Under the pieces are notes generated by a model. The model searched no databases. It was not told the origin of the DNA and saw only the letters and a program-made list of their open reading frames with translations. 64,000 nucleotides of DNA from Leptodontidium sp. MPI-SDFR-AT-0119 (Eukaryota; Ascomycota; Leotiomycetes; Helotiales; Leptodontidiaceae): NCBI GenBank assembly GCA_020726505.1, contig JAHLEZ010000021.1:124001-188000 (forward strand). Reading direction: 5' to 3'. The translations under genes and the position numbers were made by a program. Shown here piece after piece: positions 1 to 64,000 of this stretch. How positions within the stretch are numbered: position 1 is the first letter of the stretch; every line of letters starts with the position of its first letter.

Positions 1-2
1 TC

Positions 3-317
3 ATGATATATTCCTTCGTTAAAGGCTCGATATTGAAGGAAGAGCCTAAGGGACTTCTTGGAATTGCGGAGCTTGCACAGAATGGGAGTTGTGGCACAAT
101 CGCGGCAGCATTTAGAAACGCGGCGACCCCGGACGATTTCGAAAAGTTTGTTGAAGCCGAAGAGTACAATGACAAGATTTTCAGGACTCAATACGACACC
201 CCACGAGGAAGACCACAGATAATCTGTGACGAGATGTTGCCACGCCCCGATGTTTATAGGGAAGAAGCAAACGACGGAATCGACCAAAATTTGCCAACTG
301 GTTTAGCACCACACTAG
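3..317 (+). CDS. Unrecognised 104-aa ORF fragment at window edge
   Basis: An open frame of 104 codons from an ATG near the window edge to a TAG. The product is acidic and rich in E/D and has no motif that I recognise. It lies just upstream of a transposase-like tail and a decapitated BCS1-like ATPase, so it may be a remnant of the same rearranged locus or an exon of a gene starting outside the window. No intron signals decide its limits. It could also be a chance ORF. Confidence 0.2.
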   Translation: MIYSFVKGSILKEEPKGLLGIAELAQNGSCGTIAAAFRNAATPDDFEKFVEAEEYNDKIFRTQYDTPRGRPQIICDEMLPRPDVYREEANDGIDQNLPTGLAPH

Positions 318-397
318 GAGGAGCCAACCACAACTCTAGATGAGGGCGCACTTGCGGATGAACCCGGAACATGAGTTGAGAAGGAGAGACTTAAAGC

Positions 398-502
398 ATG
401 GTTTTAAAGGGTCACTTTCTTATTTCTACGCAAGAATTATGTGATGCAGTAGTAAAAGCTGAAAAAGAGACCAAAAAACGCACTAAGAAAAAGGGGCAAA
501 AG
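398..502 (+). pseudogene. Possible C-terminal tail of a pogo/Fot1-type transposase
   Basis: The first ~35 codons of this frame read as a leader plus a lysine-rich stretch with the pattern STQEL..AV.KAEKETKKRTKKK. That resembles the basic coiled tail that follows the DDE domain in many fungal pogo/Fot1 transposases (family knowledge; no search was run). No catalytic part is present. The frame runs straight into BCS1-like sequence at about position 500, so this looks like a breakpoint that joined a transposon tail to the ATPase fragment. A generic basic coiled coil is the alternative. Confidence 0.3.
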
Positions 503-1172
503 TTTGTCAATTGCCGGGGCCTGCGACCTGGATATCTATATCCTCAATATCTCCAGTCTGGACGACAGCTCGCTGGGTAAGCTATTCACTGAACTCCCCG
601 CGAATTGTGTCGTCCTTGTCGAAGATATTGATGCCGTCAACGCAACACAATCTCGACAGCGCGGAACGGTGGAGACTGGTCAAGATGAGACAGGCTCAAC
701 TGGAAAGTCGCAAGGGATGGTTTCTCTATCGGCCCTCCTGAATGTTCTTGATGGCGTTGGTTCGCAGGAAGGACGGGTACTGATCATGACCACCAACCAC
801 ACGGACCGTCTCGACGCTGCGCTGATTCGACCAGGTCGAGTGGATATGAAGCTTGAGCTTGGGTACACTAACCAGGACATCAACGCTCGACTCTTCTGCG
901 CCCTGTTTATGCCCGACGACACCTCAACAGATGGGAGTCAGCGAGGAGATGAAGACACGCTCAGGAAGCTGATGACAGACTTTGCAAGCAAGATACCAGA
1001 GCGAGAGTTTAGCCCGGCTGAGGTCCAGTCGTTTTTGCTGGAATATAAGCGGTTGCCTCACATGGCAGTGGAAAATGTGCATGAATGGGTAGTCAGAACC
1101 AGGGAGGGGAAGAGGCAAATGAAGAGAGCAGATTCTTGGATGCTTCAAGAAGGTGGTGACATTCTTGGTTGA
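501..1172 (+). pseudogene. BCS1-like AAA ATPase, C-terminal half only
   Basis: The frame encodes the second half of a BCS1-type AAA ATPase: the strand after Walker A (SIAGACDLDIYILNIS), a Walker B-like VVLVEDID, the sensor-1 region RVLIMTTNH, and the arginine-finger/second-region-of-homology segment LDAALIRPGRVD, followed by a helical C-terminal lid ending at TGA. BCS1 proteins are AAA translocases; the fungal expansion of this family includes members near heterokaryon incompatibility genes. The N-terminal BCS1 domain and the Walker A P-loop are missing: upstream of SIAG the expected GPPGTGKS is replaced by a lysine-rich transposase-like tail. Without a P-loop it cannot bind ATP normally, so I call it a 5'-truncated pseudogene. 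Confidence 0.75.
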
Positions 1173-1352
1173 TTTGGCGTTGTGCATTTGCATTTCTGAT
1201 TGGTTTCACAGTAATTGATGAGTGGATGTTTGAGGCTGGATTTAGTTTGGGTGACGCTCTCCATTCCTTTTGCTCTCTTTTTCGGTGGATTCGTGAGGTG
1301 ATAGTGGGAGAGGCATCGTCGCAATTTGTTATATAAGGGTTGTCATAAATGT

Positions 1353-2330
1353 TCATATGTCACTTCCTGCATCGGTCATTATCGCATAGCCGGCAAGGAC
1401 CTTGACATATCGCTCCGGCTCTTTGTGAATATCAACTTCTCGGAGTTGTACAGGCCTGTCGAATACCCAGAGCCGCATCATGCTTCCGCAGATCGTGAAC
1501 CCAGGCATGAATCGCCGCCCCGGTTGACTTCCAAACACTTCGCGTGCATACGCTGCTAACTGTACCAGTGTTTTTGCAGATCGACCCTCATCAGGATTAT
1601 GTTTATGTTCTCCAATGACAAGTACATTGGGCCAGTCGTGCTCGCCGTCCGGTAAGGAAGCGTCAGCCGGGGTGAGGAAAATGTCAAGCTTGCGATCAGC
1701 CTCCGAGCCCCTCAACACTTTGTTCGCTGATGTGTAGTATCTGCGGCGTAGTCCGCTGAGAACAGTGCCCTGGAACTTCATGAACCGCTCACAGAATGGA
1801 GCTTGAAGTGAAGGATCCGGCCATTCGCTACAGCGACCTCTGCGTATTGGGTCCTCGACTGGTCGTAGATATGCTTGGCGTTGTTCGTCCAGGAACTTTC
1901 CCTCAAAGTATTACTCGTAGAATCCTCCGACATCGTAGTAAACTCGGCCAGTAGGTCCATCGAGTATTCGCTGATCAACTCCCTCGTGTGCCTTGTCGTA
2001 CAGCAATTTGGGTATTGGATTCCTTGAAAAGGTTCTTGATGCCGTTGCTGACGGCACTCCTGTCGGAGTCCTTACTAATCGCTTCGAAGGTAAAGAGTTC
2101 CTTGTGGCGAAGCTGGATCATCGCCCGAAGATTTCCTTCTCAGTGGGCTGTACTAGGCCAAAAATCCTTTGGTGATAGTTGGCTGGCATGACGTGGGCAA
2201 GAGAAGTCGTCAAGAGCCTCCAAGGATCGGTTAGTTTGAGCCTCAATGGGCCGTGCCAATTGCCAGGAGAACATGGGCCAATCGCGGCACTTCCCGCCAC
2301 AGCAACCGCCTCAGCGATCCTCCAGAAGCC
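1353..2330 (-). pseudogene. FunK1-type fungal protein kinase, N-terminal region, truncated and frameshifted
   Basis: On the minus strand two adjacent frames give a recognisable FunK1 N-terminal region: first ISEYSMDLLAEF and the KHIYDQSRTQYAEVAVANGRILHF stretch, then after a frameshift near 1780 a segment with RKLDIFLTP, DWPNVLVIGEHK, TLVQLAAYAREVFGSQPGRRFMPGFTICGSMMRLWVFDR and HKEPERYVKV. These are hallmark FunK1 blocks upstream of the kinase core. The kinase domain itself is absent; the frame stops at 1353 right where the downstream sequence becomes unrelated. Further upstream frame breaks lie at 1980-2330. It is a relic without catalytic part. Confidence 0.7.
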
Positions 2331-2449
2331 GGTGAATAACTACATACAAAATTGCTTGGTCCATTCACGGCTGCCAACAACCTATGAACGACAGGTGGAA
2401 TCCAATTTTCTGCTACCTCTAATCATCATGACCCCATTCATCCCCATTC

Positions 2450-3346
2450 TTGATGCTAGGCCATCATCCAGCATTCGTCATGGCGGGCCACTCTACCCCC
2501 CCAACCTTCCATACATTCCACAACAACACGACTGTCATACCTGCAGAGATTACTTCGCAGATCTTGGGTTATATCGTCGCGGACAGTCGACCATCACCGC
2601 TAGGTGGCGGTGTCAGGGCCCATGCCGCACACCACCCAGTGGCATCGGTATCGACGGCATTCCGTTCGATCTACCTCAACCACCCTTACTCAACTTCCAC
2701 GGAAGGCAGAGAGATCACGCCAGTCAAACTCCGTATTAGCGAAGCCCTCGAGTTCAGCGACTTGAAAACCCTATCAGCCTTCTTCGAACACGGTCCGGGT
2801 CGAGATGGTACAACTCTGCACAACGTTCGATTCCTCAGTGTATCCTATCTTGACGATGAGAGTGCCACGGGCTGGGGCCAGCGGACTACCGATTATGCTT
2901 ACGAGGCTTTTGAGTACCTTTATAAACACTGGGGTTCTATGCGAATATCATGGCTTCGACTCTGCATCCCTTACTCACGCGCGATATCTTCCGTCGACGA
3001 TCGGGGAATATGGAGCCTTTTGAAGATCCGTAACCTTCCTCACCTGACAATTCGTGGTCCACACGGTTGTATCACGCCTGAAGTCCGCAAACATCTCAAG
3101 GCGCGCACACATACAAAGAAGCTGTTCCCATGGCGCCCACTTGGCCAGGAAAATGTTGGCGGAAGAAAGTGGAGAGGTCAATTGACATGGCAGGAGCAAT
3201 ACCAGTTACTCGATTCTCGATACAAGTACTTGCACGACCGGGAAACCGTCACCGAAAGGTGTAAAAGGCAACGGAATGCGTACCACAAGCGGCGACGACG
3301 GTGGCCTATGTTGTCGAATCGAAGGAGGAAGAGGGGTCGCGTCTAG
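2450..3346 (+). CDS. Hypothetical protein, F-box-like N-terminus (298 aa)
   Basis: A single uninterrupted 298-codon ORF. Residues ~28-75 (VIPAEITSQILGYIV..., then VASVSTAFRSIYLNHPY) resemble a degenerate fungal F-box followed by the usual descriptive region; the middle contains YAYEAFEYLYKHWGSM and the C-terminus is strongly basic (RRRRWPMLSNRRRKRGRV), possibly a nuclear signal. In fungi such proteins are common single-exon genes of unknown target. No catalytic motif is visible. It is the least disturbed gene of the first 3.5 kb. F-box assignment is by appearance only. Confidence 0.5.
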   Translation: MMLGHHPAFVMAGHSTPPTFHTFHNNTTVIPAEITSQILGYIVADSRPSPLGGGVRAHAAHHPVASVSTAFRSIYLNHPYSTSTEGREITPVKLRISEALEFSDLKTLSAFFEHGPGRDGTTLHNVRFLSVSYLDDESATGWGQRTTDYAYEAFEYLYKHWGSMRISWLRLCIPYSRAISSVDDRGIWSLLKIRNLPHLTIRGPHGCITPEVRKHLKARTHTKKLFPWRPLGQENVGGRKWRGQLTWQEQYQLLDSRYKYLHDRETVTERCKRQRNAYHKRRRRWPMLSNRRRKRGRV

Positions 3347-3566
3347 CCACGAGATTAAGGTGAGACCACAAAGTCGAGAGGTCGGTAGTATTACTCAAAC
3401 AGATTGGAAACACATGACTGACTGTACTGTATAGCTGTATCTACGGTTACTGCCCTGATCCTGAGTTTAACCCTAAGGCCTGACCAATCACCTGGTCAAG
3501 ATACCTGATCCTGCTCTTTGATTGAGTCCACCATTTAACATTCATTGACCCCTGTATAGAGTAAGC

Positions 3567-3782
3567 AGGTGTGGAGTTTGAAATGCTTAAAGTCAAAGTA
3601 GCTGTGGCTTTTCTCGTCACGTAGGGTTTCAGTGAGGATTGGAAGAAGAAGTGATGGTAGCATGCTTGGATTGAAAGGAGCTAGGCTACCTCCACAGGTA
3701 TATAATACCCGTGGGTACGTGACTACGATACGGAGACCTGGACTGCCGAAACAACAGTTTCTCAGCACACAGGGAGGGACGT
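3567..3782 (-). repeat. Family-1 TIR end relic, interrupted by ~120 bp
   Basis: Positions 3567-3633 match the subterminal part of the family-1 TIR (a GGTGTGGAGTTTG...CTTAAAGTCAAAGTA stretch, then CTCGTCACGTAGGG), and 3755-3782 give the outer end finishing in GGAGGGACGT followed by TA. About 120 bp of unrelated DNA lies between the two parts. It is oriented like the right ends at 39769, 46152 and 60965. The inner part of the element is gone. Confidence 0.65.
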
Positions 3783-4244
3783 TAGTTCGAGGGCTTACAT
3801 GATGGCTGGTTACATGCTGGCGTTTGCGAACCGTGAATTATGATAACGTCTGTCCCTGTGTCCCGAGACGCCCCCTGTCACGAGACAAATCTAAAGTTTT
3901 GGAATCAGAAATTCTTTTTTTTTTGATAAGGCTATAAAGTTGTTATTCATACATCACTTTCCTTAACTATTTATCCCTAAGGAACCACTTAGGTACAAAA
4001 AAAAAGAGTGCGGTTGATTATGCTATCGATCGTTTTAATGACGCCACCGATCGCCGCTTCGGACGTTCCCCCCTGCTTAATCGCGACTGTTAGAGCCTCT
4101 TTAAATTCGGAGCACTTGGGGAAAGGTTCTATATCCAAAGAATATAGCTCCAAATTTTGAAGATACTTAAAGAGCAAAATAATGTAGTCCGGGAGTTACT
4201 CCGATGCGAGGAGACCGCTTCGTGTTTGGTGCTTAGTAATGTAC

Positions 4245-4555
4245 TGTTACGAACATACCAGTAGGGTATCACGTGTCTTGGCCCTGAGGCTCGGCAGCTT
4301 GGCTGCACAGAGAAGCCAAGACTAGGAGAGAATCATGGACACGGGTCACGTGGTTATTGGAGCTTTTGGAGCTTTAGGATCCCGGGCTCCTGGAGCCTGG
4401 GGTCGTGGGCTCCAGAAGGGATCGAAGGAGAACGAAGGTTCTATATAAGACTGGCACGTCTGCCATTAGATAGGAGCTTCGTGCTCAACTTCAAATAGTA
4501 TCTTACCTATACTAGTCCGTCAGTGTTTACAGCGAGTAAATACACGGCCGTTACA
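4245..4555. mobile_element. Solo LTR (311 bp) with 5-bp target duplication TGTAC
   Basis: Starts TGTTACGAAC and ends GGCCGTTACA, with TGTAC directly repeated at 4240-4244 and 4556-4560. A TATA-like TATATAAG lies at about 4442, followed by the R-like region. TG...CA ends plus a 5-bp duplication are the signature of an LTR retrotransposon that recombined down to one LTR (gypsy-like by its ends). It inserted within the family-2 NLR unit, so it is younger than that unit. Confidence 0.85.
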
Positions 4556-4560
4556 TGTAC

Positions 4561-5327
4561 ATTAGCCTAGTTATAATTTACTAAGTTCACTCCCATGGAC
4601 CGGCAGAAACGACTTTTAGCGTCTTCTCACTGTCGCTTAAATTAATATACCTTCTTCAAAGCAGCACAACATGTCCTTTAAATGTCTCTTTAGCTTTGCT
4701 ATTAAAGTACGAACATATTTCGAGGCAGCTGTAATTTTCTATGTAATTTTCTTTTTTCAAGTCAAAGTATTGAAGTCGATGCAGCCCTTTTACATTTTCG
4801 CGCTAAAAGTCGCAAGCGATGCCGGTCCATGGGATATTTCAAGTCTGGGCACGTGTGAAGCTATGGTGGTCACATGTGTGGCGTAAGTGCAAGTTTCTCG
4901 GAACATTCTATCGACGGGCGCTGGGTGTTGGAGCGCCCGTCTCTCGTCTCCTTGTACATCACCATTGCACCAGCAGGATAATCAGAGCCAGTCAAAGCCA
5001 AGCACGAGGTGTACCTCCTGGCGTGCCTAGATCGTTCCATGCTATGGAAACGTCCCCCATTCTACACTTTCATCTTTATCAGCACCGACCAGCAGCTCGG
5101 CCAAAATCGGCCGATAGCTTAGTAAGCTTCTACTGCTCGGCCCTAGTGGGGAGAAAAATGGCTGTGCGGGGTCATTACAACGGCGGTCGATTCTGAACCA
5201 GAAGTTAGAGATGTCTGATCTATTCTCTAGTGGCATCAATAGGTGTAAGTTAATGGCAGAACCGTGAGGAAGCCCTCGTGGCTTATCTAAATGTTCAGCC
5301 GCCTTCCCAGCCGGCCGAGTCTCTGCT
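4561..5327. other. Non-coding interval between solo LTR and 3' end of the NLR gene
   Basis: About 770 bp with no coding frame that I can support. The open frames here on both strands have no family features and overlap each other. The sequence belongs to the inside of the family-2 TIR unit, downstream of the NLR stop codon. Confidence 0.5.
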
Positions 5328-8300
5328 TCATAGACCTCGATTTTGCTGCCCAGGCTCTGTAAAATCATTTTGGCCTTCCTTCGACTCAGCAGACGCAACT
5401 TGCAACGCTTGAAGCCGATCTTCAAGTTGCTTACACCAGTTCGAAGAAGGTCCTTGGACAGTCGTGTATCCAGCCAACGCACGACTATACATTACCTTCG
5501 CCAAGTCTTTCCGACCTGTCCGCGAGAACAGGTCGCCAAAAGCAAACATAGCGCTCAACGCTGGTAAATATGAGGGTAGAAGTTCAGGACCAAGAGCGTG
5601 TTCGTAGCCTTGCAGCGCTCGAGTATACATCGCCTCCGCCTCCGTCAGCTTGCCTTGGTCGGCGTAGAGCAGGCCTAGGTTGCCGACCACTAAGAGTGTC
5701 GATGAGTGCTTCGGTCCCAGTGCCTCCTCGTAGCCTTGCAGCGCCCGAGTCAACATCGCCTCCGCCTCCGCCAGCTTGCCTCGGTTGAAGTAGAGCAGGC
5801 CTAGGTTGTTGACCGTATTGAGTGTCAATGTGTGCTTCGGTCCAAGTGCCTCCTCCTTGTCTTGCAGCGCCCGAGTCAACATCGCCTCCGCCTCCGCCAG
5901 CTTGCCTTGGTCGGCGTAGAGCAGGCCTAGGTTGCCGACCACTAAGAGTGTCGATGAGTGCTTCGGTCCCAGTGCCTCCTCGTAGCCTTGCAGCGCCCGA
6001 GTCAACATCGCCTCCGCCTCCGCCGGCTTGCCTTGGTCGGCGTAGAAATTGCCTAGGTTGCCGACCACTAAGAGTGTCGATGAGTGCTTCGGTCCAAGTG
6101 CCCCCTCGTAGCCTTGCAGTGCCCGACTATACATCTTCTCAGCCTCAGCCGGCTTGCCTTGGTCGGCGTAGAGCAGGCCTAGGTTATGGACCGTAGCGAG
6201 TGTCGATGTGTGCTTCGGTCCAAGTGCCTCCTCGTTACCTTGCCGCGCCCGAGTATACATCTCCTCCGCCTCCGCCAGCTTGCCTCGGTTGACGTAGAGC
6301 AGACCTAGGTTATTGACCGTAGCAAGTGTCGATGTGTGCTTCGGTCCAAGTTGCCCCTCGTAGCCTTGTAGCGCCCGAGTCAACATCGCCTCCGCCTCCG
6401 CCAGCTTGCCTTGGTCGAAGAAGAGCATGCCTAGGCTATGCAAAGCCCATTTCATTCCCCCCATACCCACCTTATCTTCAAGTATGGCCTGCTCTTGCCT
6501 GACAGCATGTTGAAGAAGTCGCCGTTGTAAGAGCCACCAGTGCGTCTCATCTGTATCAGGAACCTCCGAGGCCACACAGGTTAAGGCCAGACGTGCAAGG
6601 CTCTTGTCCCACTCCTTGTTAAGCACAAAAACTATCCATGAGTGGACACAACTATGCACACTATACCCTCTAGCCCCGACCTGCTGCTGAGACCTGTCTG
6701 GATCAACCAGTCCGAAAGTACATAGTAGAGTAATGGCCTCATTAAAGTTCAGTTCGTCCTTCGTAAGCTTCTGTATCCATTCATCGTCTACAGAGTTTGC
6801 ATGCCTAAGGAGGTCAAACCACAGGTCCTGTCGATCAAAATATGCCCACAGCTTGAGTAGTTTTGCTGATGCTGTATTCTGCTGTTGGATCCGATCTAAA
6901 GTGATCTGCCATGTCGTGTGTAGTGTACGATCTTCATAGGAATCCAACAGGGGACTTGTCATCTGAAGCTTCAACCATGATGTCTTATAGAGCTGAAGAT
7001 AATCCGAGAAGCTCGTCGTTACGTGCTCGAGATATACCCCTGCCGTAGATAGAGCAAGTGGTAGGCCGTCGAGTTCCTTGACAAGTGCTATAGCATTAGG
7101 ATCTGCCTTGTTAGTATTGTCTTTGCTCCCACTATCAATTATACCGACATACCATTTTCAATGCCCTTACGTCCTGACATGTTAGAAACAATCTCAAGAC
7201 CTTCCCTAATATCTGGCAGTTTCTGAACATGAATTCGTAAACCCTGCCTGACTTGCGACGACCGTGTTGTGATGATGATCGAGCCGTGATCAGACCGAGG
7301 GAGGAATTGACATATGTCGACTGCCGAGTTGTCGGGATTGCCAGACGTTTTAGGATTATCGAAGTTATCGTATATCATTAGCCATCTTGCGTTGTGTGGG
7401 GAGTCAAGCCAGCCCTTGACTACACTGACAACTTGATCGAGGTTTTTGTCGTGGTCTACGCTTGATAGCACACTTGTTGAAGGATGATGCCTTAACACCT
7501 GCTGAGCGACGTCCCGGAAGCTTAGCTTGAGAGAGTCTTCGTCATTCGCGTTCAACCAAAAGATCGCCGTGTACTTCTCCTTGTGTCGTCTGGCATATGT
7601 GATCGCCAGCTGGGTCTTCCCCATGCCCCCAAGACCATGTAGGACAACACAGGATCGATTACTGTGACCTTGAAGCAACTCGTGCATCCTCGACAGCTCC
7701 TTCTCTCTAGCAACAAACTGTGTAGCTTTAGGAAATGACACGAGGTCGAGCCCCACGGCAAATTGTTCGAAATCGACCCCTGTGCTGGTCAGTATCGTTG
7801 CTTCAGTTAATACATCCATGTAAACAACTTACCTTTGTACAGCTTGTGGATCTCATCCTCCAGTCGCCTAAATGCCTGGTCCTTTCTCTCCCCATAATTT
7901 GGCACTATAGACACATCGAAGATCCCGATTAAGCAGTACGCTGCATCTTCTTCAATAGTAGTATTCCGGCGCTCTGCCCAGGATCTGCGCTCTCTGATAC
8001 TAAAATTCGACAGTGCATCACCTCGGAGAGCTTTGTTTGCAATGCCGGTAATTTCGTATATCTGAGACTCAAGCGACAACTTGTTCCCTAGTCGCCCACC
8101 CTCCGAGCTAAAGAAGTCAACCAGCCTTGGTGCGATGAGCTCTTGAAGCGTCCAGCCTCGAGTGAACCAACGGCTATTCCTAAAGGCTTCCTCCCATGCC
8201 CTATGGTCATCCACCCCGTTGTCAGGCTTGGAGACATCGGAAAGGTAGACGTAGCAGCGCGCAGCGTTCTGATACCACCGAAACATGGAATTGATCGCCG

Positions 8301-8583
8301 CGCCAAGCTCGACCGCGTTCTTCTTATCGATGCAGCAGGTGTCCACCCAGAAGTATTCAAGCCCATCTACTGCGGCCCGCTTCGCGCAGAACTGTATCTT
8401 CCTCCATCCAGCCTTGTTCACAGTCTTGCTCTTGTCCTTGCTCTTCTTCAAGTTTTGATAGATGACCTCCTCTTCTCCCCAGGTATGAGAGAGTATTGCG
8501 TAGGCAGGGACTTCGCCGCTGGTAGGTTCGCGAAAGACGATCTCACCGTCGGGTTTGCGTTGCAAGAGGCGTATAAAAGACAT
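5328..8583 (-). CDS. NLR-A: HET / NB-ARC / TPR protein, three exons, apparently intact (1050 aa)
   Basis: Proposed CDS: complement(join(5328..7102,7153..7779,7833..8583)); both introns are GT-AG, 50 and 53 bp, and all phases agree. Exon 1 is a HET domain of the HET-E type (AILSHTWGEEEV, FWVDTCCIDK, EAFRNSRWFTRGWTLQELIAP, AAYCLIGIFDV). Exon 2 is an NB-ARC-type NTPase with P-loop VVLHGLGGMGKTQLA, Walker B-like RWLMIYDNFD and IIITTRSSQV. Exon 3 has the winged-helix-like region and seven 42-residue TPR (kinesin light chain type) units plus a degenerate eighth. HET domains trigger programmed cell death in heterokaryon incompatibility; the TPR array is the likely ligand sensor, the NTPase the oligomerisation switch. 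It lies alone inside a TIR unit. The near-identical repeats suggest concerted evolution. Start chosen because MSFIRLL directly precedes the HET motif. Confidence 0.85.
5570..6450 (-). repeat. 126-bp TPR repeat array inside NLR-A
   Basis: Seven tandem 126-bp units each encode 42 residues of the form NLGLLYADQGKLAEAEAM / LTRALQGYEEALGPKHSSTL. Several neighbours differ at only a few bases (for example the units around 5650-5800 and 5900-6060), so the array is homogenised at DNA level. Such arrays can change copy number by unequal exchange. Confidence 0.9.
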
Positions 8584-9330
8584 GCTGGAGGTTCGCGAGC
8601 GATCTCATAGCAGGCGCGACTCGTATCACCAACTCGGCAAATTGGTGCAAGCACTGCGATTTGAAGGTCGACAGGGTCCGAATCAGCTGTTAAAGGACTG
8701 ATAGAAGGAAGGATATGCCGTCGTGATCGTAGGCGCCGCGCCAACGAGGCTGCGTGGCGCAATCTGGCCAGCCACTTGCATGGCAAAGGCAAACAGAACG
8801 CGAAGGACGCTTCATTTTAGTGGAAACCTTACACACTACAGACTGGATTCTAGGACAAGTTGTTCCCTGTTGTTGAGATGTCGGCTTCTACAAAGTTGAA
8901 GAGCGGCAAGATGCTGTAGGTGGTGGTTAAGGGGACGGGACGGTTATGAAGGCATCCACGGTCGCTGAAAGAGGGACTGCTTCGCACAGGCCGCTTTTTG
9001 CTCAACTCGGAGGATGTCGGGAAACGGATTTAATAGTGCGCTCTGGCCGCCACAAACTGAGAATACCGTTTTAGCATGGTAATAAAACCTGGATATCTAT
9101 ATCTAATCGTTTTATGAGTTTAAAAGGTGGGAAAAGCTTGATGGTGGTGTTCGGAGTCGAGGGGTATATAGTGTCAAAGGAAGGTCCTCCGTAAATTCAA
9201 GGGGGCGGCGACGACGTGGTTATAATTTTCGGAATTGATAGGTCAGGAATGTTCGGGAGAGGTATAGAATACAACCAAAATAAAAATAAATAGAAATTTT
9301 TAGACGTTCACAGATTTTTAGTCGCTAGGT
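8584..9330. promoter_or_regulatory. Upstream region of NLR-A up to the right TIR
   Basis: About 750 bp between the NLR-A start and the inverted repeat. No gene is supported; the small frames here overlap the start of NLR-A or have no features. It must hold the promoter of NLR-A, and the whole upstream region lies within the putative element, so the gene would move with its own promoter. I cannot point to a specific TATA box. Confidence 0.4.
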
Positions 9331-9606
9331 TTTGTCTCGTTACAGGGTGCGTCTCGGCACGCAGGGACAGACGCAGAGAGAGACATTAGATAAATTGTGT
9401 GATGAGGCACAGTTCAGACAGGTGTAGTTCGCCCCGGTATCTACACGTGATCCGCCGGGTTACCATGCACGAACGGAGCCGACATCCAACATCCTCAAAA
9501 TAACATCCATCCCCCGAACCACTTCCTCCAAACAACATGCCTCGACTGACCTCCTCTAAACAATACCTCTCCCCCCTCCAGCCACTCACTCTCTCTCGTG
9601 CCATGG

Positions 9607-10667
9607 TCATTGTGTCCGTACGCCTCGCAGCCCCATCCTGTGAAGCCTCTCAAAAGAGAACTTCATCTTCCTTAATAAAGCGCGTATTTCATGCCGAGCA
9701 GCCATTTCAAACCCCCCAAGGAAAAGCATTCTTGCATCCCGATCTTCCGGTGGTAAGAGACGAGTTGCTGGCAGATTTGTCAAATTTTCTGGCCGTAATG
9801 CTTGGTACACGACTTCCAAAAACCCAAGATCGGTTGACCACCTGGCCCAATCATAAGCCCGATTGACATGTCTCAATCGCTGGTCGAGAACCGCGAGCTG
9901 TCCGAGAGCGAAGGATAAGCTGCGGGTTGCGAATACGTCCTTGATCGGGTTGAGGGCGAAGTCAATAAGAGACACTGGCGGGTATGCATGTTCGTCTGAA
10001 TCGCCGAGGCTATTGGCAACTATCCAGTGGGCTAGTGGGTGATATCGCGACCTCAATATCTGCTACTGCTTAGTACTCATTCATAAAAAGGTGTCCACCA
10101 ACTTACCTGCTCAACTTTTACATAGGTATTTTTCATCTCAGGAAGCTCGTTAAATCTGCTCCGAAGGCTGCTGCATACGTCTCGAACGGCACTAAATAAG
10201 GATCGAATAAATGGAGCTTTGTCTTCGTATCCAAGCGCATACCTCACGAAGTCGAGTGTTGGAATGCGGAATACTGCACGAGTGACGACGGTATGGAATT
10301 CATCAGCAATTTCCCAAGGATCGCCGAATAACGAAGGCCTCCAATCCCAGTCCCATGGGGCTTGGTACCCTGATGAGAAGCGGAGTACTCGCCAGAGTTC
10401 GGTTGCAATGGCCTCGTCGGTCAATGTCGGGGAGGTCACGCTCTGCTCTTTGGAGCGCTCACGAGATTTGCAATGGATTGCAACGAGCATTTCCAGGTCT
10501 GAACGTTCTTTGAGCACACCTATCATGACTGATTCGTCACTGACAGGGATGAACGAGCAGACAAGTCCAACCTTGCCAGTATCACTCGTATTCGTTAGCA
10601 TGTCCAGAGCCTTTTCCTCCCACCACCTGGATTCAACCGTCTCCTGACGAGATGATCCTGATCCCAT
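9607..10667 (-). CDS. Hypothetical protein, two exons (337 aa)
   Basis: Proposed CDS: complement(join(9607..10059,10107..10667)). The donor GTAAGT at 10106 and acceptor GCAG at 10060 give a 47-bp intron in phase 0 and join two long open frames. Exon 1 starts MGSGSSRQETVESRWWEEKA and exon 2 ends MGLRGVRTQ. The product is mixed in composition, without signal peptide or membrane segment, and contains several W-rich blocks (WDWDWRPSLFGDPWE). I do not recognise a family. The gene starts right outside the family-2 element and is not obviously damaged. Confidence 0.65.
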
Positions 10668-13600
10668 TTCGAGAGCGATGGCACGCGCACAGCGTAGAGA
10701 ACGGGTATGGATTAGGATTCTGCCAGAAGCCGTCAGAAGTGAGATGTGTCAGATCAGCAACGTTTGGCTGGCGAAGTCTCGAGAAGCGAGGTTTGGAAGG
10801 TCTGCCCGAGGAGTAACAGCAGTGGATGGTGGAGGAGTAATGGGCAGATGGTAGGACTTATATGGCACGCTCATCCTCGTATCTGCATGTTGGAAAGTCT
10901 CATCGAGGGGGCGATGGTGTGTTAATACCCTGACCGACGTGCATGGAGGCTTTGGAGACTTCCTCCTGGATCCCTGAGTGAGCTCTACATCAAATGTCCA
11001 CGCAATGAGCCCTTATGACCTCTTGTTCGGAGGTATCCGCACACACGCCTGCTCAGCTCAACCCCTGGAGATGGCAAGGGTCAAGTCAATTTACTGCCCA
11101 TGTAGTGAGGCTTCCGTAGGTCCTCGGCAGCATCATACACAGACTCTGCAGTTAGAAGGATGCACATGGTGGCACCGAAAACCAAGGCAGATTTTATCTA
11201 CACCCGGACGGCTTCGACGGATGCAGATCCGACCACGCAATTTGCATCTGAGAGGACAGGAAGAGAATGAGGATGGCAGTGACCGAATCTTGGGCAGAAA
11301 TTCTCCCCAACAAGGCATCATTTTCATGGGGTACACAGCGGTCCAGCCGCTCCTTTTCCAGAGTGCAACCGGCGGAGGTGCGCAACCCAATTACAGGTCA
11401 ACCTCACTATTCTGGGGTGATCATGTTGGTGGTGACGAAGAAAGGACTGCGTGCACAAACAACCCCCACTCAGCTGCTGAGAGGAACTGCTCAGTACAAC
11501 ACACCTATTGGGGAACATGCAGATCTCAGGCGTAATTGCACCGCCAACCCACACACACTAAATCGGTGCTTCATGAGGGCAATCCAATATTGTGTAGAGG
11601 TGGTGCTATGCCTGCTAGTTATCAAGTATGGAGTGCAGAAGAGGGTGCCAGGACGCTTCAACAGTGTTTAATTGAAATGCTAAGCATCAGGGAGCTATCA
11701 TTCAGCTCGGGGAACTATCTAACAATCAAGGACAACATGTTGATCATTAGCATCAATGCCATCACCACTAATTCTATCACCAGCAAGGCAATCCTTACGA
11801 CCGTCACCAACCACTCCGCCATTAGAATATCTGCCAAGTTTATTTCTATTACGATGCAATCGCCCTGACCTGTATTCACTGCACTAGCTCTGTCACCTGC
11901 AGTATCTAAATGTGTTAGTATTATCGTCTTTCCCCGAGTATTAACTCACCTAGCCCTTCATCAGGCATTTCTTCAGCGCGAACTTCTCCCTTGCTTTTAA
12001 GCAGTGGCCGTCTATGTTCCGTGACGAGTAAGATACTAGCCATGGATTCTGAGCTATCCGATGTCGTCGCAGCAGCACTGGTGGTTTCGTTGGGCTTGTC
12101 ATCATCGACTGGTGGCTGGACAATGGCCGTATATAGCTTGGTACGAACAGGTTGTGCAGAAATCCGTGTCACTGACACCAGGCACAATTGAGAAGAATGA
12201 GAAGAAAGTACGGCGTTGGGCGACACCTGAACACCCAGGGGATTTTTTATCATTGCCTTCAAAACCTTGGGCTCCGACTCTGCGTCATATCTCACATCGG
12301 AAACGATTACTCACCGAGACGCTCAGCTCGCGGACGCAACATGAATTAATTGGCATACTACCCCGCCTGTTAGGGCCTTCTGGACTGCCACGCGTGGTCT
12401 ACTGAATGCCCTCGCAAGCAATACCAGTGGAGCTGCTCCTTGCTAGCCACCGCCCATTTTGCCACTTCATCCAGACGACCTCGTTACTTTTGCTCGGTCA
12501 AGTCTGCCTTGAACGATCCACACATAGACAATCAGCTGGCATTGGCCGTGATACGACGCCCACCATGTCCGGTATCATCTTCCTGGTTCGTTGGGATGTC
12601 AAGCCGCTCATGAGTGTCCATGGGTACCCCATGCTTGAGCCCAACACTGTCAAGTCGTGGGTCCTCTCTGGCAAGAATGAAGCCTTCAAATACATTACAA
12701 AGACTCCCGCTGACCATCGTTCCGTAGATACAGCGCTTCCAGAAGTACCCCAAGTCTACTAGAACGGCCACGGCCGAGCATTCTGTATGGCAATGCTGCG
12801 CAGAATCCATGGGATCAGACACGCAATATCTGCTGCTCCGCCAGAAGATCAACTCGCCATTGAATGGCTGTGCTGGGGTTGCTGAGGATTGCTGTGATGC
12901 AGAAGAGGGGTTCACGTCCGTCCTGTGCTACGCCGACAGCGCCGATTATCTGCCTGGGCACTATGCAAGCACATCGGGGGGATGAGTTGAATGATGGAAG
13001 TCATGCGGTGCGATTGGGCCTCCTTGGTGATTTGCACCAAATGCCCTCGCAAGCAAGTACCTGAGAAGTGTTTGTTGCTAGCTGTGGCTAACCGAGCTCG
13101 ATTGGAAAGGGGGCGGTCACGTGGTATGAATCAGAAAAGATTCTCGGAAGTACGGCAGTACTATGGAGACTTGTCAAGGCAGACTTGGTGTCCTGGACAT
13201 CCGCTCAATATTTCATTGAGGATGCCTGAACAACCCCCTTTCGCTTACGGCCACTCCGAGTTGGAGTGTTGACCTGTGTAGTGCGGACGGGACAGTCCGA
13301 TAGATGAGAGAAGGTTTGGATTCCTCCACTACGTAAGCCCCAACATCAGTGAGTGGCTTCATGCATGTCTTCCAAATGCTAATGGAGGTTTTGTTAGCCA
13401 CACGTCTTCAATCGCTACTTATTCTTATCTGATTGGCTGTCATGCGTTTCGTGCTGGAGACTGTTGGTCAAGATCGGGGTCGGTTGATAACGAGTAGGCA
13501 TGGATCGAGCAGGTGGCAAACCTTGGTCTCCAGTTGTAAGGTTCTCACTGAGACTCCAGCCGCCTTGATTCCTTGCATATACGAGAAGCCCAACAGTGCC

Positions 13601-14453
13601 CACTTTGCTAGCATCAAAATCCTGTCGGGGAAGCTGTTCAAAACCAAAGGCGTTGGCATGACTGTGGATCTGCAATAAAATGACATGAGGAAAGGTGTGG
13701 GATTGTCAGCTGGACGTGAAAGGAGTCTGCAACGAGGGTGGTGCCGCGTGGATGACGGAACATGGTGGCCCCGAATTGTGCAGTGTAGGAATGAGCAGGA
13801 AAGATCGAGCTCTAGACACAGCTCGCTTACGGCCATTTTGCAAAGCAACAAGTCTTTCTAGACTACGGAAAACGCGAGAGATATGCAAGCCTCTTTTCAA
13901 TTCAGATTCTTGACTGGCCCTTTATTTGGCTGGGATGCCAAACCTAAGGGACAGTCAGGATTATCCGGGCACACTATGAGAACTGAGTCAAAAGGACTAG
14001 TGGAACTGCATACGGCATCTTTCCTCGATCTTCATTCCCTAAGTCCGTAATTGGAAGGTAGATTGCCACAGGAGAGTGTTCAGCGTTTGGTCGCACGGCT
14101 GGGGTGCCTTGGCCACAGCAAGTGCAAGGATGACGCCAGATCCATTTGTTGGTTGAGAGGCTTTGATGTGCATTCATGTACTACTGCAAGGAGGTAGATG
14201 TGACATAGCCCCTGGTTCAAGACCCTTTCCAGCTGGAAAGACCGCATGACACACGTCACCTGTACGTGCCCTGGGCGACAAGGAGGAAATAAGAAGCGAG
14301 AAGAAATGAGGATGGCGACCTGGGTCTCAAGGCAGACTGGATGACTCGGATTGGCGATCTGACAGCATAAAAGGTAGCGGACTCCTGTTACCACGATGCA
14401 GTCACTCCTCCCCCGCTCCATTTTGTTCGTCCTTACCTTCATCGACGAGCGGT
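10668..14453. other. 3.8 kb with no confidently supported gene
   Basis: The stretch has many short overlapping frames on both strands but none with a recognisable domain. The plus-strand frame at 10978-11535 and others are composition noise as far as I can tell. One minus frame at 11921-12295 looks more protein-like and is listed separately. A 16-bp direct repeat (AATGCCCTCGCAAGCA) occurs at 12405 and 13040. Nothing here resembles an RNA gene. Confidence 0.4.
11921..12295 (-). CDS. Possible exon of an unrecognised protein
   Basis: A minus-strand frame whose translation reads like a genuine low-complexity acidic protein (residues ~60-115: PPVDDDKPNETTSAAATTSDSSES then EVRAEEMPDEGLG). A GTGAGT donor follows GLG near 11951, so the last codons may be intron. 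No start ATG is obvious and no family is recognised. It may be an internal exon of a gene whose other exons I could not join. Confidence 0.25.
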   Translation of the reverse strand: MRYDAESEPKVLKAMIKNPLGVQVSPNAVLSSHSSQLCLVSVTRISAQPVRTKLYTAIVQPPVDDDKPNETTSAAATTSDSSESMASILLVTEHRRPLLKSKGEVRAEEMPDEGLGELILGERR

Positions 14454-15647
14454 ATGACTTCACCTCTCCAGCAGGAAGCATGTGCCTTTAACGGCGGTTC
14501 TTCACCTGAATTCTTCGTCAAGGTAAGAGAATTATGACACTCAAAGGCATGTGTTGTGCTGACCGAACAGGATTTTGCAACAGGCACAAATGACAGGCGA
14601 GACCCAACAGCAGAACCTACCGTCGAATCCTCTGCAGCGTAAGTGCGCGATATTAGCTCATTGTCACACGTTTTGCTCAACTAATCATTAGGGCTGCACT
14701 TTGGGATCTTGCACAAGGGATAGAAGAACCATGCGAGATTGACCTTACCGCTGAACAAGTATGTTAATAAACCGCGCACTAATTAATCTATCTCAATATT
14801 GACCAAGCGATAGGAATCAGTAACACTGATCGGCGAAAATGATCATATTACGCGACTACGAGGTTTTTACTTCTCTTTGGTTGCCTTTATTGCGTGTTAA
14901 CGGATTCTAGTGGTGACAGCCCAGCTCTGTAGAAAATTACGAGAGTCCTCGAACTGGTCAACTCCACAATATACGACTCTTGAGCTTCAGTTTCATACTC
15001 TGACTAGCATAGTTAGTGAGTTTTCTTGTTCCGTTCATGCACGCACAAGTAAGCCTATCTCACACTCACTGCAGAATATATGAAAGAGCAAGAGACAATC
15101 TTAAAAGCAGGGCAAGGTAAGTAATATGACTTCATAGCCTTGATAGAAACTTACTTCAATCTATCCAGAACAGATCGATGTGCTCCGTACGGAGAATATG
15201 GCGCTTCATGGTTTGCGATACATTGCGTCTTGTGATAGTATATGGGCTGAACAATTTCCCAGAAAAGGTCCGCAGGTTTGAAAGAGATTGTACGGATGCG
15301 GCTAGCCACGCTTCGATTCTTGGGGAGCATATCCGGACTCTACGTGGTAAGTCCACGTTCAGTTGCATGGTACCACATCCTCACTCGATATAGAGGAACG
15401 GAAATGGTTCCAGAATTCCTTGGACCGATTCCAAATCTCCAATGAGGGGCTAAGAGCTGAAAATCAACGACTTCAGAGTGGGCTCAACATGGCGACTGGC
15501 ATATCTGAGGGGGACACCGAATCAGAAATCGGAGCTCAGAACAAGAGGAGTAGACAAGCTATCATCGAAGCAGCTGGTGATGCAGTCGATCTAGACACGG
15601 AAGGTCGGGAAGGGAAGCGGGCCAGAATTGCTACGGATTCTCAGTAG
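14454..15647 (+). CDS. Nine-exon hypothetical protein with small exons (270 aa)
   Basis: No single ORF covers this gene, but a complete model fits: join(14454..14522, 14571..14638, 14692..14758, 14814..14862, 14911..15048, 15075..15116, 15169..15210, 15263..15346, 15394..15647). Every intron is GT-AG, 26-56 bp, and all phases agree from ATG to TAG. Four consecutive introns are phase 1, and two exons are exactly 42 nt. The product is polar and helical, rich in E/Q/R/K (likely coiled coil across exons 6-9) with a basic patch GREGKRARI near the C-terminus that could be a nuclear signal. I do not recognise a family. The 26-bp intron (15049-15074) is unusually short; an alternative donor at 15012 would put a stop in frame. 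Confidence 0.6.
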
Positions 15648-16136
15648 TACAGTAGTCAGGTCAGTCGCTGAGCTGGTTCGGATTTCGACGGAATGCTAAT
15701 TATAGGTAGTGAGAGTTTCCGTGACGTCTCATGCGACACACGTCCTGTAATCGTCTACTTTTACAGCTAGGCCATATAGCATCGACCTCAATCAGAGTAA
15801 AGTTTTCTGGATCCTAGCAGCAAGCATGTTTATTATGTCACGCCGTACCTTGGAGGGGGCTAGGAGAGACGGCGGGAGGGGGCGGGGTACGTCCCAGCCA
15901 AGCACAGCAGTACAGCCCAGGATCCAGCGAATGGCTTTCTGCCTGCTTCCAGGTGAATCAGTCACGGGGTCACCACTTCCCTGCTGCCCCAACGGATCCG
16001 CTCGAGTATAAGAACCTATTGCATCCCTCCTCTGTTCCGTCTCATTTCTCTCAACCTCACCATTTTTCCTTCCTCGCCAGATTTTGAAGAACCCCTGAAT
16101 ATTCTTCTGTACCTACCGCCGTGGAGCCTCGCCACG
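15648..16136. other. Intergenic region between nine-exon gene and sirtuin
   Basis: About 490 bp. The open frames on each strand (15792-16012) mirror each other and show no family features. It probably contains the terminator of the upstream gene and the promoter of the sirtuin-like gene. Confidence 0.4.
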
Positions 16137-17054
16137 ATGAAATCACATTCCGTCTCAGCACATGCCTTTAGAAACCAGGAAGCTAATGTTGATCTGGCTC
16201 CTGTCTCGAAGTCCAAGAAAAGGAAGGCATGCCGACAGGATGGTTCCCGAGGTAAGAGCTCCAGAAAGTGCACTGTCACGTCTCGCTTATGAGTAAACAG
16301 ACCGACCAATAATAATCGATGACTCTGATTGGCCAGAGCGAGAGCCTAAGCGAAGGCAATCCGGACGTCAGCAAAGAAGCCAGCACACCGAGGTGCCAAT
16401 TCGAGTCCCAGTGCCAGCGGACACCATACGAGTGAGGGAGCTCTTGCAATCGAGCAGAAAGGTTGTTGTCATCAGTGGAGCAGGCATATCGGCCAATGCA
16501 GGATGTAAGGTAGAATCGGTGCACACCCTCCTCAGTGCTGACATGATCCAGTCTCTACTTTTCAGCAAATGCGGAAATCCAGACGCGTCTCCTTCCACCG
16601 ATCCCTTTATTCTTCGTCAGTCGAGGCAACCCAATTCCATTCCACGGTCTGTAGCATGTTTGCCCGCACCAAGTCAGACTTGTGTCAGCCCACACCATTC
16701 CACAAGGCTATGGCCACCCTAGCCGACGATCACCGACTTCTACTCCACATCACCCAAAACGTAGATTGTGTCGAGCAGCGACTACCAGATCTTGATGCCA
16801 AGACTATTCGTCTCCACGGCCGAGTTGACCAGATGAGGTGCCAGAAGTGCAACTGGGTTGGTGCGTTCCAGCCTCGCCTTTTCCAAAGTGATGATTTACC
16901 AAACTGTCCGAGGTGCATGGAAAGAAATCAGGCCAGGGTATCACCCAGACAAGTGCTTACATGGCGCATTAGAATTCGTGGCTCGTCGAAATTCCGAGAA
17001 GGGTCACTATACCCGATCTCCCTCCAAAATACGTTTGGAAAAGATGATTCCTAG
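16137..17054 (+). pseudogene. Sirtuin (SIR2/HST3-like), probably degenerate
   Basis: Exon 1 16137-16251 and exon 2 16301-16504 join in phase across a GTAAGA...ACAG intron and give a basic leader, then VVVISGAGISANAG, the NAD-binding motif of SIR2 deacetylases. Downstream, a frame at 16569-17054 gives PTPFHKAMATLADDHRLLLHITQNVDCVEQ (the TQN.D and catalytic region), LHGRVDQMRC and the zinc-binding cysteines C..C...C..C (RCQKCNWV, NCPRCME). The third exon does not join in phase at the obvious acceptor (16565), the GIPDFRS block is missing, and after the zinc site no Rossmann C-terminal sequence (VGTSL) follows. Known members deacetylate histones (H3K56 for HST3). I judge it damaged, though a further unseen intron is possible. 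Confidence 0.6.
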
Positions 17055-17181
17055 GGTGTTATACAACCGCCGGTTATGCCGACCTTGGACGAACTCGCTT
17101 ATTCGTTCCAGCGCCATAAGGGAAAGTTTCTTCGGCACCGGAAAATTGATGTTCCAGCCTCGCTTCACTGTTTACATGTAA

Positions 17182-17507
17182 ATAAACCATTTGATCAATT
17201 GCACCACACGAGGGTAGATGATATTGTGTCTGGTTCCACTGATAAAGGGGCCCTTCCATCTACCGAGTGCGTAAGTAGGGGGGTACCTTTAAGCCTATGA
17301 AATTGCCCGAATTCGGGGGAAATTAGTCTACCTGAAAACCTTCAAGATAAACGTTGCATTGCCCAGTGACGGCCTCGCAGAGGATCCAATTTCAACTGGT
17401 TTGAGAGCAGCCGATTATGGCTCCATTGTGATTAAAATAGGCGGCAGCTGCTTTGGGCTCTCTCCGATTTATGTGGACTGATAGCTTCGGATGCTGTTCG
17501 GAGACAC
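17182..17507. other. Non-coding gap after the sirtuin
   Basis: About 330 bp with no supported feature. It may include decayed sirtuin sequence. Confidence 0.35.
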
Positions 17508-17570
17508 TACACACACACACAATTCTATTACGCCCAAGACAGGGTGCGAAACCCTCAGGCAGCTATCGAA
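17508..17570 (-). repeat. Fragment of Tad-type LINE 5' leader
   Basis: An (AC)n run followed by AATTCTATTACGCCC and a partial match to the leader seen at 19079-19130 and 40433-40490. It is an isolated, diverged fragment in the same orientation as the LINE relic next to it. Confidence 0.4.
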
Positions 17571-17869
17571 GATCCGCTAAGCATACACTAGAATTGTCCA
17601 AACTCGGTGCTGAGCCCTACACAATCAAACCCGTAGCGATCCAATGTCTGTTCTCTATAGCGTTCTCTATCCCTCATACTTAACTTCGCCTACCCTATCC
17701 CAATTCCGGAGCCCGTGACCAAGGTCTAAGACCACTCTCTTCCATCGCAATTGATGAAAAGTATAACGTCGTATAATCGTCAGAAATAGCTAACCTACCC
17801 AAACGCGGGCAACCACGTGCGGCAGGTAGAGGGATTGTGCTGGATTGAAATAGGCTAGAATAGATAGCG

Positions 17870-19230
17870 TTAGTCGTACGAATGTAATGGTGATGGTCGT
17901 AACTTGGCGAGCTCCCGTCGATACACTGGACACCCCGAATCCGTTGCCTTGTGGGTGCTCTTTCCACCACACGCCGCGCACTTAAAGGTCGTCGAAGTGC
18001 ATGTCGATGCCGCGTGCCCCGGGAGTGCACACTGTCCACAAACCGGAGCTGGCGCTCGGCAACGGTAATGTAGATGGCCATAAAGGTGACAGCGATAGCA
18101 TCGCGCAGGTTGACGGCCTATGACGAATGGGCGAGTGTATGCACACTCTCCGTTGGCCATAGTAACAGTCATCTCCGCAAGGAGTCTGTCAACCTCCTCC
18201 TTGGTATCCAGATATACCACCATCGAGCGATACTCCTTATCCACAGACACATTCCCGAGCCACCGCATCTTATGAACCTTGACCCCATTCAACCGGCCGA
18301 AGAGAGTACAGCCAACCTCGTCCGTGGCCACCTCGTGATATACCCTATCGACCCTCATGGGATACCACTGCTCTCCGTACAGCGTTCCCCTATCAAAGTG
18401 TGTTCTGAGCCAAGTGTCGTCCCTCCGTACCTTATCGACATCGTCGCCATGAAAGAGAAGCCGATAACGGCCGTTCCCCTTTGAATTGACTCCCAAACAG
18501 GTTATACCTTTCCCTTTGAGGGCCTCGTTCACCCGCCTGCGCACCGTCCCCGCATTCCCTTCCTTGATCTCCGGGATAGCAACTCGACTCAGGTCGAGTC
18601 CAATACCTGGAATCTGTCCAGGAGCGATAGACGGCGGTGGAGATGAAGGAGGCGATGGTGGCGAAGGGGCATTGGCAGTGGGAGTTGTGCCGATCCTAGG
18701 GAAAAGCTCGTTTCGTATAAGCTCCTCTTAAGGCCTCGATGCGCTTCTCTGCCTTCTCTGCCCGCTGTTCCGCGCTGGCAAGAGCAGTCTCCACGCGTGC
18801 AAGGAGGTCCCTAACTTGCATCCACTCATCGGAACTTGATATTGCTGATGCTGGCCTGGGTATCGTAGCTTTGGTCGAGTTCGTCCGCTTCGCCCGTGGT
18901 GGCGAGTTGGGTTCGAACGGTTGCGTACGCTTCAGAGGGCGCCCGCGGGCGCTCGTAGTCTCGACAGTAATCGACTCATCATCATTCGATTCGCTCAGCA
19001 ATTCAAACGAATTGCCTTTTGGACCGTTCTTGCTGTTCTTGCTGTTCTTCGGCATTTTTTTTCGATTCCCAAGATTATACACACACACACACACAATTTA
19101 TTACGCCCGGCGGCTGAGCCGAGAGGGCAACTATCACTAATCTACTAATACATTTCCGAAGAATTATCCTAGTCTCCTTTGAGCCCATACAGAGTTCATT
19201 TCTAGCCTATATTTCCTCTTCTTTCCTATT
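17870..19230 (-). pseudogene. Tad-type LINE, ORF1 (gag-like) with frameshift; ORF2 missing
   Basis: Read on the minus strand, an ORF starts near 19064 (MPKNSKNSKNGPKGNSF), continues through an acidic and helical section (RVETALASAEQRAEKAEKRIEAL), breaks near 18710, and resumes in another frame to give an RNA-binding region and a triple CCHC zinc-knuckle array (CYRCHLYGHLHYRC, CGQCALPGHAASTC, CAACGGKSTHKATDSGC) to the stop at 17870. This is ORF1 of a Tad/I-clade LINE. The endonuclease/RT ORF2 does not follow, so the copy is 3'-truncated by rearrangement. The 5' leader (19065-19230) includes an AC run and is repeated at 40433-40580. Confidence 0.75.
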
Positions 19231-20725
19231 TCTTACGGATTCTCGTGGGTTAGTAGTATTGTTAGTAGGCTAGCTTGAAGGCAATTCTCCAAGTGTTCAG
19301 CATCCTATCTTCGGCAACTGAAGCGGTGCCTGCTGTCTGTGGCACGAGGTGATGGGTGTAGGTTTGGTCGGGTGTCGCGGGTTAGGTGCTCTGGCTCATC
19401 TGCAGTTGGTTTGCGTCGAGTCGGCCGGTGGCTATTGCGAACTGTATCGTTGCTCGAACGGCCTTCATGTTCGGAGTCCAGCCTTTGTCATCTGATGGCG
19501 ATTTCCCTCCTAAATAGAAGGAGATATTGCTTCTATGTGTATCTGTGCATTGAAGCATCTCTGCTCGATGCGCCGTCCATTGCCTGCATCGGCAGGCACA
19601 GAATTGCATTGCAAATCTACGGATAAACTACAATACAAGTAGGGCCAGCAACCTCCCTACCACGCTTTCCCGCAGGCCCGGTAAGACTATTGCCCCGAAA
19701 GGCTCACTCCTGGCCGCCTGCTTCGAGAGGAAGGTCCAGGACCAAAACCTTCCTCTACGCCCTCTGCCCTGTTTGCTCCTTAAGCCTGTATCAACGCGCA
19801 GCCCACTGCCCCGTTCTGCCTACAGACCGACACGCGCATCCGTCCTCTCAGGCCATATAGACAGTGTCTCTGTCGCTGCCATTATATGCCACGCCCCACG
19901 GCTGTGAACCGCTTCGCGTTACCTTGCCAGGTCTCCCCTCACAGCAAGGCCGACCGTGTCTCGCAGAGGTTGCCCTATTGTCCCTATACCCCTAGCCAGG
20001 CAGCATAGTATGGTGTTTCCCCTCTACTAACCAAAGTGTTGCTTCCTCTTCCCCGCCTGCTTTGCCAGTTCTCCCTCTCCCGCTAGCCTGTACTCCCATA
20101 TCCATAGTCTAAACCGCCAGCGCTCGCCAGAGCTGTAATTATAGAGCCGGGCCTGCCTCTGCAGTAGAGTTCCTCCGTACGGTGCTGTTAGGGACTCTGC
20201 CATTCGAGAGAGAGTATAACGGCTGTGTATCGTCCCCCTAGAATCCCCCCCTATAGCTACGCCTCTACCTCCCGCCGCTCAATATCCAGACTACAATACG
20301 TTCGTTTAACAAGAGCTCGTCAGATCGTTCGATTAACTAGAGCTTCGACGGGTCCTTCAGGTGACGTTCGACGCGCGCGCGCCGCCCATGCCCTCCAGCG
20401 AAAATTCTGCAATACACCCCAGAGGTGTCCTGTCGTACGACTAGGCATCGGTTCCACGTCGATATAATCGAGGGCCTGTACCCTAAGTCAGGTAATCGTA
20501 CGTCGGATGGTTTTCATACCCATTTTGATGGTAGTCCTCTGTTCTGATGTGGCCACGTCGCCGTCGCCAATGGAGGGGGACGAGGCCTCCACCGACGACC
20601 ACAACACCACAACAGCTCCATCGAATGCGCTTGTCTCCCGTTGGCTCTACGATAATATTACAATCATAGGTTCGTAGCCAGCACCACGGACAGGTGGGAG
20701 TTCGACTTTGCTGGCCCCAAGATTA
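19231..20725. other. 1.5 kb gap between LINE relic and TIR element
   Basis: C/T-rich sequence without a supported gene. The frame at 20225-20467 and a short stretch near 20640-20720 (decoding to WLYDNIT and DRWEFDFAGPKII in separate frames) could be transposon decay, but I cannot assign them. Confidence 0.35.
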
Positions 20726-20727
20726 TA

Positions 20728-20850
20728 CAGTCGCTAGCGAAATCGGCTTCCGCCCTGATCACTTCTGAAAATTTAAGGTAAGCCACATCGCCAAGACGCT
20801 TGTGCCAACACTAGAATGATTTTGGCTAGATCCTTCTATCCTGCATCCAC
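20728..20850 (+). repeat. Left terminal inverted repeat of the family-3 element
   Basis: Matches the right repeat at 25590-25707 in inverted orientation, with shared blocks such as GCTTCCGCCCTGA, CACTTCTGAAAATTT, AAGACGCTTGTGCC and CTTCTATCC. The outermost 31 bases are identical; similarity then fades inward. Confidence 0.8.
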
Positions 20851-21155
20851 CTAACTCGTAATTTTGATTGCTACGCTCCGGTCTATAGTACTGTACGATG
20901 ACTCGTACTTCTCTGAAGACCTCACCCGTTTTCGCGTGATTCGCCCTTGTTACACGCCAAAGCGCTATAAGCGTCTTGGCCACATCCCCCGGATCATCGT
21001 TGGTTTGCCCGCAGCCTGGCGACCCGCCTGAAATCACTGTTGTGGGGATACAGCTTCCGCGATCCCTTGCTCGAGCGCTATTTCATCAGATGCCTTAGAT
21101 CCACAGCAGATTCCAGTTACCCCGCTTTCCCTTGTCGGCTTCCCTAGCGACAGGG

Positions 21156-24100
21156 ATGGCGGAGCCTCTTGGGCTTGCCGCAAGCGTTATCGCGGTTGTT
21201 GAATTGTCCGCAAAGGTTGCGTCACTATGCTTTGAGTACTACACCAAGGTCAAGAATGCCAGAGACGACATCGCACGCCTTCGAAGGGAAGCCGAGGGAT
21301 TAAATGTCATCCTCAAACAGGTTCAGTCGCTGTTGAATGGTCCAAATGGTGCGAAACTCGAGGCATCCCGGACCTTGCGCAATGGGGTCGATGACTGCTT
21401 CTCGCAGCTCGCTGACCTGGAGACAAAGTTGGAGCCAAGAAGAAGACACAAGGTGATGAGACGTTTTGGAGTTCGCGCCTTGAAATGGCCTTTCACGAAT
21501 GAAGATGTGGAGGGCATTGTGAAGGACCTTGGAAGATATAAGGACATGATATCTCTCGGTCTCCAAGTTGACCAGACGTGCGTGACATCGTGCACATTCT
21601 CTATAGAGCGGAAACTAACAATTGTGTCTATAGGGCCCTAGTTCTTGACGTCCATCAAGAGATCGTTCTTGCCAAACTCCGTGTCGCCGAAGGCGCCGCG
21701 TTCGACTCCCACGCCGACGAACACGACCCTAGATGCCACCCAGACACTCGAGTTGACCTTCTTCACCAGATTGACAATTGGGCCGGCGATCCAGACAGCG
21801 AATGTATATTCTGGCTGAATGGCATGGCTGGTACTGGCAAGTCTACAATCTCCCGCACAGTGGCCCACAACTTCGCCGACAAGGGGGAGCTCGGCGCTAG
21901 TTTCTTCTATAAGAGGGGCGAAGGCGACCGTGGCCACGCAGCGTTGTTCTTCACTACGATTACTGCTCAGCTCGTCCACAAGCTACCCTCCTTAGCACCG
22001 CACGTCCGGACTGCGATCGAGACCGACCCGGCTATCTGTGGGAAGACTATGAAGGACCAGTTCGAGAAACTCGTCTTAAAGCCTTTGGACAAGATACATA
22101 GCGATCCTCGGAATTCTTTGAGTATAGTGGTAGTGGTTGATGCCCTCGACGAGTGCGACCGGGAAGAGGACGTCAGGATCATAATTCACCTCCTCTCACA
22201 AGTGAGGCACTTAAAATCGATGCGCCTCAAGTTATTTGTGACAAGCAGGCCAGAGCTGCCGATTCGCCTCGGCTTCGAGGACATAAGCGGCAAGTATAAA
22301 GGTATGGTTCTCCATCAGATTCCTAACCCCATTATCGAGCATGACATCTCCGCGTTCCTGGAATACGAGCTGGCAAGAATCCGAGATGATTACAACAAAT
22401 CAGTGACACGAGATCGACAACTACTCTTGGGTTGGCCAGGCCAAACAAGTGTCCAAAGTTTAGTCGGAATGGCCATCCCTTTGTTCATTTTTGCTGCAAC
22501 CGTCTGCCGGTTCATCAAGGACCGGAAATGCGGTCCACCAGAGGAACAACTTGCCAAGATCCTCAAATATCAAACCAGAAGCCAGGAATCCAAGCTTGAC
22601 GCAACGTATCTCCCAGTCCTAAACCAGTTACTTCTCGGGCTTACTGCTTCGGAGAGACACCATCTAGTAAGAGAATTCCGGGAGGTCGTCGGCTCGATCG
22701 TTATTCTCGCCAGCCCCCTCTCCACCGCTTCCCTGGCTCGACTATTAGGGATCTCCAAAGGAGCAGTCGACTGCAGAATAGATCTACTCCACTCAGTTTT
22801 GAGCATCCCTTCTAATCCAGATGTTCCAGTACGACTACTCCACCTGTCGTTCCGGGACTTCCTCCTCGACTCTGAGAAGCGCGAGTCGAACCCCTTCTGG
22901 GTCGACGAGAAAGAGGCCCACAACAAGTTGGCTACCCAATGCCTCGAACGCTTGTCTGCGGGCGGCAGCCTCAAGAAAGATATCTGCAATCTTCGGACGC
23001 CAGGGATGCTACAGACAGAGGTCGACAAGGAAACGATAGATGCATGCCTTCCGTCAGACGTCCAATATGCTTGCCAGTATTGGGTCTATCATTTAAAGCA
23101 GGGCGGAGGCATTATATACGACGACCACCAAGTCTATAGTTTTCTCAAGCGTCACTTCCTCCATTGGCTTGAAGCATTGAGCCTCATCGGGAGGTTATCA
23201 GAAAGCGTCGGCATGATTGACAACTTGGTGGCCATGGTAGAAGTACGTCACTCACTAATACCAAGAACGAGCATCTACTAAAATATGGTCATTAAGCCCG
23301 TCACAAGCACCAAACTATCTGAGTTCCTTCACGACGCGAAGCGTTTTGTCCTCAGATACCGCTCAATAGCTGACTCGTCGCCCCTCCAGCTCTACTCTTC
23401 CGCACTTATTTTTACCCCGGAACTAAGCGTTATTCGAAATACATTCCAGAACTGTATACCTGCTTGGATTTCACAGCAGCCAAAGGTGGATTTGGATTGG
23501 AATGCTGTTTTGTTAACGCTCGAGGGCCATAGCGATTTAGTCACGTCGGTAGCATTCTCGCACGACTCGAAGCTGCTGGCGTCAGCATCGGACGACGGCA
23601 CAGTCAAGATCTGGGACGCTGCAACCGGCTCGCTGCAGCAGACGCTCGAAGGCCATAGCAGTTCAGTCAGGTCAGTAGCATTCTCGCACAACTCGAAGCT
23701 GCTAGCGTCAGCATCGCGCGATGGCACAGTCAAGATCTGGGACGCCGTAACCGGCTCGCTCCAGCAGACGCTCGAAGGCCATAGCGATTGGGTCACGTCG
23801 GTAGCATTCTCGCACGACTCGAAGCTGCTAGCGTCAGCACCGGACGATGGCACAGTCAAGATCTGGGACGCCACAACCGGCTCGCTCCAGCAGACGCTCA
23901 AGGACCATAGCGGTTCAGTCAACTCGGTAGCATTATCGCACGACTCGAAGCTACTAGCGTCAGCATCGGACGATAGCACAGTCAAGGTCTGGGACGCCGC
24001 AACCGGCTCGCTGCAGCAGACGCTCGAGGGCCATAGCGGTTCAGTCAGCTCAGTAGCATTCTCGCACGACTCGAAGCTGCTGGCCTCAGCATCGGACGAT

Positions 24101-25225
24101 AGCACAGTCAAGATCTGGGACGCCGTAACCGGCTCGCTCCAGCAGACGCTCGAAGGCCATAGCGATTGGGTCACGTCGGTAGCATTCTCGCACGACTCGA
24201 AGCTGCTAGCGTCAGCATCGCGCAATAGCAAAGTCAAGGTCTGGGACGCCGCAACCGGCTCCCTCCAGCAGACGCTCAAGGACCATAGCAATTCAGTCTG
24301 GTCAGTAGCATTCTCGCACAACTCGAAGCTGCTAGCGTTAGCATCGGGCGATAGCACAGCCAAGATCTGGGACGCCGCAACCGGCTCGCTCGAGCAGACG
24401 CTCGAGAGCCATAGCGATTTGGTCACGTTGGTAGAATTCTCGCACGATTCGAAGCTGCTGGCCTCAGCATCGGACGATGGCACAACCAAGATCTGGGACG
24501 CCACAACCGGCTCGCTGCAGCAGACGCTCGAAGGCCAAAGCCAGTCGGTAGCATTCTCGCACGACTCGAAGCTGCTGGCGTCAGCACCGGACGATAGCAC
24601 AGTCAAGATCTGGGACGCCACAACCGGCTTGCTGCAGCAGACGCTCGAAGGCCATAGCAGGCTAGTCACATCGGTAGCATTCTCGCACGACTCGAAGCTG
24701 CTGGCCTCAGCATCGTGCGATGGAACAGTCAAGATCTGGGACGCCGCAACCGGCTCCTTGCAGCAGACGCTCGAAGGCCATTGCGATTGGGTCACGTCGG
24801 TAGCATTCTCGCACGACTCGAAGCTGCTGGCGTTAGCATCGGGCGTTAGCACAGTCAAGATCTGCGACGCCGCAACCGGTTCTTGCCGCCAAACAATTAC
24901 AACTAACGCTTATATTACGAGATTATCATTTGATAGTGGGAACTCAAACCTTTTTACAAACATTGGTCGTATAAAGGTGGATGGACCTGTTCTGCCTACT
25001 GCGTCTGAATCTTCTCAAGAGGCAGGCGGTAAAGGCGATCGCCAAGGATGGGGCGTCAGCGGGTCGTGGGCCACGTGTAACGAACAGAACTTGCTCTGGT
25101 TGCCTCCCAGCTACCGGACCGCCGTGTTTGCTATTTCGCCGTCAGGATCGAGAGTCGCTTTCGGCTCTTATACTGGGAGGGTATTTGTTATCGGATTCTC
25201 ATCGGCCATTTCACACATCGCCTAG
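21156..25225 (+). CDS. NLR-B: N-terminal STAND domain / NACHT / WD40, three exons, apparently intact (1319 aa)
   Basis: Proposed CDS: join(21156..21577,21634..23242,23297..25225), GT-AG introns of 56 and 54 bp, phases consistent. Residues 1-140 (MAEPLGLAASVIAVVELSAK...) resemble the fungal N-terminal domain of STAND proteins, a helical HeLo-like signalling domain. Then NACHT: P-loop WLNGMAGTGKSTISRTVA, Walker B VVVDALDECD, and LFVTSRPELPIR. The C-terminus has eleven WD40 units (LEGHSDLVTSVAFSHDSK / LLASASDDGTVKIWDAATGS type), the ninth shortened, then a closing region found in other NWD proteins. Family members control non-self recognition; the repeat disc is the variable sensor. Unlike NLR-C, no amyloid motif is visible at its N-terminus. 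Internal repeats are nearly identical at DNA level. Confidence 0.85.
23515..24893 (+). repeat. WD40 repeat array of NLR-B (126-bp units)
   Basis: Eleven tandem units of 126 bp (the ninth shorter, lacking the H..V.. start of the blade). Variation is concentrated in the residues just after LEGH and in the DDGT/DDST turn, while the rest is nearly invariant, as in the NWD family where these positions form the binding face. Confidence 0.9.
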
Positions 25226-25589
25226 ACTGCTATCGTAATTCTGCATAACGAAGCTGCTTAGATCATTTATATTTCCTTTGATAGCTAGTTTACAGAGGAT
25301 CTTAAGGGACGTATTGTTTTAAGCTATCTTTATGACTTTATTCTCGTGAACGTTCTGCTTCTTCTCCTGACCTCTCTCTGACTGAGGGTTGGCATGATTT
25401 AGCTTTGACAGGCCGCTATTCCTTAAAATCTCATAAAAAAATTATAGACTTATACAAAGATTTTAAAGTGATTGAATTAACTTGCCCGGTATTCGGCTTT
25501 AGGAAAGCGAAGGACCGAATCTAGAGTTGAGTAATATACCAGATCGCGAACAGGCCAATAATTGTTTCGGATGAAGCTTAGCAAGGAGA
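25226..25589. other. 3' flank of NLR-B inside the element
   Basis: About 360 bp between the stop codon and the right TIR, A/T-rich, without a gene. It probably includes the polyadenylation region. Confidence 0.4.
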
Positions 25590-25884
25590 TGCAGGGATAG
25601 AAGCAGCTAGCCAGAATCAATCTAGTGTCGGCACAAGCGTCTTGATAAGGTGGCTTTCCGAAATTTTCAGAAGTGTTCAGGGCGGAAGCCGATTTCGCTA
25701 GCGACTGTACATTGGTTTTTTTACAAACAAAAGCAAGGGTGAAGGGTGAGGACTGTATGTTGGCGAGAAGCAACTGTATACATTCAGGACTACGATTTCG
25801 AACCCTGCGTAGCACGACTAGATCAATGGCCGTTCCGGCCAACGGAGAGCCCGATGGGTCGCCCGATGGGCCGCCCAGCAGTTC

Positions 25885-27080
25885 TCAGTGGACCGCGTCG
25901 TTGACACCACAGCACAACTCACCACCGTCATCAGAGTCCAGGAGGATCACGAGAGGATACAAAAGACGAAAGAACGACATTGTAACATTCACCGGAGCCA
26001 ATGAAACCCCCAGCTTCGAATTCTCGGGAGTGTCTAGTCTCCTGCGTGCGAATTGCCTCCCCTCACGAATAAAGCGACAAGCCGTTGCCGCCCAAATGAA
26101 GAGGCCACAAGCGTATAGAATCAGCTGTCGCAGAACCACTTCGCCAGGCCAATTTGCTCCAAGACTCCACTCCCGCCCGATTGTCCCTAGATTGTATTCC
26201 AAGAATAGAAAGATATCATGATTAACAATCGCCAGCGGTATATTTTGGAGTATGAAGTCCTCGTGCTCAGCTTGTGGGATAAGGCGTATGCTGTGTCGGA
26301 TAGGAACTTCAGGTCTGCTGGTAAGAAAGACTCGAAGTCGTGCCGTCGTCAACGACCGAGCTTCAGCTAGGAGCTGCAGAATAGTCCGGACATCTTTATC
26401 ATTCTCACACTCATCAAGTGCGTCGACAACGATAATGTAAGACCGATGTGATCCGCTCTGTAGATTCGATAGTGGACTGAGAACAAGCTGATGCCACTGC
26501 TCCGAGAGAGAAAGGCTCGCAATATCACTCCGCTTTCTAACTGCTCACAAATGTATTGTCGAAGAGATGGCACACTGAAAGCGAGCTGCACCGCTAGACT
26601 TGTAAAGAACTTGGCGGCATAGCTCACATCCCCGCCACCCTTTGAGAAGAAGAAGCTGGCTCCAAGACGCTTTTGCTCATTGTATCTGTGGGCGACGGTG
26701 CGGGAGATTGTTGACTTTCCCGTCCCAGCTAGGCCGTTCAGCCAAAATATGCATCGCTCATCTTGTCCATATTTTCCATCAGCCCAGTTATATATCTCTT
26801 GTAGAAGTTCGACGCGCGTGTTAGGGAGGCAGGCAGGTTCGTGCTGGCGGTCGAAAGAGTTGAAAGGCGCATTATTTGCGAAGGGGAGTAGGTTGAGCGG
26901 GTCTTTTCGGTCTGTCGTGTGTTAGTTTGTAGTAAGATCTACTTTCATATCTATAAGGAACTGACTGATATGATACGTGTCCTGATGATATATGTCCCCT
27001 AGTTGGGCTTTTGCATCTGCGTTGATATGAATGTCGCGGTATTGTTTGCTAGACCCGCCTGGCCACTCGAGATTTGACAT
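25885..27080 (-). pseudogene. NLR-D: amyloid-motif NACHT NLR, truncated and frameshifted
   Basis: Exon 1 (27080-26966) starts with MSNLEWPGGS and holds an HET-s-related amyloid motif at residues 17-31 (IHINADAKAQLGDIY). A GTCAGT donor at 26965 and CGACAG acceptor at 26912 remove a 54-bp intron. Exon 2 follows NLR-C closely: DPLNLLPFANNAPFN, P-loop LNGLAGTGKSTISRTVA, FFFSKGGGDVSYAAKFF. A 1-nt deletion near 26535 shifts the frame; homology resumes in another frame (VFLTSRPEVPIR) and ends near 26035, before the WD40 region. It is the diverged, truncated sister of the gene at 50363-53614, and lies head-to-head with the 5' half of a HeLo gene. Confidence 0.8.
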
Positions 27081-27350
27081 TGCGATCAACCGTGCGAGCT
27101 AGCTATTGCGGGAGCCTGCAGCCCCAGTCAATGAATTGTGAAGTGCAAAAGATCTACTTCGTCTCGTGGGTTAGTGCTGGCACGGGCTCGTCGTCGGTGA
27201 TGATGAGTAGCAGTCCCCATTCGCCCTGTAGCCGTACGGCTCGCGTTGGTCTCGTATGATGAGGCTGCGGCTGAGGCCCTGGTGAGGACTTCCCACCTAC
27301 TCTCTCCATCAACCTCCAGTGTGTCTCTTGCATTATCATTTCTCTTGACA
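27081..27350. promoter_or_regulatory. Bidirectional promoter between NLR-D and HeLo gene, pair 1
   Basis: A 270-bp interval between two divergent ATGs. It is similar to the 287-bp interval at 53615-53901 (shared blocks such as CATTCGCCCTGTAGCCGTA and GATGAGGCTGCGGCTGA), so the shared promoter was duplicated together with the gene pair. Co-expression of receptor and effector is implied. Confidence 0.6.
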
Positions 27351-27811
27351 ATGGCGGAGCCGTTCGGCATTGTCGCCGGTGCCATTGGCATTGCATCTGC
27401 TTTCACTGCTTGTGTTGACTGCTTCGAGTACGTCCAGTTTGGCCGCCACTTCGGTCGAGATTTCGAGACCAGCCAGCTTTCTCTCAACTGCGCGAGACTC
27501 CGTCTTACACGATGGGGCGAGTCTGTCAACATCTACGACGATCCTCAACTAGGCAGGCAAGATGCTACCACAGCCGAGATCCAACTTGCAAAGGATGCGT
27601 TGCTCCAAATTCTTGTGCTCTTCGCGGACACCGAGAGCATCTCTAAAAAGTATAAGTTGACTGCGAAAGCTAGCGAGGATCTCTCAGCGTATTTGACAGG
27701 CGATATGGATCCGAAGATGGTGGTGCTGGACAACAAGATGAAAGGCTTGGCTATACAGCGTCAAAAGAGGGGCCGATTCTTGAAGCTTGCCAGCTGGGCT
27801 CTCTATCACAG
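27351..27811 (+). pseudogene. HET-S-like HeLo-domain gene, 5' half (split by TIR composite)
   Basis: The ATG at 27351 opens a 153-codon frame that reads as the first two thirds of a HeLo domain: EPFGIVAGAIGIASAF, CVDCFEYVQFGRHFGRDFE, RLRLTRWGESVNIYDD, LFADTESISKKY and RFLKLASWALYH. In the HET-S family this domain forms membrane pores when its C-terminal prion domain folds into amyloid. The frame runs directly into a family-1 TIR at 27817 (preceded by TA at 27815-27816), so the gene is interrupted there. The missing end of the domain and the prion region are found 18.4 kb away at 46198-46575, same strand. The N-terminal half is otherwise undamaged. Confidence 0.85.
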
Positions 27812-27816
27812 GTCTA

Positions 27817-28362
27817 ACGTCCCTCCCTGCGTGCCGAGAAACCCTACGTGCCGAGAAAAACATAAGATACTTTGACTTTATTCATTCTCAACTCCACACC
27901 AGCTTATTAATTTATAAAAATAAAAAATCTGTAGTATTACACAGCTATGTATTATCAATTTGATACCTTCCGAAGAAAATTTTATTATCGCATCGCCGCT
28001 CTTTTGCCTGATTTATAAGAAGCCTCCATTTATGCTTTAGTACGAGCCCTCAACCACTGCTACACTGGCAAGCTCTTATTATCCATTACACGTCTTAAAA
28101 GATCTTGTCTGAGCTTTAGATCCATTTTTTTTTAATCCGAGACCTTCATAAGCTTTGTGGCTGCCGTAGCGCGCATATCGTTGCAGGGCCGCCACGCGGT
28201 TCGGTACTTCTGATCGACGGAATGAACGATTCTCGGCTAGGGGAACCGACCCCGCGCCTCCCCTCGGTAGTTTCGCCGCAATTCCGCTTATATAACCAGT
28301 AGGGAAGCTTGGGGCTTCAAACGTGAGGCAGTAGCATCGAACGCAATGCCTTGTCCACACAG
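27817..28362 (+). repeat. Family-1 long TIR, left orientation
   Basis: Begins ACGTCCCTCCC, then two 17-bp units (CCTGCGTGCCGAGAAAC type), and continues for about 540 bp. It is the inverted match of 45655-46152, 60437-60965 and 39296-39769, and the direct match of 37404-37880. Conserved inner blocks are GAGACCTTCATAAGCTTTGT, GGCCGCCACGCGGTTCGGTA and the closing TTCCGCTTATATAA, which may be a TATA element. Confidence 0.85.
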
Positions 28363-28363
28363 A

Positions 28364-28697
28364 TCATCCTAGTAAGGTGTCAATATACTTTGTCTGCAGA
28401 ACCCTAATCTCTATATTCACAGCTTCATCTAGCACGTTGACCTGGATGCTGGCAATAGAGGCTAGCAATGTCGCAAACGTTGCTGAAGTCCCTACCTTCC
28501 TCCCAACCTGAACACCCTCTTCGGACCAAGTTACTCTGCGAGCAGCGATATCGACACGTATTTCGCAGGTCTGTGTAGCGCCCATCGACAGGTATGGATT
28601 TGAGAAGACAACTGGCCCAAAACCAGAAGCAACTGGCTTACGAGTTCAGATTCCTGCTCGCATCTCTTCGAAATGGCGGTGGATAGCGTGCACGTAT
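28364..28697 (-). pseudogene. Conserved fragment X next to the left TIR
   Basis: A minus-strand frame of 73 codons (28364-28585: CEIRVDIAARRVTWSEEGV...) plus flanking sequence is repeated, diverged and with stops, at 57030-57365. In both places it lies between the left TIR and the next element part, on the same side relative to the TIR. I do not recognise the protein. It could be the eroded end of a second cargo gene or of the ancestral internal sequence of the family-1 element. Confidence 0.5.
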
Positions 28698-28939
28698 AGG
28701 AACACACATCCACACAAACAGAAGTCACGATCTGGCGAGAGGTAGAGAACGGAACGAGTGGGAATATGGAGAATCGAACCTGTAAAATCCAGGACAAGAA
28801 CAGAATGGTGTCACAAGCGGAACCAGGAAGCTTTGATGAAGTAAATTATCTAGAGACATGCTATCTTTGTTCCTCGATTGCAAGACCATTACATTAGTTG
28901 ATAGCACAAATGAGATACGATAAATTAACATGCGCCCGC

Positions 28940-30736
28940 TCAATACATCCGCGCCACTGGTGCCCTCCAAGGCGCGGGCTCTAGTTGTGGCTCTTTCTGT
29001 GGTTCTGGCTGTGGTTCTGGCTCTGCTTCCGGCTCCCGTGCCTCTACCGCAGTACCTCTACGCCTGCGGATACGAGTGCCCTTGCCCTTTTTCACCTTCC
29101 TACTACTCACCACTTTCACTTCCACTTCCACTTCAGACTCTAGCTCTGCCTCACTTGCCTCTAGCTCTGTATTCTTACGCTTCTGACCACGATTTCCCTT
29201 GCGTTTGGTAGCGTCTTTCGCAGCACGCTTTGCTCGTGCTTCCTCGATGTCCTCATAACTCATAACTTTCGCTTTCCCCAAAACCACTGACCTGGTCGAT
29301 CTGCGAACTTTGGCTTCATTGTTTGCCTCGGTCAAGAATTGATTTCGATTGTTGAGGAGGGCACATTCGGCAAACGATACTTGAGCCGCATTTGCAAGCT
29401 TCTGCACACGCTTTTGTAGGCGCTGTGTGCTTGTCGCATCGAGATTTTGGGTATCCTGTTTGATTTGGTCACACAGCGACATGAGACCCTCCGCTGACAC
29501 AGGCGTTACAGGTGTTTGTACAGCTTCATATTGTAGATGAGCAGCCGCTTTCTTTGCATCGATTTCTGGACCGTTCGGTTGGGTAGGAGGCTTCGGTGTA
29601 TTTCTGAGTACTCTGTCTGGGTTATCCGGAAACAAACCACATGCTGCCCACGCAGATGTGATGTTCCTCTTCGTGAACGCTTTCTCCCTCGCAAAGCTGT
29701 ATAAAGAGGTGAAATGTTCCTTGCCGACGGCATTAGTACCTCCTTGGAACAGCCGTTCAACTCGTTCTCGATAGGCTGCCTTTAAAGGTGCAAAGGGTCC
29801 GACATCACAAGGCTGGAGCTTGTGTGAGGTATGAGATGGTAGACGACACAACTTAATGTTGTTTTCTAGGCAGAACTCCAAGATTTCAAGGCTCTCGTGT
29901 GTCCCAAAGCCGTCACAAATTAATACGCGTGGTTTCTGATTTGCACGTCCTTTTGTCTGTGGATCAAACACACGCTTGAGCCACTCAAAGCTGATCTTAG
30001 AATCAGTGTATCCAGATTCGGAGCATGCATAGTGCCATCCAGGAGTAGGGAACGTAGTCCAGTTGCTACGATGGGTAACAGCTGGCCAGATGATCATTGG
30101 CAACAAAGACCTACCGTCTGCACTTATACATTCGATGGCAGTCACCATCGTCCGCTTGACCCCGGCGCCTCTATAGTCTCGCGGGTCATCCTTACTGATT
30201 AGGACTTTGACAGAGCCGAGCATGCAGAGCATAACTCCCGTCTCGTCCATATTGTAAACATTCTCTGGCAGAATAGCTGGATCCCGCAATACCTTTCCGA
30301 TCACATCGAACCAATGTATAATCTTGTCATATATGTTGTTCTCGTGACGCTTCCAGTCTATCGCCCTCACTCTTCGTGATTTGAGTGCCGGGTGACGCGT
30401 TACGAAGCCCTGAGCCCAATTCTTGCCGGGAGGATTGATCGGTTTCTCAGTCGTCGAACGTTGGCGGGCGATGACAAAGGCTAGGGAGGGTACGAACTTG
30501 ATCCGCACAGGGTTTCCGAGGTCGGATATCCCTTTGAGATACTTTTCGAGAGCTTTCTCTTCGGATGGAGTGAGGTATTGTTGGCTCTGGGCCTTCTGTT
30601 CTTTCGAGCGTCGCCCTTGCGCACGATGATGGAGGGTAGAGAGAGGGACTCCACTGCGTTTTGATCTGGCATCGTAAGTTCGAGACTCACCCGGTAGAAA
30701 GCCTTCTGCAAGGACTTCACTGGCACGGTCGTTCAT
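28940..30736 (-). CDS. Fot1/pogo-type DDE transposase (598 aa), intact frame
   Basis: A continuous 598-codon ORF. The N-terminal ~120 residues hold a Psq-type helix-turn-helix (RSGVPLSTLHHRAQGR) and CENP-B-like DNA-binding half (WAQGFVTRHPALKSRRVRAID). The DDE core follows with YNMDETG (first D), VLICDGFGTHESLEILEFC (second D) and HKLQPCDVGPFAPLKAAYR (third D), then SAWAACGLFPDNPDRVL and a basic tail rich in K/R/E. These are the diagnostic blocks of fungal pogo/Fot1 transposases. Its own TIRs could not be found with confidence, so element limits are not given. Because the nearby family-1 and family-3 units also use TA sites, this enzyme or a relative is a candidate for mobilising them, which is inference. 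Confidence 0.9.
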   Translation of the reverse strand: MNDRASEVLAEGFLPGESRTYDARSKRSGVPLSTLHHRAQGRRSKEQKAQSQQYLTPSEEKALEKYLKGISDLGNPVRIKFVPSLAFVIARQRSTTEKPINPPGKNWAQGFVTRHPALKSRRVRAIDWKRHENNIYDKIIHWFDVIGKVLRDPAILPENVYNMDETGVMLCMLGSVKVLISKDDPRDYRGAGVKRTMVTAIECISADGRSLLPMIIWPAVTHRSNWTTFPTPGWHYACSESGYTDSKISFEWLKRVFDPQTKGRANQKPRVLICDGFGTHESLEILEFCLENNIKLCRLPSHTSHKLQPCDVGPFAPLKAAYRERVERLFQGGTNAVGKEHFTSLYSFAREKAFTKRNITSAWAACGLFPDNPDRVLRNTPKPPTQPNGPEIDAKKAAAHLQYEAVQTPVTPVSAEGLMSLCDQIKQDTQNLDATSTQRLQKRVQKLANAAQVSFAECALLNNRNQFLTEANNEAKVRRSTRSVVLGKAKVMSYEDIEEARAKRAAKDATKRKGNRGQKRKNTELEASEAELESEVEVEVKVVSSRKVKKGKGTRIRRRRGTAVEAREPEAEPEPQPEPQKEPQLEPAPWRAPVARMY

Positions 30737-30924
30737 GACGTGGTGGTGACAATGCCAGCGATGGGACGGGATGGATGGTGGAATGGCAGCTGCACAGAGC
30801 TGAAGCAGTCAGCAGTCAGTAGTCACGTGACTACACATGAAGCCTTCTAGAAAAAACGCTTCACCCCGCAGCCACACTGCTAAGTTAAGCTCCGCAGCCC
30901 ACCACATCTCACACCAAATGGATG

Positions 30925-33510
30925 ATCGAAGGTAGACTGGGTCCTGAATGTCTTTTTCTATCACTCAAATCTCAGATTTCTCTAGTTCCTTCTCAGCAAC
31001 AAGAATCTACGATGCACAATCGAGATTGACTTCGAATATCTTTTGCCACTTAAGAATTCCAGCATTCCTACGGTGAGTCTGAGCAACTGGCCGGCCGGGC
31101 CTTGCGCGCTTCCCGTGCTGTACGACGATGCTATTAACGCAAGGCTGCCGCCCAGCTGAGTGCGCCAGCCTCAACCCGACATGACGTCTTCACCCTTCGC
31201 ATCTATGCCAACTCGACGGCGTAACTACTACCGAGAACCCTCCTCTTCACGATCCTCGGACCTAGTCGAATAATACGTCTGCTACAGTACAACAACGATG
31301 GCGATTTCAGCCTGACCGAGTTCGATGAGGGCGATATACCTGAGTATGCTATACTCTCGCACACATGGGAACAGGAGAATAGCAAGGAAGTTACATATGC
31401 GGAAGTGACAAGTGGGAATGGTCAGGATAAGGAGGGTTTTGAGAAGATCAGATTCTGTGGAGAACAGGCTAGACAAGATGGTCTGCCATACTTTTGGGTT
31501 GATACCTGCTGTATCAACAAGCAAAACAAGGCCGAACTCAGGCACTCCATCAACTCTATGTTCCGTTGGTATCGCAATGCAAGTCGATGTTATGTCTATT
31601 TGTCAGATGTTTCGACAAGGAAGCGAAAAGCAAGTGATCAGTCGTCGGAGCATACTTGGGAATTGAGCTTTCGGGAGAGCAGATGGTTCACTCGAGGCTG
31701 GACCCTTCAAGAGCTTCTTGCTCCGATATCAGTTGAATTCTTCTGCCGGGAATCCAAGCGGATTAGTAGTAAGAGTTCTCTAGAGCAGCAAATTCACGAG
31801 ATCATAGGCATTCCTAAGTCGGCACTTTAAGGAGCTTATTTGTCGCAGTTTAGCGTTAAAGAGCGATTTTCATGGATTCAACCCCGCTAAATAACAGTCG
31901 AAGAAGACAGAGCTTACTCGTTACTCGGCATTTTTGACGTCCAAATGCCCCTCCGTTATAGCGAAGGGATGGCGAATGTATTCAAACGGCTCGAAGAGGA
32001 AATCGATAAGGTTAACAATTATCTCCGAGACTTACGCCTCAGCGATCCCTGCGATAATAAGACGCGTATTGAGGACACCAAGGGTGGCTTGCTGGAGGGC
32101 TCATATAAGTGGGTTTTAGAGACTTCTAACTTCCAGCGGTGGCGTGACGATTAGCAAAGCTGACTGCTATGGATCAAGGGTGATCCCGGCAAGGGTAAAA
32201 TAATGCTACTCTGCGGCATTATCAACGAGCTGGAGAAATTAATGTCGAAGACAGATATATTATCCTATTTCTTTTGCCAGGCTACGGACTTACGAATTAA
32301 CTACGCCACGGCTGTCTTACGAGGGCTGCTATACTTGCTCGTTAATCAACAATCGTCGCTTATCTCGCATATTCAGAAGAAGCATGCTCACGCTGGTAAA
32401 CCCCTTTTCGAGGACGTTAATGCCTGGATTGCGTTGTCTGAGATCTTTATAAGTATCTTGCAAGACCCGAGCTTAAGAAGCACATTCTTGATCGTCGATG
32501 CGCTTGACGAATGTTTAATAGACCGGTCGAAATTATTGGACTTTATTGTTCAGAAGTCGTTTATATCACCTCGTGTTAAGTGGGTTATCTCTAGCCGTAA
32601 CTGGCCGAAAATTAAAGAACGATTAGAGCGAGCTGGACACAAGATGAGATTATGTCTCGAGCTGAACCCGAAGTCCGTCTTCGCGGCTATTAGCACTTAT
32701 GTCAAGTACAAGACACGTTAGCTGGCGAACGAAAAGGGCTACGACGATAGAACCCGCGAAGCCGTCTTGCAACATCTAATATCAAATGCGGATAATACTT
32801 TCTTCTGGGTCGCTTTAGTGTACGAAAATTTGAAGAATATGCCACGATAGAAGACTTTAGCGAAGTTAAAGGAATTTCCTCCTAGCCTTAATTTGCTTTA
32901 CCAGCGGATGTTAGACTAAATCTGCGAATCAGACGATACTGTCGGTTTACTAGGTAGTAAAGGGGTGGTATCAAAAAGGTGGCACGTAGCACGAAAACCT
33001 GTGGTTCGTATGCTTTGTTATGCCTTTTATTTTGTACGAAGGTTTGAAGAAGGAGCTCGAGGGAGAGCTCCCTTATATGCTAGCTAAGAGGTCACGTGGT
33101 ACAAGTAACGCACGTGACCCCGGCATTCAGGCTTGACTATATATCCCAACAGATACAGATCTCTATAAGCAGATTCTGGCTATTGTATTAACGGTATATC
33201 GACTAATTACTCTTATGAAAATCACCTCTATTATCGAGACGCTCGTTAATATTGCTAATGATTATAAGTCTCTAGCAGATATTATATTACTATGTAGCTC
33301 TTTTCTATCACTTCGCGAAAACACTATCTCTTTCGTCCACTAATCAGCAAAGGATTTCTTATTAAAGAAAGCAACTAAAGAGATCTTGCCCTTAGGCATA
33401 GATAATGTACATCATACTATCTTCTCACAATCAGTACTAGCTATGTCAAACACACTGTGACGTGATATCTACGGATTACGCGCTCCCGGAATATCTATCG
33501 ACCAAGTCAA
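30925..33510 (+). pseudogene. NLR-F: HET / NACHT pseudogene, RIP-mutated and truncated
   Basis: The leader 30925-31278 matches the leader of NLR-E (45264-45600, reverse strand). The HET domain follows (YAILSHTWEQE, FWVDTCCINK, RESRWFTRGWTLQELLAP), then NACHT (LLWIKGDPGKGK, LIVDALDECLID). The expected ATG is ATA, and there are many in-frame stops (e.g. near 31828, 31890, 32153, 32719, 32848, 32918). Nearly all differences from NLR-E are C-to-T or G-to-A (CAG to TAG, GAC to AAC, CTG to TTG), the pattern of RIP. A solo LTR interrupts it at 32940. Similarity to NLR-E stops near 33510, before the WD40 part, where an unrelated gene begins. Confidence 0.85.
32940..33151. mobile_element. Solo LTR (212 bp) with 5-bp target duplication GATAC
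   Basis: Starts TGTCGGTTTACTAG and ends TATCCCAACA; GATAC is directly repeated at 32935-32939 and 33152-33156. The interrupted NLR-F sequence continues in register on both sides compared with NLR-E, so the insertion is clean. Confidence 0.9.
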
Positions 33511-33667
33511 GCGGCCCGATCTTAATCCTCCCACCACGAACCGACAACAACACTCAACACTCTGGATATATGTGATCACGTCTGCCAGAATCATTAGGAC
33601 GAGGCATCTGCAACGGATAGTGAAAATACCTTCTTCAAAAATCCAGGATGAAGATCTGCCTATACAT

Positions 33668-34575
33668 CTACCTATCCAGCGGCTCACGTCCTCGACTAGT
33701 CCAATGCCATGTCAGCCAGTCGAAAGTGTCGAGCCAGCTGCTTCTGAGATTGTCTTTAGCCTCTTCTTGTACAGTCCAATTATTAGCTTGCTCGAGCACC
33801 TCGGCAATGGCTTTGCCATATTGCTTCATCGCCCAATGTCGAGCCCTATTGTATGATCCATAAAGTACAGAGGAAGCCAGCACGAGCAAGCATACGTCCT
33901 TTATCACCACAACTGGGAGAGTGCCAGGCACGAACAATGTGCTCAAAAACCCCATTGATCTGTGGAGGTTAGCCGGTCAGATTCAGGAAGCATGTGTCCA
34001 GACACTCACGAAACGGCCATGAAAGGCAGAGATCCAGAAGATTTCTCCTTCTTACGCTCCGCCAGCATGTTGATGCAGGAGGTCATGCCTCTAAGATCGC
34101 GGATGAAGAAGTCGCGAGCAATTTTCATCCGCCAGAAACTATTGCTTCCCGCTATTTCACCTGTATAAATCTCTTGAGGATATCAGCGTAACTCCTGGCT
34201 TTTTGGTGCAAGCTGGTAGAAGGGGTAAAGGCTCAATTTACCTTGTGTCACGGCTGTCTCGGCGGGCTGCACATGCTTTGGCACATCATGTAGGGCTTTG
34301 CGATAAAGGAGGTATTCCGCACGATAGTATTCAGCAGACTGGCAGCAGGCGCGGAACTCGTTCCAGATGATTTCATCATCAATTGGAGCGCTTTCTCCAG
34401 ACGGGTCTGACTGACGAGAGATCAGATGTCGCGTCTCTTGGGTAGCTCCTCTGCCTATCAAGGCGGTCCCCTCCATTGTTGAGGGTGAGGCTCGGGGCTT
34501 CTGGTCTTCTCGGTACGGCTGGCTTTTTTCGATTTGGAATTGTGCTTTACTTGCAAAGCAATTATCAAGGACCAA
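33668..34575 (-). CDS. Hypothetical small membrane protein, three exons (258 aa)
   Basis: Proposed CDS: complement(join(33668..33959,34010..34160,34242..34575)); introns of 50 and 81 bp, GT-AG, phases agree. An internal ATG at codon 34 is another possible start. The N-terminal half is polar and helical (DEIIWNEFRACCQSAEYYRAEYLLYRKAL), exon 2 continues with MKIARDFFIRDLRG, and exon 3 has the hydrophobic segment GFLSTLFVPGTLPVVVIKDVCLLVLASSVLYG, i.e. one or two membrane spans followed by a cytosolic tail. The FMAVSSMGFLSTLFVPGT stretch resembles the membrane entry of fungal CorA-like ankyrin-associated proteins, only a suggestion. It is divergent from the 34958 gene (382 bp apart) and appears intact inside the composite block. 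Confidence 0.6.
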
Positions 34576-34957
34576 ATGCGACGTGGAATGATGGTGGAGC
34601 GAGACGACGGATCGACAAGATAGATATCGAGGTTTTCACGAGGTGGCTGTGAAGTGTTGGTTCAACGACCCTGGTTTGTTGGCTTCGTGGACGACCGTGA
34701 TTCGTCGCAACATGTTGGTTGGAGCCTCATGCTCTTGGAGCTAGGCGGCCAACTTCAGTTGCGACGAACGGACCCTTTTGCTGTCGGGAAGCACTCAAGA
34801 ACAGTTCTGATATTTCGTTGCTCCAATAGCCTTCGTATCCCGGCCCAGAGGTTACTTGTAAGTAGTTCCCCTTCCAAACGCACTTTGCTAACGAGGCTGG
34901 CTGCAATACTACAGACTCTACCGCCGAAGCCTTGCACGATAGTCAACCATTGAAGCA

Positions 34958-36973
34958 ATGGTGGAGAAAACTGGCCTCGAAGAGCTCCTCGCTGCGCAAT
35001 GTAATCTTACTTGCCAGGGCTCTGAACTTCAGTGTCTGCCTAAACCCGTTGGAGAACCCGTTGGAGCTACGGACGAGAGGCTCACCTGCGATACCCCGCC
35101 CGAGAAACTTGTCTTGCGTCTTCGTTGTTTGTCTATTACCCATCGCGGACCGTCGACAGAACTGAATCATGCACTGGCGGAACTATTCAGACAATCACAG
35201 AATTCTAAACTCGAACCATGGATTGTCCACGACGTCATCGCCAATCCTCAAGACCTCAATTCAATGGACACTCTGATCCCCATTGATGTAAGATAAGTTG
35301 TCGCGGTAGTGGCTGTGAGCTAACTGGCTATCTTCGACAGGTTGACTTTGAATATGGAGATTACACACCTGCTACAGAAGGAGATGCTCATATTCCTGCT
35401 CGAATCCTTGTTCATGACGTTTGTGGCCCTATTGTTAGAGATTTCTTTCAGCAGCGCAATCGAGGAACATTGGTATGTCGAAATGTCTTTGGCAGAGACT
35501 GTTCCAAGGCATACCAGAAGTACTACGCGTTCCCAAAAACGGTCCAGAACAAGGCCATCGTTATCCGTGGATTGTCTATTCAGAAGGGTAAAGCATCTTG
35601 GAAGGACATCTTCTGTGAGTTGTATGTCTGCATTGATTCCGTGGGCTTGTGTCTCATGCTAAATCATATAGTATCGACATCGCGCGATATCCCATCTATG
35701 TTGGCAGTGCATTCGTCAAATTTTTGAAAACCGGAGGAGACTCTAATCAGAATGGTGAACCGACTTCCCAGCAGTCTCATTCGACTCCGCCAACAAACGG
35801 ACCCGGCCAAGGGTCAACTAGCCAGGCTTCTGCGCAGCCTGCACCTGGCAATTTTATGGACAGGTTGACCGATTTAATTTCTGATGTACGTTCACCATGT
35901 CCTCTGAGCTTTGCTCCCATAATGGTTCGCAACGGCTTACATTCTCTAGCTTAGCAATATTAGTAACGAGATGAGAGCTGAGGCCGCGGCCAAACCTAAT
36001 ACCGTTGAGAGTGCGTTCAGAGATGCTGCCCAACCTTTCTACCAATCCCAAAACCAACTTGAATTTCTTCGCCAAGCAGTTAAGGAGCTAGGAGTTAAAA
36101 GTTAGTATGATTACATCTTATTCCTCTAGGCCATTGTGCTTATACTGTCTCATATCTTCTATCCGTTTCAATCCAACTTTAATCTCCTCCGAGGATTTGC
36201 AGGCCTCGCAACACTAACTTGAAATCAAGACCCGTCTGCCACAGGAGCCTGGGACCTTATCTGCAATTTGCATAGGACCAATACGGTCATGGGCAACTTG
36301 CAGCGCGTCTTGGCTAGCATGCTTCCGCAACTGGATATCAAGCACTCAACTCTTCATGAGAACACGTACAAGGCTGCTAAGTGGACCTGCTACGGAGCTG
36401 CAGGCTATACAGGCCTACTCTTGGGTGCTGTTGCTCTATCTGCGGTAGGCGGCCCAGTTTGGTTAACTAGCTGGTGGCTCTACGGTACCGTATCCGCACA
36501 TTATATCGTTGCAGGAGGCGGTATAGCCGTTGGTGGGTATTGTGGATCGTCGGCTGCATCGACTATAAAGAACGATCAAGAAGGCCGAAAACTGATCCAG
36601 AATGGTAAGTGCACCAAAACCCCTAACATCCAACGCCGTTGACGGCTAATGAAACCTGTTAGTAAGGGATCACCTCGAGTACATAACAAGGTCAGGTACA
36701 GACTTTGCTAGGGCGATGACAGCGTTTTGGTTCGAGATCGAGGGTCGGCGTCCCCTAGAGTCGGCCAGTTCAGAACAGAAAAGACAACTTGTGGAATGTC
36801 TCGGCTTCGATGCAAAATGCTGGCCAGACAAGGGTTACCAAGAAGGTCTCATACAATCCACAGCTGCAAAGTTTCTCAATGATCAAGAGGGGTTGCTACA
36901 GGCTATCCAGACTTTGGCACAGCATGAGGGCCATATGCTGACTTCTTCGACATATGCTCAGGAGAGCACTTAG
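34958..36973 (+). CDS. Hypothetical six-exon protein with Gly-rich hydrophobic hairpin (547 aa)
   Basis: Proposed CDS: join(34958..35287, 35341..35618, 35672..35885, 35950..36100, 36245..36604, 36663..36973); GT-AG introns, phases agree. The exon-2 donor (35619, GTTGTA) is weak but is the one that keeps frame. A probable 5'UTR intron lies at 34860-34917. Residues ~1-200 are globular with ARILVHDVCGPIVRDFF and a cysteine block; ~230-270 are low complexity (Q/S/T/P/G); ~350-410 hold two hydrophobic stretches rich in glycine/alanine (AAGYTGLLLGAVALSAVGG, then AHYIVAGGGIAVGGYCGSSAA) able to form a membrane hairpin. I know no family with certainty. The hairpin is reminiscent of pore-forming or membrane-anchored cell-death proteins, which is only an inference. 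No damage is seen. Confidence 0.6.
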
Positions 36974-38111
36974 GGAGCTAGTGGAGCTTGAAAGCGGATC
37001 ACTAATAGTGGGCGCTAATTTTGGACGCTGGAAGAGATGTGACAGGCGAAATGGATAATGTCATGCCTGAGAATCGTGGCTAAGAAAAATATAGCGAGCC
37101 CGGGCGTGAACATAGTAAATTTCATCTCGGCCAATGTACATTACTCAGCACCAAAACATGTCGACCCCCTCATCGCACCGGTGTAGCTCCCGGACTGCAT
37201 TCTTTTCCTCACTAAGCGTCTTCAAAATTTGGAGCCATATTATTTCGTGATAGGACCTTTCCTCAAGTGCTCCGAAATTTGAAAAACCTTTAATAACTTA
37301 GCACCAGGCATCGCTCTGCAATTTGTGAGCAACATCAAAAAATTCCAGCGGGAGATAGGAAAGGTTTGAAGCACGAGGAGGATATTTTCAGGTCTCTATC
37401 CTAACGTTCCTCCCTACGTGCCGAGAAACCCTGCGTGCCGAGAAAAAACACGGGTACTTTGACTTTGAGCATCCCAAACTCCACACGACCTTATGAGTTA
37501 ATGAAAATAAAGGATTAAAATCATTGTATTGCTATTTGTTAGCAATTTGACTCCTTCTAAAGAGAAATTTGTCCTCGCATCGTCACCCTTTTACCCGATT
37601 AATATAAAGCCTTCATTTAGGCTCCAGTACAACTCCTCACTACAGCCACACTAGCAATCTCTTATTAATTCTTACACCTCTCAATGGTTCTTAATTGAGC
37701 TTTAGATCTATAGTTTTTGGTCCGAGACCTTCATAAGCTTTGTGGCTGCTGTGGCGCGCAAACAACTGGAGGGCCGTTCTGTGGTTTGGTACTTCTGATC
37801 GACAAATCTAACGATACTCGGCTAGGCGGACCCCGCTCCTCCCGCAAAGCTTTGGGTAGTTTCGCCATAGTTTTGCCGTTGCATGCTTAATAAATGCCAG
37901 CCTGAGACATAAGGCTAGAATTCGATAAGAGATAGATAATGGACGGTAAACTGTGTCCTGAGTTTATTTTTCTATCACTCAATTCCCAAACTTCTTTATC
38001 TTCGGTCTTAGCGACAAGAATCCATTATGCTTATGACTTCCAGCAATCCTACGAGGAGCCTGAGGAACTGGGCCGGTCTCGCGAGCTTCTAGTCATGTCC
38101 AACAAATTAGA

Positions 38112-38213
38112 TTGATGGCCGAGATCTACTCGAAAGCCAAGGAGGTGTTCATCTGGCTAGGTCGAGAAAGCGACGAACCTGAAGTGGGAATTCTTCCCCC
38201 CGATTATGAGACA
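38112..38213 (+). pseudogene. Captured HET-domain fragment
   Basis: A frame beginning MAEIYSKAKEVFIWLGRES, which is the Q-I-x-L-M-x-x-IYS-x-A-x-x-V-x-x-WLG block typical of canonical HET domains; the preceding codons decode to QQIRL. Only this ~35-codon piece is present. It is of a different HET subtype from the NLR HET domains in the window. Confidence 0.6.
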
Positions 38214-38230
38214 CCTCCACTTTTCTCCAC

Positions 38231-38560
38231 TCATTTATCATTAACAAGAAACATCCTCAACCCAACTTCCTCCATTACCGCCAAACTCCTCTCCCACTCC
38301 ACCCCAAAATTCTTACTGTTGAACTTACACGCCCAAATCTCACCTGGAACACCATCCCCACCTCTTTTCCCCACCCCGTAGTCCTCGTCTCCATCTTCTT
38401 TCCAGCCTAATTCCTCAAGCTGCGCCTTCAAATCCTGCAACGCCGCCCTTGTCGCTTCCACAATCCCATCCGACTCTCCCTTCCTCTTCCCATAATCATG
38501 AGACGTGAACAGACACGCTATCCACTGCTTTTTCCCAGTTGTCCATTTCTCGTTCTCTTG
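38231..38560 (-). pseudogene. Captured coiled-coil gene fragment, opposite strand
   Basis: The minus-strand frame ends with EATRAALQDLKAQLEELGW and WACKFNSKNFGVEWERSL...MFLVNDK and a stop at 38231. Upstream, after a probable splice or frame change, MDNWEKAVDS is read. It looks like a genuine protein fragment, source unknown, placed tail-to-tail with the HET fragment inside the 37404-39769 element. The minus ORF could also extend further to ~39060, but I see no certain exons. Confidence 0.4.
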
Positions 38561-39783
38561 CGGTGGGATGAGCAGTGTTTTGCCGAGAAGCGAGGCGCGC
38601 GGATGTGTTTGGCAGTGCGTCCGGTAGCGACTGTATGCGATTGGAAACTGTGGGTTGTAAACAATTTTGTGCTGAGATTGATGATGACGATGATCAGGAG
38701 GAATATTTTCAGAACAGAAATGGGAAGTGAGAAAGTAAGCGAGTTAGAGCTGAGGCTAGAGCTGAGGATGCGGATGGAGAACAGGGGAAGGGAGGGAAGG
38801 AGGAGGGCGTCATTACTAGCTCACGAAGTCGTCGTGATGTCCAGACATCCCAGTCGCCTCGAGTGTTGCATGAGTCTACTCGGTTCGTCAGTGAGTCCTG
38901 ATCTCAGAACAAACAAGCAAGCAAGCAAGAATGGGAAATTGGAGAGAAGCCGGCTTACGGACTAGCACAGCGTTCTCCGTCGCGATGTTATAGAGGTCGC
39001 CTGAAAGCTTCAGTATTACAGCTGATGGTGGTGGCGGTGTCGTCATCGTCTCGATCCCGTAAGATTATCCTCTTGAATCGATGGAAAGTATTTCGATAAT
39101 TTGAAATTACTGGTTTGTATGCCAGAGAGCCTTTATGTGCGAAGGACGACGAGATTTCGGGGTTAGGTGTGTTAGCATGTGATGTGTGACTAGTGAGTCA
39201 CATGATGAGTCACATAAGGAGGTGGCATTTCTACCTAATTTGCAGTACTGTGGACTACTGCTGCCTGTCGTTCAGATGCTCTACATAAGCATCAATAGCT
39301 GTAACTTACCCAAAGCTTTGTGGGACATGCGGGTTAGTTCCTCCTAGCCGAGAATCGTTAGCTCCGTCGATCAGAAGTACCGAACCGCGTAGTGGCCCTG
39401 CAATTATTTGCGCGCCACAGCAGCCACAAAGCTTATGAAGGTCTCGGATAAAAAATTTATAGATCTGAAGCTCAGATCAAGAACTTTTAAGACGTGTTAG
39501 GGGCAATGAGAGCTTGATATTGTGGTTGTGGTAGAGGGGTTTTATTAGAGCCTAAATTAAGGCTTCATATTAATCGGGCGAAAGAGCGACGATGCGAATA
39601 GAAAATTCTCCTCTAAAGGTGTCAAATTGCTACTGAATAGCTATAGAATGCTCCTGATGTTTTATTTTTTGTAGACCCATAAGCTGGTGTGGAGTTGAGA
39701 ATGCGTAAAGTCAAAGTACCTGATGATTTTCTCGGCACGCAGGGTTTCTCGGCACGTAGGGAGGGACGTTATTTGTTCTTTAT

Positions 39784-40441
39784 TTATCTAGAGTACTGCG
39801 TAATAGATATTCCTGCGTGACGGAAATGATTCTCTGCAATATGTTCATCGTCACCTACCACGTCGACGCACCACTCCAAAAACATTTTGAACTCCCTTGC
39901 AATGAAATCCTCGTTTTCGTGCCACTTTTTCTTGATGAACTTCTTGAGTACGCCAAAGTACTCCTCAATAGGATTGAAGTCAGGCGAGTACGGTGGGAGG
40001 AACTCCAATACTACTCCTGCGTCCCGACACATCTGCACGATCTTTTCTGAATGGTGCCAGGATGCGTTGTCCATTACGATGACAGATTTTGGCTCTGGGT
40101 ATCTGCCACAGTGATGTAACAACTGGGCAATGAAGTCCTCAAACAAATCACAGTCTGTTGATCCTTGGTATACTCGCCTTAGCATGATGCCATCTTGCGC
40201 GTATGCTGGAAGAATGTGCCATCTTTTCCCGCGACCGAACTTTGTGACTTGGATTGGAGATGAACCCTTCCTTTAGCAAGGCGTTGATTAAAATATGCTG
40301 TGCAGCATTCAGTTGTGGCGGCATGTTTGCTGGCAAAAATGGATGACGGGAAAGAAGTGGAGGGAAGGAGTGACGGGAGAGAAGGGTTGCCAGCCAATTC
40401 TGTCTCTGCAAGGGCAGAAATACCTCCAGGTACACACACAA
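39784..40441 (-). pseudogene. Tc1-type transposase, internally deleted
   Basis: The minus strand encodes the first ~22 residues of a Tc1-like transposase (MPPQLNAAQHILINALLKEG) and, from 40190 down, its C-terminal DDE_3 end (SVIVMDNASWHHSEKIVQMC, PPYSPDFNPIEEYFGVLKKFIK, with the second D and the final E). The paired DNA-binding domains and the first catalytic D are deleted; the join is near 40190-40265. It is a non-coding relic. Its stop lies only 14 bp outside the end of the 37404-39769 element. Confidence 0.8.
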
Positions 40442-40580
40442 TTTATTACGCCCGGCGGCTGAGCCGAGAGGGCAACTATCACTGATCTACTAATACATTT
40501 CCCAAGAATTGCCCTAGTCTCCTTCGAGCCCATACAGAGTTCATTTCTAGCCTATGTTGTTTCTTGCGGATTCTCCAGGT
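40433..40580 (-). repeat. Copy of Tad-type LINE 5' leader
   Basis: Nearly identical to 19088-19230 (shared AATTTATTACGCCCGGCGGC, GAGAGGGCAACTATCACT, AGAGTTCATTTCTAGCCTAT). Only the leader is present and ORF1 does not follow. It abuts the Tc1 relic on one side and a family-3 TIR on the other. Confidence 0.8.
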
Positions 40581-40581
40581 A

Positions 40582-40625
40582 CAGTCGCTTGCAAAATCGG
40601 CGTCGCGTCTTTTTGCTGAAAAGAA
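40582..40625 (+). repeat. Family-3-like TIR end
   Basis: TA at 40580-40581 is followed by CAGTCGCTTGCAAAATCGGC and a diverged continuation, matching the ends of the 20728-25707 element. A second weak copy of the same motif lies near 40787-40815. No inverted partner was found nearby, so it is a solitary end. Confidence 0.55.
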
Positions 40626-41196
40626 ATGTGAGCACAGACCACCTCCGCCATTTTTGGCTGATGCCGGAACGGGCCGCCTCCGCAAACGGTTGCTGCATGG
40701 CATCTGAACGCACTAGTCCCGGATACTTGGAAACTGGGGAACTGACTAGGGAGACAACACTGAACCTTCGCATCTCATAAAGTCGCATGCAAAGTAAAGT
40801 CGGCTTTCGCCCTCTTTCGCTCAGAAAAGTTGTGAGCACAGAGCACCTTTTGCATTTTAGCGCTAGCGCTGTAGCGCCTTGTAATTTAGTGCTCTCTGAA
40901 GCAATTACAGTAAGCAACCTTGGATGAAAAGTTTCCGTACAGTACATACAGAGCAGGCTGGCTTTAGCCGAGCAAAAGATGTGGGTTATTCACGTTACGG
41001 CCTCCTCACGTGAGTACTCGAGAGCGAGATAGTAATGACAAATACACTATAGTGCATAGAAGATTCTAGATGTAGAGTAACAATCATTGATATCTATAAA
41101 ATCAAACGCTCCCCTAAGACTCTCTACAAAATAGAGATACAAAAAAAAAGAGAGATATTACATAGTGACTAAAAAGACATTGTTAGTTAATCTGTA

Positions 41197-44100
41197 CTAG
41201 TTCTGTATTATTAACTTTGCTCCAAGTGCGAAACGAAAGACTAAAACTCTCCCAGATGAATACCCAAAGACAAAACTTCCGTTCCAAGTAGCGTGACAAG
41301 TGGGTGATTGAAAATCAGGAGTTAGCCAGAGAATTTTTGATATCCCTTTTAGTACCCAACCATCTGATACTCGTAAAGTTTCTAGCTTGCTGTCGGGTGA
41401 GAAGGCCACGGACGTGACCTCGTCCGTATGGCCTTCGAGCGTTTGCTGCAAGGCTCCTGTAGCGGTGTCCCAGAGCCGCACCGTCTTGTCGTTAGAGCTA
41501 GACACGACCCGCTTGCTGTCAGGTGAGAAGGCCACGGACGCGACCCAGTCCGTATGGCCTTCAAGCGTCAGCTGCAGGGCTCCTGTAGTGGTGTCCCAGA
41601 GCCGCACAGTCTCGTCGTTAGAGCCAGACACGACCCGCTTGCTGTCAGGTGAGAAGGCCACGGACGTGACCCGGTCCGTATGGCCCTCAAGCGTCAGCCG
41701 CAAGGCTCCTGTAGTGGTGTCCCAGAGCCGCACCGTCTTGTCGCCAGAGCCAGACACGACCTGCTTGCTGTCGGGTGAGAAGGCCACGGACCCGACCCAG
41801 TCCGTATGGCCCTTGAGCGTTTGCTGCAAGGCTCCTGTAGCGGTGTCCCAGAGCCGCACCGTCTCGTCGCCAGAGCCAGACACGACCTGCTTGCTGTCGG
41901 GTGAGAAGGCCACGGACCCGACCCAGTCCGTATGGCCCTTGAGCGTTTGCTGCAAGGCTCCTGTAGCGGTGTCCCAGAGCCGCACCGTCTTGTCATTAGA
42001 GCTAGACACGACCTGCTTGCTGTCAGGTGAGAAGGCCACGGACCTGACCTCGTCAGTATGGCCCTCGAGCGTCAGCTGCAGGGCTCCTGTAGCGGTGTCC
42101 CAGAGCCGCACCGTCTTGTCGTTAGAGCCAGACACGACCTGCTTGCTGTCGGGTGAGAAGGCCACGGACGTGACCTCGTTAGTATGGCCCTCGAGCGTCA
42201 GCTGCAGGGCTCCTGTAGCGGTATCCCAAAGCCGCACCATCTTGTCGTCAGAGCCAAACACAACCTGCTTCCTATCGGGTGAGAAGGCCATGGACCTGAC
42301 CCAGTCCGTATGGCCTTTGAGCATCTGCTGCAGGGCTCCCGTAGCGAGCGTCTGCTGCAGGGCTCCTGTAGCGGTATCCCAAAGCCGCACCATCTTGTCG
42401 TCAGAGCCAAACACAACCTGCTTCCTATCGGGTGAGAAGGCCATGGACCTGACCCAGTCCGTATGGCCTTTGAGCATCTGCTGCAGGGCTCCCGTAGCGA
42501 GCGTCTGCTGCAGGGCTCCTGTAGCGGTGTCCCAGAGCCGCACCGTCTCGTCGTTAGAGCTAGACACGACCCGCTTGCTGTCAGGTGAGAAGGCCACGGA
42601 CGTGACCCGGTCCGTATGGCCTTCAAGCGTCAGCCGCAAGGCTCCTGTAGTGGTGTCCCAGAGCCGCACCGTCTTGTCGCCAGAGCCAGACACGACCTGC
42701 TTGCTGTCAGGTGAGAAGGCCACGGACGTGACCCGGTCCGTATGGCCCTCGAGCGCCTGTAGTGTTGCGTTCCAATGTGTTTCTACTTTAGGCTTTCTCT
42801 GGATCCAAGACGGAATACAGCCCTCGAACGTTTCTCGAACAATGCTCTTCTCTGGGGCGAAGATAAGAGCCGAGCAATATGCTTGAAGAGGCGCCTGTTC
42901 AATAATTGATCGGTTGGATACGGCAAACCGCCTCGCATCATGTATAAAATCATGTAAATCAGGACTTTCATCGAGCTGGTTGATTTTAGCAACTGTCTTC
43001 AGTACTAAGAAGAGACAAAAAAATTAAAACGTACCAGAAGATCTTCTAGCTTCTTGATCATAACTACGCCTTTTGACACGCTTTTCAACAGGCTCAGCGC
43101 CTCAAGCCAATACAAGAAGTACTGACGGAGGAAAGTATAAACAAAGCCATTGTCCTTGAGGTCCTTGATTGTATCCTTTCTTGTTTGACACTCGAGTAGA
43201 TGGTCAACCCAGTAAAGACAAGAGTACTGCAAGGCGACGAGAGGATCAAGATAAGGCTGCTCGACTTGGTCGATAGAAATTCCGGGAGCGCGTAATCCGT
43301 AGATATCACGTCGAAGTGTGTTTGACATAGCTAGCACCGACCGTGAGAAGATAGTATAATGTACATCATCTATGCCTAAGGGCAAGATCTCTTTAGTTGC
43401 CTTCTTCAACAAGAAATCCTTTGCTGATTAGTGGACGAAAGAGATAGTGTTTTCGCGAAGTGATAGAAAAGAGCCACACAGTGATATAATATCTGCCAGA
43501 GACTTATAATCATTGGCAATATCAACGAGCGTCTCGATAATAGAGGTGATTTCCATGAGAGTAATTGGTCGATATACCGTTGATACAATAGCCAGAATCT
43601 GCTTATAGAGATCTGCATCGTCTGATTCGCAGATTTGGTCCAACATCCGCTAGTAAAGCAAATCAAGGCCAGGAGGAAATTCCTTCAACTTCGCTAAAGT
43701 CTTCTATCGTGGCACATTCTTCAAATTTTCGTACACCAAAGCGACCCAGAGGAAAGTATCATCCGCATTTGATACTAGATGCTGCAGGACGGCTTCGCGG
43801 GTTCTATCGTCGTAGCCCTTTTCGTCCGCCAGCTGACGTGTCTTGTACTTGACATAAGTGCCAACAGCCGCGGAGACGGACTTCAGGTTCAGCTCGAGAC
43901 ATAATCTCATCTTGTGTCCAGCCCGCTCTAGTTGTTCTTCAATGTCCGGCCAATTGCGGCTAGAGACCACCCACTTAACACGAGGAGATATAGACGACTT
44001 CTGGACGATAAATTCCAATAACTTTGACCGATCTACTATACATTCGTCAAGCGCATCGATGATCAAGAAAGTGCTTCTTAAGCTCGGGTCTTGCAATATG

Positions 44101-45263
44101 CTTGTGAAGATCTCAGACAACGCAATCCAGGCATTCATATCTTCGAAGAGGGATTTACCAGCGTGATCGTGCTTCTTCTGAATGTGCGAGATGAGCGATG
44201 GCTGTTGATTGACGAGCAAGTACAACAGCCCTCGCAGGACAGCCGTTGCGTGGTTGATTCGCGAGTCCGTAGCCTGGCAAAAAAAATAGGATAGTATATC
44301 TGTCTTCAACATTGATTTCTCCAGCTCGTTGATGATGCCGCAGAGCAGCATTGTTTTCCCCTTGCCGGGATCGCCCTTGATCCATAGCAGTCGGCTTTGC
44401 TGATCGTCACGCCACTGTTGAAAGTCGGAGGTCTCTAGGACCCAGTTATATGAGCCCTCTAGCAAGCCACCCTTGGTGTCCTCAATACGCGTCTTGTCAT
44501 CGCGGGGATCGCTGAGGCGTAGGTCTTGGAGGCACTTGTTAAACTTGTCGATTTCCTCTTCGAGCCGTTTGAATGCATTCGCCATCCCTTCGCCATAACG
44601 GAGGGGCATTTGGACGTCAAAAATGCCGAGTAACGAGTACGCTTTGTCTTCTTCAACTTTTGTCTGGCGGGGTTGAATCCATGAAAATCGCTCCTTTTCG
44701 CTAAACTGCGACAAAAAGGCACCTTGAAGTGCCGACTTAGGGATGCCTGTGATCTCGTGAATTTGCTGCTCTAGAGAACTCTTACTACCAATCCGCTTGG
44801 ACTCCCGGCAGAAGAATTCAACTGATGTCGGAGCAATAAGCTCTTGAAGGGTCCAGCCTCGAGTGAACCATTTGGATTTCCGAAATGCCAAGTCCCAGGC
44901 CAAGTCATCAGTGTTAGCGACAGTCCCCGACACATCTGACAGATAAACGTAACATTTGGTCGACAGGCGGTACCAGTGAAACATAGAGTTGATAGCTTCT
45001 GCAAGCTCAGCGCCGTTTGTTTTGTCGATGCAGCAGGTGTCCACCCAAAAGTATTGCAAGCCATCACGCAAAGCCTGTTCTGCGCAGAACCTTATCTTCC
45101 CGTAACCAGCCTTCTCCGTGCCGGTTCCAGTCTGCAGATCTTCAAAGGTGACCTCCTCCCCTTCCCATGTGTGCGAAAGAATAGCATATTTCTTGGGTAT
45201 ATCGCCTTCAAAGAACTCGGTCAGGCTGAAATCGCCATCGTTGTTGTATTGTAGCAGACGCAT
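41197..45263 (-). pseudogene. NLR-E: HET / NACHT / WD40, full length but with three nonsense codons
   Basis: From ATG 45263: HET domain (AILSHTWEGEEV, YFWVDTCCIDK, RKSKWFTRGWTLQELIAP, AYSLLGIFDV), NACHT with P-loop LLWIKGDPGKGKTMLL and Walker B LIIDALDEC, and after an intron at about 42996-43034 a C-terminal array of ten to eleven WD40 units to the stop at 41197. In-frame stops lie at 43704-43706 (TAG), 43650-43652 (TAG) and 43428-43430 (TAA), each one C-to-T change from CAG or CAA; frame and domain order are otherwise preserved. This HET/NACHT/WD40 order is that of the Podospora HET-E/HET-D proteins. It lies directly inside the right family-1 TIR. The stops fit RIP; unless they are bypassed, the gene is dead. 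Confidence 0.85.
41390..42765 (-). repeat. WD40 array of NLR-E with a 10-codon slippage insert
   Basis: Units of 126 bp of the type LEGHTDRVTSVAFSPDSK / QVVSGSGDKTVRLWDTTTGA. Two units carry an additional TLATGALQQM segment, each followed by an almost identical MLKGHTDWVRSMAFSPDRK unit; the sequence 42190-42340 is repeated at 42350-42500, so a 156-bp block was duplicated after the small insertion arose. Confidence 0.85.
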
Positions 45264-45654
45264 TGTTCGACTAGGTTCGAGGATGGTAAAGAGGAGGGTT
45301 CTCGGTAGTAGTTGAGCCGTCGAGTTGGCATAGATGCGAAGGGTGAAGAGTTCATGTCAGGTTGAGGCTGGCGCACTCAGCTGAGCGGCAGCCTCGCGGT
45401 AATAGCATTGTCGTACATGACTGGCAGCGCGCAAGACCGGCCCAGTCGCTCAGGCTCACCGGCGAAGTTAATCTCGATTGACAATAACGTATTCTTGTTG
45501 CTGAGAGGGAAGCTAAAGAAATCTGGGAATTGAATGATAGAAAAATAAATCTGGACCCAGAAACCCCTCGATCATCCATCCATTGTCAATTTCTAGCCTT
45601 AGGTCTTAGGCTGACATTTATTACGTAAGCTATGGCGAAACTAACTTACGGCGA
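45264..45654 (-). promoter_or_regulatory. 5' leader of NLR-E, shared with NLR-F and the 37404 element
   Basis: This ~390-bp segment between the HET ATG and the long TIR is conserved in NLR-F (30925-31278, plus strand) and in part at 37925-38100. It contains frames that continue upstream of the ATG without a clear purpose. The TIR edge sits where the promoter of the gene would be expected, so transcription of the NLR probably starts in or near the TIR. Confidence 0.55.
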
Positions 45655-46152
45655 AATCGGCGAAATTACCAAAGCTCTGGGGGAGGTGCGGGGTCTGTGC
45701 CGAGAATCGTTAGTTCTGTCGATCAGAAGTACCGAACCGCGTGGCGGCCCTGCAACTGTTTGCGCGCCACAGCAGCCACAAAGCTTATGAAGGTCTCGGA
45801 TAAAAAAATATGGATCTGAAGCTCAGATAAGAACTTTTAAGAAGTGTGAGGGATAATAAGAGCTCGCTAGTATAGCTGTGGCAGAGGACTCGCAATAAAG
45901 TATAAATAGAGACTTCTCATAAGTCAGGCGAAAGGGCGACGATGCGAATATAAAAATTTCTTTAGAAGGGGTCAAATTGCTAATAAATAGCTATGTAATG
46001 CTTCTGATCTTTTATTTTTATAAACCCATAAGTTGGTGTTGAGTTTGAGATGGTCAAAGCCAAAGTACCTTTGGCTTTTCTCGGCACGCAGGGTTTCTCG
46101 GCACGCAGGGTTTCTCGGCACGCAGGGTTTCTCGGCACGCAGGGAGGGACGT
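45655..46152 (-). repeat. Family-1 long TIR, right orientation
   Basis: The inverted match of 27817-28362, ending GGAGGGACGT and followed by TA at 46153-46154. Inner blocks include GCGCGCCACAGCAGCCACAA, GCTTATGAAGGTCTCGGATA and AGGCGAAAGGGCGACGATGC. Confidence 0.85.
46077..46144 (+). repeat. Four tandem 17-bp subterminal units
   Basis: Four perfect copies of TTTCTCGGCACGCAGGG immediately inside the right TIR end. Other family-1 ends have two (39769, 60965, 27817) or one recognisable unit (61646). Confidence 0.95.
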
Positions 46153-46171
46153 TATTCTCTTTATAACAGTA

Positions 46172-46185
46172 ACGTCCCTCCCCAC
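46172..46185 (+). repeat. Extra short family-1 end motif after the right TIR
   Basis: TA then ACGTCCCTCCCC lies 17 bp outside the right TIR, in left orientation, and then stops matching. It may be a footprint of another insertion or excision, or part of a duplicated junction. Confidence 0.5.
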
Positions 46186-46197
46186 GCTAAATAATAA

Positions 46198-46575
46198 GTT
46201 ACTCTAAAAGACCTTCTCGAACAGATCGTCTCACTCATCGACGAGATCGAAAAATTATTCCCCGCAGCTCAGGCCCAAACTACGCTTGTCCAACAAGAAG
46301 CGGCAGAGATTGGCGATAAGCAGTCTCTTGAGCTGATCGAGGATGCAGCCACTGGGGTTGATAGCCTGCTTCAAAAGACGGTCAAGGAAGTAATCGCAGG
46401 TCATCAATACTCGAATATAAGGATCGAAGGACAGGCCCATACTGGAGATGCATATAGCAGTGATTGGAGTAGGAGTGCGATCGGGGCATCCCACAAGTAT
46501 GATGGCGTCGAGGTGGAGGAGGGTGGAAAGGCTCTAATAGGGAACAAGTATGGTGGAAAGGACTTCTGGGATTAA
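46198..46575 (+). pseudogene. HET-S-like HeLo gene, 3' half with two amyloid repeats
   Basis: An open frame of ~125 codons ending in TAA. It begins with the last HeLo helices (TLKDLLEQIVSLIDEIEKLF, AAEIGDKQSLELIEDAATGV) and ends with two HET-s-related amyloid repeats: R1 at 46417-46455 (IRIEGQAHTGDAY) and R2 at 46507-46572 (VEVEEGGKALIGNKYGG then KDFWD), including the closing aromatic FW seen in HET-s. It is the direct continuation of the frame that stops at 27811 but is preceded by TIR sequence, so it lacks a start. The open state of this half implies that the split is recent relative to RIP decay of the neighbours. Confidence 0.85.
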
Positions 46576-46839
46576 GCACATCTGCCACGTTGCTGAATAT
46601 TGCTCACTCTTACGCCGTGGTGGGAAAGTGAGAATGCTTTGTATTTCCACAACTATCTATAAAGCTAGATATTAATATTCCAACCCTAAGTCTTTTGGCG
46701 GTGACTTCCGGTCGAGAAATCGCAGCCACAATGATAACAGCCACAGTTATTAGAGCCACAGACTTGGCATGCTCTGCACTAAGGCTAATCGGGATAGGAG
46801 GTACCAACAAGGGTGGCGGCATTATATGAATCTGCATGC
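46576..46839. other. Short gap downstream of HeLo 3' half
   Basis: About 260 bp; no gene. Contains short CAGCCACA-type repeats similar to the inner TIR and is probably decayed TIR sequence. Confidence 0.3.
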
Positions 46840-47040
46840 TGCAGCAGCCACAAGGCTGATGCCGATTTCTACCATGGTAGGGAGACTCCAAAGTTCAGAT
46901 GAAACCTTTTTATAAGTACCAAGAATTAATAAGAGCTCGATGGTGGACCTATAGTGAGGTAAATCTGTTGCGCTATTCACGGACACTACCGATAAAACAG
47001 GCGCGAAGGCGACGATGCGATGTAATTTTTTGGTAGGAGG
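46840..47040 (-). repeat. Truncated, diverged family-1 TIR (right orientation)
   Basis: Matches the inner right TIR (CAGCAGCCACAAGGCTGATG, TAATAAGAGCTCG, GCGAAGGCGACGATGCGA) but lacks the outer end. Confidence 0.5.
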
Positions 47041-47111
47041 GGTATAGAGTATTCAGAGGGTAGCCACGGAGTACGGCTCGTATGAAAATATGGGATATTT
47101 CAAAGTGTATA

Positions 47112-47560
47112 ACGTCCATCCCTGCGTGCCGGAAAACCCTCCGTGCCGGAAAATTTAGCCGGTACATTGACTTTGAGCATTATCACATCTATGTAAAACG
47201 CAATATCGCCAATTATTTTTTGTAGGTTGCATTCAGTGGCCACTCCCAAACATCCTAAACTGCCTCCGGCTGGGAAAATTACCTTCCCGTCGTCGCCCTC
47301 CGTTTGATTAATACAGGGGCTCTTTTTATATCGTGACAGACTTCCTATACCAGAGCTGTACCACTAAGCTTGCACTATCTTAAAACCCATCGAAGGGTCT
47401 TAGTCGAGCTCTTTAGCCTTCCCACAATGCGGGAGATCGTCAACAGCCCTTGTGGCGGCTGTAGCGTGCAGATTCATGCAAGTTCGCCACGCGGGTCGGT
47501 ACCTCGGATCGAAGCAAGTGACGATAATCGTGGGGAACCGCCCCACATATCCGGGTGCAA
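47112..47560 (+). repeat. Diverged family-1 TIR (left orientation)
   Basis: TA at 47110-47111, then ACGTCCATCCCTGCGTGCCG, two subterminal units, and decayed inner blocks (TTGTGGCGGCTGTAGCGTGC, GCGGGTCGGTACCTCGGATC). A LINE relic follows directly. Confidence 0.65.
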
Positions 47561-47615
47561 ATGATCACGTGGTATTTGGCCAGGAACCAGTCGATGTTGG
47601 CAGAGGTAACTTAAG

Positions 47616-49769
47616 TTACTGGTAGATGGGGCTGGTTCTGATGCGCATTGCCGCGTCCCAGAGGTGTTTGTCGAGCTGCTGGGGAATTGGTTTGACATAG
47701 CATTCTATTTCCAGTGCTGCCGTGGAGGTTGCCTTGAATGCTCCGGCTACCACTTTCAGGCCCTTGTACTGTATAGATTTGATCCAGTCTGCCACTTTCT
47801 TCCTATGGCTCGCCTCTCCGGCTGGTATGTACCATGCTGAGCACCCGTAGAGTACTTGTGGGAGGATCACTGCTTGGTACACTTTCCTTAAGTTCCGTAG
47901 GCTCATTCCCCACGTCGACCCAGTTATTCAGGATAGCATTTTGAGGCTGTTGTGTGCTTTGACTCGTAAGGACTCCAGGTGGCCGTTCCATAGCAGGCTG
48001 GTATCTAGAGTGAACCCCAAATACTTAGCCTGCGGTGTTGGTTTGATCGTCCTCCCTTGATCTAACTCTAGTTCTTGGTCGAGGTCGAATTCCTTTGGTT
48101 TCTTTGTGAGGTGTAAGAGCATGTACTTGTTCGGTGCGAACACCGAAGCGTGCTTCTTTGCCCAGGCTTCACATTCGGCGTGCACCTGTTTGAGCCTTCT
48201 GCAGTTCTCCTCCGTTGTTCGGCTGGACACGAGGATGGCTACGTCGTCTATGTACCCGCTGGTGCACATGTTCAGGTCTGGTCTGCTCCCGATTTCCAGC
48301 AAGTCGGCGTTGTAGAAGAGATATAGGATTGGTGACCCTTGTGGGATTCCTGTGCTTGTCCTGAACGGGGCCGAAATATCCATTCCCAGGCGCAATGTGG
48401 TCGTCCGGTCCTTGAGGAAGCTCTCTATTAGCCTCACAGTCTGTAGGTCAACCCGTCGTTTTCTCAGATTGTGCATCAGCCTAGGGTGTGAGACGTTGTC
48501 AAAGGCTCCAGACACGTCAAGGAGTAGGAGACTGGCAATATCCGTCCCTGTCGCGTACCAGGCCGTGTAAATCCGTTCGAGGTGGTCAGACTCGACGTCG
48601 AATGACGGCTGCACCTTGCATTCTATCACCTGTTGCCCCTCCCCCTCCGTGGCAAACACTAGATCGAGGGGGTTAGCTGGCCTCTTGATTGCCAGGTGCA
48701 TGTCCCTGGTGGGAGGAGAAGATCGAGGCGGCACTCTGCTAAGATGTCTAGTAGTTCTTCGGAGTCGCGTCGTCCTATGTGGTATTCATCCCTTCCAGTC
48801 CACAGGCTGTGCCTTGCATTGAAGTCTCCTAGTACTATGTGCTCTTCACTAGGGGTATTGTTCAGCTCTCTCCTTAGCAGGGGGAGGGCCTCGCCGTAAC
48901 CTCGTAAGCCCTGGATCGGGTTGTAGACATTGTGGATCTGTATGTATTGGGCTTGCGTGTTGTTGTTGTTTCCCACGTCGATTCTCAGGCTGCACACGTC
49001 TGGTGAGTGTGTTCTTGCGGTCCACTTTGCTGTGGGGATTTTCTTGTTAATAAAGAAACAGGTCCTGGTGTCCTTGCTGTCCATGTATACCAGGTGAAAG
49101 TGATCTGCCGCCGGGTTGTGAGTTGTGTTCTGATGCGGATTGCGCCATGGTTCTTGGATAGCAATGATGTCCAGTTCCAGGACTGCCGGATCTCTGAGCA
49201 GTGGGGCCATTACAGCCCTCGATTTTTGTACGTTGTACTGTAGTATCGATAGCGTTCGTTTACTCGTCATGTACAATGATTGTGTCTGATTGGGTGGCTG
49301 ATGGTATTGTGTTCTCTTGCCCCTCTTGGGTCGCGTTTGGTGTGCCTTTGCCTGTGCTGCTCTGGGGGGCCCAATCCATTGACTGCCTGACTGAGCCATT
49401 GGGGTCGATGGAGCTGAGGGCTACCCTTTTGTTGTTCCTATTCGTGGTCGCCACCGACCACCTCTTTGGTTGCGTCCCTTCTACCATCTTCCTGGTGGGT
49501 GATCTCTGCCTCTTGCTTGCTAACTGGCCCGACGGTTCCTGGGATGATTGTGTTTGGGGTGCCAGACGAGGGAAATCCCCGAAATTGAATTGGAAGTTCC
49601 GGCTTGTTGCCTGCGGTCCCGAGTTCTCTGTGCACATGCCTTTCGTTCTGTGGCGCCCCGGTCGATTTGCCAGCGCCCTCTTGATCTTCATCTGCTCCTC
49701 CTGCCTCTTCTTACACGCATTACTCCAGCTCGTGTGTTTTCCATTACACACCGCGCTTGCCCCGGGCAA
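47616..49769 (-). pseudogene. Tad/I-type LINE relic: zinc knuckle, endonuclease, partial RT
   Basis: Read on the minus strand: end of ORF1 with a zinc-knuckle-like CNGKHTSWSNACKKR and a polar tail (49260-49769); ORF2 AP-type endonuclease (ILQYNVQKSR, DIIAIQEPW, HIVLGDFNARHSLW; 48659-49399), its last part TIDLVF-like PLDLVFATEG; then reverse transcriptase from motif A onward (LLLLDVSGAFDNVSHPRLM, GIPQGSPILYLFYNADLL, YIDDVAILV; 47928-48734) and thumb (47616-47906). The RT finger region and the RNase H are missing, and several frameshifts separate the parts. It is an inactive copy with an internal deletion near 48690. Confidence 0.85.
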
Positions 49770-49779
49770 GTTCCAGCTG

Positions 49780-50010
49780 ACTCACCATACGAGGTATCGG
49801 CGTCGCATCAACACATCCCAACCAATTCGCACTGCTGATATGGAGATCGCCCAAAAGGACACATGCAAGTACTTGGGTATAATAATGGACAAGGAACTGA
49901 ACTGGAAGCAGCACGTGCAGGAGATCAAAACAAGAGCTACCAAGGCAACAGGAGCGCTTGCAAGCCTCGCTGGATCAACATGGGGAGCAAACCTTAAGTA
50001 GAGGCTGAAG
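49780..50010 (+). pseudogene. Second LINE fragment, opposite strand
   Basis: The plus-strand frame decodes to CKYLGIIMDKELNWKQHVQE and KATGALASLAGSTWGA, the post-YxDD region of a Tad/I-type RT. It is ~70 codons only and joined head-on to the other LINE relic near 49770. Confidence 0.7.
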
Positions 50011-50362
50011 ATTGGACGGAAAGGCTGTGTCGACTGCAGCAGGGGATAACAGGACTCGTCTACCTCAACATCACTATTAAACTTTTGCTATTCTTAAAAT
50101 AATTAAATCATCTATATTCGAACTTCTGAGTCCTTCAGAACTAACTTATATTTAATAGATCCACGCACTCTAAAACACCCGGAACAAACTCTGTGTTAAG
50201 TCACGTGTGCACCTCTCCCTATCAAATCGCAGAAAAATGCTAGAAATTGAGCGGCAGTTTCACGCCATTATAAAGGCACATGCTACCCTTAACCCTCTAT
50301 AAAATAAAGGCATAATAAAAATAATATATTATATATAAAGGCGGTCATAACCTATACTACTC
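50011..50362. other. A/T-rich gap before NLR-C 3' end
   Basis: About 350 bp without a gene; probably the NLR-C 3' untranslated region and LINE remains. Confidence 0.35.
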
Positions 50363-53300
50363 CTATATGAGTTTTAACCCTTCCTGAAATCCGAGAACAG
50401 AAATTCTCCCTGATGGGTGTCCTAATACAATAACTTTGTTCCAGACACCCTCACAAGTCGCTCGATAAGCAGGAGGAAGCCAGAGAAGATTTGACTCCTC
50501 TTCCACTACCCAATTGTTTGACACAAATAGAGTACGTGCAATATTGCCGTCGGGCAAGAAGGCGACTGAGTGGACCCCGTCCGAATGGCCCTCGAGCGTC
50601 TGAAGCAGCGCTCCCGTCGCGGCGTCCCAGAGCCGCACTGTCTTATCGTATAATCTAGACACGACCTGCTTGCCGTCGGGCGAGAAGGCGACTGAGCGGA
50701 CCCCGTTTAAATGGCCGTCGAGCGTCTGCAGCAGCGCTCCCGTCGCGGCATCCCAGAGCCGCACTGTCCAGTCGTATGATCCAGACACGACCTGCTTGCC
50801 GTCGGGCAAGAAGGCGACTGAGTGGACCCCGTCCGAATGGCCCTCGAGCGTCTGCAGCAGCGCTCCCGTCGCGGCGTCCCAGAGTCGCACTGTCTTATCG
50901 TCTGATCCAGACACGACCTGCTTGCCGTCGGGCGAGAAGGCGACTGAGTGGACCCAGTTCGAATGGCCCTCGAGCGTCTGCAGCAGCGCTCCCGTCGCGG
51001 CATCCCAGAGCCGCACTGTCCAGTCCCACGATCCAGACACGATCTGCTTGCCGTCGGGCGAGAAGGCGACTGAGTGGACCCCGTTCGAATGGCCCTCAAG
51101 CGTCTGCAGCAGCGATCCCGCCGCGGCGTCCCAGAGCCGCACTGTCCAGTCCCACGATCCAGACACGACCTGCTTGCCGTCAGGCGAGAAGGCGACTGAG
51201 TGGACCCCGTTTAAATGGCCGTCGAGTATCTGCAGCAGCGCTCCCGTCGCGGCGTCCCAGAGCCGCACTGTCTTATCGTATGATCCAGACACGACCTGCT
51301 TGCCGTCGGGCGAGAAGGCGACTGAGCGGACCCCGTTCGAATGTCCCTCAAGCGTCTGCAGCAGCGCTCCCGTCGCGGCGTCCCAGAGCCGCACTGTCTT
51401 ATCGTATGATCCAGACACGACCTGCTTACCGTCGGGCGAGAAGGCGACTGAGCGGACCCCGTTCGAATGTCCCTCGAGCGTCTGCAGCAGCGCTCTTGTC
51501 GCCACGTTCCAGAGCCGCACTATCTTATCGTATGATCCAGACACGACCTGCTTGCCGTCGGGCGAGAAGGCGACTGAGTGGACCCCGTTCGAATGGCCCT
51601 CGAGCGTCTGCAGCGCTGCGTCCCAATTTGCTTGCACTTTCGGTCTCGTTTGAATCCAATGTGGGATATAATTCTCAAATTGCTTCCGAATAATGCTATT
51701 CTCTGGGGCGAAGACAAGAGCCGAACAGTATAGTTGGAGGGGTGCCTGTTCAATCACTGATCGGTTATATATGGCAAAGCGCTTAGCATCATGGATAAAT
51801 GCGTGCAGACTAGGGTTTATATCAGCCTTGACATAGATTAGCTTAAGATCCTTTAGCATATTACAACGAGGATTTACTGGAACCTGAGCCTCTAAAGACG
51901 AAATTGCCCGGATCCCTTCTGAGGTCTTCCCTATCCATCCAAGGGACTCAAGCCAGTGCAGTAGATGGGCCTGCAGAAACCGGTGAACTTCCTCGCCATC
52001 GTGAACCTGAGAACCACTCCTTTGCAGATGCTGGACCCAGTAAAGGCATGCATATTGAACTTCGGGCGGAAGGCATTTCTCAATCCAACTACTCTCAACT
52101 TGGCTGGCTTGACTGCCAGGAGAATGCATTCCGCAAATGTCCTTCTTGAGTGTCTGGGACATTAGCTGTATACAGCTAGCAGCTAATAGCTGGTGTGCCT
52201 CCTTCTCATTTACCCAGAAATCCCCACATCGATCTTTATTGAGGAGGAAGTCGCGAAATGAAGGGTGGTGTAGGCGGAGCGGGCGAGTCGGGTCCTCTGG
52301 AATATCAAGGATCCCATAAAGATCCTCAAATGTCTGGTCAACTTCTTCCTTTGGAAGGTGTAATAACCTGCTCAGTGAAGAGATAGAAAGAGGTGAGAGC
52401 AACACTACTATACTTCCAAGCGTATGCTTTAATATATCGCATGCCTCTTCTTTCTCTTCCTCCGAAAAGTCCAAGGAGATCGAGTGTTTGAGGACAGCAA
52501 GGTAGATCTCATTGAGGTGCTTCTCTGGTGCAGTAATAGCGCTGCTACTACCCTTGAGAATTGTGTCCAGTCTCTTGCGTGCGAATCGCCTCCCCTCACG
52601 AATAAAGCGACAAGCTGTTGCTGCCCAAATGAAGAGGCCACAAGCGTATAGAACCAGCTGTCTCAGAACCACTTCGCCTGGCCAAGCTGCGCCAAGAGTC
52701 CACTCTTGCCTGATTATCCCTAGATTGTATTCCAGGAATAGAGAGATGTCATGGTTGATAATCGTAGGCGGTACGTTATTGAGTACGAAGTCCTGGTATT
52801 CGGCTCGTGGGATATCGTGCATACTGTATCGAATTGGAATTTCGGGTCTGCTGGTAAGCAAAACTCGAAGTCGTACCGTCGTCAACGACCGAGCTTCAGC
52901 TAGGAGCTGCAGAATAATTCGGACATCTTTATCATCCTCACACTCATCAAGTGCGTCAACGATAAGAATGTAAGACCGATGTGATTCGCTCTGTAGATTC
53001 GATAGTGGACTGAGAACAAGCCGATGCCACTGTTCCGAGAGGGATAGGCTCGCAATATCACTCCGCTTTGTAACGGCGTCACCGATATACTGTCGAAGAG
53101 ATGGCACATTGAAAGCGAGCTGCACCGCTAGACTTGTAAAGAACTTGCCGGCATAGCTCACATCCCCGCCACCCTTTGAGAAGAAGAAGCTGGCTCCAAG
53201 ACGCTTTTGCTCATTATATCTGCGGGCGACGGTGCGGGAGACTGTTGACTTTCCTGTCCCAGCCAAGCCGTTCAGCCAGAAGATGCATTGCTCATCTTGT

Positions 53301-53614
53301 CCGTCTGTTCCATCAGCCCAGTCATATATCCTTTGTAAAAGGTCGACGCGCGTGTCAGGGAGGCAGGCAGGTTCGTGTTGGCGGTTGTAGGAGTTGAAGG
53401 GCGCATTCGTTGCAAACGGGAGGAGGTTGAGGGGATCCTCTTGGCCTGTCACTTATCAGTTTCTCTGATAATAATCTACTTTCGTATCTGCAAGGAACTG
53501 ACTGAAATGATACGTGTTTCCAAGTTGCGCTGTTGCGCCTTCGCGGACTTGAATGTGTTGATATTGATTGCCATGTGGGGCCTGGCGCTGGCCAAGGTGT
53601 TCGGGGTCTGACAT
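50363..53614 (-). CDS. NLR-C: HET-s amyloid motif / NACHT / WD40, two exons, apparently intact (1064 aa)
   Basis: Proposed CDS: complement(join(50363..53445,53503..53614)); intron 57 bp with donor GTCAGT and acceptor GACAG, phase 1. Exon 1 (MSDPEHLGQR...) holds an amyloid motif at residues 21-37 (IQVREGATAQLGNTYHF) that matches the two repeats in the HeLo 3' half at 46198-46575. Exon 2: NACHT with P-loop WLNGLAGTGKSTVSRTVA, Walker B LIVDALDECEDD, VLLTSRPEIPIR; then eight full WD40 units and a partial ninth, and the usual C-terminal closing segment. By analogy with Podospora NWD2, ligand binding to the WD40 disc should oligomerise NACHT and let the N-terminal motif template the HeLo effector. 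It is head-to-head with a broken HeLo gene 287 bp away. Confidence 0.88.
50520..51620 (-). repeat. WD40 array of NLR-C (126-bp units)
   Basis: Eight complete units and one partial of the type LEGHSNGVHSVAFSPDGK / QVVSGSYDKTVRLWDAATGA. Adjacent units are almost identical in DNA; changes cluster at the residue after S.GV, and at Y/W/D before DK or DW. Confidence 0.9.
53503..53554 (-). other. HET-s-related amyloid motif encoded in NLR-C exon 1
   Basis: The motif pattern [IV]-x-[IV]-x-x-x-[AG]-x-A-x-[LT]-G-[ND]-x-Y fits here, at 26988-27032 (NLR-D), and in R1 of the HeLo 3' half at 46417-46455; R2 (46507-46572) fits with IG in place of LG. It ends at the intron donor, as expected for a small N-terminal signalling exon. 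Confidence 0.75.
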
Positions 53615-53901
53615 TGCGATCGACCGTATAAGCTAGCTGCCGCAGAAGTGGAGAAGGCGCCGGCGAGGGCCTACAGCCCAGGTCAATGAATTGTGGAGTG
53701 CAAAGCCTCTCCTTCCTCTTGTAAGTCGGTGCTGGCACGATCTCGTCGTTGATGGTGAGGGGCACTACTCATTCGCCCTGTAGCCGTAGGGGTTGCATTG
53801 GCCTAGTGTGATGAGGCTGCGGCTGAAGTCCTGGTGAGGACTTCCACCTACTCTCTCCATCAACCTCTAGTGTGTCTCTTGTATTATTATTTATCTTGAC
53901 A
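53615..53901. promoter_or_regulatory. Bidirectional promoter of NLR-C / HeLo pair 2
   Basis: 287 bp between divergent ATGs, similar to 27081-27350. See the shared blocks noted there. It would drive receptor and effector together. Confidence 0.6.
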
Positions 53902-54150
53902 ATGGCAGAGCCGTTCGGTATTGTTGCCGGTGCTATTGGTATTGCATCTGCTTTTTTGTGTTGACTGCTTTGAGTACGTCCAGTTTGGGCGCCACTTCGG
54001 TCGAGATTTCGAGACCAGCCAGCTTGCTCTCGACTGCGCGACACTCCGTCTTACACGATGGGGCGAGTCTGTCAACATCTACGACGATCCTAAGCTAGGC
54101 AGGCAGGATGCTACTGCGACCGAGATCCAACTTGCAAAGGATGCGTTACT
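53902..54150 (+). pseudogene. HeLo-domain gene of pair 2, frameshifted and truncated
   Basis: The ATG at 53902 opens a frame starting AEPFGIVAGAIGIASAF. A 5-nt deletion relative to pair 1 near 53955 shifts the frame to an early TGA; the HeLo sequence continues in the next frame (CVDCFEYVQFGRHFGRDFE, TRWGESVNIYDD, EIQLAKDALL) and ends abruptly at about 54150, where unrelated sequence follows. No amyloid repeats are found nearby. The effector partner of NLR-C is therefore missing at this locus. Confidence 0.8.
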
Positions 54151-54618
54151 TCACGTCTGCCAACTTTCTCGAGAAGTTGCTCTCTCTGTTTTCGAGCCCG
54201 CTTTTCGCAACGGTCAGCAAACGCCCCTCTACATGGAAATGGGGGCGACAGCAGAGTCAGATCTCCAACTTCGTCAGAAGAATACAAGCCTCGTGTATAT
54301 CACCGTCGAGTCTTACTACCAGCCAACGTGTGTAAAAGAGACAAAGGCAAGATTGAAATGATACCCCATACATTACTTGTACAATCTAATTATACTCCAG
54401 GTGAGCTTGACCTGGACACCAATTCACCTTCCACTGCCTTTACAACACTTCGACTGTCACTCTCATACCTACGAGATCCCACTGAACCACACTTCCGGAC
54501 CTATCCCGGATGGCTTTCTTCTCCCCTTCATATGTACGATGTCTGTGTTGATGTTTGACTTTCCGAAGAATTGTCGAATAGTCGCAGTCACCAATATCAC
54601 GGTCTGCTTCCCAAACCT
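54151..54618. other. Unassigned sequence after the HeLo break
   Basis: Plus-strand frames 54151-54360 (EVALSVFEPAF...) and 54328-54558 could be exons of a replaced or fused gene, but I see no family and no certain splice sites. Confidence 0.3.
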
Positions 54619-55308
54619 TCAGACACACTCCAGTTCCCCACATATGGATACTTTGAGTGAGGACCTGAAGGCAGTCCACGTCAACTCTATACGGCTATTA
54701 CAAGCTTGGGATTGACAAACCTTGTAGAAATTCTCCCATTTACCGAGAATATCTCTTGGATCCCAACGCCGTCCAGACATAAAATAACCGAACTTTCGAC
54801 AAAAGGCTTCCTCTTCCTTTTCGTCGAACCAATATCCAGAACTCTGCCAGTCGGATAAAGTAGAGAAATCTTCTCTATCAATGGTGGTCGTACAAGAGAG
54901 CAACACCATCTCTTCACTGCTCAGACGGGATAAAATCTTCGAGGCAATGATAGGAGCATCTCCTGACCCGAACAGTATCTTCTCGAGCTGCTGAGTAGCC
55001 TCAATGAGGACTTGGTAGTTCTTCAGGATCCTGAGGGCTTGTGCAAGGTCCGAAACAGATAAGGCGACAGAGTATATGCCGATCACATACCAATCTTTAT
55101 CGAGGCATGATTGCTTGCGACGGTGGATATCAACAAGTCCTTCGGGCGTTGTCTGTTGGACCAGAACGTCGGAATCTTGCCTGGGCCTTTTCCGGATTCC
55201 AGCCTCCTCTTCCCCCTCTAGAGATATTCGTTTTCGCTTCTCGCGTACAAGCCCGGCAGCCCTTCCAGTCGTGTCATCAGTGATCGTGGTACAGACGCTG
55301 TCGGTCAT
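54619..55308 (-). CDS. Hypothetical protein with basic nuclear-type signal (~229 aa)
   Basis: The ORF is open from 55572, but the likely start is the ATG at 55308 (MTDSVCTTITDD), because upstream residues look non-coding. After the start come two basic clusters (REKRKRISLEGEEE, IRKRPRQDSD) suggesting a nuclear protein, then a helical region (LAQALRILKNYQVLIEATQQLEKIL) and a C-terminal part with W/F residues (YWFDEKEEEAFCRKFGYFMSGRRW). A GTTTGT donor near 54716 could end this exon, which would change the C-terminus. Family unknown. Confidence 0.5.
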   Translation of the reverse strand: MTDSVCTTITDDTTGRAAGLVREKRKRISLEGEEEAGIRKRPRQDSDVLVQQTTPEGLVDIHRRKQSCLDKDWYVIGIYSVALSVSDLAQALRILKNYQVLIEATQQLEKILFGSGDAPIIASKILSRLSSEEMVLLSCTTTIDREDFSTLSDWQSSGYWFDEKEEEAFCRKFGYFMSGRRWDPRDILGKWENFYKVCQSQACNSRIELTWTAFRSSLKVSICGELECV

Positions 55309-55807
55309 CGTGCATGTGGACCAGGGATGAAATAGGCAAGTCTGGATGCTTTGCGGTGCAGATCGAGGCCCGTATGACAAGGGAATCGATGTGATCGGTG
55401 AGAGGATACTGGCCGGTGCAGTAGCGGTGAGTAATGAGGAATGACGAGGGCGTACGCAGGTTGCCTTGTTCTGTAGCTTCTCCCCAGTTACGGCGAGGGT
55501 TTGATGCAGCAGTGGGCGGGTCGGCGCCCCGATGAGAAACTCTTTGAACCCCGTCTTCCGAATTTGAACCACCCAGCTTGGATGTATTGTTGGCTTGCAG
55601 CAGTCTCCTAGAAATTTCCATTGGTATATTATATCTGGGAATTAGTCATATACTGACCGCATCGATCGTCAGGCCTATGTAAATTGTTAACAAGAACACC
55701 TTTGATGTGGAAGATAAAATAGTACCTGGACTCGACGGCTGTAATGTAAGCAGGGCATCTTCTGTGGGAGAACTCGTAAATTATGCACCGCTTCCGAACA
55801 ATATGCT

Positions 55808-56008
55808 TTAGCCAACAATTTCTTTATAGCTTTTACCTAATTCCTTCTGCAAATCTTCGCACTGGCTTGTAGACTCGAGCTTGGTAACGGGTTTGTCCTG
55901 GGCAGAAACGGTTTGGTCGCGGCAAACGGTAGCGGCCATCTCAGCCAAGCGCCGAAATTCAACTGTTGGTGGCCAAATTTCTAGAAGCCGCTCTCTGCTA
56001 GAAGACAT
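55808..56008 (-). CDS. Possible small ORF or first exon (66 aa)
   Basis: Begins MSSSRERLLEIWPPTVEFRRLAEMA and is charged and helical. It lies upstream of and in the same direction as the 54619-55308 gene and may be its neighbour or an alternative first exon. No family recognised. Confidence 0.3.
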   Translation of the reverse strand: MSSSRERLLEIWPPTVEFRRLAEMAATVCRDQTVSAQDKPVTKLESTSQCEDLQKELGKSYKEIVG

Positions 56009-56851
56009 GGCAGATGCATATCCTCTGAACGTTCAAGGTTGAGAAAGACCGAGTGTTCTGTCGAGACGGGTAGCAGTGGTGATATGATTCTCCGACGTGG
56101 CAACCGCACGAAGCGGGAATTTTTCCGCCTTCTTGGAAATCCACGTGACTAATACCTTCATGATGGGGAGGTATCAACGACAACACCAAACTGGCCGGCG
56201 ACGACTCTCACCTCCACGTGGTGCCGGCTGGGAATCTGCGAATACTTTTGCTGCCGGGTATTTGCAGAGCCAAGAAGAGTCACCACCAGCCAGCACTGTC
56301 TGCGGGCTGGGGCTACGGTGTGGGAGGGCCCTTTCTTGGGGTCTCCCACCCACAAGCGACAAGGGAACAGTTTAAAAACCATCCGACACACGACTGCGAT
56401 ATCGATCCTACAATCGATGGACATTGGGTTGTGAGATAGGACACCCTTGGGGTGCTCTCGGGCTGCTCTGTTGAAAGGAGGATATCGCCGGGTGTCAGGA
56501 CAAGCGTCAGAGAGAGGTTACAACAGACCGAACGAAGCGAACGAAGCGAACAATACGACCCAGCATGCTTGAACCCACGCAGAGAACGACGAGGTACTTT
56601 GGTTAGTGGGAGGGACAACATGTGTTGCTTGGCTGTTCCGGTACAGAGAGGATACAAGTGGGCGAACTCCTGCCAGACATGGTCGGCCTTGTTGGAGAGA
56701 TCTTGCAAGGCAGCGCGAAACAGATTTGACAATCTGCGGGGCGCAGCATATAATGGAAGCGACGGAAGACTGGGTGGGCGGACTGCAGTTACGACACTTT
56801 CTATATGGCTCGAGAGGACGGACGCGGGTGTCGGTCCACTGAGAGAATAGA
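56009..56851. other. Gap with overlapping low-value frames
   Basis: About 840 bp. Frames exist on both strands but mirror each other. A short tandem run of GAACGAAGC lies near 56526-56548. Nothing is supported as a gene. Confidence 0.35.
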
Positions 56852-57029
56852 ATCCTGAAGCACCTCCCGCAAAGCTTTGGGACAGGAGTACGAAAGGTAC
56901 TTCCGTACTTTCGCCCTAACTCCGCTTATATAAAGAACTATGTGAACAAGGGATTGCGTTACATGCTACCACTGACCTGATATTGTTGCTAATAGTGAAG
57001 GCATCACGTCAAGAGCCACAAGCTTGCCT

Positions 57030-57365
57030 GTTGATTATAAGATCTCAATGTACTTTGTTTGTAGAACCCTAAACTCTACAGTCACTGCTTCATCAAGCAC
57101 GCTGACCCAGATGCTGACAACAGAGGCACGCAACATCGCGGACGTCATTGACGTCCCTACCTCCCTACCACCCTGAACACTCTCTTCGACCATATTACCT
57201 TACGAGCAGCGGTATCGACACGCATTTCGCAGACCTATGTAGCGCCCGTCGGCGGGCATGGTTTTGAGAGGATGACTGCCCCAAATGTCAGAAGCAATTA
57301 GCTTTAAGAGTCCAATTTCCTAGCTGCATCTCTTTGAAATGGCGGCTCACAGCGTATAATAGACG
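57030..57365 (-). pseudogene. Second copy of fragment X
   Basis: Diverged copy of 28364-28697 (shared ATGTACTTTGT-TGTAGAACCCTA, GCTTCATCAAGCACG, GAGCAGCGGTATCGACACGC). Contains stops in all frames compared with the first copy. Confidence 0.5.
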
Positions 57366-57523
57366 GAAAGCTTCTGCCTGATGGCTTTTAGTCATCAGAG
57401 AGGTATCTAGCCCATCGTGATAAAGCGAGTAGCACGATTTCGGGTAGTGCGAAAAGACCTCGCACATCACATGATAAATAGGACATTGCTTAATTGTTGC
57501 TACTAAGCCTGTGGCTGTTCAAT

Positions 57524-60289
57524 CTATTGCATGACACATAGGGATAGATTTGTTATACATGAGATTTTCCGCTGCAGAGCCACAAGTCGAATATAGGACC
57601 TTAGACCAAGTTTTCGAAACAGCTTGTGCCGTTTTGAGGGAGATTTGTTGCTATCGCGCGACGGTCCTGTTGGCAGGTCTTCCGTATACTCTTCTATTTC
57701 TACTGGGCTCTTGTTCTGACGCACGGCATCCAAAGCACATAGCCTGTCCCGCAAAATCTCAGACTCAGCATGATCAAGTCCAAAGACCTTCTCATACCCA
57801 CGCAACACCTCTAAAAACATAGTCCTGGCCTTCGTTAGATCAGCTTGACGTTGGAAGAGAATGCCTAAATTGAAGATTGTGTTTAGAGCTGGGATATAAG
57901 TGGTGATATTATCTGGGCCGAGGGCATTCTCGTAGCCTTGCAGCGCCCGTTGGTACATCTGCTCGGCCTCAACCAACTTGCCTTGGTCGGCGTAGAGGGT
58001 CCCTAAGTTGTTGACCGTCTCGAGCGTCGACGTGTGCTCCGGACCTAATGCCTTCTCCTTGCCTTGCAGCGCCCGTTGGTACATCTGCTCGGCCTCGACC
58101 AACTTGCCCTGGTCGGCGTAGAGGCTCCCTAGGTTATGAATGCCCATTCGACATTATCGACCGGAACTAAGCTGTTTCGAACCATGTATGAACACCTTGA
58201 TGCATGCTGGAGAATCCGCCGTTGTGTCAGCCACGGCTGAACAGCCTGCTCTCCCGGGACATGTGCTGCAATAAACTTCACAGCTAGCCTAGCGAGATTA
58301 TGGTCCCAGGCATAGTTAAGGACATGAATTGTCCACGAGTGAACGCACCCATGAATGCTATACCCTCGTGACTCGATCAAACCTTGCGAAGATGTATCTA
58401 CCTCTACTAGCCCATGGCTAGTCAGTATTCGTACCGCTTGATGGAAGCCTACTTCATCTTTCGTCAGTGCTCGTACCCAGTCGGGGTCGTTCGAGTCACT
58501 GTGCTGAAGAAGCTCTAACCAGAGATCCCGGCTATCGAAGTAAGCCCAGAAGCACAAAAGCTTAGCTGAAAGGTCATTTTGTTGTTTGACGTAATCAAAT
58601 GATATTTGCCAGGTAGAGTAAAGTGTTCGGTCTTCGTAGGAGTCCAGTTCTAGACTCGATTCTTGCAGTTGCACCCAAGACTGCTGGTACAGACGTAAAT
58701 AGTCTGAAAGACTTACCGCCACTTGATCGAGATATGCTCCGGCAGTAGCTAGTGCAAGGGGCAGTCCGTCTAATTCTCTAGCAAGCAAGATAGCGTCGGG
58801 ATCTATTAAGAGATTAGATCTGCATTATTGAACTGTATACTGTGCTTACCACTTCTCAGTCCTTCCCGTCTGGACACGGTTGACAAAATCTCAAGGCTAT
58901 CACGCACATCGCCGAGCTTTCGAATATGGATAAGATGGCCAATTTTGACTTGCGATGACCGTGTTGTAATGAGAATTGATCCTTGATATGATTCCGGGAT
59001 GAACATTCTAATATCTACAGCCGCGAGATCCGTTTTGCCAGGCAGTTTAGGGTTGTCGTAGTTGTCATAGATCATCAACCATCGTGTATTATTAGGCAGA
59101 CTCAACCACGTTTTGACCGTATCTACCACCTCATCGAGGTTCTGATTTGTGTCCACGTTGCCAAGTCAAAGAGCTGAAGAATGTTCTCGTAATATCTGCC
59201 TAGCCACCTTGACAAAGCTTTGCTTCAGTGTATCCTCGTCCTTGATGTTCAGCCAGAATATTGCCGAGTAGTTGTTAATGTGCCGCTTCGCATATGCAGC
59301 AGCGAGTTGTGTTTTGCCGATTCCACCTAGACCATGGAGAACAACGGCACGCCGGGAGCCGTCGCCACTGAGTGCCTTGTCTATCTCTATCAACTCTGTC
59401 TTCCTTGCCACGAAGTGTTCGACGTCAGAAACACCCGAGAGGTTGAAGGTGACTGAGAAGTCCTCGCGCTTTGAACCTGATCTAGTCAGCAGCTTCGTGA
59501 TACCCGAATGTGTTCTTAAAATGTGCCCATGACAAAAGAGCAAGACTTACCTTTTGAAGCCTTATCAATCTCCTCTCGAAGTCGATTCATCGCTTTAATC
59601 TTTCCTTCGCTGTAGATGAGCGGCATATTGACATCAAAAATGCCTAGTAGCGAGTATGCTTTGTCTTCCTGGCGAAAAGTCTCACGACTTGCTGCCCACC
59701 ACAATCGTTCAGCGACGCTGAAATCAGACAAACGGCTCCCTCGAAGGGCCTTGGCTGGAATGCCTGTTACCTCGCAGATGTGTCGTTCTAAGGAGGCCTT
59801 ATTGCCTAATAGCTCCCCCTCTTCTGAGAAGAAGTCGACTGACGCCGGCGCAATAAGCTCTTGCAGAGTCCAGCCTCGCCTGAACCATTCGCTTTTCCGA
59901 AATGTCGATTCCCAGGCTTCGTTGGAATTATCGGCCGAATTAGAGTGAAGTCGCGAAACATCTGGCAGGTAAACGTAGCACTTGGTCGTATCCCGGTACC
60001 AGCGAAACATCGAGTTGATGGCTTCCTGAAGCTCAACGGCATTGGATTTATCGATACAGCAGGTGTCCACCCAAAAGTATTGCAAACCGTCACGCCTCGC
60101 CCGTTCTCCGCAGAACTGCATCTTCCTGTTGCCAGCCTTGTCTTTACTCGTGCCGTCTGTTAGATCCTTGAAAGTGACCTCCTCTTCGCCCCATCTGTGC
60201 GAAAGTATGGCATACTTCTTGGGTATATCGCCTTCAAAGAACTCGGTCAGGGTGAAATCGCCATTGTTGTTGTAATGTAGCAGATGCAT
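57524..60289 (-). pseudogene. NLR-G: HET / NB-ARC / TPR with one stop and one frameshift
   Basis: From ATG 60289: HET domain (AILSHRWGEEEV, YFWVDTCCIDK, RKSEWFRRGWTLQELIAP), exon 1 ending at 59551 (donor GTAAGT). Exon 2 (59476-58850): P-loop VVLHGLGGIGKTQLA, RWLMIYDNYD, ILITTRSSQV; it contains an in-frame TGA at 59166-59168. Exon 3 from 58802: helical linker, then only two clean TPR units plus a third degenerate one. A 1-nt deletion near 58144, just before the first TPR, breaks the frame. The layout is that of NLR-A, but the TPR array is contracted and the leader resembles NLR-E. Likely inactive. Confidence 0.85.
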
Positions 60290-60436
60290 TGTTCGACTAG
60301 CTTCGAGGATCGTAAAGAGGAGGGTTCTTGGTAGTAGTTGAGCCGTCGAGTTGGCATAGGTGCGAAGGGTGAAGACTTCATGTCGGGTTGAGGCTGGCGC
60401 ACTCAGCTGGGCGGCAGCCTCACGGCAGAGCCACAA

Positions 60437-60965
60437 GCTGTTGCAAGCTTGCCTGTTGATTATATAAGCGGAATTACGGCGAAACTACGGCGAAATTACC
60501 AAAGCTTCGCGGGAGGTGCGGGGTCCATCCCTTCTAGCCAAGAATCGTTAGTCTCGTCGATCAGAAGTACTTCCGTACCGAATCGCGTGGCGGCCTTGCA
60601 ACTATTTACGCGCCATAGCAGCCACAAAGCTTATTTGGGTCTCGGACAAAAGAATAATCAATCTAAAGCTCAAATAGAATCTTTTAAGGTATGTAAGGGA
60701 TAATAAGAGGTCGCCGGTATAGCTATGGCAAAGAAGTCGAACTAAAGCCTGAAAGGAGGCTTCTCATAAATTAGGCGAATGGGCGACAACGCGATTACAA
60801 AATTTTCTTCGGAAGTGGTCAAATTGCTAATAAATAGCTGTGTAGTGCTACTAAGCTTCTATTTTTATAAACTCATAAGTTAGTGTGGAGTTTGGGATGC
60901 TTCAAGTCTAAGTACCTATGACTTTTCTCGGCACGCAGGGTTTCTCGGCACGTAGGGAGGGACGT
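60437..60965 (-). repeat. Family-1 long TIR next to NLR-G
   Basis: Complete right-type TIR with two 17-bp units at its outer end. Its inner edge is only ~150 bp from the NLR-G ATG, so the TIR must contain most of the promoter. Confidence 0.8.
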
Positions 60966-60967
60966 TA

Positions 60968-61621
60968 GACAGCCAGCTTCTACAATTAAGCATGCTACTA
61001 TCACTTCTTCTTGATATTCAACTGGTTATGAGCCTCCTTTTTATGAGAATTGGATGATTAGCCTTAGTATGCTTCCGTCCTGGCTACGATAAGACCAGTC
61101 CAGCGCCTCATACTCCCAATCAGTCAGCCAAGCAGCGGAAGCGCACCTCCCAAAGACCACTATCCACATTACATCGCTCGATCAGACCCCCAGACAGCGA
61201 AAGCGCAGTCCCAATCGACCAGCATATACCAACGATGAACGCAACGTATTCCAGAGCCATCAGGGCCAGTCAGGGCCAGAGCAAGATGCCAGAGCCAGGT
61301 CAGAGCCAGAGTCAGGGTTTGCGGATGGATCAGAGAGTATAGAGTCAGGGGGAGCAGCGTCAGGAGGATGTTTGCCCATTCTAGAGATCTTAGGCTTTAG
61401 GAGGAGTGTCTCCCGGGTAAAGCTCAAGATAAGGAGATCATGGGATCTTTTTTGGGGTGTCACGGCCCTTCGGGTCCATGGCACAGGGGGAGTGTTGGAT
61501 CCTAGATCACATGTGGCTGCCTAGTAGGCAGCCACGGTCTCTTGTCTATATAAGAACACCTAGACAGCCAGCTTTTACAATCAAGCATGCTGCTATCACT
61601 TATTCTTCTGATCTCCAACTG
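60968..61621 (+). mobile_element. Internally deleted LTR retrotransposon relic (copia-like)
   Basis: Positions 60968-61024 (GACAGCCAGCTTCTACAATT...) match 61564-61620, so two LTR 3' parts are present. The second LTR starts at about 61492 (TGTTGGATCCTAG) and is preceded by a purine tract (ACAGGGGGAG); a TATA-like TCTATATAAG precedes the repeated segment. After the first copy, GGTTATGAGCC could be a primer-binding site. The interior is ~470 bp and codes for nothing recognisable. It is sandwiched between two family-1 end sequences (60942-60965 and 61622-61646). Confidence 0.55.
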
Positions 61622-61646
61622 TTTCTCGGCACGCAGGGAGGGACGT
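61622..61646 (-). repeat. Isolated family-1 end
   Basis: TTTCTCGGCACGCAGGGAGG and ACGT followed by TA (61647-61648), with no long TIR inside; directly after the LTR relic. Confidence 0.7.
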
Positions 61647-61649
61647 TAG

Positions 61650-63257
61650 TGCAAAACCGCATAAATCAATAAGATTTCAAACATACATGGTAAGCAAGCT
61701 CGAGGGTAGCGAGTGAGGAAGCTCCCAGCCCTCGAGAGAAAATCGATCAAAATGAAACGATGAATGGCGCAGCTTGAGCGCCTCGTGAAGAACGCCGGTA
61801 ATTCTATAGCGTCTTATCTGTGCTTGTACGTAATCCGTTTGCCCCTCGAGCTCCCGGCCGCCTGCCTCATCTTTCCGACCGCTCGAGGTAAGTTAGAGCA
61901 TTGTGTTTGGCCTTCATACGGCACATATCAAGGAGCTCAGGTCAGGAACTCTCCACGTATGGTAGTACGGAAGGTCGAGCCCCGGTAAGCTGATGGTATG
62001 AATCGCAGCACCTCTGTTTCTAGCGCACATGGTATTTGCAGGAGTCTACTGCTGTAGTCATTTCTGACGTGAAGGGCGACAGGGACGAGTAGTCTCCTAT
62101 CGCCTCGCAGAAGGACAGTCCCACGTCCGTAAGTCGAGGAAGTGCTCCGTATCCATTTCCGAGAGGTCCTGATCAGATTGAAATGTGGAGATCGAGTTTA
62201 CCGAGCAGCAGAAACAACGCAGGTCCCGATGGATCGGTTTATGGGAACGCACAGAAGCGGGAGCTAGCTCGCATGTGCATCCGCCCCACCATTCTGAGCT
62301 TTCGCTGCAGCCTCGTCTCTTTTCTTCCTCAACAACAGCAAACAATTGTCAACCTCCACCACAAGTCCAGATTCGCGTCGCAGATTTTATATCGATTCAG
62401 TAAGGCCCAAATACCCCATTTCTGGAGTTTGGAGATCTGCGGAGTTGATTCGACGCCTCTGACGCGTTTGGCGCCAAGTCATGTTCACTTTCTCCGACAT
62501 CTTTACAACTCTCCTTCACAACTAACGTCAAATTCCGTCACAGCCAAAGGCGTTGATCGATATTGTAAACCTCAGTAGCAGCAGAAGCACCGAGCTTCTG
62601 CACTGCCTCAACTCCGCAACAAAAACAAAACCAACCTCCCGAACGACATCAAACGCCCACTTCAGAATCACTGGAGAAATATCAGCTCCTCAACCAAAGT
62701 CAACCACCGCATTGTTTGAAAACGACTGATATTGGTCATTTACACGAGCACATACTATATACTCATATCGGAAGAACAAGGAAACCTGCAAGTAATATGG
62801 AAAAGGAGTCGCCAGATTTGTGCAAAGGACGAGGTTGGGTGCTGTTTGTGGAGAACGCCGTTTTTGGACTGTGTTAAAGTGCCCATTTCAAAGTCTTATT
62901 GGAGAAGTTGAACGCCGTTTCTGGATGGGGCCGAAATGCTGACCATAGAGGTTAGACAGCGGTCGCTTGTGACCAGATTTTGAAGTGGACTGTTCGACGA
63001 GGTAGCATCTGGCGTCACAGGTAGAATTGGGAGCACGAGGAATTGAAGCCAACGTCTGAATTGAATGATTCAAATGGCTCGATAAAGACATTCGAATTGA
63101 AACTTGGAGACAAATCTCAGATTAAAGATGAGTTGTACTGTACTGTATGTCCGTAACAGCGCTTGTAGGAATAATGGAACGCGTCGGCAGCAAAGCCTGA
63201 AGCATGTAGCAACGGCTGCTCTTGAGGGCTTATGCCCGGAGGCTCAACTTTAACGGG
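61650..63257. other. 1.6 kb without a confident gene
   Basis: A plus frame at 62183-62578 and a minus frame at 62097-62345 overlap each other and lack features. The rest has no open frames of note. It might contain the 5' region of the gene fragment downstream. Confidence 0.35.
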
Positions 63258-63850
63258 TTACCTTTGTGGGGTCCCAGCAGACTTCAGGGCAACGATCATG
63301 CCCATGCTGTTGTCTATCCACTGCAGAACTTGATCCAGCGCAATGACAGGCGGAGCGTTGGCCAGAGCTGGCCTACAGAGTGCCTCTTCCAGGGACCGTA
63401 AGGTGTCGATATCAATCACTCGGTGGGACCTGCCCTCCGCTTCTAAAGACTGGGTCAACTAGCTTGCCCTTGATTCTAGTTCAACCAGTCTCTCCTCTAT
63501 TTCAAACTTTGCCTTGTGTATGTCTCGGAGCTCAGCTTCTACCGCGTCTCTCTGGGAATTCGTTCTTACTTGCAAGTATACGACTAGGCTTTCCAACTCC
63601 TTATGCCAATATCGGAGGCGCGCAGCTCGCAAATCGTCTCGCAGCGCTGCACGAAGCAAGCAGGCGTCTCGAACCGTTTCTTCTACTTTCTTGACAAGAA
63701 TATGTGCGCGACGATGAACAGCGCAGTGCCGGATAGATTTGACGCGCTTGAAAAGGGCTGCCAGCGACTAGCCACGACTTAAAGTAATAGCTGTCGCAGA
63801 GACGAGATATTTTGAGAGCGTCTTCCACCACCCAGTCATTCGACCGCCTC
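63258..63850 (-). pseudogene. Coiled-coil protein fragment with in-frame TAG
   Basis: Minus-strand frames at 63459-63659 and 63258-63458 are the same frame separated by one TAG (63459-63461). Together they read LESLVVYLQVRTNSQRDAVE, a continuous helical stretch ELRDIHKAKFEIEERLVELESRAS, stop, LTQSLEAEGRS and VIDIDTLRSLEEAL, a heptad-like coiled coil resembling the helical N-terminal regions of fungal STAND-associated proteins. The 5' part (63601-63858) is in another frame. Either an intron removes the stop or CAG mutated to TAG. The end at 63258 may be an intron donor (GGTAAC). Confidence 0.4.
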
Positions 63851-64000
63851 GGGTGCATCTTAGCGATTGGCCTTCAAAAGGGACGGAAACCATTTTCCAG
63901 CGAAGTTATAGCAGCACTCTTCTAGCAGTCGTTGAGTTTGGGTAACGACCAAATGCTGAAGTCTGAAAGGAAAGTATGTGGGATTTATCGGTATGATGTC

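Follow-up and report, generated by a model that had tools for sequence, protein, structure and literature searches.

NLR genes as cargo of a family of small Tc1/IS630-type transposons in the genome of Leptodontidium sp. MPI-SDFR-AT-0119

NLR genes are cargo of a transposon family in the genome of Leptodontidium sp. MPI-SDFR-AT-0119, and it is likely that they have been moved around in this way by small cut-and-paste elements. The family is a gene-carrying transposon of the Tc1/IS630 type that usually has an immune-type receptor as its cargo, and one copy, 4,980 bp long, lies at positions 20728-25707 of the window, the stretch of 64,000 nucleotides from contig JAHLEZ010000021.1 analysed here. 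We put at roughly 80% the probability that this copy is a transposase-less DNA transposon with an NLR as its only gene, set into a TA site by cut-and-paste with a transposase provided by related elements. A sequence-only reading of the window had already taken the NLR to be the payload of a small DNA transposon, a proposal now supported by a family with the same ends and NLR or HET cargo and by an empty site for one of its members. We also extend that reading: some members of the family encode a transposase as well.

The window element

What had been described as TA-flanked inverted repeats of ~115 bp are arms of 120 bp, bounded by TA on each side (Table 1), and the intact three-exon NLR gene reported between them is confirmed as an open coding sequence of 1319 aa that starts at an ATG at 21156 and has no internal stops, its exon borders having been picked by GT-AG and reading frame without transcript support. 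The gene combines the features of a fungal NLR of the NACHT-WD40 kind, namely an N-terminal domain (here PigL_N), a NACHT NTPase with a Walker A motif (GMAGTGKS) and WD40 repeats, whose 11 units have a mean pairwise identity of 75%. The absence of a transposase from the element also stands, as neither the family transposase nor the accessory ORF described below has a tblastn match in window 20728-25707. Judging from the ~11% divergence of its arms, the window element may be old. With at most 3 mismatches allowed, the 20-mer at the TIR end matches the window three times, where 100 shuffles give an expectation of 0.00.

A TA-flanked end at 40582 marks a second family member, for which a partner end was looked for and not found. 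Window positions 40579-41199 are 88.6% like the end of another member, L054; HET-NACHT-WD40 genes adjoin the end at 40582, and a fragment related to the family transposase lies directly outside it. Across the window, NLRs and repeats co-occur in the same regions.

Table 1. Features of the window element, of the second family member in the window and of the most complete copy, L069 (window positions except where L069 is named)
Feature	Position	Strand	Basis
TA target-site copy, left	20726..20727	.	read from sequence
Terminal inverted repeat, left	20728..20847	+	107/120 identical to right arm; genome matches found
NLR exon 1, PigL_N-type N-terminal domain	21156..21577	+	PF17111 E 5.4e-11
NLR exon 2, NACHT-type NTPase (NPHP3_N/NACHT)	21634..23242	+	PF24883 E 2e-30; PF05729 1.1e-05 (below cut-off); Walker A
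NLR exon 3, 11 WD40 units, stop 25223-25225	23297..25225	+	PF00400, 11 stretches
Terminal inverted repeat, right	25588..25707	-	alignment to left arm
TA target-site copy, right	25708..25709	.	read from sequence
TIR end, second family member, TA-flanked	40582..40601	+	20-mer match
HET-NACHT-WD40 genes adjoining TIR end 40582	41197..45356	-	–
Transposase-relative fragment, directly outside end at 40582	39796..40266	-	59% identity to family transposase over 157 aa
L069 accessory ORF	1186-2466	+	open frame
L069 transposase	2497-3684	-	open frame
L069 SesA-NACHT	3762-5828	+	open frame
L069 WD40	5800-7845	+	open frame

Family members, their cargo and their empty sites

With up to three mismatches, the 20-base TIR end matches the 77-Mb genome at 255 places (129 forward, 126 reverse), whereas the reversed pattern, run as a control on the same genome, matches 36 times (22 and 14). 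Analyses of the ends used 100 listed places among the 255 matches, and adjacent ends within this set lying no more than 10.5 kb apart face inward in 22 cases, outward in 4 and in the same direction in 5. We read 21 of the 22 inward pairs, the window element and L038-L057 (the pair at C69:429343-433545 was left out); the right end of L048 fell outside the fetched stretch, and L069 was added as a further element. The TA flanks seen in the window recur elsewhere: all 21 elements for which both ends were obtained have TA on either side. L047 has another left end 160 bp inward of the one used, members as short as 1.4 kb (L055) and 1.9 kb (L038) occur, and L062 and L013 have both an end and the DNA beyond it in common. 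The two ends of an element are alike over merely 22-34 bp in seven of the 21 (L039, L040, L041, L043, L045, L046 and L050), most of which apparently combine ends from different subfamilies.

The expectation that other copies would hold different cargo was borne out, with HET-NACHT, NB-ARC/TPR, HET-NACHT-ankyrin and HET genes found between the same ends. When ORFs were scanned against Pfam, 14 of 17 elements contained either repeats of NLR type or a domain of the NLR, HET or PigL_N kind: PigL_N-NACHT-WD40 in the window element, HET in L039 and L051, HET-NACHT in L040, HET and NACHT in L042, NACHT in L043 and L044, HET, NACHT and ankyrin in L045, PigL_N in L047, TPR together with a retroelement in L048, HET and TPR in L049, TPR in L053, SesA-NACHT in L054, and NB-ARC (just under the cut-off) with TPR in L057. 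The scan detected no NLR or HET domain in L038, L041 or L055. Outside the scan, the ORFs of L046, L050, L052, L056 and L069 look by eye to be of HET, TPR or NACHT type, and L046, L052 and L069 hold genome-wide TPR or NACHT matches.

Because NLRs and repeats might merely share regions, the inner and outer sides of the 100 ends were compared as a control for such clustering. A NACHT match, from a list comprising 150 of 157 matches that are themselves a capped selection from 331 candidates, lies within 5 kb on the inner side of 25 of the 100 ends and on the outer side of 2, where random placement would give about 1; with TPR matches counted as well, the figures are 38 and 7. Seen from the genes, 17 of the 150 listed NACHT places have an inward-facing listed end no more than 5 kb away. 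Lists of DDE_1 and of Tc1-like transposases show no enrichment inside the TIR ends.

A second TIR family, with ends ACGTCTGTCCCTRCGTNNCGAGACGC, has 95 matches in the genome against 0 in the control, and its neighbouring ends pair inward 14 times and outward twice. A NACHT, TPR or top-150 HET match lies within 5 kb inside 20 of the 95 ends and outside 3, the difference for NACHT alone (6 inside vs 2 outside) not being significant. Window positions 3847-9373 are a member of this second family with HET and TPR frames.

Evidence for movement comes from sites where an element is missing. For L049, which carries HET and TPR genes, the flanks are joined with one TA at C1:6798850; on the left 99 of 100 bases match, on the right 20 of 20 up to an indel, and similarity resumes beyond. 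L038 sits in a short repeat, and 18 of 50 matches to its joined flanks extend across the junction with at least 40 bp on each side; the four copies that were fetched are 97-98% identical over 145-148 bp, gapless, with one TA. As L038 has no recognised NLR, its empty sites inform on the family ends, while that of L049 informs on the cargo. Among 20 elements compared with the fetched loci, two (L049 and L039) also have weaker, paralogous empty sites at 75-76% in the window itself. The single-TA empty sites anticipated by the sequence-only reading are thus present within this one genome for L049 and L038; the 28 genome matches to the joined flanks of the window copy include no such site, and the repeat to the left of that copy stops ~10 bp before the TIR. 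A search of the genome for a second copy with the window element's cargo found none. For most joined flanks there is no spanning match among the fetched loci, in keeping with differing surroundings.

Transposase, accessory ORF and alternative readings

Three members have a TIR-bounded transposase (L044, L054 and L069), in an open frame in two. In L044 (8,070 bp) it is a DDE_3 protein (E 3.8e-31) of 324 aa from a conserved MAPNLA start, with a NACHT-WD40 gene on the opposite strand. In L069 (7,955 bp), the fullest of the copies, every frame is open (Table 1); L054 combines an accessory ORF and an NLR with a transposase frame interrupted by 8 stops. The left TIR of L070 resembles that of the window element; L070 further contains an open transposase frame, an NLR and the accessory ORF, and no right end was found for it within 12.6 kb. 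The two copies that have an open transposase frame between two known ends differ in end subtype from the window element. The enzyme is Tc1/IS630-like with DD34E spacing, and all 13 aligned proteins share D216, D300 and E335. The accessory ORF, which has no Pfam match, adjoins the transposase in L054, L069 and L070. Database searches returned 2,111 relatives of the transposase and 456 of the accessory ORF, and the named relatives among the 120 listed for each are ascomycetes; in Colletotrichum truncatum the two relatives carry the neighbouring tags CTRU02_215634 and CTRU02_215633.

Several other transposase genes were considered and set aside. P0001 in L043 belongs to a separate, nested Tc1 that has different ends and occurs in near-identical copies at other places, the pogo-type DDE_1 gene in L056 lies in a region bounded by its own 97-nt inverted repeats, that in L062 adjoins sequence common to L013, and the DDE_1 gene of window 28940-30808, traced to two other loci, showed no link to the family ends.

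It could be asked whether the Tc1/IS630-like enzyme of L044, L054, L069 and L070 is itself a passenger, the family being mobile through another enzyme. The enzyme has been seen in just three elements with both ends known, and nested elements with their own ends do occur inside members, as the Tc1 of L043 and the pogo-type element of L056 illustrate. However, the family TIR is the sole inverted repeat found in L044 and L069, L054 has in addition only a 52-bp piece that also matches the TIR, and transposase and accessory ORF are neighbours in L054, L069 and L070. Moreover, after all 106 rows of the transposase search were merged to 97 loci, NACHT or TPR was listed within 6 kb at 12 of the 24 loci of at least 44% identity but at only 3 of the 73 weaker ones, so that it is the close rather than the distant relatives of the enzyme that tend to lie near NLRs. 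We therefore regard a passenger transposase as unlikely, although it is the most serious of the alternatives.

A more sceptical reading is that an NLR in a transposon-rich region lies by chance between two short TIR elements that are independent of each other and never moved it. The shared location of NLRs and repeats in the window, the existence of members as short as L055 and L038, and the seven elements whose ends match over merely 22-34 bp would all suit it; yet chance bracketing does not predict ends that face inward 22 times and outward 4 times, nor NACHT matches at 25 inner sides and 2 outer ones. The window arms match across 120 bp, and the empty site of L049 means that ends and genes entered one TA jointly, which leaves this reading very improbable. 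Less probable still is a spread of NLRs with their flanking repeats through segmental duplication or gene conversion. Duplications that contain an end do occur, as L062 and L013 show, but this account leaves unexplained the single-TA empty sites, the inward-facing ends, the TA at either side of all 21 elements and the different surroundings indicated by most joined flanks; for L049 and L038 it is already hard to hold.

We thus favour transposition of NLRs as cargo, and infer movement of the window copy itself. The transposase of complete copies would use the TIRs of elements without one, such as the window element, to cut these out and paste them into TA sites. The window copy may derive from a transposase-bearing ancestor, or its NLR may have been captured between two family ends. 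As the ends of seven of the 21 members agree so briefly and mostly look like those of different subfamilies, a form of capture suggests itself in which a left end from one element and a right end from its neighbour would be mobilised together with the intervening gene. Each move would bring a receptor along with its own regulatory DNA, for the window copy a putative promoter and terminator as the sequence-only reading proposed, and the family could in this way redistribute and diversify fungal non-self receptors.

Significance and relation to known systems

How fungal NLR repertoires grow, vary among strains and are reshuffled is an open question, to which gene duplication, clustering and giant Starships are the usual answers. 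A family of small transposons in which many NLR layouts go together with empty sites and a candidate transposase opens a direct and testable route, in which receptors jump with their own DNA; if true, TA sites should show presence/absence variation, new incompatibility genes should arise and receptors might also spread horizontally. Over 97% of its length the L069 receptor shares 89% identity with a receptor of Trichoglossum hirsutum, a fungus of another class (Geoglossomycetes), compared with 83-84% for named members of the host's own order, Helotiales (Acephala, Cadophora), and 86-88% for unnamed sequences, identities that fit horizontal transfer, and a further hint of spread is that one contig size, 320,307, turns up with both a transposase at 95% and a receptor at 82%. 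It is tempting to go further, as a tentative proposal that we consider somewhat doubtful: that NLRs are a standing part of a Tc1/IS630-type lineage made up of transposase, accessory ORF and NLR between shared TIRs, such that the receptor repertoire, perhaps in many ascomycetes, would be partly a transposon population, swapping receptors between ends, founding a new incompatibility locus with each insertion and passing between fungal classes.

CAGT-type ends are typical of Tc1/mariner elements. The family shares with the Tc1/mariner (IS630) elements of ascomycetes a TA target, such ends and, in some members, a DDE_3 transposase with DD34E spacing; the window copy has the target duplication and the terminal inverted repeats and encodes no transposase, which some of its relatives do. 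It differs in its size range of 1.4-10 kb, in having an NLR or HET gene as usual cargo and a Pfam-less accessory ORF beside the transposase, and in that most copies read lack a transposase. Our literature search, beyond whose reach lay most subscription papers and preprints, found no small TIR transposon with NLR cargo. A comparable case is a hAT transposon of Pseudocercospora fijiensis that captured and multiplied histone H3 (PMC6710886): it too is a small fungal DNA transposon with a captured host gene, but it belongs to another superfamily, carries a housekeeping gene and is known from copies mostly inactivated by RIP, whereas here there are many receptor types in open frames. In the portions available, papers on the NLRs of Podospora and the Sordariales touch on transposons just in passing (PMC1805685, PMC12258605, PMC12222747). 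The HNWD genes of Podospora resemble the cargo here in their HET-NACHT-WD40 or NACHT-WD40 layout and in the likeness of their WD40 units, but the accessible text on them makes no mention of inverted repeats and has one pseudogene adjoining a transposon relic (PMC1805685, PMC12222747). Starships, finally, are mobile fungal elements from which NACHT or HET cargo, including NLRs, has been reported in the text available to us (PMC12134995, PMC9594970). They are, as described there, giant elements with a DUF3435 tyrosine recombinase and many cargo genes; Pfam scans of the ORFs of 17 family members found no DUF3435 domain, and the window element, with a single NLR gene in 4,980 bp, exemplifies a different arrangement of one receptor per small element and a TA target.

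Inverted repeats enclosing HET and NLR genes

Besides the elements with CAGT-type ends, a second TIR family, with ends ACGTCTGTCCCTRCGTNNCGAGACGC, has genes of the same kinds more often on its inner than on its outer side: genome-wide, NACHT, TPR or HET matches (for HET, the best 150) stand within 5 kb on the inner side of 20 of 95 of its ends and on the outer side of 3. At one TA found in two copies of a single repeat (locus L074, C25:123347; and L049, the HET- and TPR-bearing member of the first family, C32:255528), a CAGT-type element occupies one copy and a second-family TIR end the other.

Two further pairs of inverted repeats in the window also surround such genes. The 450-bp pair encloses HET and NACHT frames, both broken, together with an open pogo-type DDE_1 gene (28940-30808) whose DDE_1 region is found again on contig C14 at 89%, and the third pair encloses a HET frame at 59516-60484.

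Inverted-repeat features of the window, and two features of first-family members
Feature	Position	Description
Second-family TIR member	window 3847-9373	ends ACGTCTGTCCCTRCGTNNCGAGACGC; HET and TPR frames inside
450-bp inverted repeats	window 27815-28262 / 39322-39771	82% alike
Third inverted-repeat pair	window 56903-60490	36 nt, 86%, 3.5 kb apart
Accessory ORF P0003	L069:1186-2466	adjoins transposase
L055	C56:3046131-3047526	1.4-kb family member; TIR type of the window element

Flanks and contents of first-family copies

The repeat to the left of the window element (20528-20717) stops about 10 bp short of the TIR. Among the copies compared (L065, L066 and L068), that at C25:72348 likewise stops just short of a CAGT-type end, and two others stop before TACAGTAGCT.

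Instead of an NLR, the short member L055 holds a 191-aa cysteine-containing frame without a Pfam match. The accessory ORF of L069, the most complete copy, has a conserved RCPGPPCN-x-GP-x-CW motif; 32 relatives gave no Pfam match. Nested in the NACHT-bearing member L043 is a Tc1 element that was probably active recently, as its transposase frame is open (359 aa) and it has five near-identical copies, with copies on C19, C67, C8 and C16.

WD40 units of the window NLR

The WD40 units encoded at 23516-24882 share a mean identity of about 75%. Variation within the 42-residue unit is greatest, apart from position 1, at positions 6, 9, 10, 12 and 28; WD40 repeats under diversification vary in this way.
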